Shown here: positions 1-64,000 of the stretch, piece by piece
Position numbering within the stretch: position 1 is the stretch's first letter
Layout: every line of letters starts with the position of its first letter
Assembly (NCBI GenBank): GCA_902770045.1
Contig: CACXRO010000001.1
Location: 1 to 64,000, forward strand
Length of the DNA: 64,000 nucleotides
Source of the DNA: an uncultured bacterium
GTDB taxonomy: Bacteria > Verrucomicrobiota > Kiritimatiellia > RFP12 > UBA1067
Direction: 5' to 3'
Notes under the pieces: generated by a model
Databases searched by the model: none
Told to the model about the DNA's origin: nothing
What the model saw: the letters and a program-made list of their open reading frames with translations, nothing else
Made by a program: the position numbers and the translations under genes

Positions 1-635
1 GTCGCGATCTCCAGAAGCGCCTGCAGCTCCTCGGGCGAAAAGTCCCCTTCCGGTCCCACGTAGATTGCCGGCTCCAGCTCACCCCGGCGACGGCGAGCCG
101 CCTCCGCCACCGGAACCGGCGGCGGCGTGACGAGCGCCCCGACGAAGCACTCGGTGCCGCGGACCAGCGCCAGCGACTCCGCAAACGGCATCGGAGCAAG
201 CACCTCGGGCAGCCATTTCGCGTCCGACTGCCGCGCCGCGTCCGCCGCGACGCGCTCCCAGCGCCTCCGCTTCGCCTCGCGCTCGCCGTCGGCGATGCGC
301 ACGATGGTTCGCGACGAGACGACCGGCACAATCCTCGTCACCCCGAGCTCCGTCGCCTTCTCGATCGTCCAGTCCCAGCGCGACCCCTTGGTCACACAGG
401 CGAAAAGCGTCATCGCCGGCGGACGGGCAAACTCGTCCGCCGGCGCAGCGGCGACGAGGGAGAAGCTGCGACCGGACGAGACGACAGCGTATTCGCGCGT
501 CCTGCCCTTGCCGTCGAAGAGCTCAACCCGCTCGCCGGACTTTGGTCGCACCACCTTGAGATGCGCCGCAGCCTCGGACGACAGCACCGGCGTTTCACTC
601 TTCAACACATCACTGTCTGCAATCAGTCTATGCAT
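1..635 (-). CDS. rsmE: 16S rRNA (uracil-1498-N3)-methyltransferase RsmE, 3' end cut by window
   Basis: RsmE methylates N3 of U1498 in 16S rRNA using S-adenosylmethionine. The 211 visible residues start at an ATG at 635, about 30 nt after the mnmE stop, so the two RNA-modification genes form an operon. The protein begins with MHRLIADSD. The SPOUT-type body shows the family signature EKATELGVTRIVPVVSSR at about residues 93-110 and the SAM-binding GPEGDFSPEE near residue 195. Both are hallmarks of RsmE. The last ~30-40 residues, including the C-terminal part of the trefoil knot, lie beyond position 1. No stop is visible, so it is partial but shows no internal damage. Confidence 0.9.
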   Translation of the reverse strand, partial: MHRLIADSDVLKSETPVLSSEAAAHLKVVRPKSGERVELFDGKGRTREYAVVSSGRSFSLVAAAPADEFARPPAMTLFACVTKGSRWDWTIEKATELGVTRIVPVVSSRTIVRIADGEREAKRRRWERVAADAARQSDAKWLPEVLAPMPFAESLALVRGTECFVGALVTPPPVPVAEAARRRRGELEPAIYVGPEGDFSPEELQALLEIA

Positions 636-665
636 GATTCGTCCCCCATTTATTGATTGGTTTCG

Positions 666-2006
666 CTACTTCCCCACGCAGAATCTGGAGAAAAGCGCGT
701 CCAGCATATCTGCCGAATACTCCGCTCCGATCATGGCGCCAAGACGCGAGGCGGCGTCGCGGACGGCGTTGGCTGCCAACACCAGGTCTCCCGCCGGAAC
801 TCGCGCAAGGATTCCTTCGACCTCGCAGAGCCGGTCCGCCCGCGCATCGCCGGCAACCTCGCCCGCGCCTTCAGCCTTGGCCGCCAGCCGCTCGGCAATC
901 ACGCCCTTGAGCCGCTCAATCCCCTCCCCGGTAACCGCGCTAACCGCCACCACCTCGGGGTCTGTCCCCACCAACCCCTGGGGTCTGTCCCCATAGGTTT
1001 GAAGGTCGCATTTGGTCAAAACCACGATTTTCCGCGGCAAATCTGCAGTTTCCTCTGACAAGACCGCTGGCTGTGCGTCATGGAGGTCGAGGATGATGTC
1101 TGCGGTAGCGGCAAGGTTCTTTGCCCGCTCGACGCCTTCGGACTCAACGGCATCGGCGGCGGTACGCAGTCCGGCGGTGTCGACAAGGCATACCGGCCAG
1201 CCGGCGATGTCGATCCACGCCTCGATGGCGTCCCGGGTGGTGCCGGGCCTATCCGAGACGATGGCGCGGGCAGAGCCGACAAGCGCGTTGAAAAGCGAGC
1301 TTTTGCCGACATTCGGCGGACCGGCGAGCACCACCTTTGCCCCGTCGCGGAGCATCCGGCCTTCGCGGGCGCGGACGATTTCGGCGCGGGTCTGTCCCCG
1401 CAGATCCTCGACGGACTCGGCGATGGAGCGCGCAAAACCGTCCGGCAGCTCCTCCTCCGAGATATCCAGTGCGTGCTCGATGGTCGCCGAAAGCGCCAGC
1501 GCGCGGTCGTAAAGGCCGCGCAGGGCGCGCGCGGCGGCGCCGGACGCCCCCTCCATCGCCGCGTCCGCAGCCCGGTCGGTCAGCGCGTCGACGAGCGCCA
1601 GCACCCCGGCCGCCTGGTCGTAGTCGAGCTTGCCGTTCAGGTAGGCGCGCTCGGTGAACTCGCCGCGGCGGGCGAGGCGGGCGCCGGCGGCGAGGCAGGC
1701 CTCGAGCACGCGGCGCGGCGCGACGGCGCCGCCGTGGCACTGGAGTTCCGCCACGTCCTCGCCGGTATAGCTCCGCGGCGCGGCAAAGGCGAGGAGGACG
1801 CCGTCGTCGAGCGGCGTGCCCGAGACGGGGTTGCGGAAACGGACGTGGCGGACCGACGGCAGGCGCTCGCCGACGCTCCCCGGGGCGGCAACGCCGGCCA
1901 CCCTGGCGGCGACGGCGAAGGCGTCCGGTCCGGAAACGCGGACAACGGCGACGCCGGCGCGACCGGGGGCGGTGGCGACGGCGGCGATGGTGTCGGCGCT
2001 CTCCAT
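666..2006 (-). CDS. mnmE: tRNA modification GTPase MnmE (TrmE)
   Basis: MnmE (446 aa) with MnmG installs the 5-carboxymethylaminomethyl group on wobble U34 of tRNAs. The N-terminal tetrahydrofolate-binding domain starts DTIAAVATAPGRAGVAVVR. The G domain has GPPNVGKSSL (G1), DRPGTTRD (G2), DTAGLR (G3) and TKCD (G4). The protein ends in the catalytic C-terminal motif CVGK. The ATG at 2006 was chosen over an upstream one at 2078 because the family begins right before DTIAA and a GAGG sits upstream. The gene follows the luxS stop by 10 nt. Just after the G4 motif, a short palindromic repeat pair in the DNA (957-993) encodes an extra loop. Function is confident. Confidence 0.96.
   Translation of the reverse strand: MESADTIAAVATAPGRAGVAVVRVSGPDAFAVAARVAGVAAPGSVGERLPSVRHVRFRNPVSGTPLDDGVLLAFAAPRSYTGEDVAELQCHGGAVAPRRVLEACLAAGARLARRGEFTERAYLNGKLDYDQAAGVLALVDALTDRAADAAMEGASGAAARALRGLYDRALALSATIEHALDISEEELPDGFARSIAESVEDLRGQTRAEIVRAREGRMLRDGAKVVLAGPPNVGKSSLFNALVGSARAIVSDRPGTTRDAIEAWIDIAGWPVCLVDTAGLRTAADAVESEGVERAKNLAATADIILDLHDAQPAVLSEETADLPRKIVVLTKCDLQTYGDRPQGLVGTDPEVVAVSAVTGEGIERLKGVIAERLAAKAEGAGEVAGDARADRLCEVEGILARVPAGDLVLAANAVRDAASRLGAMIGAEYSADMLDALFSRFCVGK
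957..993. repeat. paired short palindromes inside mnmE
   Basis: The 14-nt word GGGGTCTGTCCCCA occurs twice, at 957-970 and 980-993, separated by 9 nt. Each copy is a near palindrome (GGGG-TCTGT-CCCC). The pair falls in the mnmE coding region in the loop after the G4 motif, where MnmE length is variable. It looks like a REP-like insertion that keeps the reading frame; that origin is inferred. Confidence 0.55.
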
Positions 2007-2016
2007 GGCGGCGGCC

Positions 2017-2532
2017 TCAGGAGTCGTAGAACTCCCGTCCGCCGTCGACGAGCGTCCGTTCGGCGGTCGGATATTCAAAGCAGGGCTCGCGCTCGAGCAG
2101 CTCGACGTAGTGGGCGGACTCCCACTTCGCCATCGCGAGGTCGTGAAGGCGGTAGTTGCCGCAGGTCTCCGGCGTGGTGCCGGGGACTTCGCCCTCGAAG
2201 TCGCGGCAGTGCCGGAACGCGGCGAGGACGAGCGGCAGAATCTCCTGTGGCGACGGAGAGCCCTTGACGATTAGGTAGTTGCCGGTGAGGCAGCCCATCG
2301 GCCCCCAGTAGACGATGCGGTCCTTCCACTCCGGATCGCTGCGCAGGTAGGTGGCGACGATGTGCTCGATCGTGTGGATGGCGTTCGGATGGATCGCGGG
2401 CTCGACGTTGGGGCGCTTCATGCGCACGTCGAAGGTGGTCACCCGCTCGCCGCCGACCGAATCGACGCGCGAGACATAGATGCCCGGGACGATGCGGGTG
2501 TGGTCGACCTGGAAGCTGGCGATGAGCTCCAT
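2017..2532 (-). CDS. luxS: S-ribosylhomocysteine lyase LuxS
   Basis: LuxS (171 aa) cleaves S-ribosylhomocysteine to homocysteine and DPD, the precursor of autoinducer-2. The zinc site is visible: HTIEH at about residues 53-57, and a later Cys in ETCGNYRLHD. The catalytic Cys lies in GPMGCLTGNY. The length is typical. The ATG at 2532 shares one base with the TGA of the antiporter gene (TGATG), so translation is likely coupled. A much longer open frame upstream in the same frame is a shadow of the antiporter gene. Its partner Pfs nucleosidase is not in the window. It sits between a sodium/proton antiporter and mnmE. Confidence 0.97.
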   Translation of the reverse strand: MELIASFQVDHTRIVPGIYVSRVDSVGGERVTTFDVRMKRPNVEPAIHPNAIHTIEHIVATYLRSDPEWKDRIVYWGPMGCLTGNYLIVKGSPSPQEILPLVLAAFRHCRDFEGEVPGTTPETCGNYRLHDLAMAKWESAHYVELLEREPCFEYPTAERTLVDGGREFYDS

Positions 2533-4856
2533 CACTTCACCTCCCGGAAGAACCGGCGCATCTCGTCCGCCGTCTTGCACTGGGCGAGCCGGCGGTAGCC
2601 GTCGTCGTTGCGCAGCGCCTTGGAGACGAAGCTCATGAGCTGCAGGTACGGCGTCTGCTCGGAGTCGTTGGCGAGGGTGAGGACGATGAGGTCGACGCGG
2701 GAGTTGTCGATCGTCTCGTAGTCGGCGATGCAGCCGTTGGCGGTGCCCTCGTTGTCCACGATCGCCACCGCGCCGGCGAGCCCGGTCACCGAGCGGCAGC
2801 GCCCGTGCGGCACGGCGATGCCGTGGTCGAGCCCGGTCGGCATCGACGCCTCGCGGTGCAGCACAGCCTCGGTCGCCTCGGTGGCGTCGCGCACGTGGTT
2901 GGGGCAGGCGGCGGCGACCTCGGCCACCATCTTGGTGATCGCCTCCGCCTTGGTGGCGGCGCGGAACTTCGGCAGCATGACGAATCCCTGCAGGTAGCGG
3001 CCGACGCCGGAGCGGCCGAGGTGCCGCTCGCCCTTGCTGCTGGCCTCGGAGAGCATGCGGTCGACGTCCTGGCGGCGGATGGGCTTCGAGATCGCGCGCG
3101 CGAGGTCGTTGATCTGGCTGGCGACCTCCATCCACGCGGTCATCACGATCGCCTCCTCCTCCGGAGTGCAGCTCACGTAGATGCGGTGGCCGCGGCGGCG
3201 CATGGAGAGCTCCATGTCGTCCATCGCCACCTCCCAGATGCTGTCCTCCTTGGAGAGCAGCGAAGTGAAGAAGCCCTCCTCGCGGAACTCGTCCACCAGC
3301 CGCTCCAGCATCAGCTTCGCGGCCTCGTCGTTGTTCATCTCGAAGCAGGTCTCGCGCGAGGAGCTGGTGGTTGGCCGCGGGTGCCTGACGCCGCGCGCCC
3401 GGGGCGCGAAGAGCCCCACCAGCGCCGGCGGCGCGACGATGGTGGTGACGAGCGTCATCAGGATGCCGACGCCGAACATCTCCTGGGTGAGGTAGCCGCT
3501 CGAGAGGCCGAGGCCGGCGATGATGAGCGCCACCTCGCCGCGCGGCACCATGCCGGCGCCGATCCTGAGCCCGCCCAGGACGTTGAAGCCGCAGCACATC
3601 GACGGCGCCATGCAGCCAAACACCTTCGACGCGACCGCGACGGCGGTGTAGATGCCGCCGAAGATGAGCACCGGCTCGGAACAGAGCGCGCGCACGTCCA
3701 CCATCATGCCCATGGAGCAGAAGAACACCGGCACCAGGAAGGTGTAGACCGGGGTGAGCATCTCCTGGATCGGGTGCTTGAGGTCGGTGCGCGAGAGCGC
3801 CAGGCCCATAACGTACGCGCCGATGATCATCGCGAGGCCCATGTACTCGAAGAACCCCGCCAGCGCCAGCGCGAGACCGAAAGCCATCGTCGCGATCACC
3901 ACCGGGCTCTTGAACGCCTTCTTGAGGAACTTCGCGATCCACCGCGCCGCCAGCAGCGCGACAACCGTGGCGCCAAGCCAGACGCCGAACGCCTTGAGCG
4001 CGACGAGGCCGATCTCACCCCAGTCCATGCCGCCCGCCGCCGTCCCCGCGGTTTCCGCCGCCTTGTGCGCCGCGATGATGCCGTTGCCGACGGCGAGCAC
4101 GATGAGGCCGAGGACGTCGTCGATCACCGCGCCGGCCATGATGGTGACGCCCTCCTCGGAGTCCATCTTCTTCTTCTCGGAGAGGATGCGGGCGGTGATT
4201 CCCACCGAGGTGGCGGTGGACATGATGCCCATGTAGAGCGGGGCCGACTTGGTCATCGCCTCGGCGAGCGGAATGCCGGCAAGCGCGTGCTCCCCGCCGG
4301 CCGCGAACGCCGAGAAGAACTTCGGCAGCAGGAAGACGGCGCAGAGGTCGCCGAGCACGAACGACACCACCACGCCGCCGAGGCCGACCATCAGCCCGAC
4401 TACCGAGTACTTGAGGAACATCTTGATGTTCGTCTCCAGCCCCGACAGGAAGAGCAGGATCACCGACGCCAGGGTGGCGAGGCCATAGAGCTCGTCGCTC
4501 GTGGCGTCGACCAGCCGTCCGGTGGAGCTGGCTATCTCCCGAAGGGCCGCGCCGTGGAAGAGCCCGCTCGCGAAAAGCCCGCTGCCGAAGCCGATCCCGC
4601 CTAGCGCCCAGGGGCCGATCACGATGCCGGCGCCGAGCTCGCCGAGGATCGAGGGGAGCTTCAGCGCCGACGCGATCGCCCCGCCCACGCGCGCGGCGAA
4701 GATGATGACGCCGATCTGCAGCACGAGGAACATCATCTGCTCCACGCGCGGCAGGCCGAAGTTGGGATATGGCTCGTTCGCGGCCCCGCCCGATGCGAAG
4801 GCGCAGAACGCCGTCAGCACCATGAAAACGGCTAAAAGAAGCTTACGGTCTTTCAT
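2532..4856 (-). CDS. CPA2-type Na+/H+ antiporter with C-terminal PTS EIIA-like domain
   Basis: This is a 774-residue inner-membrane protein. After an N-terminal hydrophobic segment ending AFASGGAANE, a cation/proton exchanger domain with about twelve membrane spans fills residues ~30-445 (LPSILGELGAGIVIGPWAL, AGAVIDDVLGLIVLAVGNG). A linker of ~180 residues leads to an EIIA type-2 (fructose/mannitol-like) domain at about residues 620-774, with the conserved active-site histidine in GIAVPHGR. EIIA domains receive phosphate from HPr; here one presumably senses phosphorylation state and gates the exchanger (inference). The ATG at 4856 was chosen because the upstream in-frame codons lack protein character. 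It heads the luxS-mnmE-rsmE run. Confidence 0.88.
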   Translation of the reverse strand: MKDRKLLLAVFMVLTAFCAFASGGAANEPYPNFGLPRVEQMMFLVLQIGVIIFAARVGGAIASALKLPSILGELGAGIVIGPWALGGIGFGSGLFASGLFHGAALREIASSTGRLVDATSDELYGLATLASVILLFLSGLETNIKMFLKYSVVGLMVGLGGVVVSFVLGDLCAVFLLPKFFSAFAAGGEHALAGIPLAEAMTKSAPLYMGIMSTATSVGITARILSEKKKMDSEEGVTIMAGAVIDDVLGLIVLAVGNGIIAAHKAAETAGTAAGGMDWGEIGLVALKAFGVWLGATVVALLAARWIAKFLKKAFKSPVVIATMAFGLALALAGFFEYMGLAMIIGAYVMGLALSRTDLKHPIQEMLTPVYTFLVPVFFCSMGMMVDVRALCSEPVLIFGGIYTAVAVASKVFGCMAPSMCCGFNVLGGLRIGAGMVPRGEVALIIAGLGLSSGYLTQEMFGVGILMTLVTTIVAPPALVGLFAPRARGVRHPRPTTSSSRETCFEMNNDEAAKLMLERLVDEFREEGFFTSLLSKEDSIWEVAMDDMELSMRRRGHRIYVSCTPEEEAIVMTAWMEVASQINDLARAISKPIRRQDVDRMLSEASSKGERHLGRSGVGRYLQGFVMLPKFRAATKAEAITKMVAEVAAACPNHVRDATEATEAVLHREASMPTGLDHGIAVPHGRCRSVTGLAGAVAIVDNEGTANGCIADYETIDNSRVDLIVLTLANDSEQTPYLQLMSFVSKALRNDDGYRRLAQCKTADEMRRFFREVK

Positions 4857-4866
4857 AGGATTGTAT

Positions 4867-4876
4867 AGTATATCAA
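4867..4876 (-). promoter_or_regulatory. -10 element for antiporter-luxS-mnmE-rsmE
   Basis: On the minus strand the sequence reads TGATATACTATACAATCCT directly before the ATG at 4856. A TATACT hexamer lies 10 nt upstream of the start codon, leaving at most a very short 5' leader and no Shine-Dalgarno sequence. It overlaps the stop codon of thiE. Confidence 0.5.
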
Positions 4877-5499
4877 ATTTGGCCGCGGGCGCGGCGGAAT
4901 GCGTCCTGCAGTCGGACGATCCGCGCGTACGGGTCGGGCGCGGCGCATACCGCGCGCACCACCGCGAAGTTGGCGAGGCCTGCCGCCGCAAGCTCGGGAA
5001 TGCGGCTTTCGTCGATGCCGCCGATCGCGACCGCCGGGAAAGGCACCGAGCGCGCCATCTCCGCGGCGGCCTCGACGCCGAGCGTGGGGTCCGGGATCTT
5101 CTTGGTCGGCGTCGGCCACACCGGCCCCGCGCCGATGTAGTCGGGGCTCTCGCCGACCGCCGCCAGCGCCTGGGCGGGCGAATGGGTGGACTTGCCGACG
5201 ATCTTCAGCCCGGGAAAGCGCCGCCGCACCTCGGCGACCGGCATGTCGGTCTGGCCGACGTGGACGCCGTCCGCGTCAGCCTCCGCCGCGGCCTCGGGGT
5301 CGTCGTTCACGATGAGCAGCGTCCGAGAGCCGGCGGTAATGCGCCTAAGCGCGCGCGCGACCGACACCACCTCGGCGCGCGGAGCGTCCTTCATCCTGAG
5401 CTGCACAATCCGGACGCCGGCGTTGACCGCCGCCTCGCAGCAGCGCTCGTAGCCGACGACCGGGTTGGTCATCACCAGGTAGAGGCCGAAGTCTTCCAT
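4873..5499 (-). CDS. thiE: thiamine-phosphate synthase ThiE
   Basis: ThiE (208 aa) couples HMP-pyrophosphate to the thiazole phosphate to make thiamine monophosphate. The TIM barrel shows the family features: VQLRMKD (near residue 33), LIVNDDPEAAAEADADGVHVGQ (phosphate and Mg2+ site), IVGKSTHS, YIGAGPVWPTPTK and FPAVAIGGI. The ATG follows the GH39 TAG with no intervening base (TAGATG), so initiation probably depends on the upstream ribosome. No TPP riboswitch or other thi gene is seen nearby. Being downstream of a glycosidase is unusual and probably reflects genome rearrangement rather than shared function. Confidence 0.93.
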   Translation of the reverse strand: MEDFGLYLVMTNPVVGYERCCEAAVNAGVRIVQLRMKDAPRAEVVSVARALRRITAGSRTLLIVNDDPEAAAEADADGVHVGQTDMPVAEVRRRFPGLKIVGKSTHSPAQALAAVGESPDYIGAGPVWPTPTKKIPDPTLGVEAAAEMARSVPFPAVAIGGIDESRIPELAAAGLANFAVVRAVCAAPDPYARIVRLQDAFRRARGQI

Positions 5500-6984
5500 C
5501 TACTCGTCGAAGGTGACCAGAAACGCCGCGCTGAAGAAGTCCGGCTTCCAGAGCGTGAGGACGCCGTCCTTGGAGATGCGCGCCTGGTCGCCGAATCCGG
5601 AACGGACGAGCGGCTCCAGGTCGTGGGTGTAGTCGAGGACGACCGCCTTAGGCTTCGCGCCAGCGTCCACGCCCTTCAGCGCGACCTTGATCTCGCGGGA
5701 CGTCCCGCCGTAGTCCACGACCAGCAGTCCCTTGCGGCCGTCGGCGCGGCGGACGGGGAACGAGGTCACCGTGCCGACCGTCGATCCGGCGCAGCGCACC
5801 GAGTAGTCGCGCATGATGTCGCCGAAGAGCTTGAGCGCGTAGAAGACCTTGTACTTCTTCTGCATCGAGTCCTTGAAGCCCCAGCTGCCGACGTGGCTGC
5901 AGCCGTAGTAGAAGGCCTGGTCGAGCTTCGAGGACTGCATGTTGGCGAGGGTCGCGAGCGTGAAGCACGCCGAGCGGATGCCGTTGTGGCTGTCGGGGCC
6001 GCTCCAGATGCGCTCCTTGACCACGGGGTCGGAACAGCGCTGCATGTCGGTCCACGTGTAGTTTTCGCCGAAGTAGTGCCACTCGTTGACGATCAGCTCG
6101 CACTTCGGAAAGCCCATCTCGTCGCACATCCTGCGCGCGCGGTCGGCCTCGCGGGAGAAATCGGACGGGTTGTTCTTGTAGCCGTGCCAGGAGATGAAGT
6201 CCGGCGCGACGCCCGCGTCCTTGCACGCCTGCAGCAGATAGCGGAAGTATTCCTCGTTCAGCCAGCAGAGCGCCGGCCCGCCGACCTTGATCGAGTCGCC
6301 GAACTCGCCCTTCAGGCGCTTGACGCACTTCACGAAGAGCTGCGCGAAGAGCTCGCGGCGCTTCAGCTCGTTGCTCTTCGTGCCGGCCTCGTCGGCGCCG
6401 GCGTCGCCGCCGGGCAGGCAGAACATGTTGTTGAAGCCGTCCGGCTCGTTCCAGATCTCCCAGTACTTGATGTTCCACTCGTGGCCGTCGGCCCAGCCGC
6501 GGTTGTAGTGGCGCACGGTGCCGGCGAAGACCTCGGCCACCTTGTCGAAGTCCTTCGGGATGAGCGTGTTGAAGTGGACCTTGGGGCCAGAGTGCTCGAT
6601 CGAGGTGCCGAGGCGGAAGAAGACGTCGAGCCCGGCCTCCTCGCGCGTGCGCTTCAGCAGGTAGTCGGTGGGGCCGAACACGTAGTTCTCGGGCTTGGTC
6701 GCGTCAAGGTCGACGAGCGGAAAGATGTGGTGCCAGTCGCAGACGCGCTGGTTGGAGTTGACGAGCGCCCAGTCGTGGGTGCGCGCGCTCTTGAAGCCCA
6801 TCGCGCGGACGTCGTTGAGCGCCTGCTGGGTGAGCGAGCAGATCGTCGGGCCGAAGCCCGAGGAATGCAGCTCGGGGCGCACCTTGCCCACCTCCTGGGT
6901 GAAGTCGGCTATCGGCAGCTCCGCCGCGCAGGCTATGGACAACGCAGCCGCCATCGCCGCCGCGGAAAGAACAGTCTTGGTCAT
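5500..6984 (-). CDS. secreted GH39-like glycosidase (beta-xylosidase family)
   Basis: A 494-residue secreted enzyme with a Sec signal peptide (MTKTVLSAAAMAAALSIACAA). The TIM barrel carries KYWEIWNEPDG, the NEP acid/base motif of clan GH-A families GH39/GH51, and a second glutamate in LIVNEWHYFG, the probable nucleophile. Substrate is not readable from sequence; beta-xylosides or related glycosides are usual for GH39. The ATG at 6984 is preceded by AAAGGAG and a TATAAT promoter, so the longer frame beginning at 7035 is rejected. thiE follows immediately. Confidence 0.8.
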   Translation of the reverse strand: MTKTVLSAAAMAAALSIACAAELPIADFTQEVGKVRPELHSSGFGPTICSLTQQALNDVRAMGFKSARTHDWALVNSNQRVCDWHHIFPLVDLDATKPENYVFGPTDYLLKRTREEAGLDVFFRLGTSIEHSGPKVHFNTLIPKDFDKVAEVFAGTVRHYNRGWADGHEWNIKYWEIWNEPDGFNNMFCLPGGDAGADEAGTKSNELKRRELFAQLFVKCVKRLKGEFGDSIKVGGPALCWLNEEYFRYLLQACKDAGVAPDFISWHGYKNNPSDFSREADRARRMCDEMGFPKCELIVNEWHYFGENYTWTDMQRCSDPVVKERIWSGPDSHNGIRSACFTLATLANMQSSKLDQAFYYGCSHVGSWGFKDSMQKKYKVFYALKLFGDIMRDYSVRCAGSTVGTVTSFPVRRADGRKGLLVVDYGGTSREIKVALKGVDAGAKPKAVVLDYTHDLEPLVRSGFGDQARISKDGVLTLWKPDFFSAAFLVTFDE

Positions 6985-7008
6985 AATATACTCCTTTCGT
7001 TTGCGCGT

Positions 7009-7019
7009 ATTATACCATA
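7009..7019 (-). promoter_or_regulatory. extended -10 promoter for GH39-thiE
   Basis: Minus-strand TTATGGTATAAT with TATAAT at 7014-7009 and a TGG extension. It lies 24 nt before the GH39 ATG, with AAAGGAG between. This is the canonical form of a motif seen before many genes in the window. Confidence 0.75.
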
Positions 7020-7059
7020 ATCGGGAAGAGCCCACGCCGGGAAACTGGCATAAAGTGGA

Positions 7060-10000
7060 TTAGTAGAAAAGCAGCTCGATTTTCAAGACATCGCCTGGGC
7101 GGATGGCTCTGGTGCGGATGCGCTGCTCGTCTGGCCTGAGCAGCTCGAAACCCCAGTTGTCGACAAGTTCGACCTCCTTGCCCGTGCGCAAAAGCGTGAC
7201 CTTCTCTATCTTGCCCTTGAGCTGCGGCAGAATCGTGTCGCCAAGCGGGCTCTGAAGGAAATGGCAGTAGAGCGACCTGCCCTTCTGCGTATAGACACAG
7301 CCATGCGGCGGCGTAAGGTCGGACTTGCCGCACCCTGCAACAGACTCGCCGTTCACCACATACCAGTCTGCAAGCGCCTTCAGGATATTTACCGAGTCGG
7401 CGGGGATCAGCCCCCTTTCCGTCGGGCCGACGTTCAGGAGCAGGTTCCCGTTCTTGGACACACAGCCGACAAGGCCGGCAATGACCGCCTCGGGTGTCTT
7501 CCAGTTCTCGTCCGTCCTGCAATACCCCCAGCTGTTGTTCATCGTCGCGCAAGTCTCCCAGGGCACTTCACGTCCCTTGACCTGCAGCGGCTGGTTCGGG
7601 ACGCAGATCTCTGGCGTGTAGTAGTCGAAGTCGCGGCAGTTGTCCTTGAAGTACGAGAGGCGGTCGTTGACGATGATGCCGGGCTGGTTGCGGTACACCA
7701 TCTCCAGGATGCCGTCGCGGCCGAAGTAGTCGAGATCGGCTTTCGTCCGGGACGTGTAGTCGAGGAAAAGCAGGTCGAGCTTGCCGTATTCTGTCGTCAG
7801 CTGGTTGATGTGGTTGTAGACGAGATTGGTAAACGACGCATACTGCTCCGGCGTCGGCACGTGCGGCTCCTTCTTCCCGCCCACGATGCACTCCGGCGAC
7901 TCGGTGTCGGCATAGCCGGGGTGCGTCCAATCCGGCAGCGAATGGTACAGGCCGACCTTCAGCCCTTCCGCGCGAAACGCCTCCAGGAACTCGCGCACCG
8001 CATCCTTGCCATACGGCGTGTTGGTGACCTTGTAGTCCGTGAAGTGGCTGTCGAACATGCAGAACCCGTCGTGGTGGCGGCTTGTGAGCACCGCATACTT
8101 CATTCCGGCGGCCTTGGCCAGTTTCGCCCATTCGCGGGGATTGTAGTCCACGGGATTGAAGACCTTCGCGTTCGCCTCGTACTCCCCGGGCGCATACTTG
8201 TCGACGGCATAGCTCCACTCGCCCTTCCCCGGAATCGAGTAGATTCCCCAGTGGATAAACATGCCAAACCGAGCGTCCTGGAACCAAGCGCATTTCCCTG
8301 GATTCTCGCATGACGACGCAAATTCAGATTTCTCCCCTGTCGCTGTTTTCCCGCTGCCACTGACAGGGGATTCGCGGCGGAAGTGGAAGAACTCCGGCTG
8401 CATCTGGGCAAAGGCGCACTTCGGCGTCCAGCGGGCGGAAACCGTCTCGGGGAATTCCTCGCGGCCGTCGGGACCAAGCCGCGAAACTGCCGAGCCTCGC
8501 CATTCCGCCGCAACCGCGAACGCAAGTCCCTCGCGCACGTCGCCGGAGAGGTTGTCGACCATCACCATCATCTCGCGGCCATCCTCGGAAACGCTCGCGA
8601 GAGTCCAGATGCCCGGGGCATCGAGCGCCGCCACCGGCAGCGCATTCGGCGCAATCTGGTTGAACAGGTTCCGCCACATCTCTTGCTTGCGCAGGTTGAG
8701 GAGACCGGAGGAGCGGTTGCCGAGAAGCGACGTCGCAAGCACCGCGACGCACCCGCCGCGCATGTTCTTGGCAACAGTAAGCGACGGCGTGACCTCCTTC
8801 CCGTCAACGCCGTAGAACCGGCTCCAGACCTCGGTTCCGGCGTGCGGCGCGAGCGTCGCGAAGGAGCGCACCGTCCCCTCCGTCCCGGCGCTGAAGATGT
8901 AGAACGCGTTGACGTCATGGCCCCTTCGCGTCAGATCCGCCGCCGGCAGAATCTCCTCGCGCACGACCGGCAGCCGCCCTGCCGCGAGCTTCACGTCCGC
9001 CCCGAGATCGCGCCCGAAGCCGCGCTTCGCGAGCAAAGCTGCCGCGGGCGCATCGACGAGGACGGCACCGGAGAGCAGCTTCGCGATCTCCGCGTCCGAA
9101 AGCGACTCGACGATGTTGCCGGCGAGGACCGCCGGGCCTTCGGCGTCCGCGCGCGTCGTATAGGGCAGGCCGAACTTCGAGAGGACAAACGCCTCGTCCG
9201 CGAGCTGCGCGTCGCGAACGCCGCCAAGCCCGCGTGTGAGCGCCATGGCGTCGGAAGTCCACACGATGCGCACGCCGCGGAGCGCCGCGCGGCGCGTGCG
9301 GTTGAACTCCGCCACCGCCTCGAGCCGCCGCCGGAGCCGGTTGAATTCGTCCGCGTAGCCGGAGTCCTCGAACGGGTCGTCCAGGTACTGGAGGCAGTAG
9401 AGGAGCACGTTCTGGGCGCCGGCGAAGACTGCGCCGGACATCAGCGAGCCCATCTGCGCGGCAGAGGCGAAGAAGCGGTTGTGCGGATACGGGTCCGCCT
9501 CGTAGAAGGTCTCGATGTCCTTCGGCAGCCGCTCAAGGGTATAGAACGTGTGCGCGACCGCGCCAGGCACGTCGGCGGGCGTCGTCTGCGCGCCGTAGAT
9601 CGCGCCGGATGGACGAACTGCGGGGCGGGTATTAGGTCCCGCGAATGCGCGCGCGACGGACTCGACCGACGCGCCGTCCTTGTCTGCGCTGGCACCCGGC
9701 TCGCAGACGCAGATGCGGACGGAGGGGTCCACCTCGTCCACGGCCGCGCGCACCTTGCGCGCGAGGATCGCGAGCGACTCGCGCACCGCGGCGGCGAAAG
9801 CGCGGCGGATCGGCAGGTTCTCGTCGGTGCGGCGCTCGAACGCCGCGGCGATTTCGGCGGCCGTAAGCGGCTTGCCGTAGATCTTCGCGAAGAGCGCAAG
9901 GTGGCGCTCGCAGAAACAGCCGCCGCCGTTGAGCCCCCTTCCCCACGCAAGCGTGTAGTCGTCCTCGACGTTGACCATGCGCGGACGCGCCGCCGCGACG

Positions 10001-10416
10001 ACGGCCTTCACCTTCGCCGCCCAGTCGGCCTGGAACGCGGGGTCGAGCGGGCATTTCTTGTTGTCCTGGCTCTTGCCGCCGAAGGCGTCCTCGACCGGCG
10101 CGAAGCCGGAGACGTAGCGGATGGACGGCGAGCACCACCAGCCCACTTCGACGCCGTCCGGCGCGACCAGCCGCGCAATCTCGCCAATCTCACGCCCCAT
10201 CTCGGCGTAGAGGTTGGTCGCAAACGGCGCATACATGACCTCGTTGAAGCCAGGACCGGCGACGCAGAAGCGGCTGAGCCCCGACTTCGCGCGAATCTCG
10301 CGCAAGTCCCGCGCCGTCTCCTCGACGGCGCCGCGGCGCCACATCACCGGCACGACGGGTTCCATCGCCTCCGCCGCGCAGGCCGCCAGCATCACCATTA
10401 TGGCCAATGTCTTCAT
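7060..10416 (-). CDS. two-module secreted glycosidase with C-terminal GH29 alpha-L-fucosidase
   Basis: A 1118-residue secreted protein with an N-terminal signal peptide (MKTLAIMVMLAACAAEAM). Residues ~20-680 form a large TIM-barrel-like module of a type I cannot assign. It contains GWWCSPSIRYVSGF, VNVEDDYTLAWG and CFCERHLALF, features seen in glycosidase-like proteins of PVC bacteria. Residues ~700-1118 are a GH29 alpha-L-fucosidase: FQDARFGMFIHWGIYS, KYAVLTSRHHDGFCMF, GLYHSLPDWTHPGY and LDLLFLDYTS with the probable catalytic aspartate. The linker (about residues 683-698) is encoded by a palindromic repeat (8333-8370). The start lies 7 nt after a -10 hexamer with no Shine-Dalgarno sequence. 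It is likely involved in removing fucose from host or plant glycans. Confidence 0.85.
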   Translation of the reverse strand: MKTLAIMVMLAACAAEAMEPVVPVMWRRGAVEETARDLREIRAKSGLSRFCVAGPGFNEVMYAPFATNLYAEMGREIGEIARLVAPDGVEVGWWCSPSIRYVSGFAPVEDAFGGKSQDNKKCPLDPAFQADWAAKVKAVVAAARPRMVNVEDDYTLAWGRGLNGGGCFCERHLALFAKIYGKPLTAAEIAAAFERRTDENLPIRRAFAAAVRESLAILARKVRAAVDEVDPSVRICVCEPGASADKDGASVESVARAFAGPNTRPAVRPSGAIYGAQTTPADVPGAVAHTFYTLERLPKDIETFYEADPYPHNRFFASAAQMGSLMSGAVFAGAQNVLLYCLQYLDDPFEDSGYADEFNRLRRRLEAVAEFNRTRRAALRGVRIVWTSDAMALTRGLGGVRDAQLADEAFVLSKFGLPYTTRADAEGPAVLAGNIVESLSDAEIAKLLSGAVLVDAPAAALLAKRGFGRDLGADVKLAAGRLPVVREEILPAADLTRRGHDVNAFYIFSAGTEGTVRSFATLAPHAGTEVWSRFYGVDGKEVTPSLTVAKNMRGGCVAVLATSLLGNRSSGLLNLRKQEMWRNLFNQIAPNALPVAALDAPGIWTLASVSEDGREMMVMVDNLSGDVREGLAFAVAAEWRGSAVSRLGPDGREEFPETVSARWTPKCAFAQMQPEFFHFRRESPVSGSGKTATGEKSEFASSCENPGKCAWFQDARFGMFIHWGIYSIPGKGEWSYAVDKYAPGEYEANAKVFNPVDYNPREWAKLAKAAGMKYAVLTSRHHDGFCMFDSHFTDYKVTNTPYGKDAVREFLEAFRAEGLKVGLYHSLPDWTHPGYADTESPECIVGGKKEPHVPTPEQYASFTNLVYNHINQLTTEYGKLDLLFLDYTSRTKADLDYFGRDGILEMVYRNQPGIIVNDRLSYFKDNCRDFDYYTPEICVPNQPLQVKGREVPWETCATMNNSWGYCRTDENWKTPEAVIAGLVGCVSKNGNLLLNVGPTERGLIPADSVNILKALADWYVVNGESVAGCGKSDLTPPHGCVYTQKGRSLYCHFLQSPLGDTILPQLKGKIEKVTLLRTGKEVELVDNWGFELLRPDEQRIRTRAIRPGDVLKIELLFY
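8333..8370. repeat. palindromic element encoding the linker of the GH29 protein
   Basis: TCCCCTGTC at 8333-8341 is the reverse complement of GACAGGGGA at 8362-8370, with a 20-nt loop. It stays in frame and encodes a Ser/Gly/Thr-rich linker between the two glycosidase modules. A REP-like insertion that became a linker is the likely reading (inference). Confidence 0.55.
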
Positions 10417-10423
10417 GGTGACT

Positions 10424-10432
10424 ATTCTACCA
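10424..10432 (-). promoter_or_regulatory. -10 element 7 nt before the GH29 start
   Basis: Minus strand ATGGTAGAAT-AGTCACC-ATG. The TAGAAT hexamer (10429-10424) has a TGG extension and ends exactly 7 nt before the ATG at 10416. Transcription would start at or next to the start codon, predicting a leaderless mRNA. It is divergent from the promoter at 10468-10478. Confidence 0.6.
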
Positions 10433-10467
10433 TTTCACCCCCGCATCCGTCAACCGCACCCGGCAAA

Positions 10468-10478
10468 TATGGTATAAT
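10468..10478 (+). promoter_or_regulatory. extended -10 promoter 7 nt before the cyclo-ligase GTG
   Basis: Plus strand TATGGTATAAT-CCACACC-GTG. TATAAT at 10473-10478 ends 7 nt before the GTG at 10486, with no Shine-Dalgarno sequence possible. This predicts a leaderless transcript. Confidence 0.7.
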
Positions 10479-10485
10479 CCACACC

Positions 10486-12102
10486 GTGGAAGAGCAGGTA
10501 GAGACAAAGGACGCAATTCGGCGGCGGATGCGCGCGCAGCGCAGGGCGCTTACGCCCGAGGAGCGCGAGCGCGCGTCCAAGGTCATTTGCGCCAAGCTGA
10601 TCTACGACGGCAACATTTCGGTCGCCGTCGACCCGTTTGACGGCGGCGGTGCCGTCGCGGTCTACCTCGCCACGCCGGACGAAATCGACCTTTCGGACTT
10701 CATCCGGGAGATGCTCGACCGCGGCGTCAAGGTCGTCGCGCCGCGATGGAACGGCAAGACCTACAAACTGGTGAGACTAAAGAGTCTTTCCGAAGGCGAC
10801 CTCAGGCGCGGACCGATGGGCATCCTTGAACCAAAGGCATCGAGGATCGTCAAGCCCTCGAAGGTCGCCGCGTGGATCGTCCCCGGGCTCGCCTTCACAA
10901 TCCATGGCGACCGCCTCGGCTACGGCGGCGGCTGGTACGACCGGCTGATGGCCAATGCCAAGGGCTTCAAGATCGGCGTCGCCCACGACTTCCAGATCGT
11001 CGAGAATCTGCCGCACGAACCGCACGACATCCAGCTGATCCGCATAGTGACCGACAATCTCTCAGACAAGCATGTGGAATTCACTGAAACAGCGGACGGC
11101 TTCCGCGCATCAGCATCAATCGGCGCGCAAACGTTGCGCCGCGTTTTGTTCATGTTGTCGCTCCTTGGATTCGGCATGTTCCCTATCATGTTATGGCTCC
11201 CATTTGGTTTCTCGCACGGAACGATTGCGATGCCGATGTGGATATTGATCGCGGCACTTGTTGCAATGACCGCGGCGATTCTCGCCTCCGCCATCACGCT
11301 GTTGTATATCGTAGGCGGACCCGTGACTGCCGAGATCGAGGTCAAGGGGGAGCAAGGCGTCTGCCGCAGACGGTTCCTTGGACTGATTCCTCATCGTGCC
11401 ATCAACTTCCGCTGGAGCCAGTGGTCAAAAGCCATTCCGTATGGACACTACAGCTTATATTCCGCGCCAGGCAAGACAATGCTTTCAATCGTGGAAGGCA
11501 ATGTCGAGCGATGCCTGTTCAGGACATACGAAGACACTGCGGCTGAACTGGCAATCCTCATGAATCTATCACACCATGTCAATCCCGAAGACATGGATGC
11601 ATCTGCAAATGCGATTCTTGCTTCCCTTCCACCCGGGATGCGCATTGTCTGCGACGGCGCGGCGGAGACGATGGAGGTAAAGGTTCATTCGCTTACTGGC
11701 TTGAGCCGCGCAATTCGGCTCTGCTTGATGCTTGGAGTTATTGGAACGCTGCTGGCCACATTCATGGCTCGGTGGCCGATTGTTTTCGTATTATCATTGT
11801 TGCTTCTGTGGGGCGCGATTTCGCTTGTCGTCGTCTATAACGCGCTTTGGACTCTTTTCGGCAGACACCGGCTGACGATTGCTGGCGCGAACTGCGAATA
11901 CGAGGCACGACTCGGCCCCCGCGTTAAGCGGCTAAGCTTTGTGATAAACGGCGACTCGCATGCTACAGCAGAATATCCCAGCAGTTCGCTCTGCGTCACC
12001 GATGCCGGCGGCGACCACCACTACTGCTTCAACGACCTTCCTCCCCGCTGCTACCTTCCGCTGATCGCCTTCGTAAGACACTGCTCTTCCAAGAATCAGT
12101 AG
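10486..12102 (+). CDS. 5-formyltetrahydrofolate cyclo-ligase fused to a C-terminal membrane domain
   Basis: A 538-residue protein. Residues ~1-195 are a 5-formyl-THF cyclo-ligase, which converts 5-formyl-THF to 5,10-methenyl-THF with ATP. It has the N-terminal RRRMRAQRRALTPEE helix and the signature PGLAFTIHGDRLGYGGGWYDR (split here as PGLAF and GYGGGWYDR). Instead of ending, the frame continues for ~340 residues with two pairs of predicted membrane helices (about 215-275 and 395-450) separated by soluble segments. The GTG start is supported by family N-termini and the promoter 7 nt upstream. No stop or frameshift separates the domains. The role of the membrane part is unknown. Confidence 0.82.
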   Translation: MEEQVETKDAIRRRMRAQRRALTPEERERASKVICAKLIYDGNISVAVDPFDGGGAVAVYLATPDEIDLSDFIREMLDRGVKVVAPRWNGKTYKLVRLKSLSEGDLRRGPMGILEPKASRIVKPSKVAAWIVPGLAFTIHGDRLGYGGGWYDRLMANAKGFKIGVAHDFQIVENLPHEPHDIQLIRIVTDNLSDKHVEFTETADGFRASASIGAQTLRRVLFMLSLLGFGMFPIMLWLPFGFSHGTIAMPMWILIAALVAMTAAILASAITLLYIVGGPVTAEIEVKGEQGVCRRRFLGLIPHRAINFRWSQWSKAIPYGHYSLYSAPGKTMLSIVEGNVERCLFRTYEDTAAELAILMNLSHHVNPEDMDASANAILASLPPGMRIVCDGAAETMEVKVHSLTGLSRAIRLCLMLGVIGTLLATFMARWPIVFVLSLLLLWGAISLVVVYNALWTLFGRHRLTIAGANCEYEARLGPRVKRLSFVINGDSHATAEYPSSSLCVTDAGGDHHYCFNDLPPRCYLPLIAFVRHCSSKNQ

Positions 12103-12137
12103 CACAACTTTCTAAGAACCAAGGGAATGATACATAC

Positions 12138-12193
12138 AAATCGCCGACGCCGTTGGCGATTTTATTGCAGAATCGCCGACAGCGTCGGCGATT
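12138..12193 (+). terminator. tandem hairpins after the cyclo-ligase fusion
   Basis: Two adjacent stem-loops. 12138-12163 pairs AAATCGCC with GGCGATTT and runs into TTTT, a normal Rho-independent terminator. 12171-12193 pairs AATCGCCGAC with GTCGGCGATT over a 3-nt loop. Both hairpins share the word AATCGCCGAC, so the second may be a duplicate or a REP-like element. Confidence 0.7.
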
Positions 12194-12198
12194 TGCTA

Positions 12199-12228
12199 TT
12201 GACTCTTCGGCCGCTATAATGATATAAT
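12199..12228 (+). promoter_or_regulatory. sigma70-type promoter of the AAA+/DUF4143 gene
   Basis: TTGACT at 12199-12204 and TATAAT at 12223-12228 are separated by 18 nt. A second TATAAT lies at 12215-12220. The leader carries AGGAG before the ATG at 12263. Confidence 0.65.
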
Positions 12229-12262
12229 GTGCAATAATTCAACAAATCATTAGGAGAAATCA

Positions 12263-13399
12263 ATGTATATCCCGCGAAAACTTGATGTCGCCGCGATATT
12301 GGAGAAGAAGTCCTGCTTTTTGTTTGGACCGCGTCAATGCGGGAAATCATCTCTGATTCGCGAAACCTTGCCCGACGCATATGTACTGGATTTGCTTTCA
12401 GGCGACACATTTAGGCGATTGGCAAGGAATCCAGGCTACATTGACGAGATATGCCGAGAACCACGCCCTGTTGTAATCGACGAGATTCAGAAAATGCCAT
12501 CCCTCCTCGACGAAGTCCATCGGCTCATCGAGACCAAAGGCATAAACTTTCTTCTGACCGGATCAAGTGCCAGAAAACTGCGCAAGGGCGGAGTGAACCT
12601 TCTCGGTGGGCGCGCAAGGGTACGCAACATCCATCCATTCTCCGCATCCGAACTCGGCGATGCATTCGATCTCGACCGTGCCATCAACTATGGGCTTGTC
12701 CCCGGCATTTGGAATTCCGACTCGCCCGACGAAGACATCGCCGGCTATGTCTCGCTTTACCTTGAACAGGAAATCATACAGGAAGGCGCGACACGCAATC
12801 TTCCGGCATTCAGCCGCTTTCTCGAGGTTGCCGCGCTTTCGAGCGGCGAGCAGATCAACTACCAGTCCATCTCTTCCGATGCGCAGATTCCGCGAAGCAC
12901 CGTACAGGAATACTTCAGAATCCTCAAAGACACACTCCTTGCCCAAGAAGTCCCAGTCTGGCGGAAAGGCTGCTCGCGCAAGACGGTCGAGACGGCTAAG
13001 TTCTATCTTTTCGACACAGGCATAACGCGCCACCTCCAGGGAAGAAAACCGCTCGTCAGGGGAACGCCTGAATACGGACACGCCTTCGAAAGCTGGATTA
13101 TGCACGAGATCTCCTCATACATCGACGCCTGCCGACGAGACGCCAAGATATCCTATTGGAGGACGCGCACCAACCTCGAAGTCGACTTCATCGTTGACGA
13201 CGAAGTTGCAATCGAGGCGAAAACCACGCGCAGCGCAGCGAAGGACGACCTCAAGGGACTCCGTGCAATCGCCGAAGAGGGAGCGTTTCGCCACCGCATC
13301 CTCGTCACCGACGAACCGCGCCCGCGGGAAGTCGACGGCATAGCAATCATCCCCTGGCGAAATTTCATCGACCATCTCTGGACAGGGAAACTATTCTAA
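12263..13399 (+). CDS. AAA+ ATPase with C-terminal DUF4143 domain
   Basis: A 378-residue cytosolic ATPase of the AAA_14/DUF4143 family. Walker A is FGPRQCGKSS (residues ~21-30), Walker B VVIDEIQK (~73-80) and sensor FLLTGSSARKL. A winged-helix stretch follows, then a C-terminal nuclease-like core EVDFIVDD...VAIEAKTT (~311-330) resembling the PD-(D/E)XK fold. Cellular roles of this widespread family are poorly known; several members are linked to mobile elements. It has a clear Shine-Dalgarno sequence (AGGAGAA) and its own promoter. Its base composition is less GC-rich than its neighbours and it is one of only two plus-strand genes, consistent with horizontal acquisition. Confidence 0.85.
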   Translation: MYIPRKLDVAAILEKKSCFLFGPRQCGKSSLIRETLPDAYVLDLLSGDTFRRLARNPGYIDEICREPRPVVIDEIQKMPSLLDEVHRLIETKGINFLLTGSSARKLRKGGVNLLGGRARVRNIHPFSASELGDAFDLDRAINYGLVPGIWNSDSPDEDIAGYVSLYLEQEIIQEGATRNLPAFSRFLEVAALSSGEQINYQSISSDAQIPRSTVQEYFRILKDTLLAQEVPVWRKGCSRKTVETAKFYLFDTGITRHLQGRKPLVRGTPEYGHAFESWIMHEISSYIDACRRDAKISYWRTRTNLEVDFIVDDEVAIEAKTTRSAAKDDLKGLRAIAEEGAFRHRILVTDEPRPREVDGIAIIPWRNFIDHLWTGKLF

Positions 13400-13475
13400 A
13401 ACCAGCGACCAAATCCGCATCTATTGTCTTCCATACGCACCATGATCCGGCGATTGTGCTTTCAAGCGCCATATT

Positions 13476-14168
13476 CTACCCCATAAGCGCGAATATCCGC
13501 CTAATCCCCTTTCGGGCGAGCGAGCGCAGCGCGTCCAGCGACTCCTCCGTGAACGGCTTGTGCTCGGCGGTGCCCTGCAGCTCCACGTAGCGCCCGTCGT
13601 CGGTCATCACGACGTTGAGGTCGACCTCCGCCGTGGAGTCGTGGGCGTAGTCGAGATCGAGCGTCGGCCGGCCGTCGCACACGCCGACCGAGACCGCCGC
13701 GACGCGGTGGACAATCGGGCTCTCGGCGAGCGTGCCGTCGGCGAGCAGCTTCTCCACCGCGTCCTGGAGGGCGACCATGCCGCCCGTGATCGACGCGCAC
13801 CTCGTGCCGCCGTCGGCCTGCAGGACGTCGCAGTCGATCGTGATCTGCCTGGGACCGAGCTTCGCCATGTCGACGGCGGCGCGGAGCGAGCGCCCGATTA
13901 GGCGCTGGATCTCCGTCGAGCGGGCGTCCTGCCTCAGCTTCTTGATGTCTCGGTCCTTGCGCCCGCCGCCGGTCGAGGACGGGAGCATCGAGTATTCCGC
14001 CGTCACCCAGCCGCGCCCGGTGTCCTTCAGGAACGGCGGCACCTTGTCCTCGACGCTTGCGGTGCAGAGGACCCAGGTGTCGCCCCACTTGACTAGGACA
14101 CTCCCCGCCGCGTGCTTGGTGAATCCGCGCACAAACTCGATCTTGCGAAGTTCTGTCCGTCTTTTCAT
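13476..14168 (-). CDS. rph: ribonuclease PH
   Basis: RNase PH (230 aa) is a phosphate-dependent 3'-5' exonuclease that trims tRNA precursors. Family motifs are present: [20 protein letters not shown] at the N-terminus, [33 protein letters not shown], the phosphate-binding [14 protein letters not shown] and [18 protein letters not shown]. The length is normal. Its ATG overlaps the phosphatase stop (ATGA) at 14165-14168, so it is the last gene of the operon starting at 17714. It converges on the AAA+/DUF4143 gene with a 76-nt gap in which I see no clear terminator. Confidence 0.95.
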
Positions 14169-14632
14169 TTCCTACCTCCTTGGCCAATGAACGCAAGCAG
14201 CGCAGTGCAGCCCTCGATGACGTCGTTGTAAGTCGCGTCGAAGTCGCCGGTGTACCACGGGTCCGCGATAGGGCGCTCCGAGCCGGCGAACGACAGGAGG
14301 CTGCGGACCTTGGGCCGGTCCTCTGGACGGACAAGCCGGCGGAGGTCGGCGAGGTTGTAGTCGTCCATCCCGACTAGCAGGTCGTACTCGCTCGCCTTCT
14401 CGGCGGTCAGCAGCCACGCCGCGCGCGGCGAGAACGGAATCCCCTTCTCCTGCAGCTTCGCGCGCGTGCCGCGGTGGATGTCGCTGCCGATCTCGTCGGA
14501 GTGCAGCGCCGCGGACTCGACCTCGACGTCGTTCCGCCCCGCGCGGCGGAGCAGCTCCTTCATCACGAACTCCGCCATCGGCGAACGGCAGATGTTCCCG
14601 TGGCAGAGGAAGAGGATCTTCGCCGCGCTCAC
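14165..14632 (-). CDS. low-molecular-weight protein tyrosine phosphatase
   Basis: A 155-residue LMW-PTP. The P-loop CHGNICRS (C-x5-R) sits at residues ~10-17, and the catalytic aspartate loop DPWYTGDF near residue 124. Such enzymes dephosphorylate phosphotyrosine, often on polysaccharide-export kinases, or arsenate in the ArsC branch; no kinase is nearby, so the target is unknown. The start is GTG at 14632, forming a GTGA overlap with the cupin gene stop. Its own stop overlaps the rph start. Confidence 0.88.
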
Positions 14633-15120
14633 TTCGCGATCTCAGGATGCTGGACCGCGAGCGGCGTGCCCTTCTGCGAGATGTAGAACATGTCCAGCAC
14701 GACCGTCTTGTCGCCGCGGTTCTCGCCGTGGTGGACGGTGCCGACCATCTCGACGACCGCCTCGCCGGCGCGGACGGTCTTCTCCTTGCCGTCGATGCCG
14801 ATGATGGTGAGTTCGCCCTGCTGCACGATGCCGTAGTTCATCACGGGATGGTGGTGCCAGCCGAGCCTGCTGCCGCGCGGGAACACGTAGCGCCTGACGA
14901 CAAGCTCGGGCTTCCCGACGGGATAGTCCGGCAGCTCCACGCCGTCCCAGCTCTGCGACGTGCACTTGAGCTCGATTATCTCGACCTTGGTCGCGCCGTC
15001 GTACTTGGCGAACGCCCCTCCGCACGACGACACGCAGCCGGCCGCCGCGCAGGACAGCACCGCCGCCACCGTTACCAGCGCCACGTGACGCAACTGCCGA
15101 TGCATAGTCTTCTTTTCCAT
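14629..15120 (-). CDS. cupin-domain lipoprotein
   Basis: A 163-residue predicted lipoprotein. A signal peptide ends in a lipobox (SCAAAGC) and the body is a single cupin barrel, with the metal-binding pattern GWHHHPVMNYGIVQQGELTI (split as GWHHHPVMNYG and GELTI) and a second histidine in VGTVHHGENRG. Small cupins of this type bind a metal and often act as dioxygenases or sugar-binding proteins; the substrate is unknown. ATG 15120 has AAGGAGG six bases upstream, so the longer frame from 15150 is rejected. It lies 17 nt after the GH36 stop, suggesting a link to sugar metabolism. Confidence 0.8.
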   Translation of the reverse strand: MEKKTMHRQLRHVALVTVAAVLSCAAAGCVSSCGGAFAKYDGATKVEIIELKCTSQSWDGVELPDYPVGKPELVVRRYVFPRGSRLGWHHHPVMNYGIVQQGELTIIGIDGKEKTVRAGEAVVEMVGTVHHGENRGDKTVVLDMFYISQKGTPLAVQHPEIAK

Positions 15121-15137
15121 GTTTTCCTCCTTCAAAG

Positions 15138-17003
15138 TCACTTGGCCCATCCGATTCTGGCGTAGCCCGATGCCGGCACGGCAAGGCGGACAAACCCATT
15201 CGACGGCGCAGCCTCGCCGGTCTTCTCGCCGAACACGTCGAAGTACTCGACCTTCTCCGGCTTAGCCGCCAGCTCGGCGAGCACGCCGGCCCTGCCCGTC
15301 GCGTTCACGAGGAAGACTGGCCTGTCCGCCGCGCCGGCCCTGGCGCACACGTCGTCGGCATACACGGCGATGACGCGTTCGTCCGCGCTCTCGCCCTCGA
15401 TCCAGGTGTAGCCCAGTTCGGGGTGGTGCGGACGGAACGCGCCCTTCAGGAGCGCCGCGCGGTGATCCTGCGAGAAACGAATCCAGGACGCGATCACCCG
15501 GCGGTGCTCGGGCGAGACCTTCGCGAGGATCATCGAGTACTGGATCGTCGAGAAGAGCACGTTCAGGATCGGCAGCGCGGCGCCCTCCGGCGTCTCTTTC
15601 CCGCTCCAGACAAGCATGTCGGAATGGACGGCGATCGTGTCGGATGTCAACCGCAGGTCGCAGACGCGGCGGCGGTTCGCCGTCGGGTCGGCCGGACAGT
15701 CCGCCGCGCGGATCATGTTGCCGTACTGGAGGATCGCCGGCCCGCAGTAGTGCTGGCGGAACTCGAGCAGCACGTCAGGGTTGATCTTCACGAGGCGCGC
15801 GCGCACGTCCTTCATGAGCTGGTTGAGCGCCTCCGGCACCGAACGGAAGTCGCGCCCGGCGAAGTCGTCCTTGAGCGCCGGGTCGTTCGCCGGCAGCCCG
15901 AAGGAGTCGATGAAGTCGAGCTTGAGGCCGTCGAAGCCCCACTCGCCGACTGCGCGCTCGTAGGTCGAGATGAGGTATTCGCGCACTTCGGGGAAACGCG
16001 GGTCGAGCACCCCGGTGTCTCCGTCAGTAAGCAGCATCTTCTTGAAGCGCTGGTAGTTCTTCGCCTCGCAGCCCATGAACGGCACGGACAGCCACAGCAT
16101 GTACTTGAGCCCGGCCGCGTGGACCTTGGCCACGTGCGCCTTCATGTCGGGAAAGCGGCTCTTGACCGGCATCCAGTCGCCCGTCGCGGTGTAGAACCCC
16201 TTGGACTCCACCTTCTGCCAGCCGTCGTCGAGGATCATCGTCTTCATGCCGATCCCGGCCGCCAGCTTCGCCTCCTCCTCCAGCACTTCGGCGTGCACGT
16301 CCTGCAGGAACGCGTACCAGGTCGAGTAGAGCGGGTCGAACGCCGACTCGGGAGCATAGGCGGTCTTGAAGCCGTTCTCCTTCGCCACCCACCGCGAGCA
16401 TGACGTGACCGTCTCCGCCCAGTCGCGCCCGCGGCGGTCGAGCATGACCTTCGCGACGTACTCCTTCCGCGCGACGGTCGGCTTCGTGAAGAACTCGCAG
16501 CGGCCGATCACGTCGCACGAGCGTTCCTCCGCGTAGAGGCCGAAGGCCAGGTGCTCCATCGCCTCGCTGCAGGCGATGGCGACGGGCGCGGCGCCAGCCG
16601 AGTTGAAGCCGACCGCGATCGGCATGTTGTACGCAAGCTCGGAGTGGTACTGCGAGATTCCGCCCCACCACAGGCGCGGCCAGAGATGGGCGCCGTCCGC
16701 CCGGTGGTTGCTCGTCCAGACGTTCTGCACGCCCGCGCCGGACACACGGAAGAACACGCCGAACCTCGGCGGCGCGGCGTCGTCCGCCCGCGAGAGGCGC
16801 ACCGTCACCACGTCGCGGCCGTCGTCAACCGACGCGGAGATGTCGAAGGACCAGCCCTTCGTGTCGTCGCAGGTGAGCTCGGCCGTGCCTGCGAAGGCGG
16901 TCTCGACCGTCCTGATCACGGCGGCCTTCTTGTCCATCACGTCCGCGACGAGCGGCGACAGCGCCGCCGCGGCCAATAACACAGCTATGGCATGTCTCTT
17001 CAT
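15138..17003 (-). CDS. secreted GH36/GH27-clan alpha-galactosidase
   Basis: A 621-residue secreted enzyme with a signal peptide (MKRHAIAVLLAAAALSPLVA). An N-terminal beta-sandwich is followed by a TIM barrel from about residue 225. TMILDDGWQ and GFDGLKLDFIDSFG (nucleophile Asp in KLDF) are the melibiase signatures. A C-terminal beta domain follows. Clan GH-D enzymes remove alpha-galactose (raffinose, melibiose, galactomannan side chains). It is preceded by mgtC (15-nt gap) and followed by the cupin lipoprotein. Confidence 0.85.
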   Translation of the reverse strand: MKRHAIAVLLAAAALSPLVADVMDKKAAVIRTVETAFAGTAELTCDDTKGWSFDISASVDDGRDVVTVRLSRADDAAPPRFGVFFRVSGAGVQNVWTSNHRADGAHLWPRLWWGGISQYHSELAYNMPIAVGFNSAGAAPVAIACSEAMEHLAFGLYAEERSCDVIGRCEFFTKPTVARKEYVAKVMLDRRGRDWAETVTSCSRWVAKENGFKTAYAPESAFDPLYSTWYAFLQDVHAEVLEEEAKLAAGIGMKTMILDDGWQKVESKGFYTATGDWMPVKSRFPDMKAHVAKVHAAGLKYMLWLSVPFMGCEAKNYQRFKKMLLTDGDTGVLDPRFPEVREYLISTYERAVGEWGFDGLKLDFIDSFGLPANDPALKDDFAGRDFRSVPEALNQLMKDVRARLVKINPDVLLEFRQHYCGPAILQYGNMIRAADCPADPTANRRRVCDLRLTSDTIAVHSDMLVWSGKETPEGAALPILNVLFSTIQYSMILAKVSPEHRRVIASWIRFSQDHRAALLKGAFRPHHPELGYTWIEGESADERVIAVYADDVCARAGAADRPVFLVNATGRAGVLAELAAKPEKVEYFDVFGEKTGEAAPSNGFVRLAVPASGYARIGWAK

Positions 17004-17018
17004 GGGAATCGCAGCGCG

Positions 17019-17468
17019 CTAAAGTTCGTTCCGGTCCGCGGCGCCGCCGCGTCTGCGGCGCCGATCGCGAAAGAAGAGGATGCCGAAGACCTCCAGCCCG
17101 AGGAGCGAGAGGACCGTCGTGGCGACCGCGAGCACGTACATGCCCGCGGCAGTAGCCATTCCGATGCCGGCCGAGACCCAGATGCCGGCGGCGGTGGTGA
17201 GGCCGTGGACCGAATGGCGATCGACCATGATCGCCCCGGCGCCGATGAAGCCGATTCCGCTCACGATCTGCGCCGCGACGCGCCCCGGATCGCCAGTTCC
17301 GCCGAAGCCGTGCTTCGAGACGAGCAGCATCAGCGCCGCGCCGAGCGCGACGAGCAGATGCGTGCGCGTCCCCGCCACCTTGCCGCGGTATTCGCGCTCA
17401 GCGCCGATGAGCCCGCCCAGCACTCCGGCGAGCACAAGCCTCAGCACCATCTCCGCCGTCTCGTTCAT
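17019..17468 (-). CDS. MgtC/SapB family membrane protein
   Basis: A 149-residue inner-membrane protein with about four membrane helices. The MgtC signature is clear: LGGLIGAEREYRGKVAGTRT (residues ~18-37) and IGAGAIMVDRHSVHGLTTAA. MgtC proteins are implicated in growth at low Mg2+, in modulating the F1Fo ATPase and in virulence in pathogens. This is the short form without the C-terminal ACT-like domain. It ends with a basic cytoplasmic tail (RDRRRRRGG). It lies downstream of a small membrane protein in the same operon. Confidence 0.87.
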   Translation of the reverse strand: MNETAEMVLRLVLAGVLGGLIGAEREYRGKVAGTRTHLLVALGAALMLLVSKHGFGGTGDPGRVAAQIVSGIGFIGAGAIMVDRHSVHGLTTAAGIWVSAGIGMATAAGMYVLAVATTVLSLLGLEVFGILFFRDRRRRRGGAADRNEL

Positions 17469-17489
17469 GCCGGGAGCAGCCGGACAAGC

Positions 17490-17714
17490 CTACTTGAGGA
17501 GCTTGCGGACCAGCGGGAAGACGAAGAGCGAGAGGACCGCACCCCAGACGAGGGAGTTGACGACCATCAGCACCCACCACAGGACGCCGCCATCGGCGAT
17601 TCCGAGCGCGCCAGCGACGGCGTAGCCGGGCTGGCCGAGGAAGCCCTTGAAGATCAGAAAGCAGATGAAGTGGACGACGCTCAGCGGCACGTTGGCGAAC
17701 AGAAACGATTTCAT
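17490..17714 (-). CDS. small membrane protein, unknown
   Basis: A 74-residue protein with two predicted transmembrane helices (about residues 8-28 and 44-68) and a basic end (VRKLLK). I do not recognise a family. ATG 17714 has AAGGAGG eight bases upstream, and a TATAAT promoter at 17745-17750. It heads the operon with mgtC, GH36, cupin, LMW-PTP and rph. Pairing with MgtC suggests a role in membrane or ion homeostasis (inference). Confidence 0.6.
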   Translation of the reverse strand: MKSFLFANVPLSVVHFICFLIFKGFLGQPGYAVAGALGIADGGVLWWVLMVVNSLVWGAVLSLFVFPLVRKLLK

Positions 17715-17744
17715 TTTGTTTATCCTCCTTGTTTGGTTGCGTGT

Positions 17745-17756
17745 ATTATACCATAA
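17745..17756 (-). promoter_or_regulatory. extended -10 promoter for the MgtC-GH36-rph operon
   Basis: Minus strand ATTATGGTATAAT with TATAAT at 17750-17745. A normal ~30-nt leader with AAGGAGG follows. Confidence 0.75.
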
Positions 17757-17808
17757 TCAACCGTCGCCCGTTACTCCGGCTGTCGCGACAAAACACCAGG
17801 CTAACATG

Positions 17809-18558
17809 TCATGCAATAGTCAACATGTCGTCTGATCCGATACCGCTGGAGAATTCTACGTCGGAGAAAACTTCGCCAAAATCACTTTCCTCCGGTTCGG
17901 GCATCGAAAACGCGAAAAACGCCGGTGATGCGCGCAAACGGGAAATGGACGCCGATCCGCCTTTTGTCGCAAGCAATATCGCCTTCCATAAAGCCGCCGC
18001 CACCGACCGGCTCTCGATGGGCAAAGGATCGCATCTGAGATACTCGCCCTTCGCATTACCCATCCGCAACAGACTCAGGTCGCACAATATCCAAAGCGCA
18101 TATTCAAGATTCCGTCCAATTGTCGAACTTGCGCCGCGCATCTCTTCTATACGACGCTGGATCTGCTGCCGGAATATGCTTTCCTGCATTCCGAAAAGAC
18201 GTCCGGCGACAAGCGACACTTCCATGAAGAACGGATATGTCGCCGAAAGAATCGCCCAGTGAAGCGCAATGCGCTCTTCGCGAAGGCACTGCTGCGCAAC
18301 TTTCAGCATCTGCCCGGCGAACACAGCAAGGCATTCCTCTTTCGGAGCAAACCATGACGCCAGCATCGAAAGCACCTTCTTTGCGGATTCCTTGCCGCGA
18401 AGGCCTTCTTTGGTTTCGCTTCCTGAAACAATTGCAAAAAGTCGTTTCCTCGTTTCTTCGGGCGGCGTCTGAGCAATCACCATGTTGAGCGTTGCATCGA
18501 GCCATGCCCGCTTTATGTTCTGGCCTACGCCAAGCGATGAAAATCTGTCGCGCGTCAT
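17809..18558 (-). CDS. small helical protein at the end of the BREX-like cassette (BrxA-like position)
   Basis: A 249-residue, mostly helical protein whose ATG at 18558 overlaps the pglZ stop (ATGA), so it is the last gene of the cassette. The middle (about residues 80-170) has a pattern of a histidine-led helix (IALHWAILSATYPFFME), then an R-rich helix and LCDLSLLR. In size and layout this recalls BrxA (DUF1819) of BREX systems, which also sits at an operon end and is helical and DNA-binding. The likeness is weak and by eye only. The C-terminal ~70 residues are low in charge pattern and not recognisable. Confidence 0.55.
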   Translation of the reverse strand: MTRDRFSSLGVGQNIKRAWLDATLNMVIAQTPPEETRKRLFAIVSGSETKEGLRGKESAKKVLSMLASWFAPKEECLAVFAGQMLKVAQQCLREERIALHWAILSATYPFFMEVSLVAGRLFGMQESIFRQQIQRRIEEMRGASSTIGRNLEYALWILCDLSLLRMGNAKGEYLRCDPLPIESRSVAAALWKAILLATKGGSASISRLRASPAFFAFSMPEPEESDFGEVFSDVEFSSGIGSDDMLTIA

Positions 18559-20513
18559 GTCCGCGATCCCTTTCTCCTCACACGCACGAAAGGAACGATT
18601 GTCTCTTCGACCGATATGCCTCCGTGCGCCATGAGTTTCTCGCCATTCGGCGCGAATGCCCCGCGCCCAGTCTTGATGAGTGGCGAATATTTTTCCGGCA
18701 AATCGGCGCATTCCCAAGCCATCGCATCATCCGGCGCGAGTTTCGCCTTTGCCGCGTCGCGCAGAATGTCGTTAGAATAGACGCGGACGCGTTCGCCGCG
18801 AGTCTCAACTGCCTGTCCTTCCTGCAGATTGCCCGTTCCCGTCGCTTCGATGTTGCCGTGGTCGCTCGTCACGAAAACCTCAAAGCGAAGCTCCTCGACA
18901 AGGTGCGACAATAATGTTTCAAGATAACCGCCCTCCAGCCAGTCTTCTATCCTTGACGCAAGCTCGCGGTTGCCCGCAATCGTTCCGTGCGTCATCTCGT
19001 CTATGGAGTCCACGACCAATCCGAGCGCATGGCAGTTGGTGAAGTATTCCGCAACGTCGCTTTTGGCATCGCCGAGGCCAAGCCCCCTTTTGTATTTGAC
19101 GTAGGCGGGTTCGATTTCACGCGCAGCCCACGCTTCGCGCCACAAGATTGACTCGCGCGACGTGCTGTTGATGGAATCTGCAAATTCCAACGGCGGTTTG
19201 CCGGAGAATATCGCTTGGCGGGAAACACTCGTCACGGTCGGCACAGCTGCGAACGTTCCGTTTATCGAGAAGTCGAAGCGCCCCTCAAGCCGCCGACGGA
19301 TGATCGCCCAATCCTTCCATGCCATGCCGTCCACCACCACAAGCGCGAATTTGCGGAATCCTTCCGTCTTTCTCGCGGCGGAGATGGATTCTATCGTGCG
19401 GTAAACGACAGGCGGAACGGCAGACGGCACATTGGCGAGCGATGCGTATGCCCAACTTATCCACGCAGCGAATTCGTTGTCAATCTTATTCCACACCTCG
19501 CCATAGCGCAGGACGTCGATTTTGCGAGTATCCATCGTGGCAGTGAGAGCAGCCCAATTGCGGGCAAACTGCGTCCAGTCTCGCCACGACGAACGCACCT
19601 TCGGCATATCGCGCTCAGTCTCGGCGAGCGCAAAGTCGAGAGCACCGTCACCGCGTCCGTCAGCCAGATAAGCAAGCTCCTTTGCAACGGCATCCGCATC
19701 GCCCTCGACGGCAATTACACCCGCGAGGTGCAACATCACAAACGCCTCGCGTACAATCTGCACATCTAAATCGATCTGCAAATCATTATTGCCAGCCCAT
19801 TTCCCGCGCCAGAGCGTATTTGCCCAATCACGGAACACACCGGCATCCGTCAATGCCTCATCCGGCAAGGGCACGCGTCCCGCCTGCCCGTCAGCAAACA
19901 CCGCCTTCCCCCGGATGCACTTCCTAAAGTACCTGAGCAGTGTTGGCGACGTGACGCATTTCTCCACATGCAGCCATGCGAGGGTCGCAAACAGGATTTC
20001 ATGCGTCGTTATCGCCGTTGCCGACCTGCCCCACAAATCCTCGAATACAAACTCACAGGTCTTCTCCGTATCGTTTGGCCTGCACCCGCGGGCATCTGCT
20101 TGCCCGCGAATGCGAAATAGGGCGGCAATCTCGTCGCGACCGAGTTGCATCAGAACGCCACGGTCGAGCATCGGGAACAGCTTGCCGTACGTAAACCCTC
20201 CAAGCCGGCATACAGACGGATCGTTGAGAATGTCAGGCGGCACGACGCGCTCAAGATTCTCTCCGCCGCGGAATATCACCACCTCGCGGGCATCGGCGTT
20301 TCCGTGCGCCCGCCATTCGTAGATCCGACGCAGCTCAAGCGTCTCGGTAAATACGGAGACGCAATATCCTCGTGCACGGAAAACACCGAAAATCTCCTCG
20401 TCAGCAATGACAGAATCGGGATCCTCGACCAGCGTCAAGCCGGCCGGCGGACGGCCGTCATGAGCGGACGGGAAATGCGCGAGAATGTGATCAGCAAGCT
20501 TCATCGCGATCAT
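18555..20513 (-). CDS. pglZ: PglZ-domain alkaline-phosphatase-superfamily protein (BREX hallmark)
   Basis: A 652-residue protein. The C-terminal half (about 330-645) is a PglZ domain of the alkaline phosphatase superfamily, with metal-binding motifs VVVDGMAWKDW (~Asp 346) and VTSDHGNIEATGTG (Asp-His), and the usual HGG near the end (MAHGGISVEETIVPF). PglZ is the universal hallmark gene of BREX phage-exclusion systems and their relatives. Start at 20513 gives an ATGA overlap with the methyltransferase stop; a second ATG three codons later is possible. It is tightly packed in a five-gene operon and looks intact. Confidence 0.88.
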   Translation of the reverse strand: MIAMKLADHILAHFPSAHDGRPPAGLTLVEDPDSVIADEEIFGVFRARGYCVSVFTETLELRRIYEWRAHGNADAREVVIFRGGENLERVVPPDILNDPSVCRLGGFTYGKLFPMLDRGVLMQLGRDEIAALFRIRGQADARGCRPNDTEKTCEFVFEDLWGRSATAITTHEILFATLAWLHVEKCVTSPTLLRYFRKCIRGKAVFADGQAGRVPLPDEALTDAGVFRDWANTLWRGKWAGNNDLQIDLDVQIVREAFVMLHLAGVIAVEGDADAVAKELAYLADGRGDGALDFALAETERDMPKVRSSWRDWTQFARNWAALTATMDTRKIDVLRYGEVWNKIDNEFAAWISWAYASLANVPSAVPPVVYRTIESISAARKTEGFRKFALVVVDGMAWKDWAIIRRRLEGRFDFSINGTFAAVPTVTSVSRQAIFSGKPPLEFADSINSTSRESILWREAWAAREIEPAYVKYKRGLGLGDAKSDVAEYFTNCHALGLVVDSIDEMTHGTIAGNRELASRIEDWLEGGYLETLLSHLVEELRFEVFVTSDHGNIEATGTGNLQEGQAVETRGERVRVYSNDILRDAAKAKLAPDDAMAWECADLPEKYSPLIKTGRGAFAPNGEKLMAHGGISVEETIVPFVRVRRKGSRT

Positions 20514-23245
20514 TCCCCGATGTAGTTGTCGGCCTGGTCGAGATACCAGGTAAGCATCTCGTCGGTTTCGACAATCTCCGCCGGTGCCTTGCGGGCTATG
20601 GTGACGATGTTTTTCCAGTCTCGGCGGCCGTAATCGCGCTTGAAGCCGGCTCGGAGCGCCTCTGCCCGGACCTCCTTGAGCTTCTTGGCGGACGAATAGG
20701 TGTCGTATTCCCGCAAAAGGGAGGCCTCGCGCTTCTTTTCTACGTCGCCTGCTCGGCGCGGATCGGGCACACTCCAAACGCCATCTTCGTCGCGTATGAA
20801 GTTTTCTTCCAGAAGATCCTTTAGCTCAAGCTGGCGTTCTTTCTTGTCCCATGCCGAAAGCGCCTTTACGAACTCCGGCATGACATCCTGGTATTTCGAC
20901 GGCTTCTCCTTGAGATAATTGCGCAGCCAGGCAATCGCTGTACGTTCGTCGGTGACGAAAAGCTCGCCCTGTTCGACCACTTCCAACTTGTCCCGCGCCG
21001 CGCGGTATTCCTCGACCTGCTCAGGGAGAAACACCATATCGTCCTCCTCTGAAAAGCGTTCGCCGAGACCATGCTGGAAGTCTCCCGCGTCCATTGGCAC
21101 AGTAAAGCCGTTACGAATGTAGTAAGCAAGGAGCTTGTCGTAGACGATGCGCGGATCGCGCTCGCGTACACGCTCGAGCGATTTGCCCCTGCTTTTTACG
21201 ACAGGCAACTTCCCGAGATGCTCGCGCACGAAGTCCCACACGCCGTCCGGCGTCTCCGCCTCTTTCGCAAAACGCCTCTGAAACGCCTCGTCCGGTTTAT
21301 ACGCCGAAATGACAAGGTCCTGTTTCACGGCGGTTGGCGTGGTGACGGCCTTGAAGCTACCCTGTTTCTTGTCAAGGGCAGAGACATTGGCTACAATGAA
21401 ACCGGCATCAGAAAGCGCCGTCTGGATCGAATTCCATATCGCACTTGAAGTATTGGAAAACTCCACCGTCATCCAGCGTCCAGGCTTCAGGACACGATAC
21501 GCCTCGCGCAAACAATCACGCATCAGCGAACGGTATTCTGAAACCCCTTTGTGCTGGACATCGTTTTCTATCGCCTCTTCTTTGTTGTCGGTCACGACAC
21601 CAAGCCAAGATTCCCAAATGAAGTTCAATTCCGAGTAGTTGATGTTTGCGCCAAAGGGCGGATCAAGGAAAATGTAGTCGATGCTATCAGCCGGAATGCT
21701 ATTCAATCTGGAGGCCGAGCCGGTGTTCTGTAGAAAGTTATTGCCGGTAAATGTCTGCGAAAGACTATTCGCACAAGTCTCGAACCGATTTTCAAGCGAA
21801 AATATTGGTCGCTTCTCAACAGAGAGACTTGGTATATATAGGGTCCCAGCCAATCCAGGTATGAATGGGCCTCCTCCACCATTGAAATAATATCCAAGTT
21901 TCATCCGTCCCATCTTTGTTGAGTCTAAAGTTACTCCAGTAAGGACGAAGCGAAATATGTTGCTTGGAATAAGTGTAGCGTATTTCGCCAGCGTCCACAA
22001 ATTACGCTTGGTGTAGAACTGGTGGACGTGGGTGATGCCAATGGGTATATTCCGGCTAGTTTCTTTTCCAGGCGGCAGTTCGACGACGGGGAACGGGTAT
22101 GGGATTGGCGTGTTGTCTATTTGCTGGATTTTTTCGAAGTCGGCGGCGTCAGGCATTTTCTCGTAGCGTCTTCTGCCTACGGCGTAGTTGATGAGCACGG
22201 GAACTTGCCGCGCTGTCTTTAAGATGTGTCCGAGCGCGTGATCCCAAACGGACGAGAACATGCGTTTGGAGTTTCGTTTCGTCATCTCCGCACGGCAGTG
22301 CGGACATTCAAACACATCCTTCACCCTGCCGTTTTCACGATCCACCGCCGCGTCCCAAAAGACGACCTCTCCTTTGCAGTTAGGACATTCGTAAACGTCG
22401 CTCCACACGACGTAGTTGATTTTGCCCATGACGGGTTTACCGTCACTGCCGACTGCGGGCAAACCGTCTTCGAAATGCTGCGTTTCATACATCCAACCGC
22501 ATTCCTTCTCCACTTCGGAGAGAATCTTCTCCGCTTCCTTGAGAAAAGCGTAGGCGGAGACTGGCGTGTTATAGTTGGAGGCAATAAACGTGGCAGCAGG
22601 CGAGAGATCATTTAGAATGACTCTGCGAGCACCGAGACGAGAGATCGGTTTCTTCGGGTCCTTGGCTTTCGGGTCGAAGATGCGGCCTTTGCCGTCAACA
22701 GTGTAGCCGAGCGATTCCACCTGTCTGCGGTCGCCGCACATCTGGGCCGCAACACCTGTCATGCCCGTTCCACAGAAGCCGTCGAACACGACATCCCCCG
22801 GCTCCGTGTAGTGCAGGATGTAGCGCATGATCGCCTTATGCGGCACCTTGGTGTGGTAGGTATGGGCATTGTAGATCGGGTCGTTCTTGCCCTCGGAGAC
22901 ATCGGAGGCAAATGGTTCGCGCTCGTACTTGCGGTCACTCGGGACGCGCGATCCAGCCTTCCATTCACTGATGAAATCTTCGATCCACGGATTGGGGCAG
23001 GCGCAGTAATAGGGAGGGTCTGAGAGCGACAAGATTGCCTCATCGCTGCCTTTCGGGAAGCCCTCAATGGCACGAAATGCCGGATCTTTCAGCTTTTTAG
23101 CGAGGAGCGCTCTGAAATGCTCGCGCCTCGCGGCGGCATTGGGAAAGGTCTGGCCGAGGCAGGTCTCGGGCTGGTTAGCCGGGTCGAGATGAGCGAAGAA
23201 ATCTGCTTGCGTGTCGGTTGCCACGATTGACTCCCTTATGGTCAT
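20510..23245 (-). CDS. adenine-specific DNA methyltransferase of the BREX-like cassette
   Basis: A 911-residue DNA methyltransferase. Near the N-terminus LSLSDPPYYCACPNPW and, at ~150, DVVFDGFCGTGMTGVAAQM give a catalytic DPPY and a SAM-binding FxGxG motif, in the order of the beta class. A zinc ribbon (YECPNCKG...FECPHCRAEM) lies near 285-325. A second DPPF (FLDPPFGANINYSEL) lies near 530, as in DUF1156-type (PglXI-like) enzymes. In BREX, the methyltransferase marks host DNA and is needed for defence. ATGA overlaps join it to the ATPase and PglZ genes. No separate restriction gene is visible. Confidence 0.85.
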   Translation of the reverse strand: MTIRESIVATDTQADFFAHLDPANQPETCLGQTFPNAAARREHFRALLAKKLKDPAFRAIEGFPKGSDEAILSLSDPPYYCACPNPWIEDFISEWKAGSRVPSDRKYEREPFASDVSEGKNDPIYNAHTYHTKVPHKAIMRYILHYTEPGDVVFDGFCGTGMTGVAAQMCGDRRQVESLGYTVDGKGRIFDPKAKDPKKPISRLGARRVILNDLSPAATFIASNYNTPVSAYAFLKEAEKILSEVEKECGWMYETQHFEDGLPAVGSDGKPVMGKINYVVWSDVYECPNCKGEVVFWDAAVDRENGRVKDVFECPHCRAEMTKRNSKRMFSSVWDHALGHILKTARQVPVLINYAVGRRRYEKMPDAADFEKIQQIDNTPIPYPFPVVELPPGKETSRNIPIGITHVHQFYTKRNLWTLAKYATLIPSNIFRFVLTGVTLDSTKMGRMKLGYYFNGGGGPFIPGLAGTLYIPSLSVEKRPIFSLENRFETCANSLSQTFTGNNFLQNTGSASRLNSIPADSIDYIFLDPPFGANINYSELNFIWESWLGVVTDNKEEAIENDVQHKGVSEYRSLMRDCLREAYRVLKPGRWMTVEFSNTSSAIWNSIQTALSDAGFIVANVSALDKKQGSFKAVTTPTAVKQDLVISAYKPDEAFQRRFAKEAETPDGVWDFVREHLGKLPVVKSRGKSLERVRERDPRIVYDKLLAYYIRNGFTVPMDAGDFQHGLGERFSEEDDMVFLPEQVEEYRAARDKLEVVEQGELFVTDERTAIAWLRNYLKEKPSKYQDVMPEFVKALSAWDKKERQLELKDLLEENFIRDEDGVWSVPDPRRAGDVEKKREASLLREYDTYSSAKKLKEVRAEALRAGFKRDYGRRDWKNIVTIARKAPAEIVETDEMLTWYLDQADNYIGE

Positions 23246-26200
23246 GCCACGACGAAACGTACTTTGTCTTGATTGCAGTTGGCGGATTTCACATCGAGGA
23301 AATCGGCGAACGCTTTCTTGGCCTTGGCGGGCTCCACAGGACCGAGCTTCTTGAGCGTCTCGGCGAGCTCCTCGGCGGCGATTTCGATCTTCTCGAGTCC
23401 GCCGAGGGCGTTCTTGAGGCCCTTGACGAGAATCGGCTTAATGGGAACCGACAAATTGCGCTTGCGCTTGTATTCCTCGACCGCCTTTTTCTCGTCGCCC
23501 GAAAGCACGTCGAGCGAAGCGCTTTCGAGTTCTCCGAGAAAATGCGTGTTCCATTTTTCGATTGTGGATTCAATCAACTTCGGGAGCTGCTCGAGAACTG
23601 CGGCGGCATTTGTTTCTGCGCCATGCTCCTTCGGCGAATAACCGCAGAGGCAGAGCGGTGAGCCTTTGAGCGCATTCCTGTCGAAGCGAGTGCAGACGCG
23701 GAGCGCGGCGAGCTTTGCGTCAATGGCGTCCAGATCGGCCTTCGGCGCGACGGATATGACAGAGAGATCCCGGAGAACTTTCAGCTGTGGCGAATTGAGG
23801 ACTTTCCGTTTGTCAATTTCGCCTTGGGTGCCGAGGCATGATTTCTCGTGAACTTCGGTGTAGTGTTCGATCCACTCCGCCTCGAGGTTGCGGAAGGTAG
23901 CCGGCACATCCTTCAACGCATTCATGACGCCATTAAGATCTGTGGCGGCGACTATGGCGGTTTTAACCGCAGCGAAGGCAGTATCCTTTTCAGCGAGCCA
24001 TTCATCGCCAGGAGGACAATTCGAGGCGGCCTTTTCGAAGTAGGCTACGTTCATACTGTTGCGCTCACAGAACTCGCAGAGTTTCTTCAGACTGTCGACT
24101 AGAGCCACATCGTCCTTGTGGGCTATGATTTCCGCCACAGAGAACGGCATGGTCTTCAGCTTCGCGCAGGTGTTGACTCGAAGGAATCGTTCGAGCAGGG
24201 ATTTGGCGGAGGCGATGCGCGTAAGGGCATCAGCTATATGCGCCTGCGCGAGGAGATCTTGATCGAGGAAGGATACGCCAGAAGAAATACGCGGGGAGAG
24301 TTCGGCTGCCGCGTTGACGATGGACTGCGCGTTGGTGGCAAATGCTGTAACAGCGTCCAGGTCGTCATGGAGAGCTTTCATCACCCAGTCATGTCCGAGC
24401 CCGACTAGACCGAACGCCGCCTCAAGCGCGTCGGAGTTGAAGCCTTTCGGGTGTGAGACGTGTTTGAATTCGGCAAGATCGTCAATGTCCGTGGCAGCGA
24501 GCTCATCAATGTTTTGCGCGGCAAATTCGTGTCCTGGGATTGAGAGCGTCGTCTTTCCGGTTGCAACAAGTGCCGCGTTCACAATGACGAGCAGATCGGG
24601 TTCCAGACGGAATGTCTCAGGCTCGAACCATTCCGAACCGTTCACCTCAGTCACGAGATCGGAGCGATTCAGCACCTTGCCTTGTCCGAGATCGGCAAGT
24701 TTGTCAAGAATCTTCTTCGCATAAAGCGAACCGGAAACAGTGAGCCTGTTGGCGTCGAGAAGCTTGAGCCCGTCAAGTAGAATCACGCCTTCTTTGGTTG
24801 GCTTTCCGTTTGCGATTCCGGCGAGTGATTGCTTGACGGCGTTTGGACGGCCTTCTGCGGAGACGAAACGCGGGAAGACGGGGTAGTCCGGCGCTTCGTT
24901 TGTAAATTCGCCCTCGAGCATGTGCGATGCGAGGGCGCTCACGACATCGCGCCAGTTGAACGGGTCGTTCGTGCCAACGCCCCATGCACCGCGAAGGTCA
25001 AGTCCGGACATCGCTTCGACGCCCGTCTTGCGCTCGCCCTTGTAGATGATCGAGAATGCATCAAGACGGTTCGACTGCATCCATGTATTGAAGGCGTGGA
25101 GGTAGCGGTTTGAGTAGGATTCGTATGTCGTTTTCGCGGACCCTGACGATGTCGAGCGCAAGTCAATCGCAGCGGCCATGAGGCGAAGATATTCCTTCGC
25201 CTCCGGATCGGACGGCGTGAAATCGAAGATAAGTTCGTCAGGACGTTTCTGGTCGTGGTAAGCGGCTCCGCCGAACGGACTCAGGAAGTAGAGGTAGAAA
25301 TCGAGCGGAGGCTGTGCGGTGGAGCGTTCGTCCGGCGCGCCGAAGAAAAGGTAACCGCGGCGGAATGTGCGGTGCGAAAGCCAGCGCACGTTGTCGTAGC
25401 GCCAGATGCGGAATCCGTTTACGTGGGTTGGGACATCGGTCACCTCAAAGAGATGGGCGATTGCGGCGAAATATGCGCGGTTCATTTCCTCATCGCCAAT
25501 CGTTTCGGCGCGTTTGGAGACGAGTTGTTCGTAGTCAGTGTCTTTGGCAATGTCGATGTAGTACTGGCCGTTGTCGGGATTCTTGGCGATGTACTGTCCA
25601 TCAACCGCCTTCATGGTCTGGCGCACCGAAAGGTCGATCTGGTTGGCAAGCGAGACGGATGGATTTTCCTGTTGCGCACTCATCCTGTCGAACACAAACA
25701 GCATGTCGCGAATTGCGTTCGGGTCGAGACCGATGCGCGAAGAGATGTCGCTGCGACTGAGGCGGTCAACCGCGAGGGCGTGCACGATGCGAAGCGCGTT
25801 TGGAACGAGACTCTTCTTGAGAGAACCGTGAATGATTTTCGACTCAAGGGCATCGACAACCTCGATTACTTTGCGCACATCCGCGTCGGTGCGGGCGGTG
25901 CCGTCTTTCGCGACATTCTCCCAATAGCCGTCGAAGGCGATGACGCCAGGTTCATCGGCAGGGACCTCCGAATCTAGGATTTGCGAGATCTTTTCCGAGA
26001 GAGTATCAAGGACGCGGCGTTTCTCGACGCGGCGCATCTGCTCGAACACGTTGATGAAATCGGGATGGACGGGGAACATGGCGGCGTACTCGTCCATGTT
26101 CGCGAGAAGAGGTTCATAGCACTTCGTGAACTTCGCGAGGTGGGATTTGATCGCTTTGAGTTGTTCAGGTGTCTTCTTGAGGAGACGCTCGGCAACAACG

Positions 26201-26988
26201 AATTTCACATCCGTCTTGGCAATCTTTACCTGGGCGAAACGCTCGGCGACACGGGCAAGGGAAGTCGAGACGAATGCAAATCTGTCCGAATCGAAAATTG
26301 CCTCCTGAACACCGCCGATGAAACGGAAGCCGTAAAACTCGCCATTCTCGTCGCGTTCGTTTGCGAATTCCCCGAGTTCGCGCATGAGGCCAAAGGCGAG
26401 AATGACGTTCTGGTCATTGCCGAGGGCGCGGAGGTAGTCGAGCATCTCGTCGATCACGAGAAGCAGCCCCTTCCCCGGAAACTTCTTGCGGTATGCGACC
26501 ATCATATCCCGCATCCACGATTTGTTGTTCACGCCTGTAGAGCCGCTGGCGGGGATGACGAAATCGACGCCGACGGAATCGAGGTGGTTCTGGAGAAGTC
26601 CTGTCACGATGTCACGGAACGGCGAAGTAACGGCACCGATATCGTCGCATACGACATTGTATTGGCCGGCAAAGGCGGTTGCCGCGCTACGAACGGATTC
26701 ATTTGAGATTGCCGGCACGACCGACGCGTCGGAAGCGATGGCTGAGATGACGGTGAGAAGATGCGATTTACCTGTGCCGTAGTTGCCGACGACAAGCAAC
26801 CCTTTATGTTCGTCCGCTCTGGCTGGATCGAGATGCCTGAACACGATATCAGTCAACTGCGCCGCCATCGTGTCGGAGATGACGTAGGTTTTGACACGTT
26901 CGACCTTTGTGCTTTCATCGCCAAAATCATTCCTCAGATTGGCGATGGTCGTGATCGGCTTGAAATCAACGAGCGATGAATACTTCAT
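23242..26988 (-). CDS. large P-loop ATPase of the BREX-like cassette (BrxC/PglY-like, DUF6079-like)
   Basis: A 1248-residue ATPase. The N-terminal third is an AAA-type P-loop domain: Walker A VVGNYGTGKSHLLTV (~65-80) and Walker B GLLLVIDEMLDYLRALG (~178-194). The GxYGTGKSH form is typical of BREX ATPases BrxC/PglY and related large defence ATPases. The remaining ~900 residues are helical with no family I can name with confidence; DUF6079 is a guess. It starts at 26988 overlapping the small upstream gene (ATGA) and ends overlapping the methyltransferase. Confidence 0.8.
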   Translation of the reverse strand: MKYSSLVDFKPITTIANLRNDFGDESTKVERVKTYVISDTMAAQLTDIVFRHLDPARADEHKGLLVVGNYGTGKSHLLTVISAIASDASVVPAISNESVRSAATAFAGQYNVVCDDIGAVTSPFRDIVTGLLQNHLDSVGVDFVIPASGSTGVNNKSWMRDMMVAYRKKFPGKGLLLVIDEMLDYLRALGNDQNVILAFGLMRELGEFANERDENGEFYGFRFIGGVQEAIFDSDRFAFVSTSLARVAERFAQVKIAKTDVKFVVAERLLKKTPEQLKAIKSHLAKFTKCYEPLLANMDEYAAMFPVHPDFINVFEQMRRVEKRRVLDTLSEKISQILDSEVPADEPGVIAFDGYWENVAKDGTARTDADVRKVIEVVDALESKIIHGSLKKSLVPNALRIVHALAVDRLSRSDISSRIGLDPNAIRDMLFVFDRMSAQQENPSVSLANQIDLSVRQTMKAVDGQYIAKNPDNGQYYIDIAKDTDYEQLVSKRAETIGDEEMNRAYFAAIAHLFEVTDVPTHVNGFRIWRYDNVRWLSHRTFRRGYLFFGAPDERSTAQPPLDFYLYFLSPFGGAAYHDQKRPDELIFDFTPSDPEAKEYLRLMAAAIDLRSTSSGSAKTTYESYSNRYLHAFNTWMQSNRLDAFSIIYKGERKTGVEAMSGLDLRGAWGVGTNDPFNWRDVVSALASHMLEGEFTNEAPDYPVFPRFVSAEGRPNAVKQSLAGIANGKPTKEGVILLDGLKLLDANRLTVSGSLYAKKILDKLADLGQGKVLNRSDLVTEVNGSEWFEPETFRLEPDLLVIVNAALVATGKTTLSIPGHEFAAQNIDELAATDIDDLAEFKHVSHPKGFNSDALEAAFGLVGLGHDWVMKALHDDLDAVTAFATNAQSIVNAAAELSPRISSGVSFLDQDLLAQAHIADALTRIASAKSLLERFLRVNTCAKLKTMPFSVAEIIAHKDDVALVDSLKKLCEFCERNSMNVAYFEKAASNCPPGDEWLAEKDTAFAAVKTAIVAATDLNGVMNALKDVPATFRNLEAEWIEHYTEVHEKSCLGTQGEIDKRKVLNSPQLKVLRDLSVISVAPKADLDAIDAKLAALRVCTRFDRNALKGSPLCLCGYSPKEHGAETNAAAVLEQLPKLIESTIEKWNTHFLGELESASLDVLSGDEKKAVEEYKRKRNLSVPIKPILVKGLKNALGGLEKIEIAAEELAETLKKLGPVEPAKAKKAFADFLDVKSANCNQDKVRFVVA

Positions 26989-27377
26989 GGCTGTTCCTTT
27001 ATGATCGTTACCTTAGGATCGATTTTGAACTTCGTTCCAAAATAGTCGAGCTCGCGCTTTTCTGGATTCCATCCGCCGCGCCAGCGAAGAGCGGTTTTGC
27101 GGCAGCGGGCGGTGGACGCGAGCGCGGCGGCAGGATCGATGGGAAGCCCGTCGCCGAAAATAATCTCCGCATTGGAGAAAACTACTTCATTTCCGTTGCC
27201 GACCGTTTTCAGAAAATCCATCGTTGCGCGTGCGCGATCGCGCTGAGCGCTACCATGCAGATGCGCGGAAAGCTCCTTGCCGAGATTGACGATTGATGAT
27301 GATACAACAAGCAAAGGATCATCAATTTGGTCGACGATCTCGGGCTTTTTTGAATCTTTATGTAAAAGGGAGCGCAT
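26985..27377 (-). CDS. small first gene of the BREX-like cassette, unknown (BrxF-like position)
   Basis: A 130-residue soluble protein beginning MRSLLHKDSKKPEIVDQ. I recognise no domain. It sits where small genes such as brxF precede brxC in type III BREX, and its stop overlaps the ATPase start. Start choice is uncertain: ATG 27377 and ATG 27389 both lie in a stable hairpin (27368-27397) whose loop holds the only Shine-Dalgarno-like sequence (GGAAAGGA). A longer frame reaches 27470 but would run through an upstream terminator, so it is rejected. Confidence 0.6.
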   Translation of the reverse strand: MRSLLHKDSKKPEIVDQIDDPLLVVSSSIVNLGKELSAHLHGSAQRDRARATMDFLKTVGNGNEVVFSNAEIIFGDGLPIDPAAALASTARCRKTALRWRGGWNPEKRELDYFGTKFKIDPKVTIIKEQP

Positions 27378-27397
27378 TTTCCTTTCCATGCACTCCC
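27368..27397 (-). promoter_or_regulatory. hairpin covering the start of the BREX-like cassette
   Basis: Minus strand GGGAGTGCAT and ATGCGCTCCC pair with one G-U, around a 10-nt loop GGAAAGGAAA. The loop holds the Shine-Dalgarno-like sequence and the 3' arm holds the ATG of the 130-residue gene. TTTTACAT follows, so it could also act as a terminator or attenuator. Confidence 0.55.
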
Positions 27398-27442
27398 TGG
27401 AAGCCCTGGACAGGCCTAAGTCAGAACACACGGAGAAAGAAA

Positions 27443-27464
27443 ATGCGCCCCCATATGGGCGCAT
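27443..27464 (-). terminator. Rho-independent terminator after the nucleotidyltransferase pair
   Basis: ATGCGCCC (27464-27457) pairs with GGGCGCAT (27450-27443) around a 6-nt loop. On the minus strand it is followed by TTTCTTTC. It separates the nucleotidyltransferase module from the BREX-like operon. Confidence 0.7.
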
Positions 27465-27579
27465 CTCCACTCACATGCCGTTCTAACTTTGAAATATGTC
27501 CAGTATTCCCAGGGAACGACTTGTTAGCAGATGATGCTAAATTGTCCTGCCTCCCTTGCGCCTAACGGCGGTTACGGAG

Positions 27580-27650
27580 GTTGGCGGTTTTCTCCCCGCC
27601 TATCGTTTACTGTCTATCTGCTTTCTCCTTTCATTTTCAGCTTCCACGAT
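27580..27650 (-). other. intergenic element resembling 43733-43800
   Basis: No gene seen in 27465-27660. On the minus strand, AAAATGAAAGGAG is followed about 25 nt later by ATAGGCGGGG and a CCGCC-closing hairpin. A similar order (AAATGAAAGGAA, spacer, ATAGGCGGG hairpin) lies after the other nucleotidyltransferase gene at 43.74 kb. Function unknown. Confidence 0.35.
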
Positions 27651-27660
27651 TGAAATAGGT

Positions 27661-27861
27661 CTAATGCGTCGACGACGAGACAGCAAACCTCGCCATGGAA
27701 CGATCCATGTCTGGATATGGCTCGCCGTTGTGCGCTGCTGACCACAAATCCCTGACAAGTCGATATGCGACTTCCAATCTCTTGTTATCGTCCATTGCCA
27801 GCGCCCAAGAATAGTCTTCCTCTGGCGGTGTGCCGCGATATGCTTGAATCGTCTTGATCAT
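27661..27861 (-). CDS. small protein paired with the nucleotidyltransferase
   Basis: A 66-residue protein (starts MIKTIQAYRGTPPEED) whose ATG overlaps the upstream nucleotidyltransferase stop (ATGA). It has no membrane segment and is rich in Arg, Tyr and Trp (YRLVRDLWSAAHNGEPYPDM). I recognise it only as a type of small ORF found beside such transferases. A toxin-antitoxin-like partnership is a reasonable inference; which partner is toxic cannot be said. Confidence 0.6.
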   Translation of the reverse strand: MIKTIQAYRGTPPEEDYSWALAMDDNKRLEVAYRLVRDLWSAAHNGEPYPDMDRSMARFAVSSSTH

Positions 27862-28304
27862 TTTCCAATCCTCTCAAGGACTTCCACGTCGGCCAAGTCT
27901 TTTGTCCTTCCGGAGGCCTTCTTGTTCGCAATCAAGTCGCCAATTGAAATCACCTTCAGTGAGATACCGTCGATTTCCTTTGCTACGGCACGCTGGGCGG
28001 CCTCTGCATACGACACTCCACTTATGCGGGTAATGATGTCAATACGACAAGGAGCGACGCCGATTTGAAAGATGATCCCATCCTCGGCAAATTCCTCAGG
28101 CTTGACATCCGACATCGGTGCGCCAAACTCGCAAAGCGCGGCATAGACCCGCCGAGCGTTTTCTCTGTCGGCAAGGATCCAGATATCGAGATCGACAGTG
28201 GCCCTTATGTAACCGTACAGATTGACAGCCCACCCTCCAACAAGGATATAATCCACCCCTGAGGCGTTGAGGCATTTCAGCATGTCTGTGTAGTTTGTGT
28301 CCAT
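27858..28304 (-). CDS. nucleotidyltransferase-fold protein (DUF6036-like)
   Basis: A 148-residue nucleotidyltransferase. The N-terminus has VDYILVGGWAVNLYGYIRAT followed by VDLDIWI, i.e. the GG(W/S) and DxD pattern of the NTase fold used by AbiEii and DUF6036-type antitoxin/toxin proteins. The C-terminal helical part ends KKASGRTKDLADVEVLERIG, a typical KDxxDV tail. ATG 28304 is preferred over an upstream TTG. It overlaps the 66-residue gene downstream and sits next to the BREX-like cassette, as such TA-like modules often do in defence islands. Confidence 0.78.
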   Translation of the reverse strand: MDTNYTDMLKCLNASGVDYILVGGWAVNLYGYIRATVDLDIWILADRENARRVYAALCEFGAPMSDVKPEEFAEDGIIFQIGVAPCRIDIITRISGVSYAEAAQRAVAKEIDGISLKVISIGDLIANKKASGRTKDLADVEVLERIGK

Positions 28305-28410
28305 GTTCAATATCTACCGGTCGCAGACCACAGCGAGGTAATCGATAGATGGTGATATTATCGCATTTCCGGGCTCAAATGTCAATGCCGATGCGGGAAA
28401 TGCGACATGT

Positions 28411-28647
28411 TCATTTGCGGTCCTCCACAGGTTCAAACCGCTTCATCTTCTTTCCATCCCGCTCGATGGTCTCGAAGAACATCTTGGCGGGGCGCACCCA
28501 CAGTCCCCCTTCGCCATACAGCGCGCGGTAGACGACCATCTCCTCCAGAGTCTCGGAGTCCTTGGCGAACCCCTCAATCCGGTAGCGCCCACCCTTGAAG
28601 TGCCAGAACTCACAACCGACCAGATGCTGTCTCTGTTCGCTCTGCAT
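28411..28647 (-). CDS. DUF1653 domain protein
   Basis: A 78-residue protein of the DUF1653 family: EFWHFKGGRYRIEGFAKDSE, then MVVYRALYGEGGLWVRPAKM and a conserved FEP near the end. The domain is a small beta fold of unknown function, often in free-standing proteins. Start 28647 (MQSEQRQHLVG) fits the family; the frame is open further upstream to 28767 but that part has no family likeness. No convincing Shine-Dalgarno sequence is seen. Confidence 0.8.
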   Translation of the reverse strand: MQSEQRQHLVGCEFWHFKGGRYRIEGFAKDSETLEEMVVYRALYGEGGLWVRPAKMFFETIERDGKKMKRFEPVEDRK

Positions 28648-28807
28648 TGCCAAAGGTTGTGCTACATTCAAGGTGAAATGAAACGCCTTCAGCGGATGAA
28701 GCTCGTCATCTGCCGCGGACTGCCGTTTACCATCAGTACCTTCATTTTCCCCTCCGATTTTTACCAACAGTCATTGCGTCGGCTCCCAAAACCAACAACC
28801 GCCCAGA

Positions 28808-29989
28808 CTAGAGGCAGAGGCGGTAGATCGCCGCCACGTCGTCGTCCGCAAGCGGCATGAAGCCGCCGAGCGTGTTGCCGCTCAGGTTCAGCTTCCTGAC
28901 GAGGAACGGGATGTCCTCCTCGCGCGCCCCGAGCTCCGCGAAGTTGAGCGGCAGCCCGAGCGACTTGAGCCAGGCGCGGAACGCCGCGATGCCGTCGAGC
29001 GCCGCCTTGGCGTCGCTCTCGCCGACGCCGACCCCGAACACGTTCCGCGCGAAGCGCGCGAAACGCGCGTCGTCCGCCGCGTGGACATAGGTCATCCACG
29101 CCGGCATCACGACGGCGAGCCCGGCGCCGTGCGCGCAGTCGTAGAGCGCCGAAAGCTCGTGCTCGATGCCGTGGCTGGACCAGTCCTGCACCCGCCCCGC
29201 GCCGCAGACGTCGTTGTGCGCCAGGGTGCCGGCCCACATGATGTTCGCCCGCGCCTGGTAGTCGGTTGGGTTCGCCATCACCTTCGCGCCCTCCTCCACG
29301 ACCGCCCGCATGACCGCCTCACAGAGGTTGTCCGAGAGGACGACGTCCGCGGTCGGCGAGAAGTACCGCTCGCAGAGGTGCGCAAACATGTCGGCGAGCC
29401 CGCACGCGGTCTGGAACGGCGGCAGGCTCATGGTCAGCTCGGGGTTCATCACCGCGAACTTCGGGCGCAGGATGTCGCCTCCGGCGGCGCGCTTGAGGTT
29501 CTCCGGCTCGAGGTTCACCACGCTGTTCGGCGAGCCTTCGCTCCCCGCCGCGGCGATCGTCAGCACCACGCCGACCGGCAGCGCCGCGGGAATCGCCGGC
29601 TTGACCTTCACCTCGCGCCCGACGTAGTACCGGCGCCACTCGCCGCCGTTCGCCGCGCCGATGGCGATCGCCTTCGACGAGTCGACCACGCTGCCGCCGC
29701 CGACCGCGAGCAGGAAGTCAACGCCCTCGGCGATGGCGAGCCGCACGCCCTCCTCGATGAGCGAGCTGCGCGGGTTGGGCTTCACGCCGCCGAGCTCCAC
29801 GAAGCCGACGCCGGCTTCCGCAAGCGACGCCTTGACGCGGTCGAGAAGCCCGCTCCGCACGGCGGAACCGCCGCCGTAGTGGAGCAGCGCCTTGTGTCCG
29901 CCGAAGCGCCGCACCAGCTCGCCGGTGCGCGATTCCTTGCCCCTGCCGAAGGCGATGTACGTAGGCGACCAGTAGTTGAAGTCGATCAT
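28808..29989 (-). CDS. iron-containing alcohol dehydrogenase (butanol dehydrogenase/YqhD type)
   Basis: A 393-residue NAD(P)H-dependent alcohol dehydrogenase of the Fe-ADH superfamily. The dinucleotide site GGGSVVDSSKAIAIG lies at ~97. Metal ligands are in CGLADMFAHLCERY and in WSSHGIEHELSALYDCAHGAGLAVVMP, split as HGIEHELSALYD and HGAGLAVV. This group reduces aldehydes such as butanal or methylglyoxal. It has its own promoter (30022-30033) and AAGGAGG before the ATG. It lies after the trp-pheA operon but is separately transcribed. Confidence 0.9.
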   Translation of the reverse strand: MIDFNYWSPTYIAFGRGKESRTGELVRRFGGHKALLHYGGGSAVRSGLLDRVKASLAEAGVGFVELGGVKPNPRSSLIEEGVRLAIAEGVDFLLAVGGGSVVDSSKAIAIGAANGGEWRRYYVGREVKVKPAIPAALPVGVVLTIAAAGSEGSPNSVVNLEPENLKRAAGGDILRPKFAVMNPELTMSLPPFQTACGLADMFAHLCERYFSPTADVVLSDNLCEAVMRAVVEEGAKVMANPTDYQARANIMWAGTLAHNDVCGAGRVQDWSSHGIEHELSALYDCAHGAGLAVVMPAWMTYVHAADDARFARFARNVFGVGVGESDAKAALDGIAAFRAWLKSLGLPLNFAELGAREEDIPFLVRKLNLSGNTLGGFMPLADDDVAAIYRLCL

Positions 29990-30021
29990 CTCAGTTCCTC
30001 CTTAGCTCGCAGACTGCGGGT

Positions 30022-30033
30022 ATTATACCATAA
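30022..30033 (-). promoter_or_regulatory. extended -10 promoter for the alcohol dehydrogenase
   Basis: Minus strand AATTATGGTATAAT with TATAAT at 30027-30022, in the 71-nt gap after pheA. Confidence 0.75.
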
Positions 30034-30060
30034 TTATCCGGGTCGGCAGGAGGACTAAGA

Positions 30061-31206
30061 CTACTCCCGGTAGGCGCCGAGGAACTCGAAGCGCTCGATT
30101 TCTGGATCCTGCGAAAGTTCGGAGAGGAGGCTCCTCACGCCGGCGTCGGCGGGCGAAGCCTCGAAGTCGAAGATGAAGCTGAACTCGAAGTCCATCCCCG
30201 GAATGGGACGCGACTCCAGCTTGGTCAGGTTGACGTTGACCGCGGCGAACTTGGAGATGATCGCCGCGAGCGCGCCGGGACGGTGCGGCAGCGAAAGCAT
30301 GATCGAGATGCGGTTGCTCTCGGGGTAGACCTCGAGGTCCTTGGAGATGCAGATGAAGCGGGTGTAGTTGTACGCCGCGTCCTGGATCTTGCCCGCGAGG
30401 ACATTGAGCCCGTAGAGCTCGGCGCAGGCGCGCGAGGCGATGACCGCGGCGTCGCGCCGCCCCGACGCCGCCACCGCCTTCGCCGCCACCGCCGTGTTGC
30501 CAGCCGGCACCGCCTTCGCCGCCGGCAGCTCCTTGAGGAACCTTGAGCACTGCGCCAACGCATGCGGGTGGCTGATCACCTCGCGGACGTCGGCAAGCTC
30601 CGTTCCTGGCGGCGCCAGCAGCACGTGGTCCACCTTCAGCCGCAGCGAGCGGGCGATGTGGAAGCGGTGCCGCTGCATGAGGTCGTAGACGCTCGCCACC
30701 GAACCGGCCGCCGAGTTCTCCACCGGCAGCACTCCGTAGGGACAAAGCCCCTTCTCCACCGCCTCGAACACGCTCTCGAAGCCGTTGAAGTAGACGATCG
30801 TCGGCGTCAGTACCATCTGGGACGCCGCCTGCTGCGCGAACGACCCTTCCGCGCCGCAGCACGCGACGAACGCCCGCGTCGGGAAGCCCTTCGTCCCCTT
30901 CTCCATCGCGCGGTCGATCTCCGCCACGAGCGGCGAGTCACCGTTCAGGATGCTGCGCTGCCGCGCCTTGGAGATCGAGAAAAGCGTGGAGAAGAAGAGC
31001 CGCGCCGCGTTCTCGTTTCCCTCGCCGGCCTCGGCCGTCACCCGCGAGAGGATCTCGCGTTCGCGCGCGGGATCGGATATCGCCGCCCCCGATTCGCGCT
31101 TGGCGTCCGCCACCTCGCCGACCAGCTCCATTCGCTCGAGAAAGAGCTTCATCAACCCTTCGTCGATGGCGTCCATCCTCTTCCTCGTCTCGTTGATGTC
31201 CTTCAT
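30061..31206 (-). CDS. pheA: bifunctional chorismate mutase/prephenate dehydratase
   Basis: A 381-residue three-domain enzyme that converts chorismate to phenylpyruvate. Residues ~1-90 are an AroQ chorismate mutase (RKRMDAIDEGLMKLFLERM). About 105-285 is prephenate dehydratase (GAEGSFAQQAAS, GVLPVENSAAGSV, NYTRFICIS). The rest is an ACT domain with RPGALAAIISKFA and the Phe-binding ESRP. The ATG shares a base with the trpF TAA (TAATG). It is the last gene of the trp operon, so phenylalanine synthesis shares the tryptophan leader control. Confidence 0.93.
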   Translation of the reverse strand: MKDINETRKRMDAIDEGLMKLFLERMELVGEVADAKRESGAAISDPAREREILSRVTAEAGEGNENAARLFFSTLFSISKARQRSILNGDSPLVAEIDRAMEKGTKGFPTRAFVACCGAEGSFAQQAASQMVLTPTIVYFNGFESVFEAVEKGLCPYGVLPVENSAAGSVASVYDLMQRHRFHIARSLRLKVDHVLLAPPGTELADVREVISHPHALAQCSRFLKELPAAKAVPAGNTAVAAKAVAASGRRDAAVIASRACAELYGLNVLAGKIQDAAYNYTRFICISKDLEVYPESNRISIMLSLPHRPGALAAIISKFAAVNVNLTKLESRPIPGMDFEFSFIFDFEASPADAGVRSLLSELSQDPEIERFEFLGAYRE

Positions 31207-31778
31207 TACTTCATTCCCTTCCCTTTTGCATTGTCCGCCGCCGTTGCCGCGGCAAAGGCGCGCATGAAATCTTCCAGCCGTGCGGCGCTCTTGATCCCTG
31301 GCGCGGTCTCGAGCGAGCTGTTGACGTCCAGGACGTCCGGCCCCGCAGCCACGGCCATCGCCACATTCCCGGCAGAAACGCCGCCGGCGAGAATCGTCCG
31401 GTACGCGCCGCGCCGCAGTTCGCGCTCGCCGTCGCCGTGGGAGGAGTCGAAGAGGACTCCGTCCCCTTCCGCGCCGCCGGCAAGCGTCCACACCTCATAG
31501 CCCGCGGCCTTGAGCGCGGCGACCACGACGTCGAGGCCGGCGCGGCGCATCGCCGCGGCGATTTCGTCCGTCGACTCGCGGACAAACACGCCGACCAGGC
31601 GCACGCGACGCCTTGGGTCCGCGCCGAGCGACGCGTCAATCTCCGCCGCCTGCGAGATGGTAACGTGCCGCGGCGAGGACGGCTCGAAGATGAAGCCGAG
31701 GTAGTCCACCCCCAGCTTCGCCGCGGCAACGGCGAAGGCGGCGTCGCGCACTCCGCAGACCTTGACCTCAGGCTTCAT
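31206..31778 (-). CDS. trpF: phosphoribosylanthranilate isomerase, divergent
   Basis: TrpF (190 aa) performs the Amadori rearrangement in tryptophan synthesis. KVCGVRD holds the catalytic Cys, and GVLFDSS the catalytic Asp. YLGFIFEPSSPRHVT and ILAGGVSAGNV are family motifs. However the invariant QLHG(D/E)E strand is missing: after GLDVV the chain continues VAALKAAG, as if about 7-10 codons were deleted in frame, and the later GGxGxxFDW motif is degenerate. Activity may be reduced. ATG 31778 overlaps trpA by 11 nt and sits downstream of it. Confidence 0.85.
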   Translation of the reverse strand: MKPEVKVCGVRDAAFAVAAAKLGVDYLGFIFEPSSPRHVTISQAAEIDASLGADPRRRVRLVGVFVRESTDEIAAAMRRAGLDVVVAALKAAGYEVWTLAGGAEGDGVLFDSSHGDGERELRRGAYRTILAGGVSAGNVAMAVAAGPDVLDVNSSLETAPGIKSAARLEDFMRAFAAATAADNAKGKGMK

Positions 31779-32508
31779 TCCCGAACCGCTTGACGAGCGC
31801 CGAGCCGACGACATAGCCGTCAGCATGGCGGCATATCTCGTCCGCCTGCTCCTTCGACGAGATTCCGAAGCCGGCCGCGACCGGCAGGTGAACCGCGGCG
31901 CGGATGGCGTCCAGCCGCTCCAGCAGGCCTTCCGGCAGCTCGCGCCGCGCACCGGTCGTCCCCTTCACCGTGATTGCGTAGATGAACGAATTCTCCAGCC
32001 CCGCCGCGCTCGCGACGACGCGCTCGAGCGGCGTGTTGGGCGCCACCAGCGGAATGTAGGAGATGCCGCGCGGCCTCAGCACCGCGAGGAGCTCGTCGCG
32101 CTCCTCGAGCGGAAGGTCCACCGCGAGCACCGCGTCGATGCCGGACGCCTCCGCGGCGTCGGCGAAGGCGTCGAGCCCGCGCGAAAAGACGAGGTTGTAG
32201 TAGGAGAAGAGGACGAGCGCGACGTCCGGGTGCCGGGCGCGGACGCGCGCAGCGAGCGCCAGCACGTCCTCGAGCGTCACGCCCTGGCGCAGCGCCTCGT
32301 AGGCGGCGGAGCGGATCACCGCGCCGTCCGCGAACGGATCGGAGAACGGCGCGCCGAGCTCGATCACGTCAGCGCCTTCTGAGATGAGTGTCTCGACGGC
32401 GGCTTCGCTCCTTTCGAGCGTCGGATAGCCGATCGTCATGTAGGCGACGTAGGCGCCGCGCCCCTCGGCCTTCGCCCTTCTGAAGGCGTCAGCGATTCTC
32501 GTTTTCAT
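31768..32508 (-). CDS. trpA: tryptophan synthase alpha chain
   Basis: TrpA (246 aa) releases indole from indole-3-glycerol phosphate. [10 protein letters not shown], the catalytic [13 protein letters not shown] (Glu and Asp), [22 protein letters not shown] and [12 protein letters not shown] are all family motifs. The length is slightly short but complete. Its ATG lies inside the end of trpB (20-nt overlap), implying translational coupling and stoichiometric expression with TrpB. Confidence 0.96.
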
Positions 32509-33679
32509 TCTTGTACCTCCTTACCGATTCCATGTCCTTGTCGCCGCGGCCGGACAGGCAGACCAGCAGCAGCGCGTCCTTCGGCAGCGACGGCGCGCGC
32601 CTGATCGCCTCGGCGACCGCGTGGCTCGACTCCAGCGCCGGGATTATCCCCTCGTAGCGACAGAGCGCGTCGAACGCCGCCACCGCCTCCGCGTCGTCGA
32701 TCGGCACGTACTCGGCGCGCCCGGTGTCGTGGAGATGACAGTGCTCCGGCCCGACGCCGGGATAGTCGAGACCGGCCGAGACCGAATAGGTGTCGATGAC
32801 GTTGCCGTCGGCGGTCTGCAGCAGCATCGTCTTCGCGCCGTGCAGGACGCCGATCCTGCCGCCGGTGATGGAGGCGGCATGCTCGCCCGAGGCGATCCCG
32901 CGCCCGCCGGCCTCGACGCCGACCAGCCGCACCGACGGGTCGTCCATGAACCCGGCGAATAGCCCGATCGCGTTCGAGCCGCCGCCTACGCAGGCGATCG
33001 CCTGGTCGGGGAGCCGGCCGAACTTCTCCAGGCACTGGCGCCGCGCCTCGCGGCCGATGACGGACTGGAAGTCCTTCACCATCTCGGGATAGGGATGCGG
33101 ACCGGCCGCAGTGCCGATCACGTAGAAGGTGTCGTCGCAGTTGGTCACCCAGTCCCGCAGCGCCTCGTTCATCGCGTCCTTGAGCGTTGCGCTCCCCTCC
33201 GTGACCGCGTTGATCTTAGCGCCCAGCATCTTCATGCGCTCCACGTTTGGCGCCTGCCGCTCCACGTCGAGCGCGCCCATGTAGACCTCGCAGGGCAGCC
33301 CGAAGAGCGCCGCGACGGTGGCGGTAGCCACTCCGTGCATGCCCGCGCCCGTCTCGGCGATGAGGCGCTTCTTGCCCATCCGCCGCGCCAGCAGCGCCTG
33401 GCCGATGGTGTTGTTCACCTTGTGCGCACCGGTGTGGTTGAGGTCCTCTCGCTTGAGCGCGATCGTCGCGCCGCCGAGCGCGGCAGAGAGACGGCGGCAG
33501 ACGGTGATCGGCGACTCGCGCCCCACGTAGTCGCGCAGCAGCTCCTCGAACTCGCGCCGGAAGGACGGATCCTCCCGCGCCTCGAAGTATGCACTGGCGA
33601 GCTCGTCGAGCGGCTGCGCGAGCGTCTCGGCGACGTAGCTGCCGCCGTAGGGTCCGTAGTGTCCGTTTCGGTTCATCAT
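32489..33679 (-). CDS. trpB: tryptophan synthase beta chain
   Basis: TrpB (396 aa) condenses indole with serine using [23 protein letters not shown] carries the PLP lysine (split as [11 protein letters not shown]). GGGSNAIG binds the cofactor phosphate, and [11 protein letters not shown] and [10 protein letters not shown] are conserved. The start is one of two adjacent ATGs (33679 or 33676) overlapping the trpC TGA. Intact and canonical. Confidence 0.97.
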
Positions 33680-34344
33680 CGTTCTCCTTTCAGTTCCATA
33701 AGCTTCTCCGCCGGATTGGCGGCGCGCATCAGCGCAGTGCCCACGAGAAACGCGTCCGCGCCCGCGGCGGCAAGCCGCTCCACGTCGGCGCGCGTGGCGA
33801 CGCCGCTCTCGGCCACCCTGACCACTCCGTCCGGAATCCTCCCGAGCAGCCGCTCCGCCACCGCGATGTCCACGGAGAGCGTCTCGAGGTCGCGGCTGTT
33901 GACGCCGATGATGTCCGCGCCTGCGGCGACGGCGCGCGCGATCTCCTCCCCGGACCGCGTCTCGACCAGCGCATCCATCCCCAGCTCCCGCGTCCGCGCG
34001 AGGAGCGCGGCGAGCGCGGCGTCGTCCAGGTAGCGCACGATCAGGAGCGCGGCCGCGGCGCCGGCCGCGGCGACCTCCTCGAGCCGTTCCGGCGCGGTGA
34101 TGAAGTCCTTGGCCAGCAGCGGCAGCGAGCTCGCCGACGCGGCGCGGCGCAGGTCGTCGGGCGAACCCTTGAACCTCGCGGCGTCGCAGAGGACGGACAT
34201 CGCCGCGGCTCCGCCGCGCTCGTAGGCGGCGGCGTGCACGGCCGGGTCGGCGCCGGGGGCGATGTCGCCGAGCGACGGCGAAGCGCGCTTGAACTCGGCG
34301 ATGATGCGTATGCCCGGACGGGTCAGCGATTCCTTGAAGCGCAT
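33676..34344 (-). CDS. trpC: indole-3-glycerol-phosphate synthase
   Basis: TrpC (222 aa) closes the indole ring. The barrel shows [11 protein letters not shown] (catalytic Lys), LPLLAKDFI (second Lys), [23 protein letters not shown] and VVRVAESGV, all canonical. It is shorter at the N-terminus than the ~255-residue average, lacking the extra N-terminal helices; the start [11 protein letters not shown] overlaps the trpD stop by 22 nt. It is not fused to trpF, unlike in E. coli. Confidence 0.95.
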
Positions 34345-35123
34345 TTGAGAAACTCCTCCAGTTTTCCGTTGGCGCGGCCGGAGTCGACCGACTCCGCCGC
34401 CTTCAAGAATCCCTCCTCGAGCGTTGGCGCGAGGTCTGCCGCGACAATCGCCGCGGCGGCGTTGAGCAGCACCGCGTCGCGCCGGGCGTCGCGGATCTCG
34501 CCGGCGAGGACCGCGCGAAGCGCGCGGGCGTTGTCCGCCGCGTCGCCGCCGGCCAGCTCGGACGCCGCCGCAGGCGCGGTCCGCCGGGCGATCTTCGGCC
34601 CGTCGACAAGGCTGGTCACGACCTCGCCGTCCTTCAGTTCCGCGACGAGCGTGAAGCCGCAGGGCGAAATCTCGTCCATCCCGTCCACCCCGGAGAACAC
34701 CAGCGCGCGGACTGCACCGAGGTCGCGCAGGGCGCGGGCGACGAGCGGCACCAGCTTCGGGTCGTAGACGCCGATTGCGTGGCGCACCACTCCGGCCGGA
34801 TTGGTAATCGGCCCGAGCAGGTTGAAGATGGTCTTGAAGCCGAGCTGGCGGCGCACGTTCGCCGCGTAGCGCATGCCGGAATGGTAGCGCTGGGCGAAGA
34901 GGAACGCCACCCCGGTGCGCATGAAGCAGTCCCGCACCCGGTCTGGCGGCAGCGAAAGGTCGACCCCCAGCTCCCTGAGGACATCCGCCGCGCCGCACTT
35001 CGAGGTGGCGGCGACGTTGCCGTGCTTGGCTATCCTCGCGCCCGCGCCGGCGGCGACGAACGCCGCGGTGGTGGAGATGTTGATGGTGGGGAAGCCGTCC
35101 CCGCCGGTGCCGACCAGGTCCAC
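34323..35123 (-). pseudogene. trpD: anthranilate phosphoribosyltransferase, main part, out of frame with its N-terminus
   Basis: TrpD joins anthranilate to PRPP. This segment (266 codons from a GTG) starts at VDLVGTGGDG, the PRPP loop, and continues through NISTTAAFVAAGAGARIAKHG, GVAFLFAQRYH, TIFNLLGPITNPAG and later family blocks to a normal end. The N-terminal helical domain is instead encoded in the frame of the preceding trpG gene (35125-35260), and about 20 residues expected between them are absent. The junction has a duplicated CTCGCCGGCGCCG-like word. It is either a real deletion/frameshift or an assembly collapse. Confidence 0.8.
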
Positions 35124-35124
35124 C

Positions 35125-35828
<704 letters not shown>

Positions 35829-35832
<4 letters not shown>

Positions 35833-37148
35833 GCGATCTCCTTTGCGAACTTGGCCGCGGCGAAGATCGCCGCCGACTTCCCCAGGGTCTCGCGGTACTC
35901 GGACTCGGGGACTGAGTCCGCCACTATTCCCGCGCCCGCGCGCATGGTGAGCGTGCCGCCCTCCAGCACCATGGTGCGGATGACGATCGCGAAGTCCATG
36001 TCGCCGGTGTTGCTGAAGTAGCCGGCCGCGCCGCCGTAGACGCCGCGCGGCGACTTCTCGATCTCCGCGAGAAGCTCCATCGCCCGGATCTTCGGCGCGC
36101 CGGTGAGCGTGCCGGCCGGGAAGGCGGAGCGGAACAGCCCCGCCGCGTCGGCCTTGGCCGGGTCGAGCTCGCCGAAGACGTTGCTCACGAGGTGCATCAC
36201 GTGGGAGTAGCGCTCGACGTGCGCGAGCCCCTCCACCCGCACCGTGCCGGTGCGGCAGACGCGCCCGAGGTCGTTCCGCGCGAGGTCCACCAGCATCATG
36301 TGCTCGGCGCGCTCCTTGGGGTCGGACACCAGCTCCGCCTCCAGGTCGGCGTCCTCCATCGCAGTCGCGCCGCGGCGCCGCGTGCCGGCGATCGGCGCGA
36401 TCGACGCCACCCCGCCCTCGAGCCGCACCAGCTCCTCCGGCGACGAGCCGATGAGCGTCTTCGCGCCGACGCGCAGGAAGAAGTTGTAGGGCGATGGGTT
36501 CACCAGCCGCAGCGCGCGGTAGAACGCGAGCGCCGGGATGTCGGTCTCGGCGGTGAACTTCTGCGAGGGGACGATCTGCACCACTTCGCCCGCCCTTATC
36601 GCCTCCTTGCACTTCGCCACCATCCCGCAGAACTCGGCCTCGGTCATCTCGGGACGGAACTCCGTCAGCCTTCCGCCCTTCCCGCCGCCGCGCCGCGAGA
36701 CGCACCGCTCGATCGACTCCGCGGAGAGCAGGCGCTCGTTGAGGACGTCGATCTCGGCCATCGCCTCGTCGTAGCCGCCGGGGCCAGCCACCTTGGCGAT
36801 TGTCACCGTCGAGCGCACCGAGTCGAACACCGCGAACGCGTCCACCTCCATGAACGCCTCGGACGGCGTGCCCTCCTCGTGCCGCCGCGGGACGCGCGGC
36901 TCGAAGTCCGACACCGCCTCGTAGGAAAAATACCCCACGCGCCCGCCCTGGAAGGACGGCAGCTCGTCCGCCGCGGCGAACGGTGCCGACGGGTTCGCCA
37001 CGCCGCCGCCGAGGCCGAGGTAGGAATACCGGCCCTTGCGGTCGCCGTTGTAGACGCTTTCCAGCAGGAACACGTCGTCCTCTCCGTCCGCCACCCGCGA
37101 CAGCACCGACACCGGCGTCTCGCGGTCGGCGAGGAACTCGCGGTACAC
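35829..37148 (-). CDS. trpE: anthranilate synthase component I
   Basis: TrpE (439 aa) makes anthranilate from chorismate and ammonia. VFLLESVYNG contains the LLES feedback tryptophan-binding motif, so the enzyme is probably inhibited by Trp. The C-terminal chorismate-binding domain shows LLGSSPE-type SSPEELVRLEG, APIAGTRRRG, DLARNDLGRV, FPAGTLTGAPK and GGAAGYFSNTGDMDFAI. Start is a GTG at 37148; no ATG/GTG/TTG lies in frame between it and an upstream stop. It lies 93 nt after the trpL stop, behind paired hairpins. Confidence 0.94.
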
Positions 37149-37185
37149 CGGGGTCCTCGCCCCGTTCGCGGTCCTTCGCTCGAAG

Positions 37186-37262
37186 GCCTCGCTCCTTTAC
37201 GAAGCGAGGCTGCCAGGATCAATCACAGACTACGTGACCCGTCACCACGCTTCGTAAGCGAG
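37186..37262 (-). promoter_or_regulatory. trp leader alternative hairpins (attenuator-like)
   Basis: Hairpin A pairs GCCTCGCT (37210-37203) with AGCGAGGC (37193-37186), a perfect 8-bp stem with a 9-nt loop. The end of the leader-peptide gene (TTACGAAGCG, 37257-37248) is the exact complement of CGCTTCGTAA (37206-37197) inside hairpin A, so the two structures exclude each other. The competing arm overlaps the last codons of trpL, including its last Trp. No U-run follows hairpin A, so control could be Rho-dependent or translational. Confidence 0.7.
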
Positions 37263-37301
37263 GTGCCAGCGCCAGAAGAAGTTGAAAATCCTATTGTCCA
37301 T
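37242..37301 (-). CDS. trpL: trp operon leader peptide
   Basis: A 19-codon reading frame, MDNRIFNFFWRWHLAYEAW, ends in TGA 93 nt before trpE. It holds three Trp codons (positions 10, 12 and 19) plus three Phe codons. Trp is otherwise rare, and the position between a promoter and trpE is that of a classic attenuation leader peptide. There is no Shine-Dalgarno sequence; the ATG is 10 nt after the -10 hexamer. The Phe codons may matter because the operon ends in pheA. Ribosome stalling on Trp codons would shift the hairpins described at 37186-37262. Confidence 0.8.
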   Translation of the reverse strand: MDNRIFNFFWRWHLAYEAW

Positions 37302-37311
37302 GACGGTGCGT

Positions 37312-37320
37312 ATTTTACCA
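37312..37320 (-). promoter_or_regulatory. extended -10 promoter of the trp operon
   Basis: Minus strand TGTGGTAAAAT with TAAAAT at 37317-37312 and a TGG extension. No good -35 hexamer is seen at 17 bp (CAGAAG), fitting an extended -10 class. Confidence 0.65.
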
Positions 37321-37332
37321 CAAACGCCTCCG

Positions 37333-37376
37333 CGCTTCTGTAACCGGAAGATACAGAAGCGGAAAATTTTTCCGCA
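37333..37376 (-). terminator. hairpins after the LamG-like gene
   Basis: CGCTTCTGTA and TACAGAAGCG (37333-37361) form a 10-bp stem, and GCGGAAAA/TTTTCCGC (37360-37376) a second palindrome. They lie between the LamG-like stop at 37402 and the trp promoter, and probably end the upstream transcript. Confidence 0.5.
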
Positions 37377-37401
37377 AGGCCGCGCAAAATGCCGCGATCG
37401 G

Positions 37402-39315
37402 CTATATGAGGCGGATTACGGTGCCGGTTCCGTCCGAGCCGCTGTGCGGATCGGAGACGCTGAGGACATTGAGATTAGGATATAGGATTTCGAAGTCGTC
37501 GCCGCCCTCGGCGCTGTTGGGATAGAACCTGCCGCCCTCAAGGATGTTGCGGAAGCCGCAGCGCCCGTCCTCGATTGCCGGCTTGAGATGCAGGACCAGC
37601 GAGGTCTCGTCCGCATAGTCCGACCAGATCTTCACCTCGGCAAAGGCAACGCGCGAGGTATAGGTGATGGTACCGGAAGTGTTCATTGCGAAGAACGTCA
37701 GCGGTGCGCCGGCAACAGTCAACCGTTTGGTAGTAGTGTCAAACGAGTCGGTTGTGCTATCATAGACGAACTGGCCGTCGCGCATTGCGACTGTGTGTAG
37801 GGTATTGCCGGCTGAGATTCCGCTTTTTACCACGTAAGTCACCTTCCCTCCGAAATCGACTCTGAGTTGGCTGCTAGGCCACGAGCTCTCCTTGTGGAGT
37901 ATCATGCCAAAGGACTGGGAGCTTGAACTTTCGCGGCCAGTCCACAGGGCCGCCACTTCTGACATAGTGTCAATGAATGCAACCCTTGCCTCGACCATCG
38001 TATTGCTGGTTGCCGTATAGTCCGTCACGATGTACTGCGTCCCCGATGACTTGAGCAACTTGTCGGCAAGAGAGTCCGAATTCCCAATGGTGAAGAACCG
38101 GGCGCAGGCAACCGATTTGCTCCACGCAAAGGGAAGCACAGCCGAGAAGGAGGTTTCGTCGTTGGCGACTGTGCCCAGGACCGAACAGCTGTCCCAGTGG
38201 GCGGGGTTGGCACCGCCGTCCGCCGCGCCATACGCGACTACCACCTGGTTCGACGCGAATCCAGTAGTTAGCGCAAGCCTGGCCTCCAGCGCGCCATTGC
38301 GCGACACGATGGACGACGAAAGGATCTGCTTGTCCGCCGTCAGCGCCTCCGTAACCGATGCAACGGTCAAATCGCCGACCGTCGGCGACACGACATCGGC
38401 CTCGTTGTAGGTGAATGTTCCAACAGGCGACAAAAAGCTCCCGTCCACGCGGTTGTAAAGCGTCACCGTGTCGTCGTTCTTGACACAGGGGATAAGGTCG
38501 TAGATAAGCGAGGCGGCATCCGTCCGATTTGTCCACACGCGGAAGCTATAGAGGGTCATCTTTCCTCGGCTCAGCGAGGTAGGTGATCCGTCGGAGTTGA
38601 CGGCGAAAAGCCCCATCGGACAGGGCGACGTGAAGGCGTCTTTGCTGACATTTACCGTGTCAGATCCGCCATCCCAGACAAGGGGTACGTTTTGGTTTGT
38701 CTGGTCAATCTGATATCGCCGCTTGTCTGTACCGGTGTAGGTCGCTATTCCGCCTGCCATGTCAAAGCGAAGAGTGGTGCCACCTTGGCACAGGCAGAGG
38801 AAGGCACTGTTGTAGGCCGCTTTTCTGGCGCCCCAGAATCCTACGGTACTGCCAAGGGTAAAGCTAACATCAGCCACAACGCGCCAATCCTGGTTGGGGC
38901 ATTTGTCCCCGAGGATAAAGTACTGCGAGCCGGTTGACTTGAGGAAGGCAAGCTGCTTCTTGAAAGGAGCTTCAACCGAGGCCAGCATAAAGCGATAGAA
39001 TGCGTCGCGGGGGCTGCTCACAGGATAGTTGAAGATCTCTTCACTTTCGCTCGCCGGGACGGTGGCCACGGAATCGATGGTATCCCAGGCGTTCATGTCC
39101 GGGCCTTGGTCAACGGCGCCGCGCACGGCGTAGAGGGAAATTTCGTCCGCGCCCGCCGACACGGCCAAGTCCACCGAGGTCACTACGCCGCCCTCCGAGT
39201 TAACGGCGGCGATCCGCACCGTGCGCGAAGGACCCTGCGCAAGCGTTTCGCACGGCAGCGCCGCCACCGCGATCAGCAGACACGCCAAAACCGATCCTGG
39301 AATTTTCCTGTTCAT
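37402..39315 (-). CDS. secreted protein with two LamG/concanavalin-like repeats
   Basis: A 637-residue secreted protein with a signal peptide (MNRKIPGSVLACLLIAVAA...ETLAQ). Two homologous modules are visible: one from LAFLKSTGSQYFILGD (~132) and one from KLLKSSGTQYIVTDY (~420). Each is a jelly-roll of the LamG/concanavalin type ending in a Leu-Pro/Lys-Pro and gene-specific description line (YDLIPCVKNDD; LHLKPAIEDG). Similar proteins are common in secreted sets of PVC-group bacteria and probably bind carbohydrate or surfaces. ATG 39315 is preceded by AAAGGAG; an in-frame ATG at 39333 would be leaderless but lacks a signal-peptide-like N-terminus. Confidence 0.7.
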   Translation of the reverse strand: MNRKIPGSVLACLLIAVAALPCETLAQGPSRTVRIAAVNSEGGVVTSVDLAVSAGADEISLYAVRGAVDQGPDMNAWDTIDSVATVPASESEEIFNYPVSSPRDAFYRFMLASVEAPFKKQLAFLKSTGSQYFILGDKCPNQDWRVVADVSFTLGSTVGFWGARKAAYNSAFLCLCQGGTTLRFDMAGGIATYTGTDKRRYQIDQTNQNVPLVWDGGSDTVNVSKDAFTSPCPMGLFAVNSDGSPTSLSRGKMTLYSFRVWTNRTDAASLIYDLIPCVKNDDTVTLYNRVDGSFLSPVGTFTYNEADVVSPTVGDLTVASVTEALTADKQILSSSIVSRNGALEARLALTTGFASNQVVVAYGAADGGANPAHWDSCSVLGTVANDETSFSAVLPFAWSKSVACARFFTIGNSDSLADKLLKSSGTQYIVTDYTATSNTMVEARVAFIDTMSEVAALWTGRESSSSQSFGMILHKESSWPSSQLRVDFGGKVTYVVKSGISAGNTLHTVAMRDGQFVYDSTTDSFDTTTKRLTVAGAPLTFFAMNTSGTITYTSRVAFAEVKIWSDYADETSLVLHLKPAIEDGRCGFRNILEGGRFYPNSAEGGDDFEILYPNLNVLSVSDPHSGSDGTGTVIRLI

Positions 39316-39341
39316 CGCCGTCACTCCTTTCATTGGCGCTA

Positions 39342-39353
39342 ATTATACAATAT
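39342..39353 (-). promoter_or_regulatory. -10 promoter of the LamG-like gene
   Basis: Minus strand ATATTGTATAAT, TATAAT at 39347-39342, with a short leader carrying AAAGGAG. Confidence 0.65.
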
Positions 39354-39401
39354 TCGCGCCAATAGTAGAAGACCTATATATAGCGGTTTTTTGCGCCGTC
39401 A

Positions 39402-39443
39402 TCAGCGCATCGTGGATTCGCGGACGACGTCTACATCCGCGTC
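39402..39443 (-). pseudogene. C-terminal remnant of a LacI/GntR-type regulator
   Basis: The frame ends DVDVVRESTMR-stop. The intact regulator at 44228-45346 ends AADLVVRESTAR-stop, and the two DNAs share a 19-nt identical word (CGTGGATTCGCGGACGACG). Upstream sequence no longer resembles a regulator. It is best read as the decayed end of a paralogous regulator gene. Confidence 0.6.
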
Positions 39444-39545
39444 TGCCGCGCAAACCGCCGCGTACGGGCCACCGCCCCCACTCCATAAGGGCAGCGTGCG
39501 CGTCCATACCGGCCATCGCCCCTGCCCCGCCTGACCAGCGTCCCA

Positions 39546-39628
39546 ATTTGCCGCCTTTTCTCGGAGTTTTGCCGCCAAATTCCGACACAACGGCGGCAAA
39601 TCACGAGATAATGGCGGCAAATTGCCGC
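39546..39628. repeat. REP/BIME-like palindrome cluster beside the RAYT gene
   Basis: Two copies of (A/T)TTTGCCGCC at 39546-39555 and 39567-39576 face two copies of GGCGGCAAAT at 39592-39601 and 39613-39622. The last runs into a GCGGCAA-TTGCCGC palindrome. Opposed, evenly spaced arms of this kind resemble bacterial interspersed mosaic elements built from REP units. 39444-39545 holds nothing else I can support. Confidence 0.55.
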
Positions 39629-39633
39629 TTGCG

Positions 39634-39699
39634 CTACTTCACCCTCACGCGCAGGAAGAACGAGGGCGGCGCGCCGTCGGGCGTAACCGCCACCTTGGC
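39634..39699 (-). pseudogene. decayed C-terminal end of a secreted-protein gene, copy 1
   Basis: A 21-codon fragment between two stops reads ...VTPDGAPPSFFLRVRVK-stop. A near copy lies at 40860-40916. About 47 of 50 bases are shared. The peptide looks like the conserved C-terminal strand of a larger secreted beta-rich protein. The two copies flank the RAYT gene in the same orientation. Confidence 0.5.
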
Positions 39700-39802
39700 C
39701 TAGCTCGCCGTTCGCTTTCTTCTGACCAATTGCGCCATGAATGGCGCAATCTCACACCGCGCAACCTATTTACGTCGATTCGGGAGTCCAGAATCCGGCG
39801 AT

Positions 39803-40708
39803 TCATCGTCGGATCGCCCCCCTAGCAATCAGCCGCGCCCAATCGTTGTTTAGATGGCAGTTGTCGTAGTTAATCGGTGTTGACGGCACCGACTCCGGGA
39901 AGCCCGACAAAACAAGCGTTTTGCTCTCTGCCAAGCGTTTGACGGCTACGCCATGAGGCTTATACCCCTTGAGACCATAAGGCAGCAGGCAGATCACCTT
40001 TGCTCCGCCAATCTCCAACACACCCTTTGCGACTTCTTTCTCTCCTGGCGAAATAAAGCCGCCAATCAAGGTCGCTCCGCCCTGCGCCAGCTCAAGATAG
40101 CGCGACACCTCGGCCGCGCGCTCTTCTTCGGTGATTCGCCGATGAACGACCACCGGCTCAAGCCAAGGCGCGTCAAGAAGCGACCTGTCGCCGATGGCCG
40201 TCCAGGAAATGCCGCGGGGCAGGCGCGAATGTCGAAGCGCAAAGTGCTTGCGGAAGAAGTCGGGGTGGTCGCGCTTCCATTGCCAGCGAATCGGATTCGA
40301 TTTAACATACTGCGTATAACGGTCAAGCTCATCGCCGGAGAAGGAAATGAAGTCGTGAAAATTCCCCTCAAAGAGGCCGAGCGTTCTGTCCCCCGCAAGA
40401 TCGCGCACAGCTTTTGTTGCCCGCGCCTTGAAGCGCCTGATATGCCATCCAAGCGGATGCGTGCTCCGGCGGCGAAAGACGATTATGGCATGAAAGTGAT
40501 CTGGCATAATCGCGCAGACGCGCAGGTCGATCTCCGGCGAATCTGTGCTCATCTGAAGATACGCCTTCAAGACAATCTCCCCGAACGGCAGAAGTTCGAC
40601 ATTCCCACCGACAATGCGCGAGAGGCAGTTCCGCCTCGGAGCGGTGTTGATCGTTACGAAGTAATATCCTTCGTGATAATCATGTCCCGTCATCCGCGCA
40701 TAATGCAT
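39803..40708 (-). CDS. REP-associated tyrosine transposase (RAYT) with DprA/SLOG-like C-terminal domain
   Basis: A 301-residue protein. Residues ~1-170 are a Y1-type transposase of the RAYT/IS200-like family: YYFVTINTAPRRN, the HUH motif in CAIMPDHFHAIIVF, and the catalytic Tyr in LDRYTQYVKSNP. Residues ~200-301 are an added domain, GGATLIGGFISPGEKEVAKG, then GAKVICLLPYGLKG and LAESKTLVLSGFPE, whose glycine loop and strand order recall the Rossmann-like DprA/SLOG fold. AAAGGAATTGCT precedes the ATG. RAYTs mobilise REP palindromes, and such repeats lie immediately downstream. Confidence 0.75.
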   Translation of the reverse strand: MHYARMTGHDYHEGYYFVTINTAPRRNCLSRIVGGNVELLPFGEIVLKAYLQMSTDSPEIDLRVCAIMPDHFHAIIVFRRRSTHPLGWHIRRFKARATKAVRDLAGDRTLGLFEGNFHDFISFSGDELDRYTQYVKSNPIRWQWKRDHPDFFRKHFALRHSRLPRGISWTAIGDRSLLDAPWLEPVVVHRRITEEERAAEVSRYLELAQGGATLIGGFISPGEKEVAKGVLEIGGAKVICLLPYGLKGYKPHGVAVKRLAESKTLVLSGFPESVPSTPINYDNCHLNNDWARLIARGAIRR

Positions 40709-40747
40709 AGCAATTCCTTTTGCTGTTGAGTACGTCTTGATTGAAGT

Positions 40748-40758
40748 ATTATATCATA
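40748..40758 (-). promoter_or_regulatory. promoter of the RAYT gene
   Basis: Minus strand TATGATATAAT with TATAAT at 40753-40748, and a leader of about 40 nt with AAAGGA. Confidence 0.6.
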
Positions 40759-40859
40759 TTCCCAATATGCGCCACACAGCGGCAGAAAACCGCCGAGCCC
40801 ACAACGAGCGCGGCGGATTCAGGTTTGGCGCGTGTTCCGCAACTACGTGCGATTCGCCG

Positions 40860-40916
40860 CTACTTCACCCTCATGCGCAGGAAGAACGAGGTCGGTGCGC
40901 CGTCGGGCGCTAGGCG
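40860..40916 (-). pseudogene. decayed C-terminal end of a secreted-protein gene, copy 2
   Basis: An 18-codon fragment reads RLAPDGAPTSFFLRMRVK-stop, framed by a stop upstream. It is a near copy of 39634-39699. The rest of 40759-41049 holds no gene that I can support. Confidence 0.5.
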
Positions 40917-41049
40917 CTATATCATCGACCGCCAATCGCTTGGAGCATAGACAAAGCGTCGTACCTCCATGACTTTCCCGATTACGATCCCTCTCGACAC
41001 TCGCAACAATCAGTTAATCAAGAAGTTTTTAGATTTCATCCGCATCCTA

Positions 41050-41646
41050 CTACACATCTATGCTTTCAGAAGATGACGATTCAGCTTCTGCCACGCAGTC
41101 AATCATCTTTATGGGCTTCCCTTTCAGCAATGCGCCGCTGGCGACCCCTTTTATGGACGCTTTCAAGAAAAGGAGCGTCGCTTGACCTCCCAAGCACAAA
41201 ACGTCATCGAGAGGGGTTGGCAGATTGATTGGAAGAATCTCATAAAGGAAAACCATTCCAATAATCCATAATGGTGTTTCGTCAAGCCGATTTGAACGAA
41301 ACATTATCAATGCCAATGAAAACAGCAGCCCCGATCCTATGCATGTAACTGGCGAAAAGAAATCAACCACGAACAAGCGAACTGGCGCAAAAATGATTCC
41401 ACAGAATAGACTGATTGGAATCGGGAGGATGCAATCTAACGCCGTCACCGTGCCTCGTTTTTCGGACGTCCCTATGGCCACAGCACCGCAAAGCGCCACG
41501 ATGAATCCAAGAATCCCCCATATGATTCCAGTCCAGATTCCGCTCCCCAGCCAGATGCCGATTGCGATTGCGACAGCTGGTGATGTGACAAACAGGCAAA
41601 CGCCCCGCAGCACATTGATGTTCGTTTTGTTTCGTTGCATAATCAT
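41050..41646 (-). CDS. multi-span membrane protein, unknown
   Basis: A 198-residue membrane protein with about five predicted helices (e.g. VCLFVTSPAVAIAIGIWLG; PIPISLFCGIIFAPVRLFVV). I do not recognise a family. The frame extends to a TTG at 41667, but ATG 41646 has AGGGA just upstream. Its AT-rich composition contrasts with the flanking chromosome. It is the last of five small genes transcribed together from 43486. Confidence 0.55.
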   Translation of the reverse strand: MIMQRNKTNINVLRGVCLFVTSPAVAIAIGIWLGSGIWTGIIWGILGFIVALCGAVAIGTSEKRGTVTALDCILPIPISLFCGIIFAPVRLFVVDFFSPVTCIGSGLLFSLALIMFRSNRLDETPLWIIGMVFLYEILPINLPTPLDDVLCLGGQATLLFLKASIKGVASGALLKGKPIKMIDCVAEAESSSSESIDV

Positions 41647-41688
41647 CGCTTCCCTATAGTCCGACAAACGAAGGACATCGTTGTTAAG

Positions 41689-42132
41689 TTACGACATCGT
41701 ATCCCAAAGTGTTCCGACATTTTTGAAGAAAGAATACACTGAATAACCATACCAGGCAAGCAAAGGCCATTCAAATAACGACGGCGCACCCCAATGAGCG
41801 ACACAAGCAGTACTTTCAGGCGTCAAATAGTATCCAAAATAACAGATGAGCGCTGTTATCCCCATTGAACCCAAATGACCGAACAAAAATGCCATTCCAC
41901 CAGGAGCACGAACTATTCGTATTAAACCGTAGCGTAGTTGATCTGTATTGCATCTAAACAATTTCCCCAAACTAACGATGGTCAATAACGGCCCAAATGT
42001 CGCCATCCAAACAGACAGAGCCATAAAGGCAGTCCAAATGCAAAAGAACAGAAATGCCCCCATCCCAGAGTGGCCGCCCCATCCGCCTGTCCACCGTATG
42101 AAGATGTATGAATAGAAGATAATTTTAATCAT
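41689..42132 (-). CDS. membrane protein, unknown
   Basis: A 147-residue protein with about four predicted membrane helices (MGAFLFFCIWTAFMALSVWM; GHLGSMGITALICYFGYYL). ATG 42132 has an excellent Shine-Dalgarno sequence (GGAGGTG) and lies 14 nt after the zinc-ribbon gene stop, so the longer frame from 42204 is rejected. No family recognised. AT-rich, part of the accessory cluster. Confidence 0.6.
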   Translation of the reverse strand: MIKIIFYSYIFIRWTGGWGGHSGMGAFLFFCIWTAFMALSVWMATFGPLLTIVSLGKLFRCNTDQLRYGLIRIVRAPGGMAFLFGHLGSMGITALICYFGYYLTPESTACVAHWGAPSLFEWPLLAWYGYSVYSFFKNVGTLWDTMS

Positions 42133-42146
42133 GGTATCACCTCCAA

Positions 42147-42956
42147 TCACAGCTTTGTTCCACAATTCCTGCAGAATTTCCCTGCAGATGCTTTCGCGCC
42201 ACATTCAGGACAAAACCTTGGATATCCAAACTCAGATGAGGTCTCCGATGAATCTTGCTTTGCCATTGCATCTTCATTTTCAGTATCCGCCTTTTCTTCG
42301 CCATCCATAAAAGTATCACTCTCTGCATCCTCTTTTCCAACATAGTCAGACGCATCCACATCGTTCAATTCGCCAGATTCCCGCTGTCGTGTAAACATAT
42401 TTTTTGCTTCTTTTAGGAGGCTCCTTATATTTTCACCTGCCACCACCTCTTTCATCGTCGCCTTCATTTCCTCTACCGAAAGCGATTCAAAAGAAACATG
42501 CTTTACCGCAAGCAGGGTTAAAAGCTTTAGATAGACAATTCCAGAAACCCATGTCAGCGCAAATACCATGGCTCCATTAATTCCAGCTGCCGCCACACTT
42601 CCTAAACCCGGCACCAACGATGCAAGTGTCGAACCGACAAAGGTTGTAGCCATGTATGCAGCCAAATTGGTACATAACGCACTCGCGACGGTCTTAAGAA
42701 TATTTTTTCCGATGGGGACCCCCAACTTGCTATTTATACGCCCATACATTGTCCATACAAAGCCAGCTGCCGTTGCAACGGCCAGCGTCGATCCTACACC
42801 TGGTGCCCACCCTGCGGCAAGGCCCGCCACCCCAGCTCCTTTCGCATGGAATTTTACAACATCGGCTATTTCGGTAGGCAGTGTTTTGTCAGCAACTTTG
42901 TCCAGCGCTTTGACAAGAAGTTTCGCAGAGCGCAAAACTATGTCTGCTTCATTCAT
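42147..42956 (-). CDS. DUF697-like membrane protein with C-terminal zinc ribbon
   Basis: A 269-residue protein. Residues ~1-150 have glycine-rich amphipathic and membrane helices (GVAGLAAGWAPGVGSTLAVA; LVPGLGSVAAAGINGAMVFA) like DUF697 proteins, which partner GTPases. A charged linker follows, then a zinc ribbon CPECGAKASAGKFCRNCGTK (C-x2-C...C-x2-C) at the very end. The partner is unknown. It follows a cysteine-rich small protein in the same orientation. Confidence 0.65.
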   Translation of the reverse strand: MNEADIVLRSAKLLVKALDKVADKTLPTEIADVVKFHAKGAGVAGLAAGWAPGVGSTLAVATAAGFVWTMYGRINSKLGVPIGKNILKTVASALCTNLAAYMATTFVGSTLASLVPGLGSVAAAGINGAMVFALTWVSGIVYLKLLTLLAVKHVSFESLSVEEMKATMKEVVAGENIRSLLKEAKNMFTRQRESGELNDVDASDYVGKEDAESDTFMDGEEKADTENEDAMAKQDSSETSSEFGYPRFCPECGAKASAGKFCRNCGTKL

Positions 42957-42974
42957 AACAATGACTCCTTTCTT

Positions 42975-43175
42975 TCAGATCTTCTCCCAACGCGTCCACT
43001 TCGGGCAAACGGTTGCCGCCGATGCGGAGCCGTTCGACTTCGCCATGCATGTTGAACTTGAATTGCCGACCTTCACGTAGTACGGCTGATTGGCGCGGAA
43101 CTCAATGCCGCGCTCGCCGTTCCACCAGCGGCAGGTGGCACACTTCTTTTCAGTGATTCGATAGACTGCTGACAT
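42975..43175 (-). CDS. small cysteine-rich protein
   Basis: A 66-residue protein beginning MSAVYRITEKKCATCRWWNG. It has C-x2-C followed by two more cysteines (STCMAKS; ATVCPKW), suggesting a metal-bound knuckle. An in-frame ATG at 43220 overlaps the upstream stop (ATGA) and would add 15 lysine/glutamine-rich residues. I prefer 43175, which has AAAGGG upstream. No family recognised. Confidence 0.5.
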   Translation of the reverse strand: MSAVYRITEKKCATCRWWNGERGIEFRANQPYYVKVGNSSSTCMAKSNGSASAATVCPKWTRWEKI

Positions 43176-43216
43176 GACTGTTTTCCCTTTCTTTGTTTGT
43201 TGTTTTTGATTTTCGG

Positions 43217-43486
43217 TCACGCAGGACGCGTAACCCTACCATTTTTACTTTTGTTCAAAATCTCCCTTGTCACCCATCCGGGGCGTTTCGGGCCGATAAC
43301 GCCGCGCTTCTCCAGCTCGTCGATGAGATCCACGGCCTGATTGTAGCTGATGCACATCTGGCGCTGAAGATGCGCGACCGATGCGCGGTTCGTCGTACGC
43401 ACCACTTCAACCGCACATTCGTAGAGCAGCCTTGCGGCCAACAGATTTGGCCATGACTGACAATCAACCCCAGATATACTACACAT
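43217..43486 (-). CDS. stand-alone FtsK-gamma-like winged-helix protein
   Basis: An 89-residue protein almost wholly made of an FtsK gamma domain: LLYECAVEVVRTTNRASVAH, then LQRQMCISYNQAVDLIDELE and KRGVIGP, matching the winged-helix domain by which FtsK reads KOPS sites. Here no FtsK motor is attached. Such solo domains may bind chromosomal KOPS-like sites or serve as a repressor. It leads the AT-rich gene cluster. Confidence 0.75.
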   Translation of the reverse strand: MCSISGVDCQSWPNLLAARLLYECAVEVVRTTNRASVAHLQRQMCISYNQAVDLIDELEKRGVIGPKRPGWVTREILNKSKNGRVTRPA

Positions 43487-43578
43487 GCTTTCTTCTTTTG
43501 CCCTTGTCTGGTTTCACGTCGCAAGAACCGGGCCAATCCTCGTTCCGTGTCGCCACTCGCAATCAAACGAAAAAGAAA

Positions 43579-43639
43579 GCCTCTCTTCGTATCTCGAAGG
43601 AGGCTGTGAGATTGCCTTGACTGAAACACGAAGAGAGGC
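43579..43639 (-). terminator. long perfect stem with U-rich tail
   Basis: GCCTCTCTTCGT (43579-43590) and ACGAAGAGAGGC (43628-43639) are perfect 12-nt inverted repeats around 37 nt. On the minus strand TTTCTTTTTCG follows, so it can end the nucleotidyltransferase transcript. The large loop is unusual for a plain terminator. I see no gene in 43487-43817. Confidence 0.55.
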
Positions 43640-43732
43640 AAACGCGTTATGCGTTCCCTCTGCAATGTGTCGTCAGTCTTGAAACTCTCACATTCCCTTC
43701 GACGACCGCTTTGCAGCGCAAATTGTCTATGC

Positions 43733-43800
43733 GGCGGGTCGTTGCCCGCCTATGTACCGGTTAGTGACTGATTGTCGTTCCTTTCATTTGCAGTTTAATC
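43733..43800 (-). other. intergenic element resembling 27580-27650
   Basis: A GGCGGG-TCGTTG-CCCGCC hairpin (43733-43750) is followed on the plus strand by TAT, a spacer and CCTTTCATTTGCAG just before the stop of the MNT gene. The order and words match the element after the other nucleotidyltransferase pair. Possibly a shared 3' regulatory RNA or attachment site; function unknown. Confidence 0.35.
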
Positions 43801-43817
43801 AAAGTAGTCGTTATCCG

Positions 43818-44108
43818 TCATAACGCCACCAGGTCCTTTCTCACGGTATAAGCGAAATAGGGTTCCCTCGACAACGCATCACTATCCACAACATCTACGC
43901 CCTGTCCCAAAATGGAAGACAATCCTGACTGAATTGCTCCTTGATCGAACAAAGATGCCCCGCTACCAAACTTCACGAGAAAATCAATGTCGCTGTCGGG
44001 GCGCTCCTCCTTTCGGGCGCAGGAGCCGAAGACCCAAAGCTTCTCGGCCTTGTGCCTCCTCGCGATAGCGTATATCTCATCCCGCTTCGCGCGTATCTCG
44101 TCCAGCAT
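43818..44108 (-). CDS. MNT-type nucleotidyltransferase
   Basis: A 96-residue minimal nucleotidyltransferase beginning MLDEIRAKRDEIYAIARRH. The active site VFGSCARKEERPDSDIDFLV has the GS-x(n)-DxD pattern of MNT proteins, which AMPylate and neutralise HEPN toxins in MNT-HEPN modules. No HEPN/DUF86 gene is adjacent, so it may be an orphan. Starts at 44114 or 44108 are both possible. Confidence 0.78.
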   Translation of the reverse strand: MLDEIRAKRDEIYAIARRHKAEKLWVFGSCARKEERPDSDIDFLVKFGSGASLFDQGAIQSGLSSILGQGVDVVDSDALSREPYFAYTVRKDLVAL

Positions 44109-44184
44109 GCACATCTATCTTGCCGCTCCCGACCAAATCCAGGATCACTGCCTTGCCCCTGGACACCAGCCCGAAGACGCGCAT

Positions 44185-44195
44185 AGTATAGCAAA
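44185..44195 (-). promoter_or_regulatory. promoter of the MNT gene
   Basis: Minus strand TTTTGCTATACT with TATACT at 44190-44185 and a TGC extension. Confidence 0.5.
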
Positions 44196-44227
44196 ACCGC
44201 CGCGGAGAAATCAAGCGACCGCCGCCA

Positions 44228-45346
44228 TTAGCGAGCCGTGGATTCGCGGACGACGAGATCCGCGGCAAGCATAATGCGGCGCTTGTCCTTCTCCGGGTTG
44301 TCGAAACGCCAGAAAAGCGTCTCCAGCACCGTCGCGGCGATTTCCGCACACGGCTGGCGGACGGTCGTGATCGTGGGCGAGACGAGCGTGGCGAGATTGA
44401 CGTCGTCCACGCCGGTCACGAGGATGTCGCGCGGACACCTCTTGCCAATCCGCTGCAGCAGCTTCAGCACGTTCGCCGCGACAAGGTCGCTCGAGCAAAC
44501 GACCGCGTCCGGCGGACTGCGCCGCCATTTCGCCGCCAGCGCGGCACTTTCTTGGAGATAGAGGCCGCTGCCAGCGAACGTGACGCCCCGCTTCTGCGCG
44601 ATCGCGGCCATGAGTCCGTCCAGCCGCCGGCGCACGTTGGCGCTCATGTCCGCCCAGGCGGCGAAGGCGATCTTCTTCGCGCCGTGCTCGATGACGTGGC
44701 GGCCGACGATCTTGCCGATCTCGAAGTTGTCCACGCCCACGAAGTCGAAGCGGTCCCTTGCGGATTCCGACTCCATGTCCGCGTCGAGAATCACGACCGG
44801 AATCTTCGCCGACCTGAAGATGCGCAGCACTTCGCGGTTTGTCCTGTCGGCGCGGTCGCCGAAGTCGACGGGATGGAACACGACCCCCGCCACGCCGTCC
44901 GCGACCATCCTTCTGGCGGCCGCCACGACGACCGGACGCACCCGGTCCGAGCGCAGCGCCGATATGTCCGCGAAGTCGATGGACACTCCCTTTTCGAGAC
45001 AGAGCCGCGAGAACTCCTGGCAGATCGGAGGATAGACCTCGACCTGCTTGAGCATCGGCATGACCAGCCCGACGGTCATCATCTGGCGCTTCACGAACGT
45101 GCCCACGCCGTTCTTCGCCATCACAAGCCCCAGTTCCTTGAGCGCCTCCGTGGCCCTGACCGCCGTGAGATACGAAACGCCGAACCGGCGGCAGATCATC
45201 TTGAGCGACGGAAAAGCCGAACCCGGGGAATACTTCCCGGCCAGGATTTCCTTTCTCAGCAGATCAGAAACTTCGCGGTACTTGACGCTTCCGTCAGATT
45301 TACCGTCGTTCGATATTCCTATGCCGACCGATTTCGCAGTTTTCAT
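44228..45346 (-). CDS. GntR-LacI hybrid transcription regulator (AraR-like architecture)
   Basis: A 372-residue regulator. Residues ~20-85 are a GntR winged helix (VKYREVSDLLRKEILAGKYS; FGVSYLTAVRATEALKELGL) and ~90-372 a periplasmic-binding-protein-like LacI ligand domain (TVGLVMPML; GVVFHPVDF; FVGVDNFEIGKIVGRHVIEH; LVTGVDDVNLATLVSPTITT). Such hybrids bind a sugar and control sugar genes. The start is uncertain among ATGs at 45463, 45373 and 45346; I use 45346, where GntR-like sequence begins soon after. It lies just downstream of the GH106-like gene and likely controls it or itself. Confidence 0.82.
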   Translation of the reverse strand: MKTAKSVGIGISNDGKSDGSVKYREVSDLLRKEILAGKYSPGSAFPSLKMICRRFGVSYLTAVRATEALKELGLVMAKNGVGTFVKRQMMTVGLVMPMLKQVEVYPPICQEFSRLCLEKGVSIDFADISALRSDRVRPVVVAAARRMVADGVAGVVFHPVDFGDRADRTNREVLRIFRSAKIPVVILDADMESESARDRFDFVGVDNFEIGKIVGRHVIEHGAKKIAFAAWADMSANVRRRLDGLMAAIAQKRGVTFAGSGLYLQESAALAAKWRRSPPDAVVCSSDLVAANVLKLLQRIGKRCPRDILVTGVDDVNLATLVSPTITTVRQPCAEIAATVLETLFWRFDNPEKDKRRIMLAADLVVRESTAR

Positions 45347-45474
45347 AGCCTTAAACGGACATGCAATGGACATTGTCACAGAAAGGACGCCATATAGGAG
45401 AACGATTTTTCCATTCAAGCAACTTATCGTATATCTTGCGCTTAAAAAGCATATTCGTCCCATTTTTAAATTGA

Positions 45475-45485
45475 ATTATACCATA
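45475..45485 (-). promoter_or_regulatory. extended -10 promoter of the regulator gene
   Basis: Minus strand TTTATGGTATAAT with TATAAT at 45480-45475. An ATG at 45463 would give an almost leaderless message. Confidence 0.7.
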
Positions 45486-45513
45486 AAGTGTCTTTGGGAA
45501 GCAAGTGCAAAAA

Positions 45514-45590
45514 CACGTTTTAAGCGATATGTCAGTCGTATTATGACACGTTTTTAAGCCTATACTACAGGTGTCGTCGGCACGTTTTTA
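45514..45590. promoter_or_regulatory. three direct repeats, candidate operators
   Basis: CACGTTTTAAGC (45514-45525), CACGTTTTTAAGC (45547-45559) and CACGTTTTTA (45581-45590) lie just upstream of the regulator promoter, at 33-34-nt spacing, about three helical turns. They are good candidates for autoregulatory binding sites of the GntR-LacI protein. Confidence 0.55.
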
Positions 45591-45696
45591 TGATTTCAGA
45601 CAATTGCAAAATCTTGAAAATCATCTCGCGGATAGTTCGCGAAATGAGCAAAGTTTCATTTCCAAGATTTGTCAAGGGAATGCCGCTCGGCCGTTT

Positions 45697-48267
45697 TCAT
45701 TGTGCAGAACGAAGCCTTGCCCCGAAAAGGCCAGGGGTGGAATCGGCGTCGTGCTGGGGATTCCAGAACTTCACGTCCCACTTCGCGCCTTTGCGCCCAT
45801 GGTCTCCGAAGATGTTCAGGACATGCGTATATACCGTCACCTCAAGACGCCCGCGCGTCGCCGCGCCGGGAGGAAGATGCCAAGAGTAAGGCGCCCATGC
45901 GCGAGTGCCGAGATCTGCTCCGTTCCAACGCACATGCGCGAATGCGTTGCCGACATCAAGCTCCAGCGCAGTCGCTCCCGCCGGGATTTCGACATTATCG
46001 AGCGTATATGTCATGGCACCGCAAAAACCGGCGAAACCCTGCTCGGCAATAGCACCCGGCGCAAGGGTCGCGGGGATTGGCAAAAGGACTCCGCCCTTCT
46101 CCGCGAACACACCTGCCGCAAATGCCGCCGGCAGGAAGTAGTTGACATCCGGCTCGCCCGAAACAAGACGTAGCACATGCTCGCCCGGCTTCAGCTCAAG
46201 CGGCGCGGTTTCGGCGTAGAGCGGACAGAACTCGAGCGGCAGCGACGCGCAGGGACGCGCCGCGGCAATCGGCTTCCCGTCCAGCTCAAAGCGATACGGC
46301 TCCGCCTTGTGCCGCAGGACCTGCTCGCCTACCGGTTCGCCCTCGCCGTCGTCGACTGGACGCCCCGAGGCCGTCACTGCATACGACATCGCGCACGTCC
46401 GCAACACGAGCCGAATGCCGCCGACTCCTTCCGCTACCGTAAAGCGCGCCGTTCTGTCCGCCGCAAACGGCATGCGGAAAACGGGAACTCGGTTGAACGC
46501 GTAGTCGAGGCGGCCGAGCTTGAGCGGCACGCGCTTCTCCGTAGGTGGTTCCGGCGGCATTTCGCCGGGAGCCAGCACCAGTACGCCGCGCGGCTGGATC
46601 TCGCACGGACGACGGACATCGCCTGAAACGGCGGCAAGCCGACGCGGCCCGTTGCACATGAGGTCGAGCGCGGCAATCGTGCCGTCCGCCCATTCGCGGA
46701 CAACGAGTCCGTCGGCCGGCGTGCCGTCCTGCTCCAGGAAGCGGACGCGCCGCGAGGTGCGCTCCCATGCCCAGAGCCCGGCCTCGGTCATGTTGGTGAA
46801 GACCGTGCCGCTCTTCACGTCGACAAAGCAGTTGTCATTCTTCGCCTCGAAGACGATCGGCAGGTCGGACGTCTCCTCGTCCGAAAGCAAGTCGACCGAA
46901 ATCTGCCGTCCGTCCAGTTCGCGCAACAGCCATTCAATTCGCGGGCTGCTCCATCCCGCGAGACATGCGATTGAACCTTCGCGCCGCGGATAGCGCACTG
47001 CCACCTGATAGACCGAGTCCTGGCGGCGAGCGAGATGCGCCGCGCGCTTCGCGTCGGCAAAGAAGTCCTTGAGCTCGCCATGCCAGGGCTGGCCCGCCAT
47101 CATCGGCGAAAGGTAGCCGTGCTTCTCGACGAGTCCGCGATGATCCATGACCTGCATCGATGAAATGTAGTGGTCAATGCCGTGAAGCGCCGACATCCAC
47201 ACCATCTGGCGCATCCGCGCGGCAGTCATGTCGTTCGGGCCGCAGGCGTAGAGCTCGATGAGTCCGCCACGCTTGTTGCGCGAGGTCGCGTGCTGCGCCG
47301 TCGCGAAGGTGAGCCACTCCGGCTCGTTCTTCTTCATGTCGTAGCCCTTGCCCAAGCTTGCCCGCGAATAGATTTCGTCGATGCCCGGCAGCGACTCGCC
47401 CTTGATTGCCACAAGCGGATCGCCGTTGCAGAGGCACGCGCCCCAGATTCCGTGCTCGTTGATCATGTGGCCGGTGAAGAGAATGTTCATCCTGTCGCAC
47501 CACTCGCGGATCTGGTCGAAGTAGCCGGTGCGGAAGCGCCGCCCCATCAGCTTTGCGTAGACCGACCACACCTCGGCAGAACCACTGCCCGCAAGAAAGC
47601 CCTCGACGTCGGCGCGGAAGTCGCGCCCCGTCTCTGCGCGGTATTCGTCCTCCATGCCGATCCAGCGGCGGAAATGCTTACGACAGCCGGGCTTCAGGGG
47701 AACGGCGACGGGGTGACCTGGCTCGTCGGTGAAAATGCCGAGAATTGTCTTTGACGCGAAGTACTTTGCAAGGCGTTTTTCGTAGACCTCGTGCGTCATC
47801 TTGATGAAGAGCCGAACAGCCTCCGGTTCGCAGACGTTCACCCATCCCTGCGGCGCCATGGTCACTTCCCAGCTGAAGCCGCCCTCCTTCTTCGGATAGA
47901 CCGCCCACTCGCTGTAGCGAAAACGCTCGTCGGCGGCGGGGACGCGTCCCTTGCAGGTACCGCTCGGCCAGTTGTACTCGTCATAGAGCCAGACCTTCAT
48001 GCCGCTTTGCTCGGCCTCGCGGCAGAGCGTCTCGACCGCGTGGAGCCACTCCTCGCCCATGTACTTGTACTGGAGGCCGCTCCTCGCGTAGATGAGGAAC
48101 TGGTCGAAGCCGTCGGCCTTGAGCGCGGCGACCTTGGCGGCGAGTTCGGCGTCGGTGGGACGGCCGGTCACCGCGAGAAACGGCATGACGGGGTTGATTT
48201 CGGCGGACGCGCCAAGCGCGCCAACGGCGACCGCAGCCGCCACGAACAGCATAAGGTAGTTCTTCAT
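45697..48267 (-). CDS. secreted GH106-like glycosidase (rhamnosidase family)
   Basis: An 856-residue secreted enzyme with a signal peptide (MKNYLMLFVAAAVAVGALGASA). An N-terminal barrel shows KVWLYDEYNWPSGTCKG and ILGIFTDEPGH, features of GH106-type enzymes, and later MINEHGIWGAC. A beta-rich C-terminus carries galactose-binding-like modules (e.g. DVGNAFAHVRWNGADLGTRA). GH106 members remove alpha-L-rhamnose; that exact specificity is inferred. The ATG is 7 nt after a TATAAT hexamer, with no Shine-Dalgarno sequence. The sugar regulator lies downstream. Confidence 0.68.
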   Translation of the reverse strand: MKNYLMLFVAAAVAVGALGASAEINPVMPFLAVTGRPTDAELAAKVAALKADGFDQFLIYARSGLQYKYMGEEWLHAVETLCREAEQSGMKVWLYDEYNWPSGTCKGRVPAADERFRYSEWAVYPKKEGGFSWEVTMAPQGWVNVCEPEAVRLFIKMTHEVYEKRLAKYFASKTILGIFTDEPGHPVAVPLKPGCRKHFRRWIGMEDEYRAETGRDFRADVEGFLAGSGSAEVWSVYAKLMGRRFRTGYFDQIREWCDRMNILFTGHMINEHGIWGACLCNGDPLVAIKGESLPGIDEIYSRASLGKGYDMKKNEPEWLTFATAQHATSRNKRGGLIELYACGPNDMTAARMRQMVWMSALHGIDHYISSMQVMDHRGLVEKHGYLSPMMAGQPWHGELKDFFADAKRAAHLARRQDSVYQVAVRYPRREGSIACLAGWSSPRIEWLLRELDGRQISVDLLSDEETSDLPIVFEAKNDNCFVDVKSGTVFTNMTEAGLWAWERTSRRVRFLEQDGTPADGLVVREWADGTIAALDLMCNGPRRLAAVSGDVRRPCEIQPRGVLVLAPGEMPPEPPTEKRVPLKLGRLDYAFNRVPVFRMPFAADRTARFTVAEGVGGIRLVLRTCAMSYAVTASGRPVDDGEGEPVGEQVLRHKAEPYRFELDGKPIAAARPCASLPLEFCPLYAETAPLELKPGEHVLRLVSGEPDVNYFLPAAFAAGVFAEKGGVLLPIPATLAPGAIAEQGFAGFCGAMTYTLDNVEIPAGATALELDVGNAFAHVRWNGADLGTRAWAPYSWHLPPGAATRGRLEVTVYTHVLNIFGDHGRKGAKWDVKFWNPQHDADSTPGLFGARLRSAQ

Positions 48268-48274
48268 GGCGTGA

Positions 48275-48285
48275 ATTATACTATA
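48275..48285 (-). promoter_or_regulatory. -10 promoter 7 nt before the GH106-like start
   Basis: Minus strand ATATAGTATAAT-TCACGCC-ATG, TATAAT at 48280-48275. It predicts a leaderless mRNA. Confidence 0.65.
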
Positions 48286-48331
48286 TTCGCGTCGTGCGGA
48301 CAACGAGCTCGGCCGGAGTCGGTGGCTGATT

Positions 48332-49480
48332 TCACTGGTTGAGGTCGGTGGTCCTGAAGTTCACCCCGTGACCCTCGCGCCAGAAGCGGCCGGGCCTGAA
48401 GTTCCCGGTCCCCAGTCCGAAGGCCGTGCCCTGGAGCGTGTAGGAGATGCTGCCGCGCCATCCGCCCGGCGTCTCCTCGGTCGCGGCGCGCTCGCCGTCG
48501 CCGTCGGGGTCGTCGGGGATGTAGTCGGCGTTGAAGCGCTCGGCGTTGAAGTCGATCGCCGTCAGGTGCCCGCGCCCGCGGAAGCGCGGCAGATGCGCGC
48601 AGCCCTCGTCGCAGCAGTTGATCATCGTGAGCGTCTTGGGGCTGCCGCGCTCGAACCAGTAGCCGTAGACGCAGCGCGCCGCCATGCAGCCGGTCATCAC
48701 GAGGTGGTCTACCTCGTCGAACACGAAGCCGGTGTGCATTCCGCCCACGTTGACCTCGTTGTAGCGGCTCCTGGCGCTCTCGTCGTTGCTCCCCGGGAGC
48801 GAATAGACGCCGATCGACCCCTTCGCCGGCGTCGCCGGCTTCCGGTGCTCGTAGCGGTCGGGGAAGTAGCGCTCGGTGTAGACGCCCACGAGGTCGAGCT
48901 CCATCGAGCCGAAGTGGCGGCCGTCGATGCCGACGAGCGGCTTCGAGGCGTCGTGGAAGAGGATGCGGAAGTTGACGAAGTTCACGTTGTTGACGTGGGT
49001 GTAGGTGTAGGTGTCGCCGGGGCCCTCGGGGATGCGCCCGGCGCCGAAGAACACGCGGTAGACGCCGTTCGTCGCCATCGCGTCCATCGCGCGCTTGGTG
49101 ACGTGCAGCGTGGCGCCGCGGTAGGCGCCGTAGACCTTGCCCTCGGTGGTGCCCTTCACCGTCACCACGCGGGTTAGGCCGTCGTTGTAGCCGAAGAGAA
49201 TGGCGGAGTTCCCCTCGTTCGTGCAGGCGTCGAGCCGGTAGTCGCCGTCCGCGAGGCGCACCGTGCCGCCGTACTTCAGCCGCGCGATCGCCGCGTTGAT
49301 GACGGCCTCGTCGTTCGTCCCGGTGCAGACGAAGTCCGCCGCCTGCTTCTCGAACGCGCGAGAATTCGCCGCCGCGACGACGACTTCCGTCGGCGGCTCG
49401 GTCTCCGCCGGCGCCGGCGCGCACATTGCCAACGCAAGGACGGCGGCCGCGGCCGCATTCACTGTCGTCTGCTTCGTCAT
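48332..49480 (-). CDS. secreted beta-helix (pectate-lyase-fold) protein
   Basis: A 382-residue secreted protein with a signal peptide (MTKQTTVNAAAAAVLALAM). The body is rich in repeated short strands and turns (GGTVRLADGDYRL; DRVVTVKGTTEGKVYGAYRG-like segments; NNVNFVNFRILFHD) typical of right-handed beta-helix proteins that cleave or bind polysaccharides or act as adhesins. No catalytic motif is recognised. ATG 49480 has GGAG nine bases upstream. It follows the exporter permease by 4 nt, so the ABC transporter may serve it or share its expression. Confidence 0.65.
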   Translation of the reverse strand: MTKQTTVNAAAAAVLALAMCAPAPAETEPPTEVVVAAANSRAFEKQAADFVCTGTNDEAVINAAIARLKYGGTVRLADGDYRLDACTNEGNSAILFGYNDGLTRVVTVKGTTEGKVYGAYRGATLHVTKRAMDAMATNGVYRVFFGAGRIPEGPGDTYTYTHVNNVNFVNFRILFHDASKPLVGIDGRHFGSMELDLVGVYTERYFPDRYEHRKPATPAKGSIGVYSLPGSNDESARSRYNEVNVGGMHTGFVFDEVDHLVMTGCMAARCVYGYWFERGSPKTLTMINCCDEGCAHLPRFRGRGHLTAIDFNAERFNADYIPDDPDGDGERAATEETPGGWRGSISYTLQGTAFGLGTGNFRPGRFWREGHGVNFRTTDLNQ

Positions 49481-49484
49481 GACG

Positions 49485-50759
49485 TCACTCCTCCTGTTTG
49501 CGGGGAAGGATGAAGGCGGCGAGGAACGCGAGAAGGATCGGCAAGGCGACGACGTTGACGGCGACGGCGCGCGCGACTTCGCGGGGCTCGACGCATTCAT
49601 CGCGGGAAAGCCGCTCGAGCGGAGTGAGCGACGAGACCGGGTGCGTCGCGTCGGCGACCGTCCGCGCCACCATTAGCCCGATCCGGTCGGAGAGCGTCGC
49701 GCCAAATTCGTCCGGATACTGCTCCACCACGCTCGGGCTCATCTCGCTCACCAGCAGGAAGACTATCGCCGTGAAGAGCGCCACCGGGCGCCCCAGCGCA
49801 GCGGAAAGAAACACCCCGAAGGCGACGACAAGCGTGACCACCGCGGCCATCTCTGCCCACGACCGCAGCAGGTTCCAGACAAACGAGTCCGCCGGCACCA
49901 GCAGCTCCACGTCGCGGCGTGGACGCATCATCAGCGCGTCTTTGCCGTCGTTGCGGAACGTCAGCACCCCCTCCTCGCCGGCGTCGCCGCCGCGGTCGGC
50001 GAGCGGGAAGACAAGCACCGCCTGGGTCAGGTTGGAGACCACCGCGGAAAGCGCCCCGAGCCGCAGCTCGCCGGACACGTCCTGTCGCGCGTTGTAGGTG
50101 TTCGAGAACTTGAGCCGCGCCGAGACTTCGCCGGAACGCGGCGCCTCCACTCCGTCGAAGCGGAAGCGCCAGCGCGCCGTCGAGTTGGTGCGCACCGTCT
50201 CGTAGCGGTCCCACGCGCGCGTCTCCAGAATCCTCAGCACCGTCGAGCGCCGGGCCTTCTTCACCGCCTCGGGCGTGTCCGGCGACTTCATATACTCCGC
50301 GTACATCGCCTTCGCCTCCTCGGCCGGCGACGGCATGACGGGATGGAGCACATGGACGCAGCGCCGCCCTTCCACGGCGGTTCCGGCCGCGAACGGGGCG
50401 AGCGCGCAGGCGAGAGCGAGCACCGCCGCGCCGGCTGACGCAAGCGCGGCGATCTTGGCCGCCGCGATCGTGAAGTACCTGACCGGCCGCACCATCGTCA
50501 GCTGCAGCCGCTTCGCCGCACGCTCCCGCGCGAGCGACCCGGTGGCCGCCGCCAGCATCGAGACGGTCACGAGCGCCATCACGCCGCCGAGGCCGTAGCG
50601 GAGGCAGACCTCGCGCATGCCCTCCGCAGTGCCGTCGCCCACCACCAGCCGCGGCACCGCGAGCATCCACGCCGCCGACGCCGCCGACAGCATCGCCAGC
50701 GACCACGAGCGCGACAGCGCCCGGAGCTCCAGCAGGAATATGTCGAGAAACGCCCTCAT
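49485..50759 (-). CDS. ABC-2 type exporter permease
   Basis: A 424-residue membrane protein of the ABC-2 permease kind. Two N-terminal helices (FLDIFLLELRALSRSWSLAM) and several later ones surround a large extracytoplasmic loop (~130-260) with beta-strand character. FPLADRGGDAGEEG and VVEQYPDEFGATLSDRIGLM mark the loop/end. It lies 9 nt after the ATPase gene. Confidence 0.7.
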   Translation of the reverse strand: MRAFLDIFLLELRALSRSWSLAMLSAASAAWMLAVPRLVVGDGTAEGMREVCLRYGLGGVMALVTVSMLAAATGSLARERAAKRLQLTMVRPVRYFTIAAAKIAALASAGAAVLALACALAPFAAGTAVEGRRCVHVLHPVMPSPAEEAKAMYAEYMKSPDTPEAVKKARRSTVLRILETRAWDRYETVRTNSTARWRFRFDGVEAPRSGEVSARLKFSNTYNARQDVSGELRLGALSAVVSNLTQAVLVFPLADRGGDAGEEGVLTFRNDGKDALMMRPRRDVELLVPADSFVWNLLRSWAEMAAVVTLVVAFGVFLSAALGRPVALFTAIVFLLVSEMSPSVVEQYPDEFGATLSDRIGLMVARTVADATHPVSSLTPLERLSRDECVEPREVARAVAVNVVALPILLAFLAAFILPRKQEE

Positions 50760-50768
50760 CGCCGCCGG

Positions 50769-51539
50769 TCACCCCTTGAGGAAAGGCGCGAGCGCGAAGT
50801 CCTGCACGTCCCCGACCTTGGCGAGGAAGAACTCCTCGAGGCTCGTCCCCAGCTCCGCCACCCTGCCCTCGGCGACCGACTTGCCGTGGTTGAGGATCAT
50901 CACCCGGTCGCAGATGTCCTCGGCGTCCGCCAGCATGTGCGAGGTGGTGAGCACCGTCATTCCGCCGCGCGCGAGCGCCTTGACGAGCGTCTTCACCTCC
51001 TTGGTCGAGATCGGATCGAGTCCGGAGGTCGGCTCGTCCAGCACCAGCAGCTCGGGCCTGCCCACGAGCGCGGACGCGAGCGCCACCCTGCGCGCCATGC
51101 CCTTGGAAAATCCGCCCACCGGACGGTTCGCGACGTCCTCCAGCCCCACCATCGCCAGCAGCTCGCGCGTCCGCCGCGCCGCCTCGCGCCGCGGCAGGGA
51201 GCAGAGCCCGGCGTAGTAGCGGAGCGTCTCCGCGGCGGTCAGGAACGGGTGCAGGTAGCTGAGCTCGGGCAGGTACCCGAGCCGGCGGCGCGCGGCGACC
51301 GACCGCGGACCAAGCCCGAAGAGCCGCACCTGGCCGGCGCTGGGCGAGAGGAGCCCGAGGATCATCTTGATCGTGGTCGACTTGCCGGAGCCGTTCGGGC
51401 CGAGGAGCCCGAACACCTCGCCGCGGCGGACTCCGAGCGAAAGCGCGTCCACCGCCACCACCGTCGGCCGCAGCCAGAAGTCGCGGAAGGTCTTGGACAC
51501 GCCGTTGAGCGAAACTACGATTTCAGGTTCCATGGTCAT
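50769..51539 (-). CDS. ABC transporter ATP-binding protein
   Basis: A 256-residue ABC ATPase. Walker A GPNGSGKSTT, signature VGGFSKGMARR (SKG form), Walker B LLVLDEPTSGLDP and His switch TTSHML are all present. This is the ABC-2 exporter (DrrA/CcmA-like) type. ATG 51539 overlaps the upstream permease stop (ATGA). It is encoded between two permeases, so the complex is probably a heteromeric exporter. Confidence 0.92.
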   Translation of the reverse strand: MTMEPEIVVSLNGVSKTFRDFWLRPTVVAVDALSLGVRRGEVFGLLGPNGSGKSTTIKMILGLLSPSAGQVRLFGLGPRSVAARRRLGYLPELSYLHPFLTAAETLRYYAGLCSLPRREAARRTRELLAMVGLEDVANRPVGGFSKGMARRVALASALVGRPELLVLDEPTSGLDPISTKEVKTLVKALARGGMTVLTTSHMLADAEDICDRVMILNHGKSVAEGRVAELGTSLEEFFLAKVGDVQDFALAPFLKG

Positions 51540-52417
51540 TCCCGGTTCAGGCTGAAGTGGATTCCGAAGATCAGGAAGCCGGCCACCGCCGGCAGCGCGG
51601 CGGCGACCGCGAGCGCGACGTCGCCGAGCGGGATCGACCCGCCGCGCGAAAGCGACTCGGCGCGGTAGTAGACGTCCATCGCCGGCAGCATCGCCGCGAG
51701 CACGACGCCGGAAAGCGCCGCGGCGGCGTTGGCGCGGAAGCGCACCGCAAACGCGGCGGCAGCGGAGAGCAGCACCAGCGCCGGGCAGGCGACAAGCACC
51801 GCCGCCGGCACGAGCCTGAGGCAGTCCCCTCCGGACAGCGCGGCGGACACCGCTCCGCCCGCGACGGAGACGCCAGCCGCGATGAAGAACGCCGTCAGCA
51901 CGAAGCGGAAGCGGAAGAACCGGTTGAGCGCGGCGGCGAGAGCAAGCGGCAGGACAATCGCGGCGACGCCGACGGCGACGCACGGGCCGTAAACGCGCGC
52001 GAGCTGGGCGGTCTGCTCGGCGATGGCGCCGCCGATGGCCGCGCCGGTGAACATCGTGACCGCGGTGCCCGCGACCGCCGCCGCGAAGACGGCGAAGGCG
52101 ACGGCGACGCCGGCGGCCTTCGCGAGGAAGAATCCGCCGCGGGCGACCGCGTGGGCGAGCGCCATCTCCTGGGTGCCGGTCTCAATCTCGCGGCGGACGG
52201 CGCGGATCGCGCCAAAGACCGCGAAGACTGCGCCGCAGGTGAGGAGCGCCGACAGCGCCGCGTCCCGCGCCATGCGGGTGGGGTCGCCGAACTGGTGGTA
52301 GTGGAAGACCGGCGCGAACACCTCCAGCGCCATCGCCGCCAGCATGACAAGCAGCGAAAGCGGCGACGACGCCACCTCAAGCGCGGTCGCCAGCGTTATG
52401 GAGACGTAGGGCTTCAA
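51536..52417 (-). CDS. ABC-2 type exporter permease, second
   Basis: A 293-residue membrane protein with about six helices (SLLVMLAAMALEVF; FRFVLTAFFIAAGVSVAGGA). The start is probably the TTG at 52417 (LKPYVSITLA), 8 nt after the stop of the preceding gene; no ATG or GTG lies nearer. Its stop overlaps the ATPase start. Confidence 0.65.
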   Translation of the reverse strand: MKPYVSITLATALEVASSPLSLLVMLAAMALEVFAPVFHYHQFGDPTRMARDAALSALLTCGAVFAVFGAIRAVRREIETGTQEMALAHAVARGGFFLAKAAGVAVAFAVFAAAVAGTAVTMFTGAAIGGAIAEQTAQLARVYGPCVAVGVAAIVLPLALAAALNRFFRFRFVLTAFFIAAGVSVAGGAVSAALSGGDCLRLVPAAVLVACPALVLLSAAAAFAVRFRANAAAALSGVVLAAMLPAMDVYYRAESLSRGGSIPLGDVALAVAAALPAVAGFLIFGIHFSLNRE

Positions 52418-52425
52418 GCGCCAGA

Positions 52426-53721
52426 TCAGAAGTAGTTGGTCTGCGTGTTCTGGTAGAGGAACCACGCGAGCACGCCGATCGCCACGCACGCCGCGAACTG
52501 GACGATCATCGAAAGCGTCTGCACCCAGCCGGCCACGTCGTCCACCGCCTGCACCGGCACCGGCGCCTGCGGCATGGACGGAATGTCCGGGATGTCGGCG
52601 ACGTCGCCGTCGGCCGGAGGCTTCGCCGCGTCTGCCGGAGGCTTCGCCGCGTCGGCGCCGGGGCGCTTGACGGTGAACTTGCCGGACGGCCGCACCGGAC
52701 CGCCGGGCCGGGAAATCTTGAGCGTCTTGCGCTGGGTGACGCTGACGGGCTGCGTTGTCGCGGCGGACTTCGCCGCCGGCGCGGCAGCCGTGCCGGCTGG
52801 CGCGGCCGGAGCCTCTGGCTTCGCCGCCGGCGCCGCGGGCGCGACTGCGGCCGGCTTCGCCGCAGGCTGGGCGGGGAGCCGCGAGGTGCCGCCCGCGATG
52901 TCGCTCGGCCGCTTGATGCGGATCGTCTTCATCGGGGCGTTCTCGTTCTTCACCGGCGCAACGCCCATCGCGTCCGAAAGCGAGATGCGGGCCGTCTTGT
53001 GCTTGGCGGCCTCCTTCTGCGCATCGGTCATCGAAGTGTCGGCGATGATGCCGGTCTTGTGCAGAATCGCCTGCTGCGGAATCGGCTGGGTGACGCCCTT
53101 CAGCTTCTGGGTGATCGTCTTGAGCGTCGAAAGCGAATTGGCCGGGGCGGCTTCAGCGGCCGGCGCGGCAGCGGGGGCGGCGGCTGGCGCGGCGGGAGCA
53201 GCGGGGGCGGCCGCCGGGCTGGTCGTCGCCACAGTTGGCGTCACCGGACGCGGCAGCGGCTTCGCGGCGACCGAGGCGCCGGGCTTGCGGATCTGCGGAA
53301 TGCCAGGCTTGGTCGGCAGCTTGAAGCCGGGACGAAGCGCGCCCACCGTGGCACCGGGCTTCGGAGGCAGCTTGAGACCGGGCTTGAGGCCGCCGACCGT
53401 AGCGCCAGGCTTAGGCGGCAGCTTGAGACCGGGCTTGAGGCCGCCGACCGTGGCACCCGGCTTCGGCGGCAGCTTGAGACCCGGCCTGAGCGCGGCGGTC
53501 GCAGGCGACGCCGGCGCTTTCGGCGCGGCGGCGGGCGCCGTTGCTTTCGGCGCTGCAGGCGCAGGGGCGGGAGCTGGCGCTGGAGCGGGCGCTGGAGCGG
53601 GAACGCCCACGGTCGGCGCAGGGGCCGCGCCCACGGCCGGACGCGCCAATGGATTCGCCTTCGGCGGCTCTTCCGCCACCGGGGTCATCTCGACCGGAAT
53701 CATCTCGACTTCGTCTGCCAT
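52426..53721 (-). CDS. proline/alanine-rich repeat protein with C-terminal membrane anchor
   Basis: A 431-residue low-complexity protein. It contains PAPAPA stretches, four 17-residue repeats (GLKLPPKPGATVGG; see 53296-53499), basic KIxRPGG-type segments (KTLKISRPGGPV) and a C-terminal membrane helix (LSMIVQFAACVAIGVLAWFL). Likely a cell-envelope-tethered, extended protein, topology uncertain. ATG 53721 has GGGAGG upstream. It lies between frr and the ABC exporter. Confidence 0.65.
   Translation of the reverse strand: MADEVEMIPVEMTPVAEEPPKANPLARPAVGAAPAPTVGVPAPAPAPAPAPAPAPAAPKATAPAAAPKAPASPATAALRPGLKLPPKPGATVGGLKPGLKLPPKPGATVGGLKPGLKLPPKPGATVGALRPGFKLPTKPGIPQIRKPGASVAAKPLPRPVTPTVATTSPAAAPAAPAAPAAAPAAAPAAEAAPANSLSTLKTITQKLKGVTQPIPQQAILHKTGIIADTSMTDAQKEAAKHKTARISLSDAMGVAPVKNENAPMKTIRIKRPSDIAGGTSRLPAQPAAKPAAVAPAAPAAKPEAPAAPAGTAAAPAAKSAATTQPVSVTQRKTLKISRPGGPVRPSGKFTVKRPGADAAKPPADAAKPPADGDVADIPDIPSMPQAPVPVQAVDDVAGWVQTLSMIVQFAACVAIGVLAWFLYQNTQTNYF
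53296..53499 (-). repeat. four tandem 51-nt coding repeats
   Basis: Tandem units encoding (G/A)L(K/R)PG(L/F)KLPPKPGATVG; the last copy has drifted. Near identity of the first three suggests recent duplication and a copy-number-variable tract. Confidence 0.75.
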
Positions 53722-53746
53722 GTCGTGCCTCCCGCGAATCAAGGGG

Positions 53747-54310
53747 TCAAACCGCCATCACCTCGGATTCCTTGGCCTTGAGCTCGGCGTCGATCTTCGC
53801 GATGCCGTCGTCCGTGGCCTTCTGGATCTTGTCGAGGCCGGCCTTCATGTCGTCCTCGGAAATCTTCTTGTCCTTCTCGAGCTTCTTCACCGCGTCGTTG
53901 GCGTCGCGGCGGATGTTGCGCATCGCCACCTTCTGCGCCTCGGCCTGGGTCTTGGCGACCTTGACGATCTCCTTGCGGCGCTCCTCGTTCAGCTCCGGCA
54001 CCGTGATGCGCAGCACCTTGCCGTCGGACTGCGGGGTGACGCCGATGTTCGCGGCGAGGATCGCCTTGTTCATCGCGTCGATCACCGTGGGGTCGAACGG
54101 CGCGATCTTGATCTGCCGCGGCTCCGGGGTGGAGATGGTGCCGAGGTTCTTGATCGGCGTCGGGCAGCCGTAGTAGTCCACCTTGATCTGGTCGACCATC
54201 GCCGGGGACGCCTTGCCGGTCCTGAGACCCGCGAACTGCGCCTTCAGCGCGTCGAAGCTCTTCGCGATCTTCGCCGTTGCGTCGTTGAGCACTTCTGCTA
54301 CCGTGTTCAT
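53747..54310 (-). CDS. frr: ribosome recycling factor
   Basis: RRF (187 aa) with EF-G releases ribosomes after termination. LRTGKASPAMVDQIKVDYYG, then NLGTISTPEPRQIKIAPFD and VPELNEERRKEIVKVAK are the canonical stretches. The C-terminal helix bundle ends AELKAKESEVMAV. It follows pyrH by 41 nt, the conserved order seen in many bacteria. ATG 54310. Confidence 0.97.
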   Translation of the reverse strand: MNTVAEVLNDATAKIAKSFDALKAQFAGLRTGKASPAMVDQIKVDYYGCPTPIKNLGTISTPEPRQIKIAPFDPTVIDAMNKAILAANIGVTPQSDGKVLRITVPELNEERRKEIVKVAKTQAEAQKVAMRNIRRDANDAVKKLEKDKKISEDDMKAGLDKIQKATDDGIAKIDAELKAKESEVMAV

Positions 54311-54351
54311 TTCGTTTTCCTTTTGCCTTGTAGGTTCTAAGCCTGCCTCCG

Positions 54352-55080
54352 TCAGCTGACGATCGTCCCGACCGCCTCGCCCTTCACCACGCGCTCGAGC
54401 GCCTTCGGGTCGAAGAAGTCGAAGACCACGATCGGGATGTTGTTGTCCATGCACAGCGCGAACGCGGCGGAGTCCATCACCTTCAGCCGCTTCTCGAGCG
54501 CCGTCTCGTACTTGAGCGAGCCGTACTTCTTCGCCTTCGGGTCCTTCTTCGGGTCGGCGGTGTAGATGCCGTCGACCTTCGTCGCCTTGAGGAGCGCGTC
54601 CGCGCCGATCTCGCTCGCCTTGAGCGCGGCGGCGGAGTCGGTGGAGAAGTACGGGTTGCCGGTGCCGCCGCCGAAGATCAGCACGCGGCCCTTCTCGAAG
54701 TGGCGGAGCGCGCGGCGCTGGATGAACGGCTCGGCGAGTTTCGGCATCTCGATCGCGGTCATGACGCGGGTGGGGACGCCGATCGACTCGAGCGCGTTCA
54801 TCATCGCGAGCGCGTTGATGATCGTGGCGAGCATGCCCATCGAGTCGCCGGTCACGCGGTTGACGCCCTTGCCGGCGCCGGTAAGGCCGCGGAAGATGTT
54901 GCCGCCGCCGAGGACGATGCCGACCTCGACGCCGAGCGAGTGGATCTTCTTCACCCGAGCCGCCATGAAGGCGAGCTTCTCGGGGTCGATGCACTCGCCG
55001 GTTTCGCGGTTGCCGAGCACCTCTCCCGAGAGCTTCAGGAGGATGCGCCGGTACTTCAACTTCCTATTCGCCTTTTTCAC
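54352..55080 (-). CDS. pyrH: uridylate kinase
   Basis: PyrH (242 aa) makes UDP from UMP. RRILLKLSGEVLG, GIVLGGGNIFRGLTGAG, GDSMGMLATIINALAMMNAL and ILIFGGGTGNPYFSTDSAA are characteristic. I start it at the GTG at 55080, because the ATG at 55089 lies inside the -10 promoter TGGTAAAAT; from the -10 the GTG is 7 nt downstream, predicting a leaderless message. The N-terminus (VKKANRKLKYRR) then has the usual length. Confidence 0.93.
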   Translation of the reverse strand: MKKANRKLKYRRILLKLSGEVLGNRETGECIDPEKLAFMAARVKKIHSLGVEVGIVLGGGNIFRGLTGAGKGVNRVTGDSMGMLATIINALAMMNALESIGVPTRVMTAIEMPKLAEPFIQRRALRHFEKGRVLIFGGGTGNPYFSTDSAAALKASEIGADALLKATKVDGIYTADPKKDPKAKKYGSLKYETALEKRLKVMDSAAFALCMDNNIPIVVFDFFDPKALERVVKGEAVGTIVS

Positions 55081-55087
55081 GTCGCGC

Positions 55088-55096
55088 ATTTTACCA
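55088..55096 (-). promoter_or_regulatory. -10 promoter overlapping the false pyrH ATG
   Basis: Minus strand ATGGTAAAAT-GCGCGAC-GTG, with TAAAAT at 55093-55088. The ATG at 55089 is part of this hexamer region, so it cannot be in the transcript. Confidence 0.65.
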
Positions 55097-55116
55097 TTTT
55101 GGCGGCAAGAACGCAA

Positions 55117-55575
55117 CTACTGCTTGGCCTTCGCAGCGGGCGGATTCGGCGGCAGGATCAGGCAGCTGGTGCGTACCTCGTGGCGGTTCAGGAGGAAGAG
55201 GCTCCACGCCGAGCTGTCGTCCTGCGAGGTGATGACATGCGCGATCCGCCGCGAGCCGACGCGGTCGAGGGCGTAGTTGAGCGACTTGAGGTTGCCGTCC
55301 ACCGTCGCCAGGTCGGTGAAGAAGCGGACCCTGTAGTCGTCCATGCAGTCCCCGCCGCCCTGCTCCTTCGACCACGGCACGCCGGAGCAGATCGGAATGC
55401 ACCAGAGGAGCTGGTAGGAGAAGTTCTGGGTCAGGAAGGTCGCCATCGGCGTCTCGCCGTCGTTGACCTTGACCGCGGAGTTCCACCGCGCGATCTCGCT
55501 GTACGAGCTGCACCCGGCGAGCGCAAGCGCCGCGAGCGCGATGAACGTAGCCTTTGCAGACGTGAGCATTTTCAT
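55117..55575 (-). CDS. lipoprotein, paralogue of the next gene
   Basis: A 152-residue predicted lipoprotein with lipobox ALAGC at residue ~22. The segment YQLLWCIPICSGVPWSKE parallels YYLFWSIPLFAGDVRWND in the upstream protein, and both keep a following DxxxFFxD-like stretch, so they are tandem duplicates. ATG 55575 overlaps the upstream stop. Function unknown; periplasm-facing lipoproteins of this kind are common in PVC bacteria. Confidence 0.68.
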   Translation of the reverse strand: MKMLTSAKATFIALAALALAGCSSYSEIARWNSAVKVNDGETPMATFLTQNFSYQLLWCIPICSGVPWSKEQGGGDCMDDYRVRFFTDLATVDGNLKSLNYALDRVGSRRIAHVITSQDDSSAWSLFLLNRHEVRTSCLILPPNPPAAKAKQ

Positions 55576-56045
55576 TTCGCACCACCTTCCGTTTTGGGCA
55601 CCATCACCGCCGAGAGGCTGAGGTGCGACGACCCGAAGAATATCCCGATAAGCCCGGCGTAGCTGCTGAACCCGGCGTAGGTGGCGTCGGAATCGAGCAG
55701 CGAGTAGTCCACGAGGTCGCAGTTCTTCGCCGCGGCCGCCTTATGCAGCGTGTCCTGCAGCGTCTCGACGTCGAGGATGTCGTTGAAGAAAGTGACGCCG
55801 CCGTTGATGTCATTCGTCTTGTCGTTCCACCTCACGTCGCCGGCAAAGAGCGGGATCGACCAGAAGAGATAGTAGCAGGTCGTGTCGGCCACCACCAGCC
55901 TGGACGGCTTGCCATCCGTTCCCTTGACCTCGACGCCGTCAAGCGCGCGCGGCGACGAATAGGTTAGCGACGCACACCCAGTGGCCAGCAGCGACAACGC
56001 CGCGACTGCGCCCAGGAGCGCCCTTCGACATGTTTCTGTTCTCAT
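55572..56045 (-). CDS. lipoprotein, first of a tandem pair
   Basis: A 157-residue predicted lipoprotein with lipobox LATGC. The body contains the FWSIPLFAGDVRWND block shared with the downstream paralogue and VTFFNDILDVETLQDTLHKA. AAAGGAC precedes the ATG, and a TATAAT promoter lies at 56095-56090. No family recognised. Confidence 0.68.
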   Translation of the reverse strand: MRTETCRRALLGAVAALSLLATGCASLTYSSPRALDGVEVKGTDGKPSRLVVADTTCYYLFWSIPLFAGDVRWNDKTNDINGGVTFFNDILDVETLQDTLHKAAAAKNCDLVDYSLLDSDATYAGFSSYAGLIGIFFGSSHLSLSAVMVPKTEGGAK

Positions 56046-56089
56046 TCCGATTGTCCTTTCATCAGGTGCTGTTCTGCCCTGTGTTGCGT

Positions 56090-56098
56090 ATTATACCA
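56090..56098 (-). promoter_or_regulatory. -10 promoter of the lipoprotein pair
   Basis: Minus strand TTTGGTATAAT, TATAAT at 56095-56090, with a ~45-nt leader holding AAAGGAC. Confidence 0.7.
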
Positions 56099-56184
56099 AA
56101 AAAATCGTTGCTCGTGGACTACGGGAAGACCGAATCCGTCTCGGACTGTCACCTTGACCGCAGAGAACCTGACTGATTGGGTGT

Positions 56185-56808
56185 TCATGGCGTTTTCCCC
56201 GTTGTTGGCGTAAGAAGGCCGGCGCGGGACAGGGCGGACTTGAGCGAGGCCCACATCTTCCTCTTGCATTCCTTCTGCCCCTCCGAACCTTCGCTGAAGC
56301 GGAGTATGAATTCGGGCGAATAGGTGACGAGCGCATCGGCGCCAGAAGGCGTCTTCGTCCAGCTGCCAGGCTGACACGCCCCGCCGGGCATGATCTGCAC
56401 AAGCGCATTGGAGCCCAGGACTACGCAGACCTTCGCCGGCGGCAGCGGTCCGCCGCCGAATACCACCTGGTACTGCCCCTCCCCGAGCTTCATTGCCTTG
56501 ATGATGTTGTCCATCAGCGCCTGGGCCCGCTCCGTGAACGGCCGATGATGGACAAAGAGGATGGGGACGAGGTTCGTGGCTCGTGGTTTTGCTGGGGGCG
56601 GAGCCTCTAGGGATCCTAGATTCCCTAGAATCCTAGATGAGGGCGTTTTGGCGCCGGCACCAGCGAGCGGAGGCGAAGCCAAAACCTGACTCGCCTCCTC
56701 GAGCGGCGCGAGCAGCTTGCGGTCGCAGGGGACGATCCTGTTGCCGAGCTCGCGCTCGAGCTCGAGCGCGGATTCAAAGCCGTCGAGGATGGCGTCGAGC
56801 GCCGTCAC
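56185..56808 (-). CDS. divergent uracil-DNA-glycosylase-like protein
   Basis: A 207-residue protein in operon with gal[15 protein letters not shown], then [15 protein letters not shown] and a basic helix ([14 protein letters not shown]) match in order the C-terminal part of family 4 uracil-DNA glycosylases, where a HPS-like motif is expected; here it is SPE. The N-terminal iron-sulfur cysteines are not evident, so it may be inactive or a different nuclease-like relative. Start GTG 56808 overlaps the galE stop (GTGA). The middle carries a palindromic repeat (56605-56637). Confidence 0.45.
56605..56637. repeat. CTAG-rich palindromic repeat in the UDG-like gene
   Basis: Four interleaved copies of CCTAGA/TCTAGG words (CTCTAGGGATCCTAGATTCC then CTAGAATCCTAGA) fold back on each other. 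It encodes a short Ser/Leu/Gly linker in frame and looks like a REP-like insertion. Confidence 0.5.
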
Positions 56809-57848
56809 TCCGCCTTGCCGCCCTTCCCGGCGTAGCCATACGGATTCTTCTTCTGCCAGCGCCAGGCGTCGGCGCACATCTCGTCGATGCCGCGCTCGGC
56901 CTTCCAGCCGAGCTCCTTCGCCGCGAGCGAGGGGTCGGCCCAGCACTCGGCGATGTCGCCGGGGCGGCGGGGGCAGATTTTATAGGGGACAGGACGCTTC
57001 GACGCCTTCTCGAACGCCTTGACGACCTGCAGCACGGAATATCCGTGGCCGGTGCCGAGGTTGTAGATCTTAAGCCCGAGCTTCGGCTCGCGCTCAAGCT
57101 TCTCGATCGCCTTCAGGTGGCCGATGGCGAGGTCGACGACGTGGATGTAGTCGCGCACCCCGGTGCCGTCCGGCGTCGGATAGTCGTCGCCGAAGACGTT
57201 GAGCTCGGGCCGGCGCCCGACCGCCACCTGCGCGACGTAGGGCAGGAGGTTGTTGGGGATGCCGGCCGGGTCTTCGCCGATCAGCCCCGATTTGTGCGCG
57301 CCGATCGGGTTGAAGTACCTAAGCAGGACGACGTTCCACTCGGGATCGGCCTTCTGCACGTCCTTGAACACCTGCTCCATCATGAGCTTCGTCCAGCCAT
57401 ACGGGTTGGTGCAGCCGGGGGTGGGGAAATCCTCGCGGATCGGCACGGTCTTCGGTTCGCCGTAGACGGTGGCGGAGGAGGAGAAGACGATGTTTTTGCA
57501 GCCGTGCGCGCCGAGGCGGTCGAGGAGGGTGAAAGTGCCGCCGAGGTTGTTGGCGTAGTACTTGAGCGGAATCTGGGTCGACTCGCCGACGGCCTTGAGC
57601 GCGGCGAAGTGGATGGCGGCATCGAACGGTCCTTCGCGGTCGAGGACTGCGTCGAGCTTCTTCGCGTCGCGGATGTCGACGCGGTAGAAGGCCGGCTTCC
57701 TGCCGGTGATGCGCTTCACGCGCGTAAGCGACTTCTTCGAGCTGTTGCAGAGGTTGTCGACCACCACCACTTCGTGGCCGGCGTTCAAAAGCTCGACGAC
57801 GGTGTGGCTGCCGATGTAGCCGGCTCCGCCAGTGACGAGAATCTTCAT
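56805..57848 (-). CDS. galE: UDP-glucose 4-epimerase
   Basis: GalE (347 aa) interconverts UDP-glucose and UDP-galactose with [46 protein letters not shown] (YxxxK) and [18 protein letters not shown] are family motifs. An AAGGAGC precedes the ATG. It is in operon with fabG (19-nt gap), rfbD and YihY. Confidence 0.96.
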
Positions 57849-57866
57849 GTCTATTCCGCTCCTTCC

Positions 57867-58634
57867 TTAGCCGATCATGCCGCCGTTGACCGAGATGATC
57901 TGGCCGGTGACGTAGGCGGCGTCGTCGCCGGCGAGCCAGGCCACCGCCTTGGCGATGTCCTCGGCGGTGCCGAAGCGGCGGAGCGGGATGGTGTCCATGT
58001 ACGCCTTCTTCACTTCGTCGGGCAGGACGTCGGTCATCTTCGACTGGATGAAGCCGGGGGCGACGGCGTTGCAGCGGATGTTGCGCGAGCCGAGCTCCTT
58101 GGCGGTCGTCTTGGTGAGCGCGATGACGCCGCCCTTGGACGCGGTGTAGTTGGCCTGGCCGGCGTTGCCCATGATGCCGACCACGGAGGCGATGTTGATG
58201 ATCGAGCCGCCGAGCTGCGCGCCGTCGGCTGACTTGTTCTTCATCATCGGGCGCGAGACAGCGCGGGTGAAGAGGAAGGTGCCCCTCAGGTTGACGTTGA
58301 GGACGGCGTCCCAGTCCTCGTCGGACATGCGCATCAGGAGACCGTCCTTGGTGATGCCGGCGTTGTTGACCATGATGTCGACCTTGCCGAAGTCGGCGAG
58401 GACGGCCTTGACGCAGGCGTCGACCTCGGCCGATACCGCCACGTTGACGCCGTAGCCCTTCGCCTTCACGCCCAGCGCCGCGAGCGCGGCGACGGTGTCG
58501 GCGCACCATTCCTCCTTGAGATCGCATATCGCGACGTCCGCCCCGCGCGACGCGAGCTCCTTCGCGATCGCCGCGCCGATTCCGCGCGCAGCGCCGGTGA
58601 CGATTGCCGTCTTGCCCTTGAGGTTCTTGTCCAT
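57867..58634 (-). CDS. fabG: 3-oxoacyl-ACP reductase (FabG-type SDR)
   Basis: A 255-residue SDR. AIVTGAARGIGAAIAKELAS, NNAGITKDGLLMRMSDEDW, the catalytic Ser and Tyr-Lys (INIASVVGIMGNAGQANYTA, SKGG) and ISVNGGMIG match FabG closely, so ketoacyl-ACP reduction in fatty acid synthesis is likely. GGAGAGAAAG precedes the ATG. It lies between rfbD and galE rather than in an fab cluster. Confidence 0.9.
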   Translation of the reverse strand: MDKNLKGKTAIVTGAARGIGAAIAKELASRGADVAICDLKEEWCADTVAALAALGVKAKGYGVNVAVSAEVDACVKAVLADFGKVDIMVNNAGITKDGLLMRMSDEDWDAVLNVNLRGTFLFTRAVSRPMMKNKSADGAQLGGSIINIASVVGIMGNAGQANYTASKGGVIALTKTTAKELGSRNIRCNAVAPGFIQSKMTDVLPDEVKKAYMDTIPLRRFGTAEDIAKAVAWLAGDDAAYVTGQIISVNGGMIG

Positions 58635-58676
58635 CTTCTTTCTCTCCTTGGTTTTTGCCGACTGGCGGCAGATTGT

Positions 58677-59534
58677 TTACGAAACTCCGAATTCGCCGCG
58701 GACGAAGTCGGCGAGCGCGTCCTGCCACGCGGGCGTGCGGTAGCCGAGCAGGTTGAGGACGCTCTTCCTGAGCGCTGAGTTGCGCGGGCGCGGCGCCGGG
58801 CGCGGGAACTCCGCGGTGGTGCAGGGAACGATCTCGCGCTTGAGTCCCAGGAGCCGGAAGAGCTCCTTGGCGAAGCCGCACCAGCTGACCTGCCCTTCGC
58901 AGGTCGCGTGGACTACCCCGCTCACGTCGGGCTTGCCGAGCAGGAAGCGGATGGCGTCCGCGACCGCCTTGGTCGAGGTCGGGTTGCCGACCTGGTCGTC
59001 CACCACCTTGAGCGGATCGCCGTCCTGCGCGCCGAGGCGCGCCATGGTGTGGACGAAGGACGGGCCGCCGGGGCCGTAGAGCCAGGCAATGCGCATGATG
59101 ACCGCCTCGGGCAGGACCATCTGCACCATGCGCTCGCCGGCGAGCTTCGACGCGCCGTAGACGGTGCGCGGGCGCGGGATGTCGGTCTCGCCCCAGGCCC
59201 AGGGCTCGCTCGGCGGCTCGCCGGAGAAGACGTAGTCGGTGGAGATCGCGATCAGCCGCGCGCCGCAGGCGGAGGCGGCGACGGCGACATTGCGCGAGCC
59301 TTCCTCGTTGAGGCGGAAGGCGAGGTCGCGCTTCTCCTCGCAGTCGTCGACGCGGGTCATCGCGGCGCAGTGGACGACGACGTCGGGTTTGGCAGCGGCG
59401 GCCTTGGCGGTGAAGGCATCGGCGTCGAGGATGTCCCATTCCGGCAGGTCGGCGACGACGATTTCGTGGTCGGCAAGCTCATGCTGGAGCGTGCGCCCGA
59501 GCATTCCCTTCCCGCCGGTGACGAGGATCTTCAC
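58677..59534 (-). CDS. rfbD: dTDP-4-dehydrorhamnose reductase
   Basis: A 285-residue reductase making dTDP-L-rhamnose. ILVTGGKGMLGRTLQHELAD, then DVVVHCAAMTRVDDCEEKRD, ISTDYVFSGE and YGASKLAGE are the RmlD motifs, and MRIAWLYGPGG is conserved. Start GTG 59534 overlaps the YihY stop (GTGA). The other rml genes are not in the window. With galE it points to surface polysaccharide precursors. Confidence 0.9.
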   Translation of the reverse strand: MKILVTGGKGMLGRTLQHELADHEIVVADLPEWDILDADAFTAKAAAAKPDVVVHCAAMTRVDDCEEKRDLAFRLNEEGSRNVAVAASACGARLIAISTDYVFSGEPPSEPWAWGETDIPRPRTVYGASKLAGERMVQMVLPEAVIMRIAWLYGPGGPSFVHTMARLGAQDGDPLKVVDDQVGNPTSTKAVADAIRFLLGKPDVSGVVHATCEGQVSWCGFAKELFRLLGLKREIVPCTTAEFPRPAPRPRNSALRKSVLNLLGYRTPAWQDALADFVRGEFGVS

Positions 59535-60496
59535 TTGCCGGCCTCCTCGGACGAGCGCGCGAACTCGCGCACCATGTTCGCGCCCAGCAGCACGATCTGC
59601 CAGCTCATGTAGAGCCAGGCGAGGACGATCGGCATGAAGGCGAAGGAGCCGTAGAGCGCCGAGGACTTGGCGATGCCGACCTGGGCGACGGCGCAGGCCT
59701 TCATCCAGCAGCCGAAGAGGATCGCGGTCGCCGCGCCGCCGCGGACGGCAGCGCGGAACGGCACGCGGCAGTTGGGCATGAACCAGAAGATGAAGGCGAA
59801 GTTCAAGGTGGCGGTGACGAAGGCGATGGCGAACTTGACCGCCCAGGAGTCGATGAGCCAGAGGAGCGTGTCGCCGACCCACTTGGTGTAGTCGGTGACG
59901 CCGGTGGTGGCGGTGATGACGCTCTTCACCGCGCCCATGATCGGGAAGGACATCGCGACCGCCGCAAGGACGGGCATGACGATCATGACGAGCAGGTAGA
60001 CCCAGGCGCGCTTCCACACCGGGCGCGGCTTGGGCACCCCCCAGATGCGGTTGAAGCTCATCTCCACCATGCCGAGCGAGGAGATGACCGTCCAGAGCAG
60101 GAGACCGAAGCCAATCCAGCCGAAGGTGGCGACGTCGAACGCGTCGATGCGCTCGAAGAGCGCGTTGGAAATGGTCCTGGCCTGGGTGGCGAACTCCTCG
60201 GCGGCGATGCGCTTCTTCTGGACGTCCTCCTCGCTCGAGAACGCGCCAGCGGCGGCGGCGAGCTCGTCGTCCTGCCCCTTCTCGATGTTGGTGATGAGCG
60301 CGTCGATGCGCTCGTTGATGTGGCTGCGGGCGTAGTCGTCGACCCCGACCGCCTTGGCGACGACAAGGATGCAGCAGAGGATGGGCATCATCGCCAGCAT
60401 CGAGAAGTAGGTGAGGCCGGCGGCGTGCATCGAACAATGGTTGTCGAGGAAGCCCTTGACGACTCCGCGGCACCAGGTCTTGATCTTGTTCATCAT
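59531..60496 (-). CDS. YihY/BrkB-family inner-membrane protein
   Basis: A 321-residue membrane protein of the YihY family: AAGLTYFSMLAMMPILCCIL near the start, WKRAWVYLLVMIVMPVLAAV, then LYGSFAFMPIVLAWLYMSWQ and LLGANMVREFARSS at the end. Members were once called ribonuclease BN, but act as membrane proteins of unclear role. It has an unusually long first periplasmic segment (~60-120). The start has adjacent ATGs, the first 8 nt after TATAAT. Confidence 0.87.
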   Translation of the reverse strand: MMNKIKTWCRGVVKGFLDNHCSMHAAGLTYFSMLAMMPILCCILVVAKAVGVDDYARSHINERIDALITNIEKGQDDELAAAAGAFSSEEDVQKKRIAAEEFATQARTISNALFERIDAFDVATFGWIGFGLLLWTVISSLGMVEMSFNRIWGVPKPRPVWKRAWVYLLVMIVMPVLAAVAMSFPIMGAVKSVITATTGVTDYTKWVGDTLLWLIDSWAVKFAIAFVTATLNFAFIFWFMPNCRVPFRAAVRGGAATAILFGCWMKACAVAQVGIAKSSALYGSFAFMPIVLAWLYMSWQIVLLGANMVREFARSSEEAGK

Positions 60497-60504
60497 GGCT
60501 GTGT

Positions 60505-60513
60505 ATTATACCA
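60505..60513 (-). promoter_or_regulatory. -10 promoter of the YihY-rfbD-fabG-galE operon
   Basis: Minus strand TTTGGTATAAT-ACACAGCC-ATG, TATAAT at 60510-60505, within the 19 nt between pyrE and YihY. It predicts a near-leaderless message. Confidence 0.65.
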
Positions 60514-60515
60514 AA

Positions 60516-61127
60516 TCACGAACCGGGGTGGACGGGCCTGGAGCCGGCCTTGCACATCGGGCACTCTGCGGCGGTCCAGGTCTCGGGGGTCATCCGGACG
60601 AGCGGGAACATCGGGACGCGCCCGAACTTGGCCTTGCCGCCGGAGCGGTCGACCAGCACCACCACGCCGGCCACCCTGCCGCCCGCCGCCTTGACGAGGT
60701 CGATCGTCTCCTGGACGCGGCCGCCCTTGGTGACGACGTCCTCGGCGACGACGTAGCGCTCGCCCTTCCTGATCGCGAAGCGGCGAAGCGCGAGGACGGT
60801 GTTGGGCTTGCCGGTCGCGTCCACGCCCTTGCCCTGCACCTTCTCGGCGAAGATGCACTTGACGTTCAGCTCGCGCGCGACCTCGTGGCCGACCAGGATG
60901 CCGCCCACGGCCGGCGAGATGACGCCGTCGATGCGCTTGCCGAGCTTGCCGCTCTTGACCGCGCGGCGAGTCACCTCGCGGCAGAGCTTCTCGGCGATGC
61001 GCGGGTACCGAAGCACGTTCGCGCACTGGAAGTAGCGGTTGGAGTGGAGCTTCGAGCGGAGCTCGAAGTGCCCTTCGAGAAGCGCCCCGGTTTTGCGGAA
61101 CGCGTCGAAGGCCTGCTTGTCGGTCAT
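60516..61127 (-). CDS. pyrE: orotate phosphoribosyltransferase
   Basis: PyrE (203 aa) makes OMP from orotate and PRPP. The PRPP motif VVAEDVVTKGGRVQETIDLV and the HSNRYFQCANVLRYP and AVGGILVGHEVAR segments are canonical. The C-terminus carries extra residues with CPMC, a possible metal knuckle. ATG 61127 overlaps the upstream stop. Confidence 0.94.
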   Translation of the reverse strand: MTDKQAFDAFRKTGALLEGHFELRSKLHSNRYFQCANVLRYPRIAEKLCREVTRRAVKSGKLGKRIDGVISPAVGGILVGHEVARELNVKCIFAEKVQGKGVDATGKPNTVLALRRFAIRKGERYVVAEDVVTKGGRVQETIDLVKAAGGRVAGVVVLVDRSGGKAKFGRVPMFPLVRMTPETWTAAECPMCKAGSRPVHPGS

Positions 61128-61591
61128 GGTATGTCCCCTTTCCTGTTTTCGATCGATAGAAGCTCTGCACGCGAAAACGCCGGCTCCGGCCTCGCGCGCG
61201 CATCGGACGGAATCGGCTGCGGCGCGGGGGCGGCGGCGGATGGACGCCAGGCCGACTTCCCCCACTCCACCGGCCGCGGCTCCTTCGCCGGCGGCAGCAG
61301 CAACTCGCCGCCGAGGATCGGCCCGCTCTCAGTCTCCGGCAGCGCGCCGAGCGAAAGCACCCCGGCGCCGCGGCCGCGGCGGCCGCCGGATGCAAGCCAC
61401 GCCGTCTTCGCGGCCTTGACCGCCTCGTCCTCCTCGTCCTCGGTGAGCTCCACGAAGGCGGCGGACGGCTCCGCCGGGCGCGGGTCGGAGGCGGCGAAGC
61501 CGACCGCCCGGCGCGGGAAGATGGCGGCGACGGCGGCGACGGCGGCAAGCACGGGCGCGGCGCGCATCAGCTCGGCGGCGATTCCGGTCAT
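61124..61591 (-). CDS. membrane-anchored protein in the ExbBD operon, unknown
   Basis: A 155-residue protein with one N-terminal hydrophobic segment and a proline/alanine/arginine-rich tail (EEDEAVKAAKTAWLASGG; PPAKEPRPVEWGKSAW). The position after exbD is that of TonB or an accessory periplasmic protein, and the Pro-rich extended region fits, but no TonB C-terminal domain is visible. Overlaps exbD and pyrE (ATGA both sides). Confidence 0.5.
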   Translation of the reverse strand: MTGIAAELMRAAPVLAAVAAVAAIFPRRAVGFAASDPRPAEPSAAFVELTEDEEDEAVKAAKTAWLASGGRRGRGAGVLSLGALPETESGPILGGELLLPPAKEPRPVEWGKSAWRPSAAAPAPQPIPSDARARPEPAFSRAELLSIENRKGDIP

Positions 61592-62061
61592 TCGCCCTCC
61601 CCCGCCCGCTTCTCGGCGAACAGCACCTTGCCTACGCCGCTGCGCTTCGCGATCGCCGCCATCTTCATGAGCTCGCCGCCGGCGACGCGGCGATCAGCGA
61701 GGACGAGCATCGTCTTGCGGTCGGTGCGGGCCGCGCGCTCGGCGAGGTGGCGCGAGAAGGCGTCGGCCGAGGCACCGTCGGAAAGCATGTAGCGCGCGTC
61801 GTCGAAGAACACCAGGGTCTCGTGGTGCATCGGCAGCACCAACGCCACCAGGCCGGACGCCTCGCCTTCGGCGACGCCGGGGTCGGGCAGGTCGAACAGG
61901 ACGCCCTTCGCGGCGACGAGCTCGCCGTCGAGCAGGTGGAACATCACCATGAGCAGCATCACCGCGAGCCACGGCGCGGCGGCGACGAGCGGGCGCATCG
62001 CCGGCAGGCCGTGGCGCCAGATCCCCTCGGTGCGCCCGGGACGCCATCCCCAGGAAATCAT
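61588..62061 (-). CDS. ExbD/TolR-like biopolymer transport protein
   Basis: A 157-residue protein with one membrane helix (LVAAAPWLAVMLLMVMFHLL) and a periplasmic domain (DGASADAFSRHLAERAARTD; LVLADRRVAGGELMKMAAIA) typical of ExbD/TolR, although the usual membrane Asp after the helix start is not obvious in this sequence. Partners the ExbB-like protein whose gene overlaps it (ATGA). Confidence 0.72.
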   Translation of the reverse strand: MISWGWRPGRTEGIWRHGLPAMRPLVAAAPWLAVMLLMVMFHLLDGELVAAKGVLFDLPDPGVAEGEASGLVALVLPMHHETLVFFDDARYMLSDGASADAFSRHLAERAARTDRKTMLVLADRRVAGGELMKMAAIAKRSGVGKVLFAEKRAGEGE

Positions 62062-62669
62062 CTGCGCTGCTCCTCCCGGCGGGTGGCGAGATAGCCCACG
62101 ATCTGGCTCGCCGCGGCCTCGAGCTCCACGACGATGCGGTCAAGCCGCACCCTGAGCGAACCGTACATCACCGTCACCGCGATCGCCACCGCCAGGCCTA
62201 GCGCGGCGGAGACGAGCGCCTCCATCGCGCCGCCAACGAGGTCGGCGCGGCTGGCGAGGTCCGCCCCCGATACGCGCATCACCACCTTGATGAAGCCGAC
62301 CACGGTGCCGAAGAGTCCAAGCAACGGAGCCACCTGGGCCACGATCGCGAGCACCGCGAGCCGCCGGTCGAGCCGCCCCGCCGCCGCGCGCCCCTCGGAG
62401 TCCACCGCGTCCCTGAGCAGCCGCGCGCTGCCGTTCGCGTGCCGGATCGCCGTCGCCACCACCGCCGCGACCGGCGCTGGCTCGTCCTCGCAGATCGCCA
62501 GCGCCTCCTCGTCGTTGCCGGAGTCGAGCACGTTGATCACTCCCTTGAGGAAGTCCTGCACGTTGATCTGCGCGCGCCGAAGGTCGACGAGGCGCTCGAG
62601 CCACACGAACGCCGACGACGCCACCAGCGCCAGCAGTATCCAGAACACGGGTCCACCGGTGATTGTCAT
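62058..62669 (-). CDS. MotA/TolQ/ExbB proton-channel family protein
   Basis: A 203-residue inner-membrane protein. FWILLALVASSAFVWLERL is the first helix. APLLGLFGTVVGFIKVVMRV and GAMEALVSAALGLAVAIAVT are the two conserved channel helices of TolQ/ExbB. With ExbD it would energise an envelope process using the proton motive force. No tonB or tolA is visible. ATG 62669 overlaps the TPR gene stop. Confidence 0.86.
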   Translation of the reverse strand: MTITGGPVFWILLALVASSAFVWLERLVDLRRAQINVQDFLKGVINVLDSGNDEEALAICEDEPAPVAAVVATAIRHANGSARLLRDAVDSEGRAAAGRLDRRLAVLAIVAQVAPLLGLFGTVVGFIKVVMRVSGADLASRADLVGGAMEALVSAALGLAVAIAVTVMYGSLRVRLDRIVVELEAAASQIVGYLATRREEQRR

Positions 62670-64000
62670 AGAAACCTGCCTTTCCTTGAAATCCGCTCCA
62701 GGCGGCGCGCCGCCTCCTCGGCGGCGGGAACGTCGCTCGCCGCCACCAGCCTCAGCACGCCAACCGCCTGCTCCTCGCGGCCGCGGCTCTCGAACTCGTC
62801 CGCCAGCCGGAACGCCGCGCGGGAGAACGCCGCGCGCGCGTCGTCGTCGAAGTTCTCGCCTTTGGCGCGGCCGTCGCGGTAGGCCACCACCACCTGCGCG
62901 TAGTACTGCTCCACCGCCTCGTCGTAGCGCCGCAGCTTTTCGAGCGTGCGGCCGATGCGGAACGCCACCGCGAGCCGCCCGCTCGCGTCGAGCGCTCCGT
63001 CGAACGCGATCGCGCGGTAGGCCTCGAGCGCCGTGCCGTAGCTCGCCGGGTTGTCCGCCCCGAGCGCGAAGAGCGCGTCCGCCCGCAGGAGGCGCGCCCG
63101 CGCGCGATCCACCGGACGCGCCGACTCGGCCTTGGCCACGCGGTCCAGCACCAGCGACGCCTCGCCGTAACGCGCCTGCTCTAAGAGCGCCTCGCCCTGC
63201 ACCAGCAGCGCGTCGGTCCGCGACGGCGAGTCCGGGTACTTCGCCACCATCCTGGTCGAGGTGTCGATCGCGCCCTTGTAGTCGCCGTCGGACAAGAATG
63301 ATCGCGCCGCCCAGACCAGCGCCTCGGCCGCGGCCGCAGGGCGCGAGGACATCGCCGCGCAGGAGAGGAAGAGGTTCGCGGCGTCCTTCCACTCGCCGCG
63401 GTTGTAGGTGAACTTCGCAAGCCACAGCGTCGCGTCCTCCTTCACCGCCGCGTCGGGGCAGCCCTCGGCGAGGCCCTGCGCCTTCGTCCGCGCCGCGTCA
63501 TCGTCGCCCTGCCCGTAGAGGCAAAGCACCTCGAAGTAGTCCATCCGGTCCTTCCGCCGCGGATCCGCCGCCGCCACCGCCGCGAACGCCTTCTGCGCCT
63601 CGGCGAAGCGGTAGTCGCGGAAGTAGTCGCGCCCGCGGGACTCCAGCTCCATCACCTCCACCGCCCGCTTCAGCTTCGCGGCGATCTCGGTCTTCGGGTA
63701 TTCGGAGAGCACCGTGCGGTAGCGCGCCATCGCCTCCGCGCCGCGGCCGAGGTCGGCGAGCACGTCCCCCTGGCGCAGCACCGCGACCGCGCGGGCTGAC
63801 GGGTCGTCCTTCGACAGCTCCTCCGCGCGCGCGAACGCCGCCAGCGCGTCCTCGCCGCGCCCGAGCCTGAGGAACGCCTCGCCGCGCCCCTGCTGCACGT
63901 CTGCCCGGAGCGCCGCGGCCGGCCAGATCTCGATCGCGTCCGCCCAGATCTCCGCGGCCTCCTTCCACTGCCCCGCAGCGGCCTTGGCGCGGGCGAGCCC
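62666..64000 (-). CDS. TPR-repeat protein, 5' end cut by window
   Basis: The visible 444 residues are a run of tetratricopeptide-like repeats (e.g. GRGEAFLRLGRGEDALAAFA; RFAEAQKAFAAVAAADPRRK; RTDALLVQGEALLEQARYGE) of about 35 residues each. The frame stays open to the right edge, so the start and any signal peptide lie beyond 64000. TPR proteins next to ExbB/ExbD are typical of Tol-like or gliding/secretion envelope operons. It is the first visible gene of the operon. Confidence 0.8.
   Translation of the reverse strand, partial: GLARAKAAAGQWKEAAEIWADAIEIWPAAALRADVQQGRGEAFLRLGRGEDALAAFARAEELSKDDPSARAVAVLRQGDVLADLGRGAEAMARYRTVLSEYPKTEIAAKLKRAVEVMELESRGRDYFRDYRFAEAQKAFAAVAAADPRRKDRMDYFEVLCLYGQGDDDAARTKAQGLAEGCPDAAVKEDATLWLAKFTYNRGEWKDAANLFLSCAAMSSRPAAAAEALVWAARSFLSDGDYKGAIDTSTRMVAKYPDSPSRTDALLVQGEALLEQARYGEASLVLDRVAKAESARPVDRARARLLRADALFALGADNPASYGTALEAYRAIAFDGALDASGRLAVAFRIGRTLEKLRRYDEAVEQYYAQVVVAYRDGRAKGENFDDDARAAFSRAAFRLADEFESRGREEQAVGVLRLVAASDVPAAEEAARRLERISRKGRFL

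Follow-up and report, generated by a model that had tools for sequence, protein, structure and literature searches.

Leaderless transcripts of mycobacteria, which belong to a different phylum, reportedly use an AUG or GUG at the 5′ end as the start codon. Leaderless genes lying beside a -10 element are already known from Actinobacteria, Deinococcus-Thermus and Akkermansia; the arrangement described here is unusually strict, and what is new is the lineage, a long full-consensus motif at 63% GC and the near-invariant N7-GTG geometry of pyrH. The -10-motif genes of Deinococcus-Thermus carry their box about 6–7 bp upstream of the ORF and give leaderless mRNA, with no pathway bias reported in the accessible text of the source (PMC12340547). 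In the accessible text of that paper their box is most often TACACT and serves about 30% of ORFs (PMC12340547), whereas here it is the long, near-consensus TGGTATAATACRC, found at about 12% of called genes. Zheng et al. (2011) described TA-like leaderless genes, whose -10 adjoins the start codon and may or may not be preceded by TG, and which share a single genome with Shine-Dalgarno genes. According to the accessible part of that paper, the box degenerates to TAnnnT in high-GC groups, in contrast to the full TATAAT and conserved flanks of the present case, where the window has 63% GC, and Verrucomicrobiota is not among the names in its group table and list (PMC3160421). For Akkermansia muciniphila, probably of the same phylum as our source, the accessible text of a Cappable-seq study places 10% of mapped transcription start sites at annotated starts, with YR at -1/+1, and reports a -35 element (PMC4782308), which is not enriched here. 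If that phylum placement is right, the phylum already has an experimental precedent. GeneMarkS-2 predicted leaderless genes in 21.6% of bacterial species, as reported in the accessible text of PMC9581028. A non-exhaustive literature search found no report of leaderless pyrH, or of leaderless genes in this lineage. With the present case, the leaderless bacteria would gain a lineage that is uncultured, probably lives in the rumen and has a long promoter motif with almost no variation.

The window, the whole 64-kb stretch of DNA that was analysed, contains the genes and promoter elements listed in Table 1. A sequence-only reading of it had placed -10 hexamers exactly 7 nt before the ATG at 10416 (-) and the GTG at 10486 (+), and the coordinates agree. 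Its claim of N7 or N8 spacing at 48267, 55080 and 60496 was borne out as N7-ATG, N7-GTG and N8-ATG, and a sixth site, absent from that reading, lies at 39333 (-). It had also described these promoters as extended -10 elements without a -35. This holds in part: TGn is present at four of the five sites and a -35 is not generally enriched, but the 48267 site lacks TGn, and at the 10416 site a TTGACG stands 18 nt from the -10, so the GH29 promoter is not -35-less. Only 1.5% of nearby random placements reach the five of six matches of this TTGACG. At the 48267 gene, a TTGTCC lies 17 nt upstream. The extended -10s of the divergent pair at 10416 and 10486 are only 37 bp apart (10433–10469), so both -35 regions fall on the same DNA (10448–10455), and simultaneous occupation of the GH29 and cyclo-ligase promoters would therefore be unlikely. 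Taken alone, the window gave a modest excess of close starts, its 13 TATAAT sites having four ATGs at 6–9 nt against 1.7 expected. An Rfam scan of the window returned 0 matches.

Table 1. Predicted leaderless genes of the window and their putative promoter elements
Feature	Position	Strand	Order of elements	Basis
GH29 alpha-L-fucosidase gene, predicted leaderless; ATG at 10414–10416, 7 nt past TAGAAT	7060..10416	-	TGG-TAGAAT-N7-ATG	Pfam PF01120, E 3.3e-85
7-nt spacer AGTCACC, -10 to ATG of GH29 gene	10417..10423	-		identical in RUG10963
Extended -10 TGG-TAGAAT, GH29 gene	10424..10432	-		sequence
-35-like TTGACG, 18 nt from TAGAAT, GH29 promoter	10448..10453	-		5/6 matches
Extended -10 TGG-TATAAT, cyclo-ligase gene	10470..10478	+		identical in RUG10963; TGGCATAAT in RUG14537, TGGTAAAAT in G029
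7-nt spacer CCACACC, -10 to GTG of cyclo-ligase gene	10479..10485	+		sequence
5-formyltetrahydrofolate cyclo-ligase fusion gene, GTG start, predicted leaderless	10486..12102	+	TGG-TATAAT-N7-GTG	TIGR02727, E 7.5e-40, from residue 8
Predicted leaderless gene, 643 aa, no Pfam/NCBIfam match; TATAAT at 39342–39347	37402..39333	-	TTG-TATAAT-N8-ATG	
Predicted leaderless gene, 856 aa, no Pfam/NCBIfam match; TATAAT at 48275–48280 after TAG, TGn missing	45697..48267	-	TAG-TATAAT-N7-ATG	
pyrH, UMP kinase, GTG start, predicted leaderless; TGG-TAAAAT at 55088–55096	54352..55080	-	TGG-TAAAAT-N7-GTG	TIGR02075, E 7.5e-93
BrkB/YihY-family membrane protein gene, predicted leaderless; TGG-TATAAT at 60505–60513	59531..60496	-	TGG-TATAAT-N8-ATG	

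Across the genome the placing of -10 boxes near starts is real and overwhelming. The 2.27-Mb draft holds 386 occurrences of TGNTATAAT against 11 of the reversed pattern; an ATG follows 6–9 nt downstream in 155 of the 386 (reversed control, 1) and a GTG in 23 (reversed control, 0). Rates were taken from an unbiased second sample of 424,888 bp, composed of the window and contigs C29–C48 and chosen by contig number rather than by hits, because the stretches of the first sample had partly been picked from hit positions. There, 35 of 75 sites have an ATG at 6–9 nt, with 6.2 expected and a peak at 7. The histogram of -10-to-start distances proposed by the sequence-only reading, run on the same sample, gives 4, 14, 12 and 5 ATGs at 6, 7, 8 and 9 nt, against 1.54 per position at 15–60 nt; the leaderless gene class with N7/N8 spacing that it had postulated is thus upheld genome-wide by the 155 close ATGs and the peak at 7–8 nt. 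A weight matrix for the motif found 123 sites in this sample, and 38 are predicted to be leaderless, with an ATG or GTG at 6–9 nt whose frame is that of a called gene or stays open to the end. These make up about 12% of the 326 called genes, a rate that depends on gene calls made with a simple home-made codon model and not with a standard caller. The rates also rest on 816 kb of the 2.27 Mb.

We favour, with a probability of roughly 0.9, a single dominant extended -10 promoter that feeds both leaderless and Shine-Dalgarno leadered genes, RNA starting about 7–8 nt past the -10. The promoter would be of one sigma-70 type, made up of an AT tract, the extended -10 and a conserved ACRC discriminator, usually with no recognisable -35, and RNA polymerase would start on a purine that follows a pyrimidine. 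In roughly a third of promoters this purine would be the first base of the ATG or GTG, or lie within 2 nt of it. The 5′ end of the mRNA would then coincide, or nearly coincide, with the start codon, and translation would proceed without a Shine-Dalgarno sequence, presumably by ribosomes that recognise a 5′-terminal AUG or GUG. For other genes the same promoter would typically stand 20–45 nt upstream and be combined with a Shine-Dalgarno sequence. The exact transcription start, the leader of 0–1 nt and the mode of ribosome entry are what we infer from the DNA letters. In the source genome a pyrimidine occupies position -1 in 25 of 29 N7-ATG genes and in 11 of 11 N6-ATG genes.

The motif consensus, AWTW-TGG-TATAAT-ACRC, is common to 80 ATG-proximal and 47 other sites, among which a -35 box showed no enrichment over offset controls. 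TGn directly precedes TATAAT in 82 of 101 sites of the first, partly hit-picked sample. A Shine-Dalgarno-like word was found within 50 nt at 27 of the 47 leadered sites versus 8 of the 80 ATG-proximal ones, where the -10 and its spacer occupy the Shine-Dalgarno position. Since the box sits where a ribosome-binding site would be, it might be read as an S1-type or other non-Shine-Dalgarno ribosome-binding element and not as a promoter. That reading has a next to negligible probability: in a larger sample of the source genome (816 kb of the 2.27 Mb), 10 of 12 tRNA genes, none of which is translated, have the same motif in the 150 nt ahead of them, and it also precedes leadered genes that have a separate Shine-Dalgarno sequence. 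Two of the tRNA genes share one promoter, and in four cases 14 nt separate the end of the -10 from the mature tRNA; the placement before tRNA genes shows that the motif is a promoter. The tie between the extended -10 and the leaderless class drawn by the sequence-only reading was not supported. The motif, discriminator included, is shared by leadered genes and tRNA genes, 85 of the 123 weight-matrix sites are not leaderless, and leaderless genes therefore have no monopoly on the motif.

The alignment of the housekeeping sigma factor to RpoD_Cterm is complete. Its regions 2.4, 3.0 and 4.2, which we take to be those for the extended -10 and for the -35, have a canonical appearance, and region 4.2 is intact; loss of sigma region 4 as the cause of the absent -35 was rejected on this account. 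A 16S rRNA devoid of an anti-Shine-Dalgarno sequence was rejected too: the source genome itself gave no 16S match, and CCTCCTTT stands in all five relatives for which the 3′ end of the 16S could be read. The discriminator that follows the -10 varies by lineage, being ACRC in the source genus (g1) and often GGCGG-like in family f3 (G014, G019 and others), and the DNA-binding regions of sigma look alike despite this difference.

The boxes could be genuine -10 elements and the true starts could still lie further downstream, behind ordinary leaders, the near ATG or GTG being incidental. In-frame starts do occur further down at many sites. The 816-kb sample contains 82 ATGs at 6–9 nt: a called gene begins at 60 of them, the frames of 8 reach the end of the piece, and no called gene begins at the other 14, at least one of which belongs to a tRNA promoter (L034). 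We consider an incidental near start very unlikely, given the sharp ATG peak at 7–8 nt, the retention of N7-GTG at pyrH across g1 (see below), the scarcity of Shine-Dalgarno-like words at ATG-proximal sites, and domain matches that begin only 7 residues past the GTG in the cyclo-ligase and 9 in the UMP kinase. Promoters stand before genes in any case, which makes the control for gene opening, with 73 of 127 ATGs at 15–60 nt at the start of a called gene, a weak one. A start logo built from coding-model starts, with no knowledge of the motif, brought no gain, since those start calls are too imprecise for it to be informative. Under the favoured model of one promoter with a fixed RNA start, promoter spacing could be used to call start codons and correct gene annotations in such MAGs. 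In the window and the loci L009–L028 and L031–L050, 22 close ATGs after a strict -10 have no called gene; 11 of them open frames of 5–57 aa, possibly leaderless small ORFs, some of which may be truncated where a piece ends.

The strongest evidence comes from pyrH, an essential gene whose start geometry is almost unchanged throughout genus g1. We searched 114 genomes of the family, obtained a match in 101 and read 99 upstream sequences from 98 genomes, one of which has two copies. The count omits fragments that lack the N-terminus (G447, G475, G030 and the second pieces of G469, G432, G021 and G023) and a weak second match of G227; G472, cut by a contig end, is kept among the 55 sequences of g1. 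In 50 of these 55 a -10 is followed by N7 and GTG, and the other five comprise N6-GTG, N8-GTG, N9-ATG, one leadered ATG and the contig-cut sequence. The 50 N7 spacers include 39 distinct 7-mers, with C or T at position 7 in all 50 and a purine at position 5 in 49; the sequences are related by descent and do not amount to 50 independent events. The spacer letters thus vary while the length and final pyrimidine are kept, which fits the prediction that pyrH transcription would start at the G of the GTG. Elsewhere in the family, g10 has eight N7-GTG, one N6-GTG and four without a close -10; g12 has two N8-GTG, g199 one N7-GTG, g204 and g206 one N6-GTG each, and g208 one N8-GTG and two N7-ATG. One g13 sequence has a weak N5-TTG, which we discounted, and one is without; no -10 adjacent to the start was found in the 21 sequences of g11, g14, g15, g198, g200–g203, g205 and g209.

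Across the family (f1), GTG is the start in 67 of the 70 pyrH genes with a -10 at 6–9 nt. For the 28 without a close -10, one of them contig-cut, the apparent start judged by eye, with no systematic calling of start codons, is ATG in 9, most of the rest being TTG or unclear. It is conceivable, though doubtful, that GUG serves at once as transcription start and start codon, and that G is kept over A since initiation with GTP would let the nucleotide pool set the synthesis of UMP kinase. The leaderless geometry would, if so, make the pyrH start codon a metabolic sensor. With pyrH, a connection between the initiating nucleotide and the choice of start codon can be put to the test.

At the divergent pair, both promoters are kept letter for letter in RUG10963. 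The cyclo-ligase gene of RUG14537 reads TGGCATAAT-N7-GTG, with similarity stopping just upstream of the -10 and the DNA beyond unrelated. Its counterparts have TGGTAAAAT-N7-GTG in G029, TGGTATAAT-N7-ATG in G022, N6 in G006, N7 with CATAAT in G007 and N6 with TAAAAT in G010; no match to this promoter was found in the other genus members examined. Among the cyclo-ligase relatives the -10 is TATAAT, CATAAT or TAAAAT, and the spacing stays at 6–7 nt. Comparison of relatives thus supports a spacing that is conserved at pyrH and the cyclo-ligase while the spacer letters change. At BrkB the spacing is not conserved, with N6, N7, N8 and N9 in some relatives and no match in others. Only 15 sites, at 91% identity, could be aligned in a footprint comparison with G012, a number too small for a verdict. 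At its C-terminal end the cyclo-ligase protein carries about 345 additional residues (window about 11056–12102, +) without a Pfam or NCBIfam match, and full-length relatives with 39–40% identity are present in several genus members.

In a survey of 387 genomes of the phylum, counts of the strict motif span 3 to 198 per genome within the family. They run from 43 to 198 in g1 (nine genomes sampled, the source included), from 89 to 99 in g10, and reach 157 in g15. Counts are moderate in family f3 (14–45) and in one f6 genome (62), and close to zero, or no higher than in controls, in many neighbours, such as the f1 genera g11 and g13 and families f2 and f5. In the f44/g71 genomes, presumed to be Akkermansia, counts range from 0 to 28, several having 11–28 matches against 0–3 in controls. 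Other families of the order were represented by samples of 20–60 kb, with too few sites to derive promoters. Leaderless pyrH in some genera and leadered pyrH in others of one family, together with this spread of motif counts, would therefore make the group a natural system for the gain and loss of leaderless initiation.

The fixed spacing might reflect copy history and not function if the motif were part of a dispersed repeat or mobile element that carries a -10 together with an ATG. The 19-mer TGGTATAATTCACGCGATG does occur at five places in the 816-kb sample, inside a larger conserved block, and heptamer repeats adjoin some promoters. Most sites, however, differ both upstream and downstream, the varied pyrH spacers have the same length, and the motif also stands before tRNA genes; sequence variety largely refutes this explanation, which we regard as exceedingly unlikely.

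The five copies of TGGTATAATTCACGCGATG, at L019 (-) 17458, L020 5687, L026 19117, and L027 570 and 10145, belong to a repeated 5′ cassette in which a pre-promoter block precedes the 19-mer and about 20 codons resembling a signal peptide follow it. The cassette is fused to differing downstream sequences, in frames of 412, 43, 38, 144 and 396 aa whose first codons are common and which then diverge. Other repeats upstream of some promoters are CACCGTAATCTC, with 8 copies, all intergenic, and GCGGCAGTTTGCGCGG-like elements, with 10 copies, 9 of them intergenic; the loci include L015, L016, L018, L032, L039, L044, L046, L049 and others. Tandem heptamers such as CCACGAA in many cases end directly at the AT tract of a promoter (L010, L013, L017, L022, L024, L034, L046, L047 and L048). 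Twelve of 19 heptamer arrays are intergenic, and 10 of the 19 have a -10 within 60 nt downstream, against 0 for a reversed-heptamer control.

Follow-up and report, generated by a model that had tools for sequence, protein, structure and literature searches.

The window analysed here, a 64-kb stretch of bacterial DNA (64,000 nucleotides), holds a five-gene cassette on the minus strand at 17,809-27,389 (Table 1). All five ORFs are intact (130-134, 1248, 911, 652 and 249 aa) and each of the four junctions between them is a 4-base ATGA overlap, as stated in the first-pass annotation. For brxF the in-frame ATG at 27389 is probably the best start; the ATG at 27377 chosen in that annotation is an alternative. 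The gene order, brxF-brxC-pglXI-[ ]-pglZ-brxA, equals that of canonical type III BREX (brxF-brxC-pglXI-brxHII-pglZ-brxA; PMC12839542; PMC10799925) minus BrxHII.

Table 1. Features of the cassette and its surroundings in the 64-kb window
Feature	Position	Strand	Description
accessory block with cassette	17766..28708		10,943 bp; sister genome has 41 bp instead
brxA	17809..18558	-	small BREX protein that binds DNA, 249 aa
pglZ	18555..20513	-	BREX-3 phosphatase/nuclease, 652 aa
pglXI	20510..23245	-	type III BREX DNA methyltransferase, 911 aa, zinc-ribbon insert
brxC	23242..26988	-	DUF6079 P-loop ATPase, 1248 aa
brxF	26985..27389	-	diverged small protein of type III BREX; lacks the P-loop strand
nucleotidyltransferase	27858..28310	-	DUF2204/DUF6036-like; Pfam DUF2204 29 bits, cut-off 20

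The cassette is part of a larger accessory block. A genome of the same genus (G182, locus L176) aligns with the window at 96-97% (blastn) on either side of the block, up to 17,765 and from 28,709 onwards. The 41 bp there correspond to 10,943 bp here, so that the block as a whole, together with its nucleotidyltransferase, was recently either acquired by the genome of the window or deleted from the sister genome. No exact repeats of at least 10 bases were found near the boundaries. The cassette has a GC content of 0.55 and GC3 values of 0.57-0.67, and the flanking genes of the contig mostly show a GC3 of 0.84-0.95. The low GC and GC3, the absence from the sister genome and the DUF2204 match bear out the earlier description of an accessory island with a nucleotidyltransferase. 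This gene overlaps a 60-aa ORF by ATGA (27679-28310); the ORF has no Pfam match, and the two possibly form a toxin-antitoxin-like pair carried by the block. Low GC (down to 0.465) also marks another stretch, 37402-43500, which contains several ORFs (643, 301 and 205 aa) without a Pfam match.

Family assignment of the five proteins

Comparison with BREX family profiles, as proposed in the first-pass annotation, assigned every gene to a type III family. To rescore the five proteins we used family profiles built without the window sequences, which gave 36 bits for BrxF, 1233 for BrxC, 1309 for PglXI, 451 for PglZ and 151 for BrxA. The BrxC protein matches Pfam DUF6079 over its full length (1154 bits, residues 1-1247) as well as PADLOC BrxC (1159 bits). 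Its Walker A motif GNYGTGKS is intact, and the ATPase signature given earlier as GxYGTGKSH reads GNYGTGKSH. PglXI scores 1222 bits against PADLOC PglXI and is 43-50% identical to annotated plasmid PglXI. It carries DPPYY near residue 76, DPPFG near residue 528 and a zinc ribbon (C287/C290/C314/C317, P0003 numbering) of which all four cysteines are invariant in the alignment, in agreement with the dual-DPP methyltransferase recognized at first reading. A 33-aa gap in PglXI that seemed specific to the window when five sequences were compared was rejected as such a feature; it recurs in PglXI of Bacillota and Chloroflexota. The PglZ gene and the protein in the position of BrxA were likewise correctly named, given 420 bits against NCBIfam BREX_PglZ_3 (cut-off 250) and 123 bits against PADLOC BrxA. 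No PADLOC or NCBIfam assignment to BrxL, BrxB or type I PglX was obtained among the five cassette proteins.

The match of BrxF is weak: 34 bits with PADLOC BrxF (E 5e-9), 36 bits with NCBIfam BREX_3_BrxF, which is under the cut-off of 50, and 35.9 bits with the window-free profile of 55 BrxF sequences (E 3e-7 at Z = 1e6). In the alignment the P-loop strand and a short C-terminal motif are lost; the predicted model is only partly confident and yielded no usable fold match in the PDB. We count BrxF as present, though it scores below the NCBIfam cut-off and has lost its P-loop. The features of type III BREX found here are thus a DUF6079-type BrxC, a PglXI with zinc-ribbon insert, a BREX-3-class PglZ, BrxA and this diverged BrxF, whereas BrxHII between pglXI and pglZ is missing. 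BrxHII is a core component of type III BREX, but with a share of 77% of type-3 taxa (PMC12839542) it does not strictly define the type.

Among the 55 BrxF sequences the Walker A motif reads GxxxxGK[ST] in 34 and AxxxxGK[ST] in 6, with neither form in the other 15. A coupling between loss of the P-loop and loss of the helicase was considered and rejected, because several BrxF proteins without P-loop are found in loci with an intact BrxHII. As a separate observation, BrxF has been described as an inactive STAND ATPase (PMC12839542), a blanket label that poorly fits a Walker A-like motif in 40 of 55 type III BrxF (L082, L071, L027 and others); Bacillota and some others have lost the motif.

PglZ has an intact NPP-type active site. 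The residues of its metal and nucleophile set (D395, T428, D505, H509, D551, H552 and H630, P0004 numbering) are invariant across the alignment. Its AlphaFold2 model (pLDDT 85) matches PorX (Foldseek, E 4e-17) and PglZ of the Acinetobacter BREX complex (9zn5_B, E 4e-14), and also NPP phosphodiesterases. PglZ of type I BREX is a metal-dependent nuclease (PMC12205998). The first-pass annotation saw no BrxL, nuclease or restriction gene; this holds for BrxL but takes no account of PglZ, given the nuclease function of its type I homologue. Its suggestion that an effector may hide in unfamiliar regions of the ATPase or the end proteins becomes unnecessary, because PglZ keeps this active site in a PorX/PglZ-like fold.

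BrxHII in the window, its genome and related loci

The order of type III BREX without BrxHII had been noted at first reading and is confirmed by our searches. Seven diverse BrxHII queries gave no tblastn match in the 64-kb window. Between 10 and 40 kb no remnant was detected either: a search with hmmsearch --max over all segments of at least 20 aa gave a best E of 8.7. In the genome to which the window belongs, a MAG of 2.27 Mb in 87 contigs that is 85% complete, the profile search recovered no BrxHII, its only matches being a DEAD-box helicase and a DUF3670-SNF2 protein. The case in which the helicase is merely located elsewhere was thereby checked in this MAG; a BrxHII on the missing 15% is possible.

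To place this in context, we compiled a survey of 79 loci fetched from a genome collection by PglXI alignment, together with plasmid loci and loci of the same phylum, all annotated with iterated profiles. Loci were counted as informative if they were distinct and carried pglXI and pglZ on one contig. Outside the window an intact BrxHII occurs in 44 of 58 such loci, normally between pglXI and pglZ, and is lacking in 14 (24%), in a sample biased towards relatives of the window PglXI. This share agrees with the 23% of a 2026 survey, where BrxHII was present in 702 taxa or 77% of type-3 systems (PMC12839542).

The helicase-less loci take different forms. In L030, L045, L057, L066 and L073 the genes are adjacent; L060 has brxC and pglXI swapped; in L035 (where pglZ is broken), L039, L098, L102 and L126 other genes occupy the gap; L038 and L069 contain BrxHII fragments; and in L089 a divergent SNF2 protein follows brxA. 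The search for the same order without helicase that was suggested at first reading found an exact counterpart on the E. faecium plasmid pP47-180 (L030), which shows the identical five genes, likewise without BrxHII. The plasmids L027-L029 show the canonical order, the same as the window apart from the helicase, with an extra RNA-binding-domain gene before pglXI in L028 and L029. When plasmids were searched with BrxHII, the listed matches that cover 80% or more of the query were confined to these three alphaproteobacterial plasmids.

Several further observations concern these loci. In L039:12764-15731, L098:7947-10584 and L126:11459-12913, where BrxHII is missing, the gap from pglXI to pglZ contains an OLD-like AAA_15/DUF3696 ATPase gene, and that of L098 also holds an RNA ligase-like gene. 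The canonical loci L071 and L082 have an ORF of similar size to the OLD-like ATPase gene between pglXI and BrxHII. In L057:3484-13265 (Synergistaceae) a second pglXI and brxA fragments follow the helicase-less BREX operon. In genome G158 of the same class (L018:1-4980, minus strand) a 1,660-aa ORF without Pfam or PADLOC match comes after brxF-brxC and runs off the contig.

It might be argued that the system still relies on a helicase, BrxHII or another, whose gene lies in some other part of the genome. The incompleteness of the MAG would allow this, and at other helicase-less loci a different helicase is encoded nearby (UvrD together with a PD-(D/E)XK gene at L073, the divergent SNF2 protein at L089). 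However, the helicases recovered from the own genome are not BrxHII, the scanned neighbours of the cassette include no member of a helicase family, and BrxHII is normally located between pglXI and pglZ. We therefore regard a helicase encoded elsewhere as unlikely.

Position among known BREX systems

The first-pass annotation proposed a candidate new defence subtype. One observation favours a separate and coherent helicase-less subtype: in the BrxC tree, three Bacilli loci without BrxHII between pglXI and pglZ (E. faecium, Thermoactinomyces and Brevibacillus) group together as a single clade. The window, however, falls outside this clade. The strict set, which comprises seven helicase-less rows (six for PglZ), requires a minimum of 6 changes on the PglXI tree and of 5 on both the BrxC and PglZ trees, all three being quick trees without bootstrap. 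For the broader set, the well-supported branches force at least 6 (PglZ), 9 (PglXI) and 9 (BrxC) changes. The helicase-less state is thus scattered over the trees, with at least five switches in the strict set, rather than confined to one lineage. The exact place of the window is unsure because of its long branches (2.6 changes per column for PglZ, 1.6 for BrxC). As its gene families are moreover those of type III, and 23% of published type-3 taxa lack the helicase, a subtype of its own is highly improbable.

On the basis of the family profiles, the cassette is best classified as a divergent, helicase-less, long-branch member of type III BREX and not as a new class; roughly one in four such systems has the same gap. 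It shares with type III BREX five of six genes in the same order and of the same families, as well as the lack of BrxL, and differs in having no BrxHII and a BrxF without P-loop. Its best identity to the surveyed type III relatives is about 33% for PglZ and about 38% for BrxC. The helicase-less loci L030, L073 (Thermoactinomyces mirandus), L045 (Syntrophaceae MAG) and L060 (Atribacteria MAG) have the same five genes, but none of them is the window's nearest relative, and L073 and L045 carry extra large upstream genes. Helicase-less type III loci have already been counted in the literature, and the claim to discovery is modest.

The type I BREX core (BrxB-BrxC-PglZ-PglX) is the functional counterpart of the set retained in the window, but type I has other PglX and BrxC families and BrxL in place of BrxHII. 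The DUF499-centred type-3 BR systems (PMC12839542) resemble the cassette in having an ATPase, a methyltransferase, PglZ and an iSTAND protein. Their DUF499 ATPase and helicase are not found here: the window ATPase is of the DUF6079 type, and the window has BrxA.

Proposed mechanism and preservation of the cassette

Our preferred reading, which we consider probable, is that of a type III BREX operon which lost or never gained BrxHII, resides on a horizontally exchanged block and would work by the core BREX mechanism. Most likely the cassette would methylate host DNA via PglXI and restrict unmethylated phage DNA via PglZ, by analogy with type I BREX, from which the mechanism is carried over. In this scheme the DNA-binding ATPase scaffold BrxC, BrxF as the counterpart of BrxB, and PglZ would assemble with the methyltransferase PglXI into a core complex. 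PglXI would mark the host chromosome at a specific motif. Entry of phage DNA that lacks this methylation may make the complex switch state, upon which PglZ would nick or block the phage DNA. BrxA would act as a DNA-binding regulator. The usual part of the helicase would be to assist restriction, much as BrxL does in some type I systems; in the window it may be unnecessary, or a host helicase may take its place. For type III, BrxHII has been proposed to unwind DNA in the manner of BrxL (PMC12839542), and the importance of BrxL in type I BREX varies (PMC13326643). Because the window retains the counterpart of the type I core plus BrxA, the core BREX reading is the best supported. In the literature found, no type III system was shown to work without BrxHII.

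Some observations go against the core BREX reading, namely the diverged BrxF without P-loop, the long PglZ and BrxC branches, and BrxC keeping 75 of 97 near-invariant residues (77%; columns conserved in at least 95% of the other sequences). Partial decay of the cassette is therefore conceivable. In its extreme form the operon would be a decaying relic, which lost the helicase and the BrxF P-loop, is under relaxed selection for the rest and provides no defence. The degenerate BrxF and the long branches fit such decay, which is indeed seen at other loci (the BrxHII fragments of L038 and L069, the broken pglZ of L035). A relic is nonetheless difficult to reconcile with five intact ORFs in perfect ATGA coupling and with the near-invariant residues kept in PglZ (31 of 32) and PglXI (167 of 174). 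Furthermore, the window contains no helicase scar, and BrxF proteins without P-loop also occur beside an intact helicase. Altogether we judge a relic improbable. Close relatives of the cassette for dN/dS were found neither in 288 genomes of the class (DUF6079) or 162 of the order (PglZ), nor in IMG/VR or phages; a PglXI scan of 388 phylum genomes yielded distant type III loci only.

Returning to the core BREX reading, a stronger version can be put forward tentatively, at somewhat less than an even chance: the five genes may constitute a self-sufficient minimal type III BREX, in which PglZ restricts phage without a dedicated helicase or BrxL, which arose repeatedly and for which the helicase is optional. 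The cassette bears on the question which BREX component stops the phage and whether a BrxL or helicase step is needed, and offers a natural five-gene test system. If it protects, PglZ with BrxF, BrxC, PglXI and BrxA would be enough; if it only methylates, the helicase would be the restriction switch in type III.
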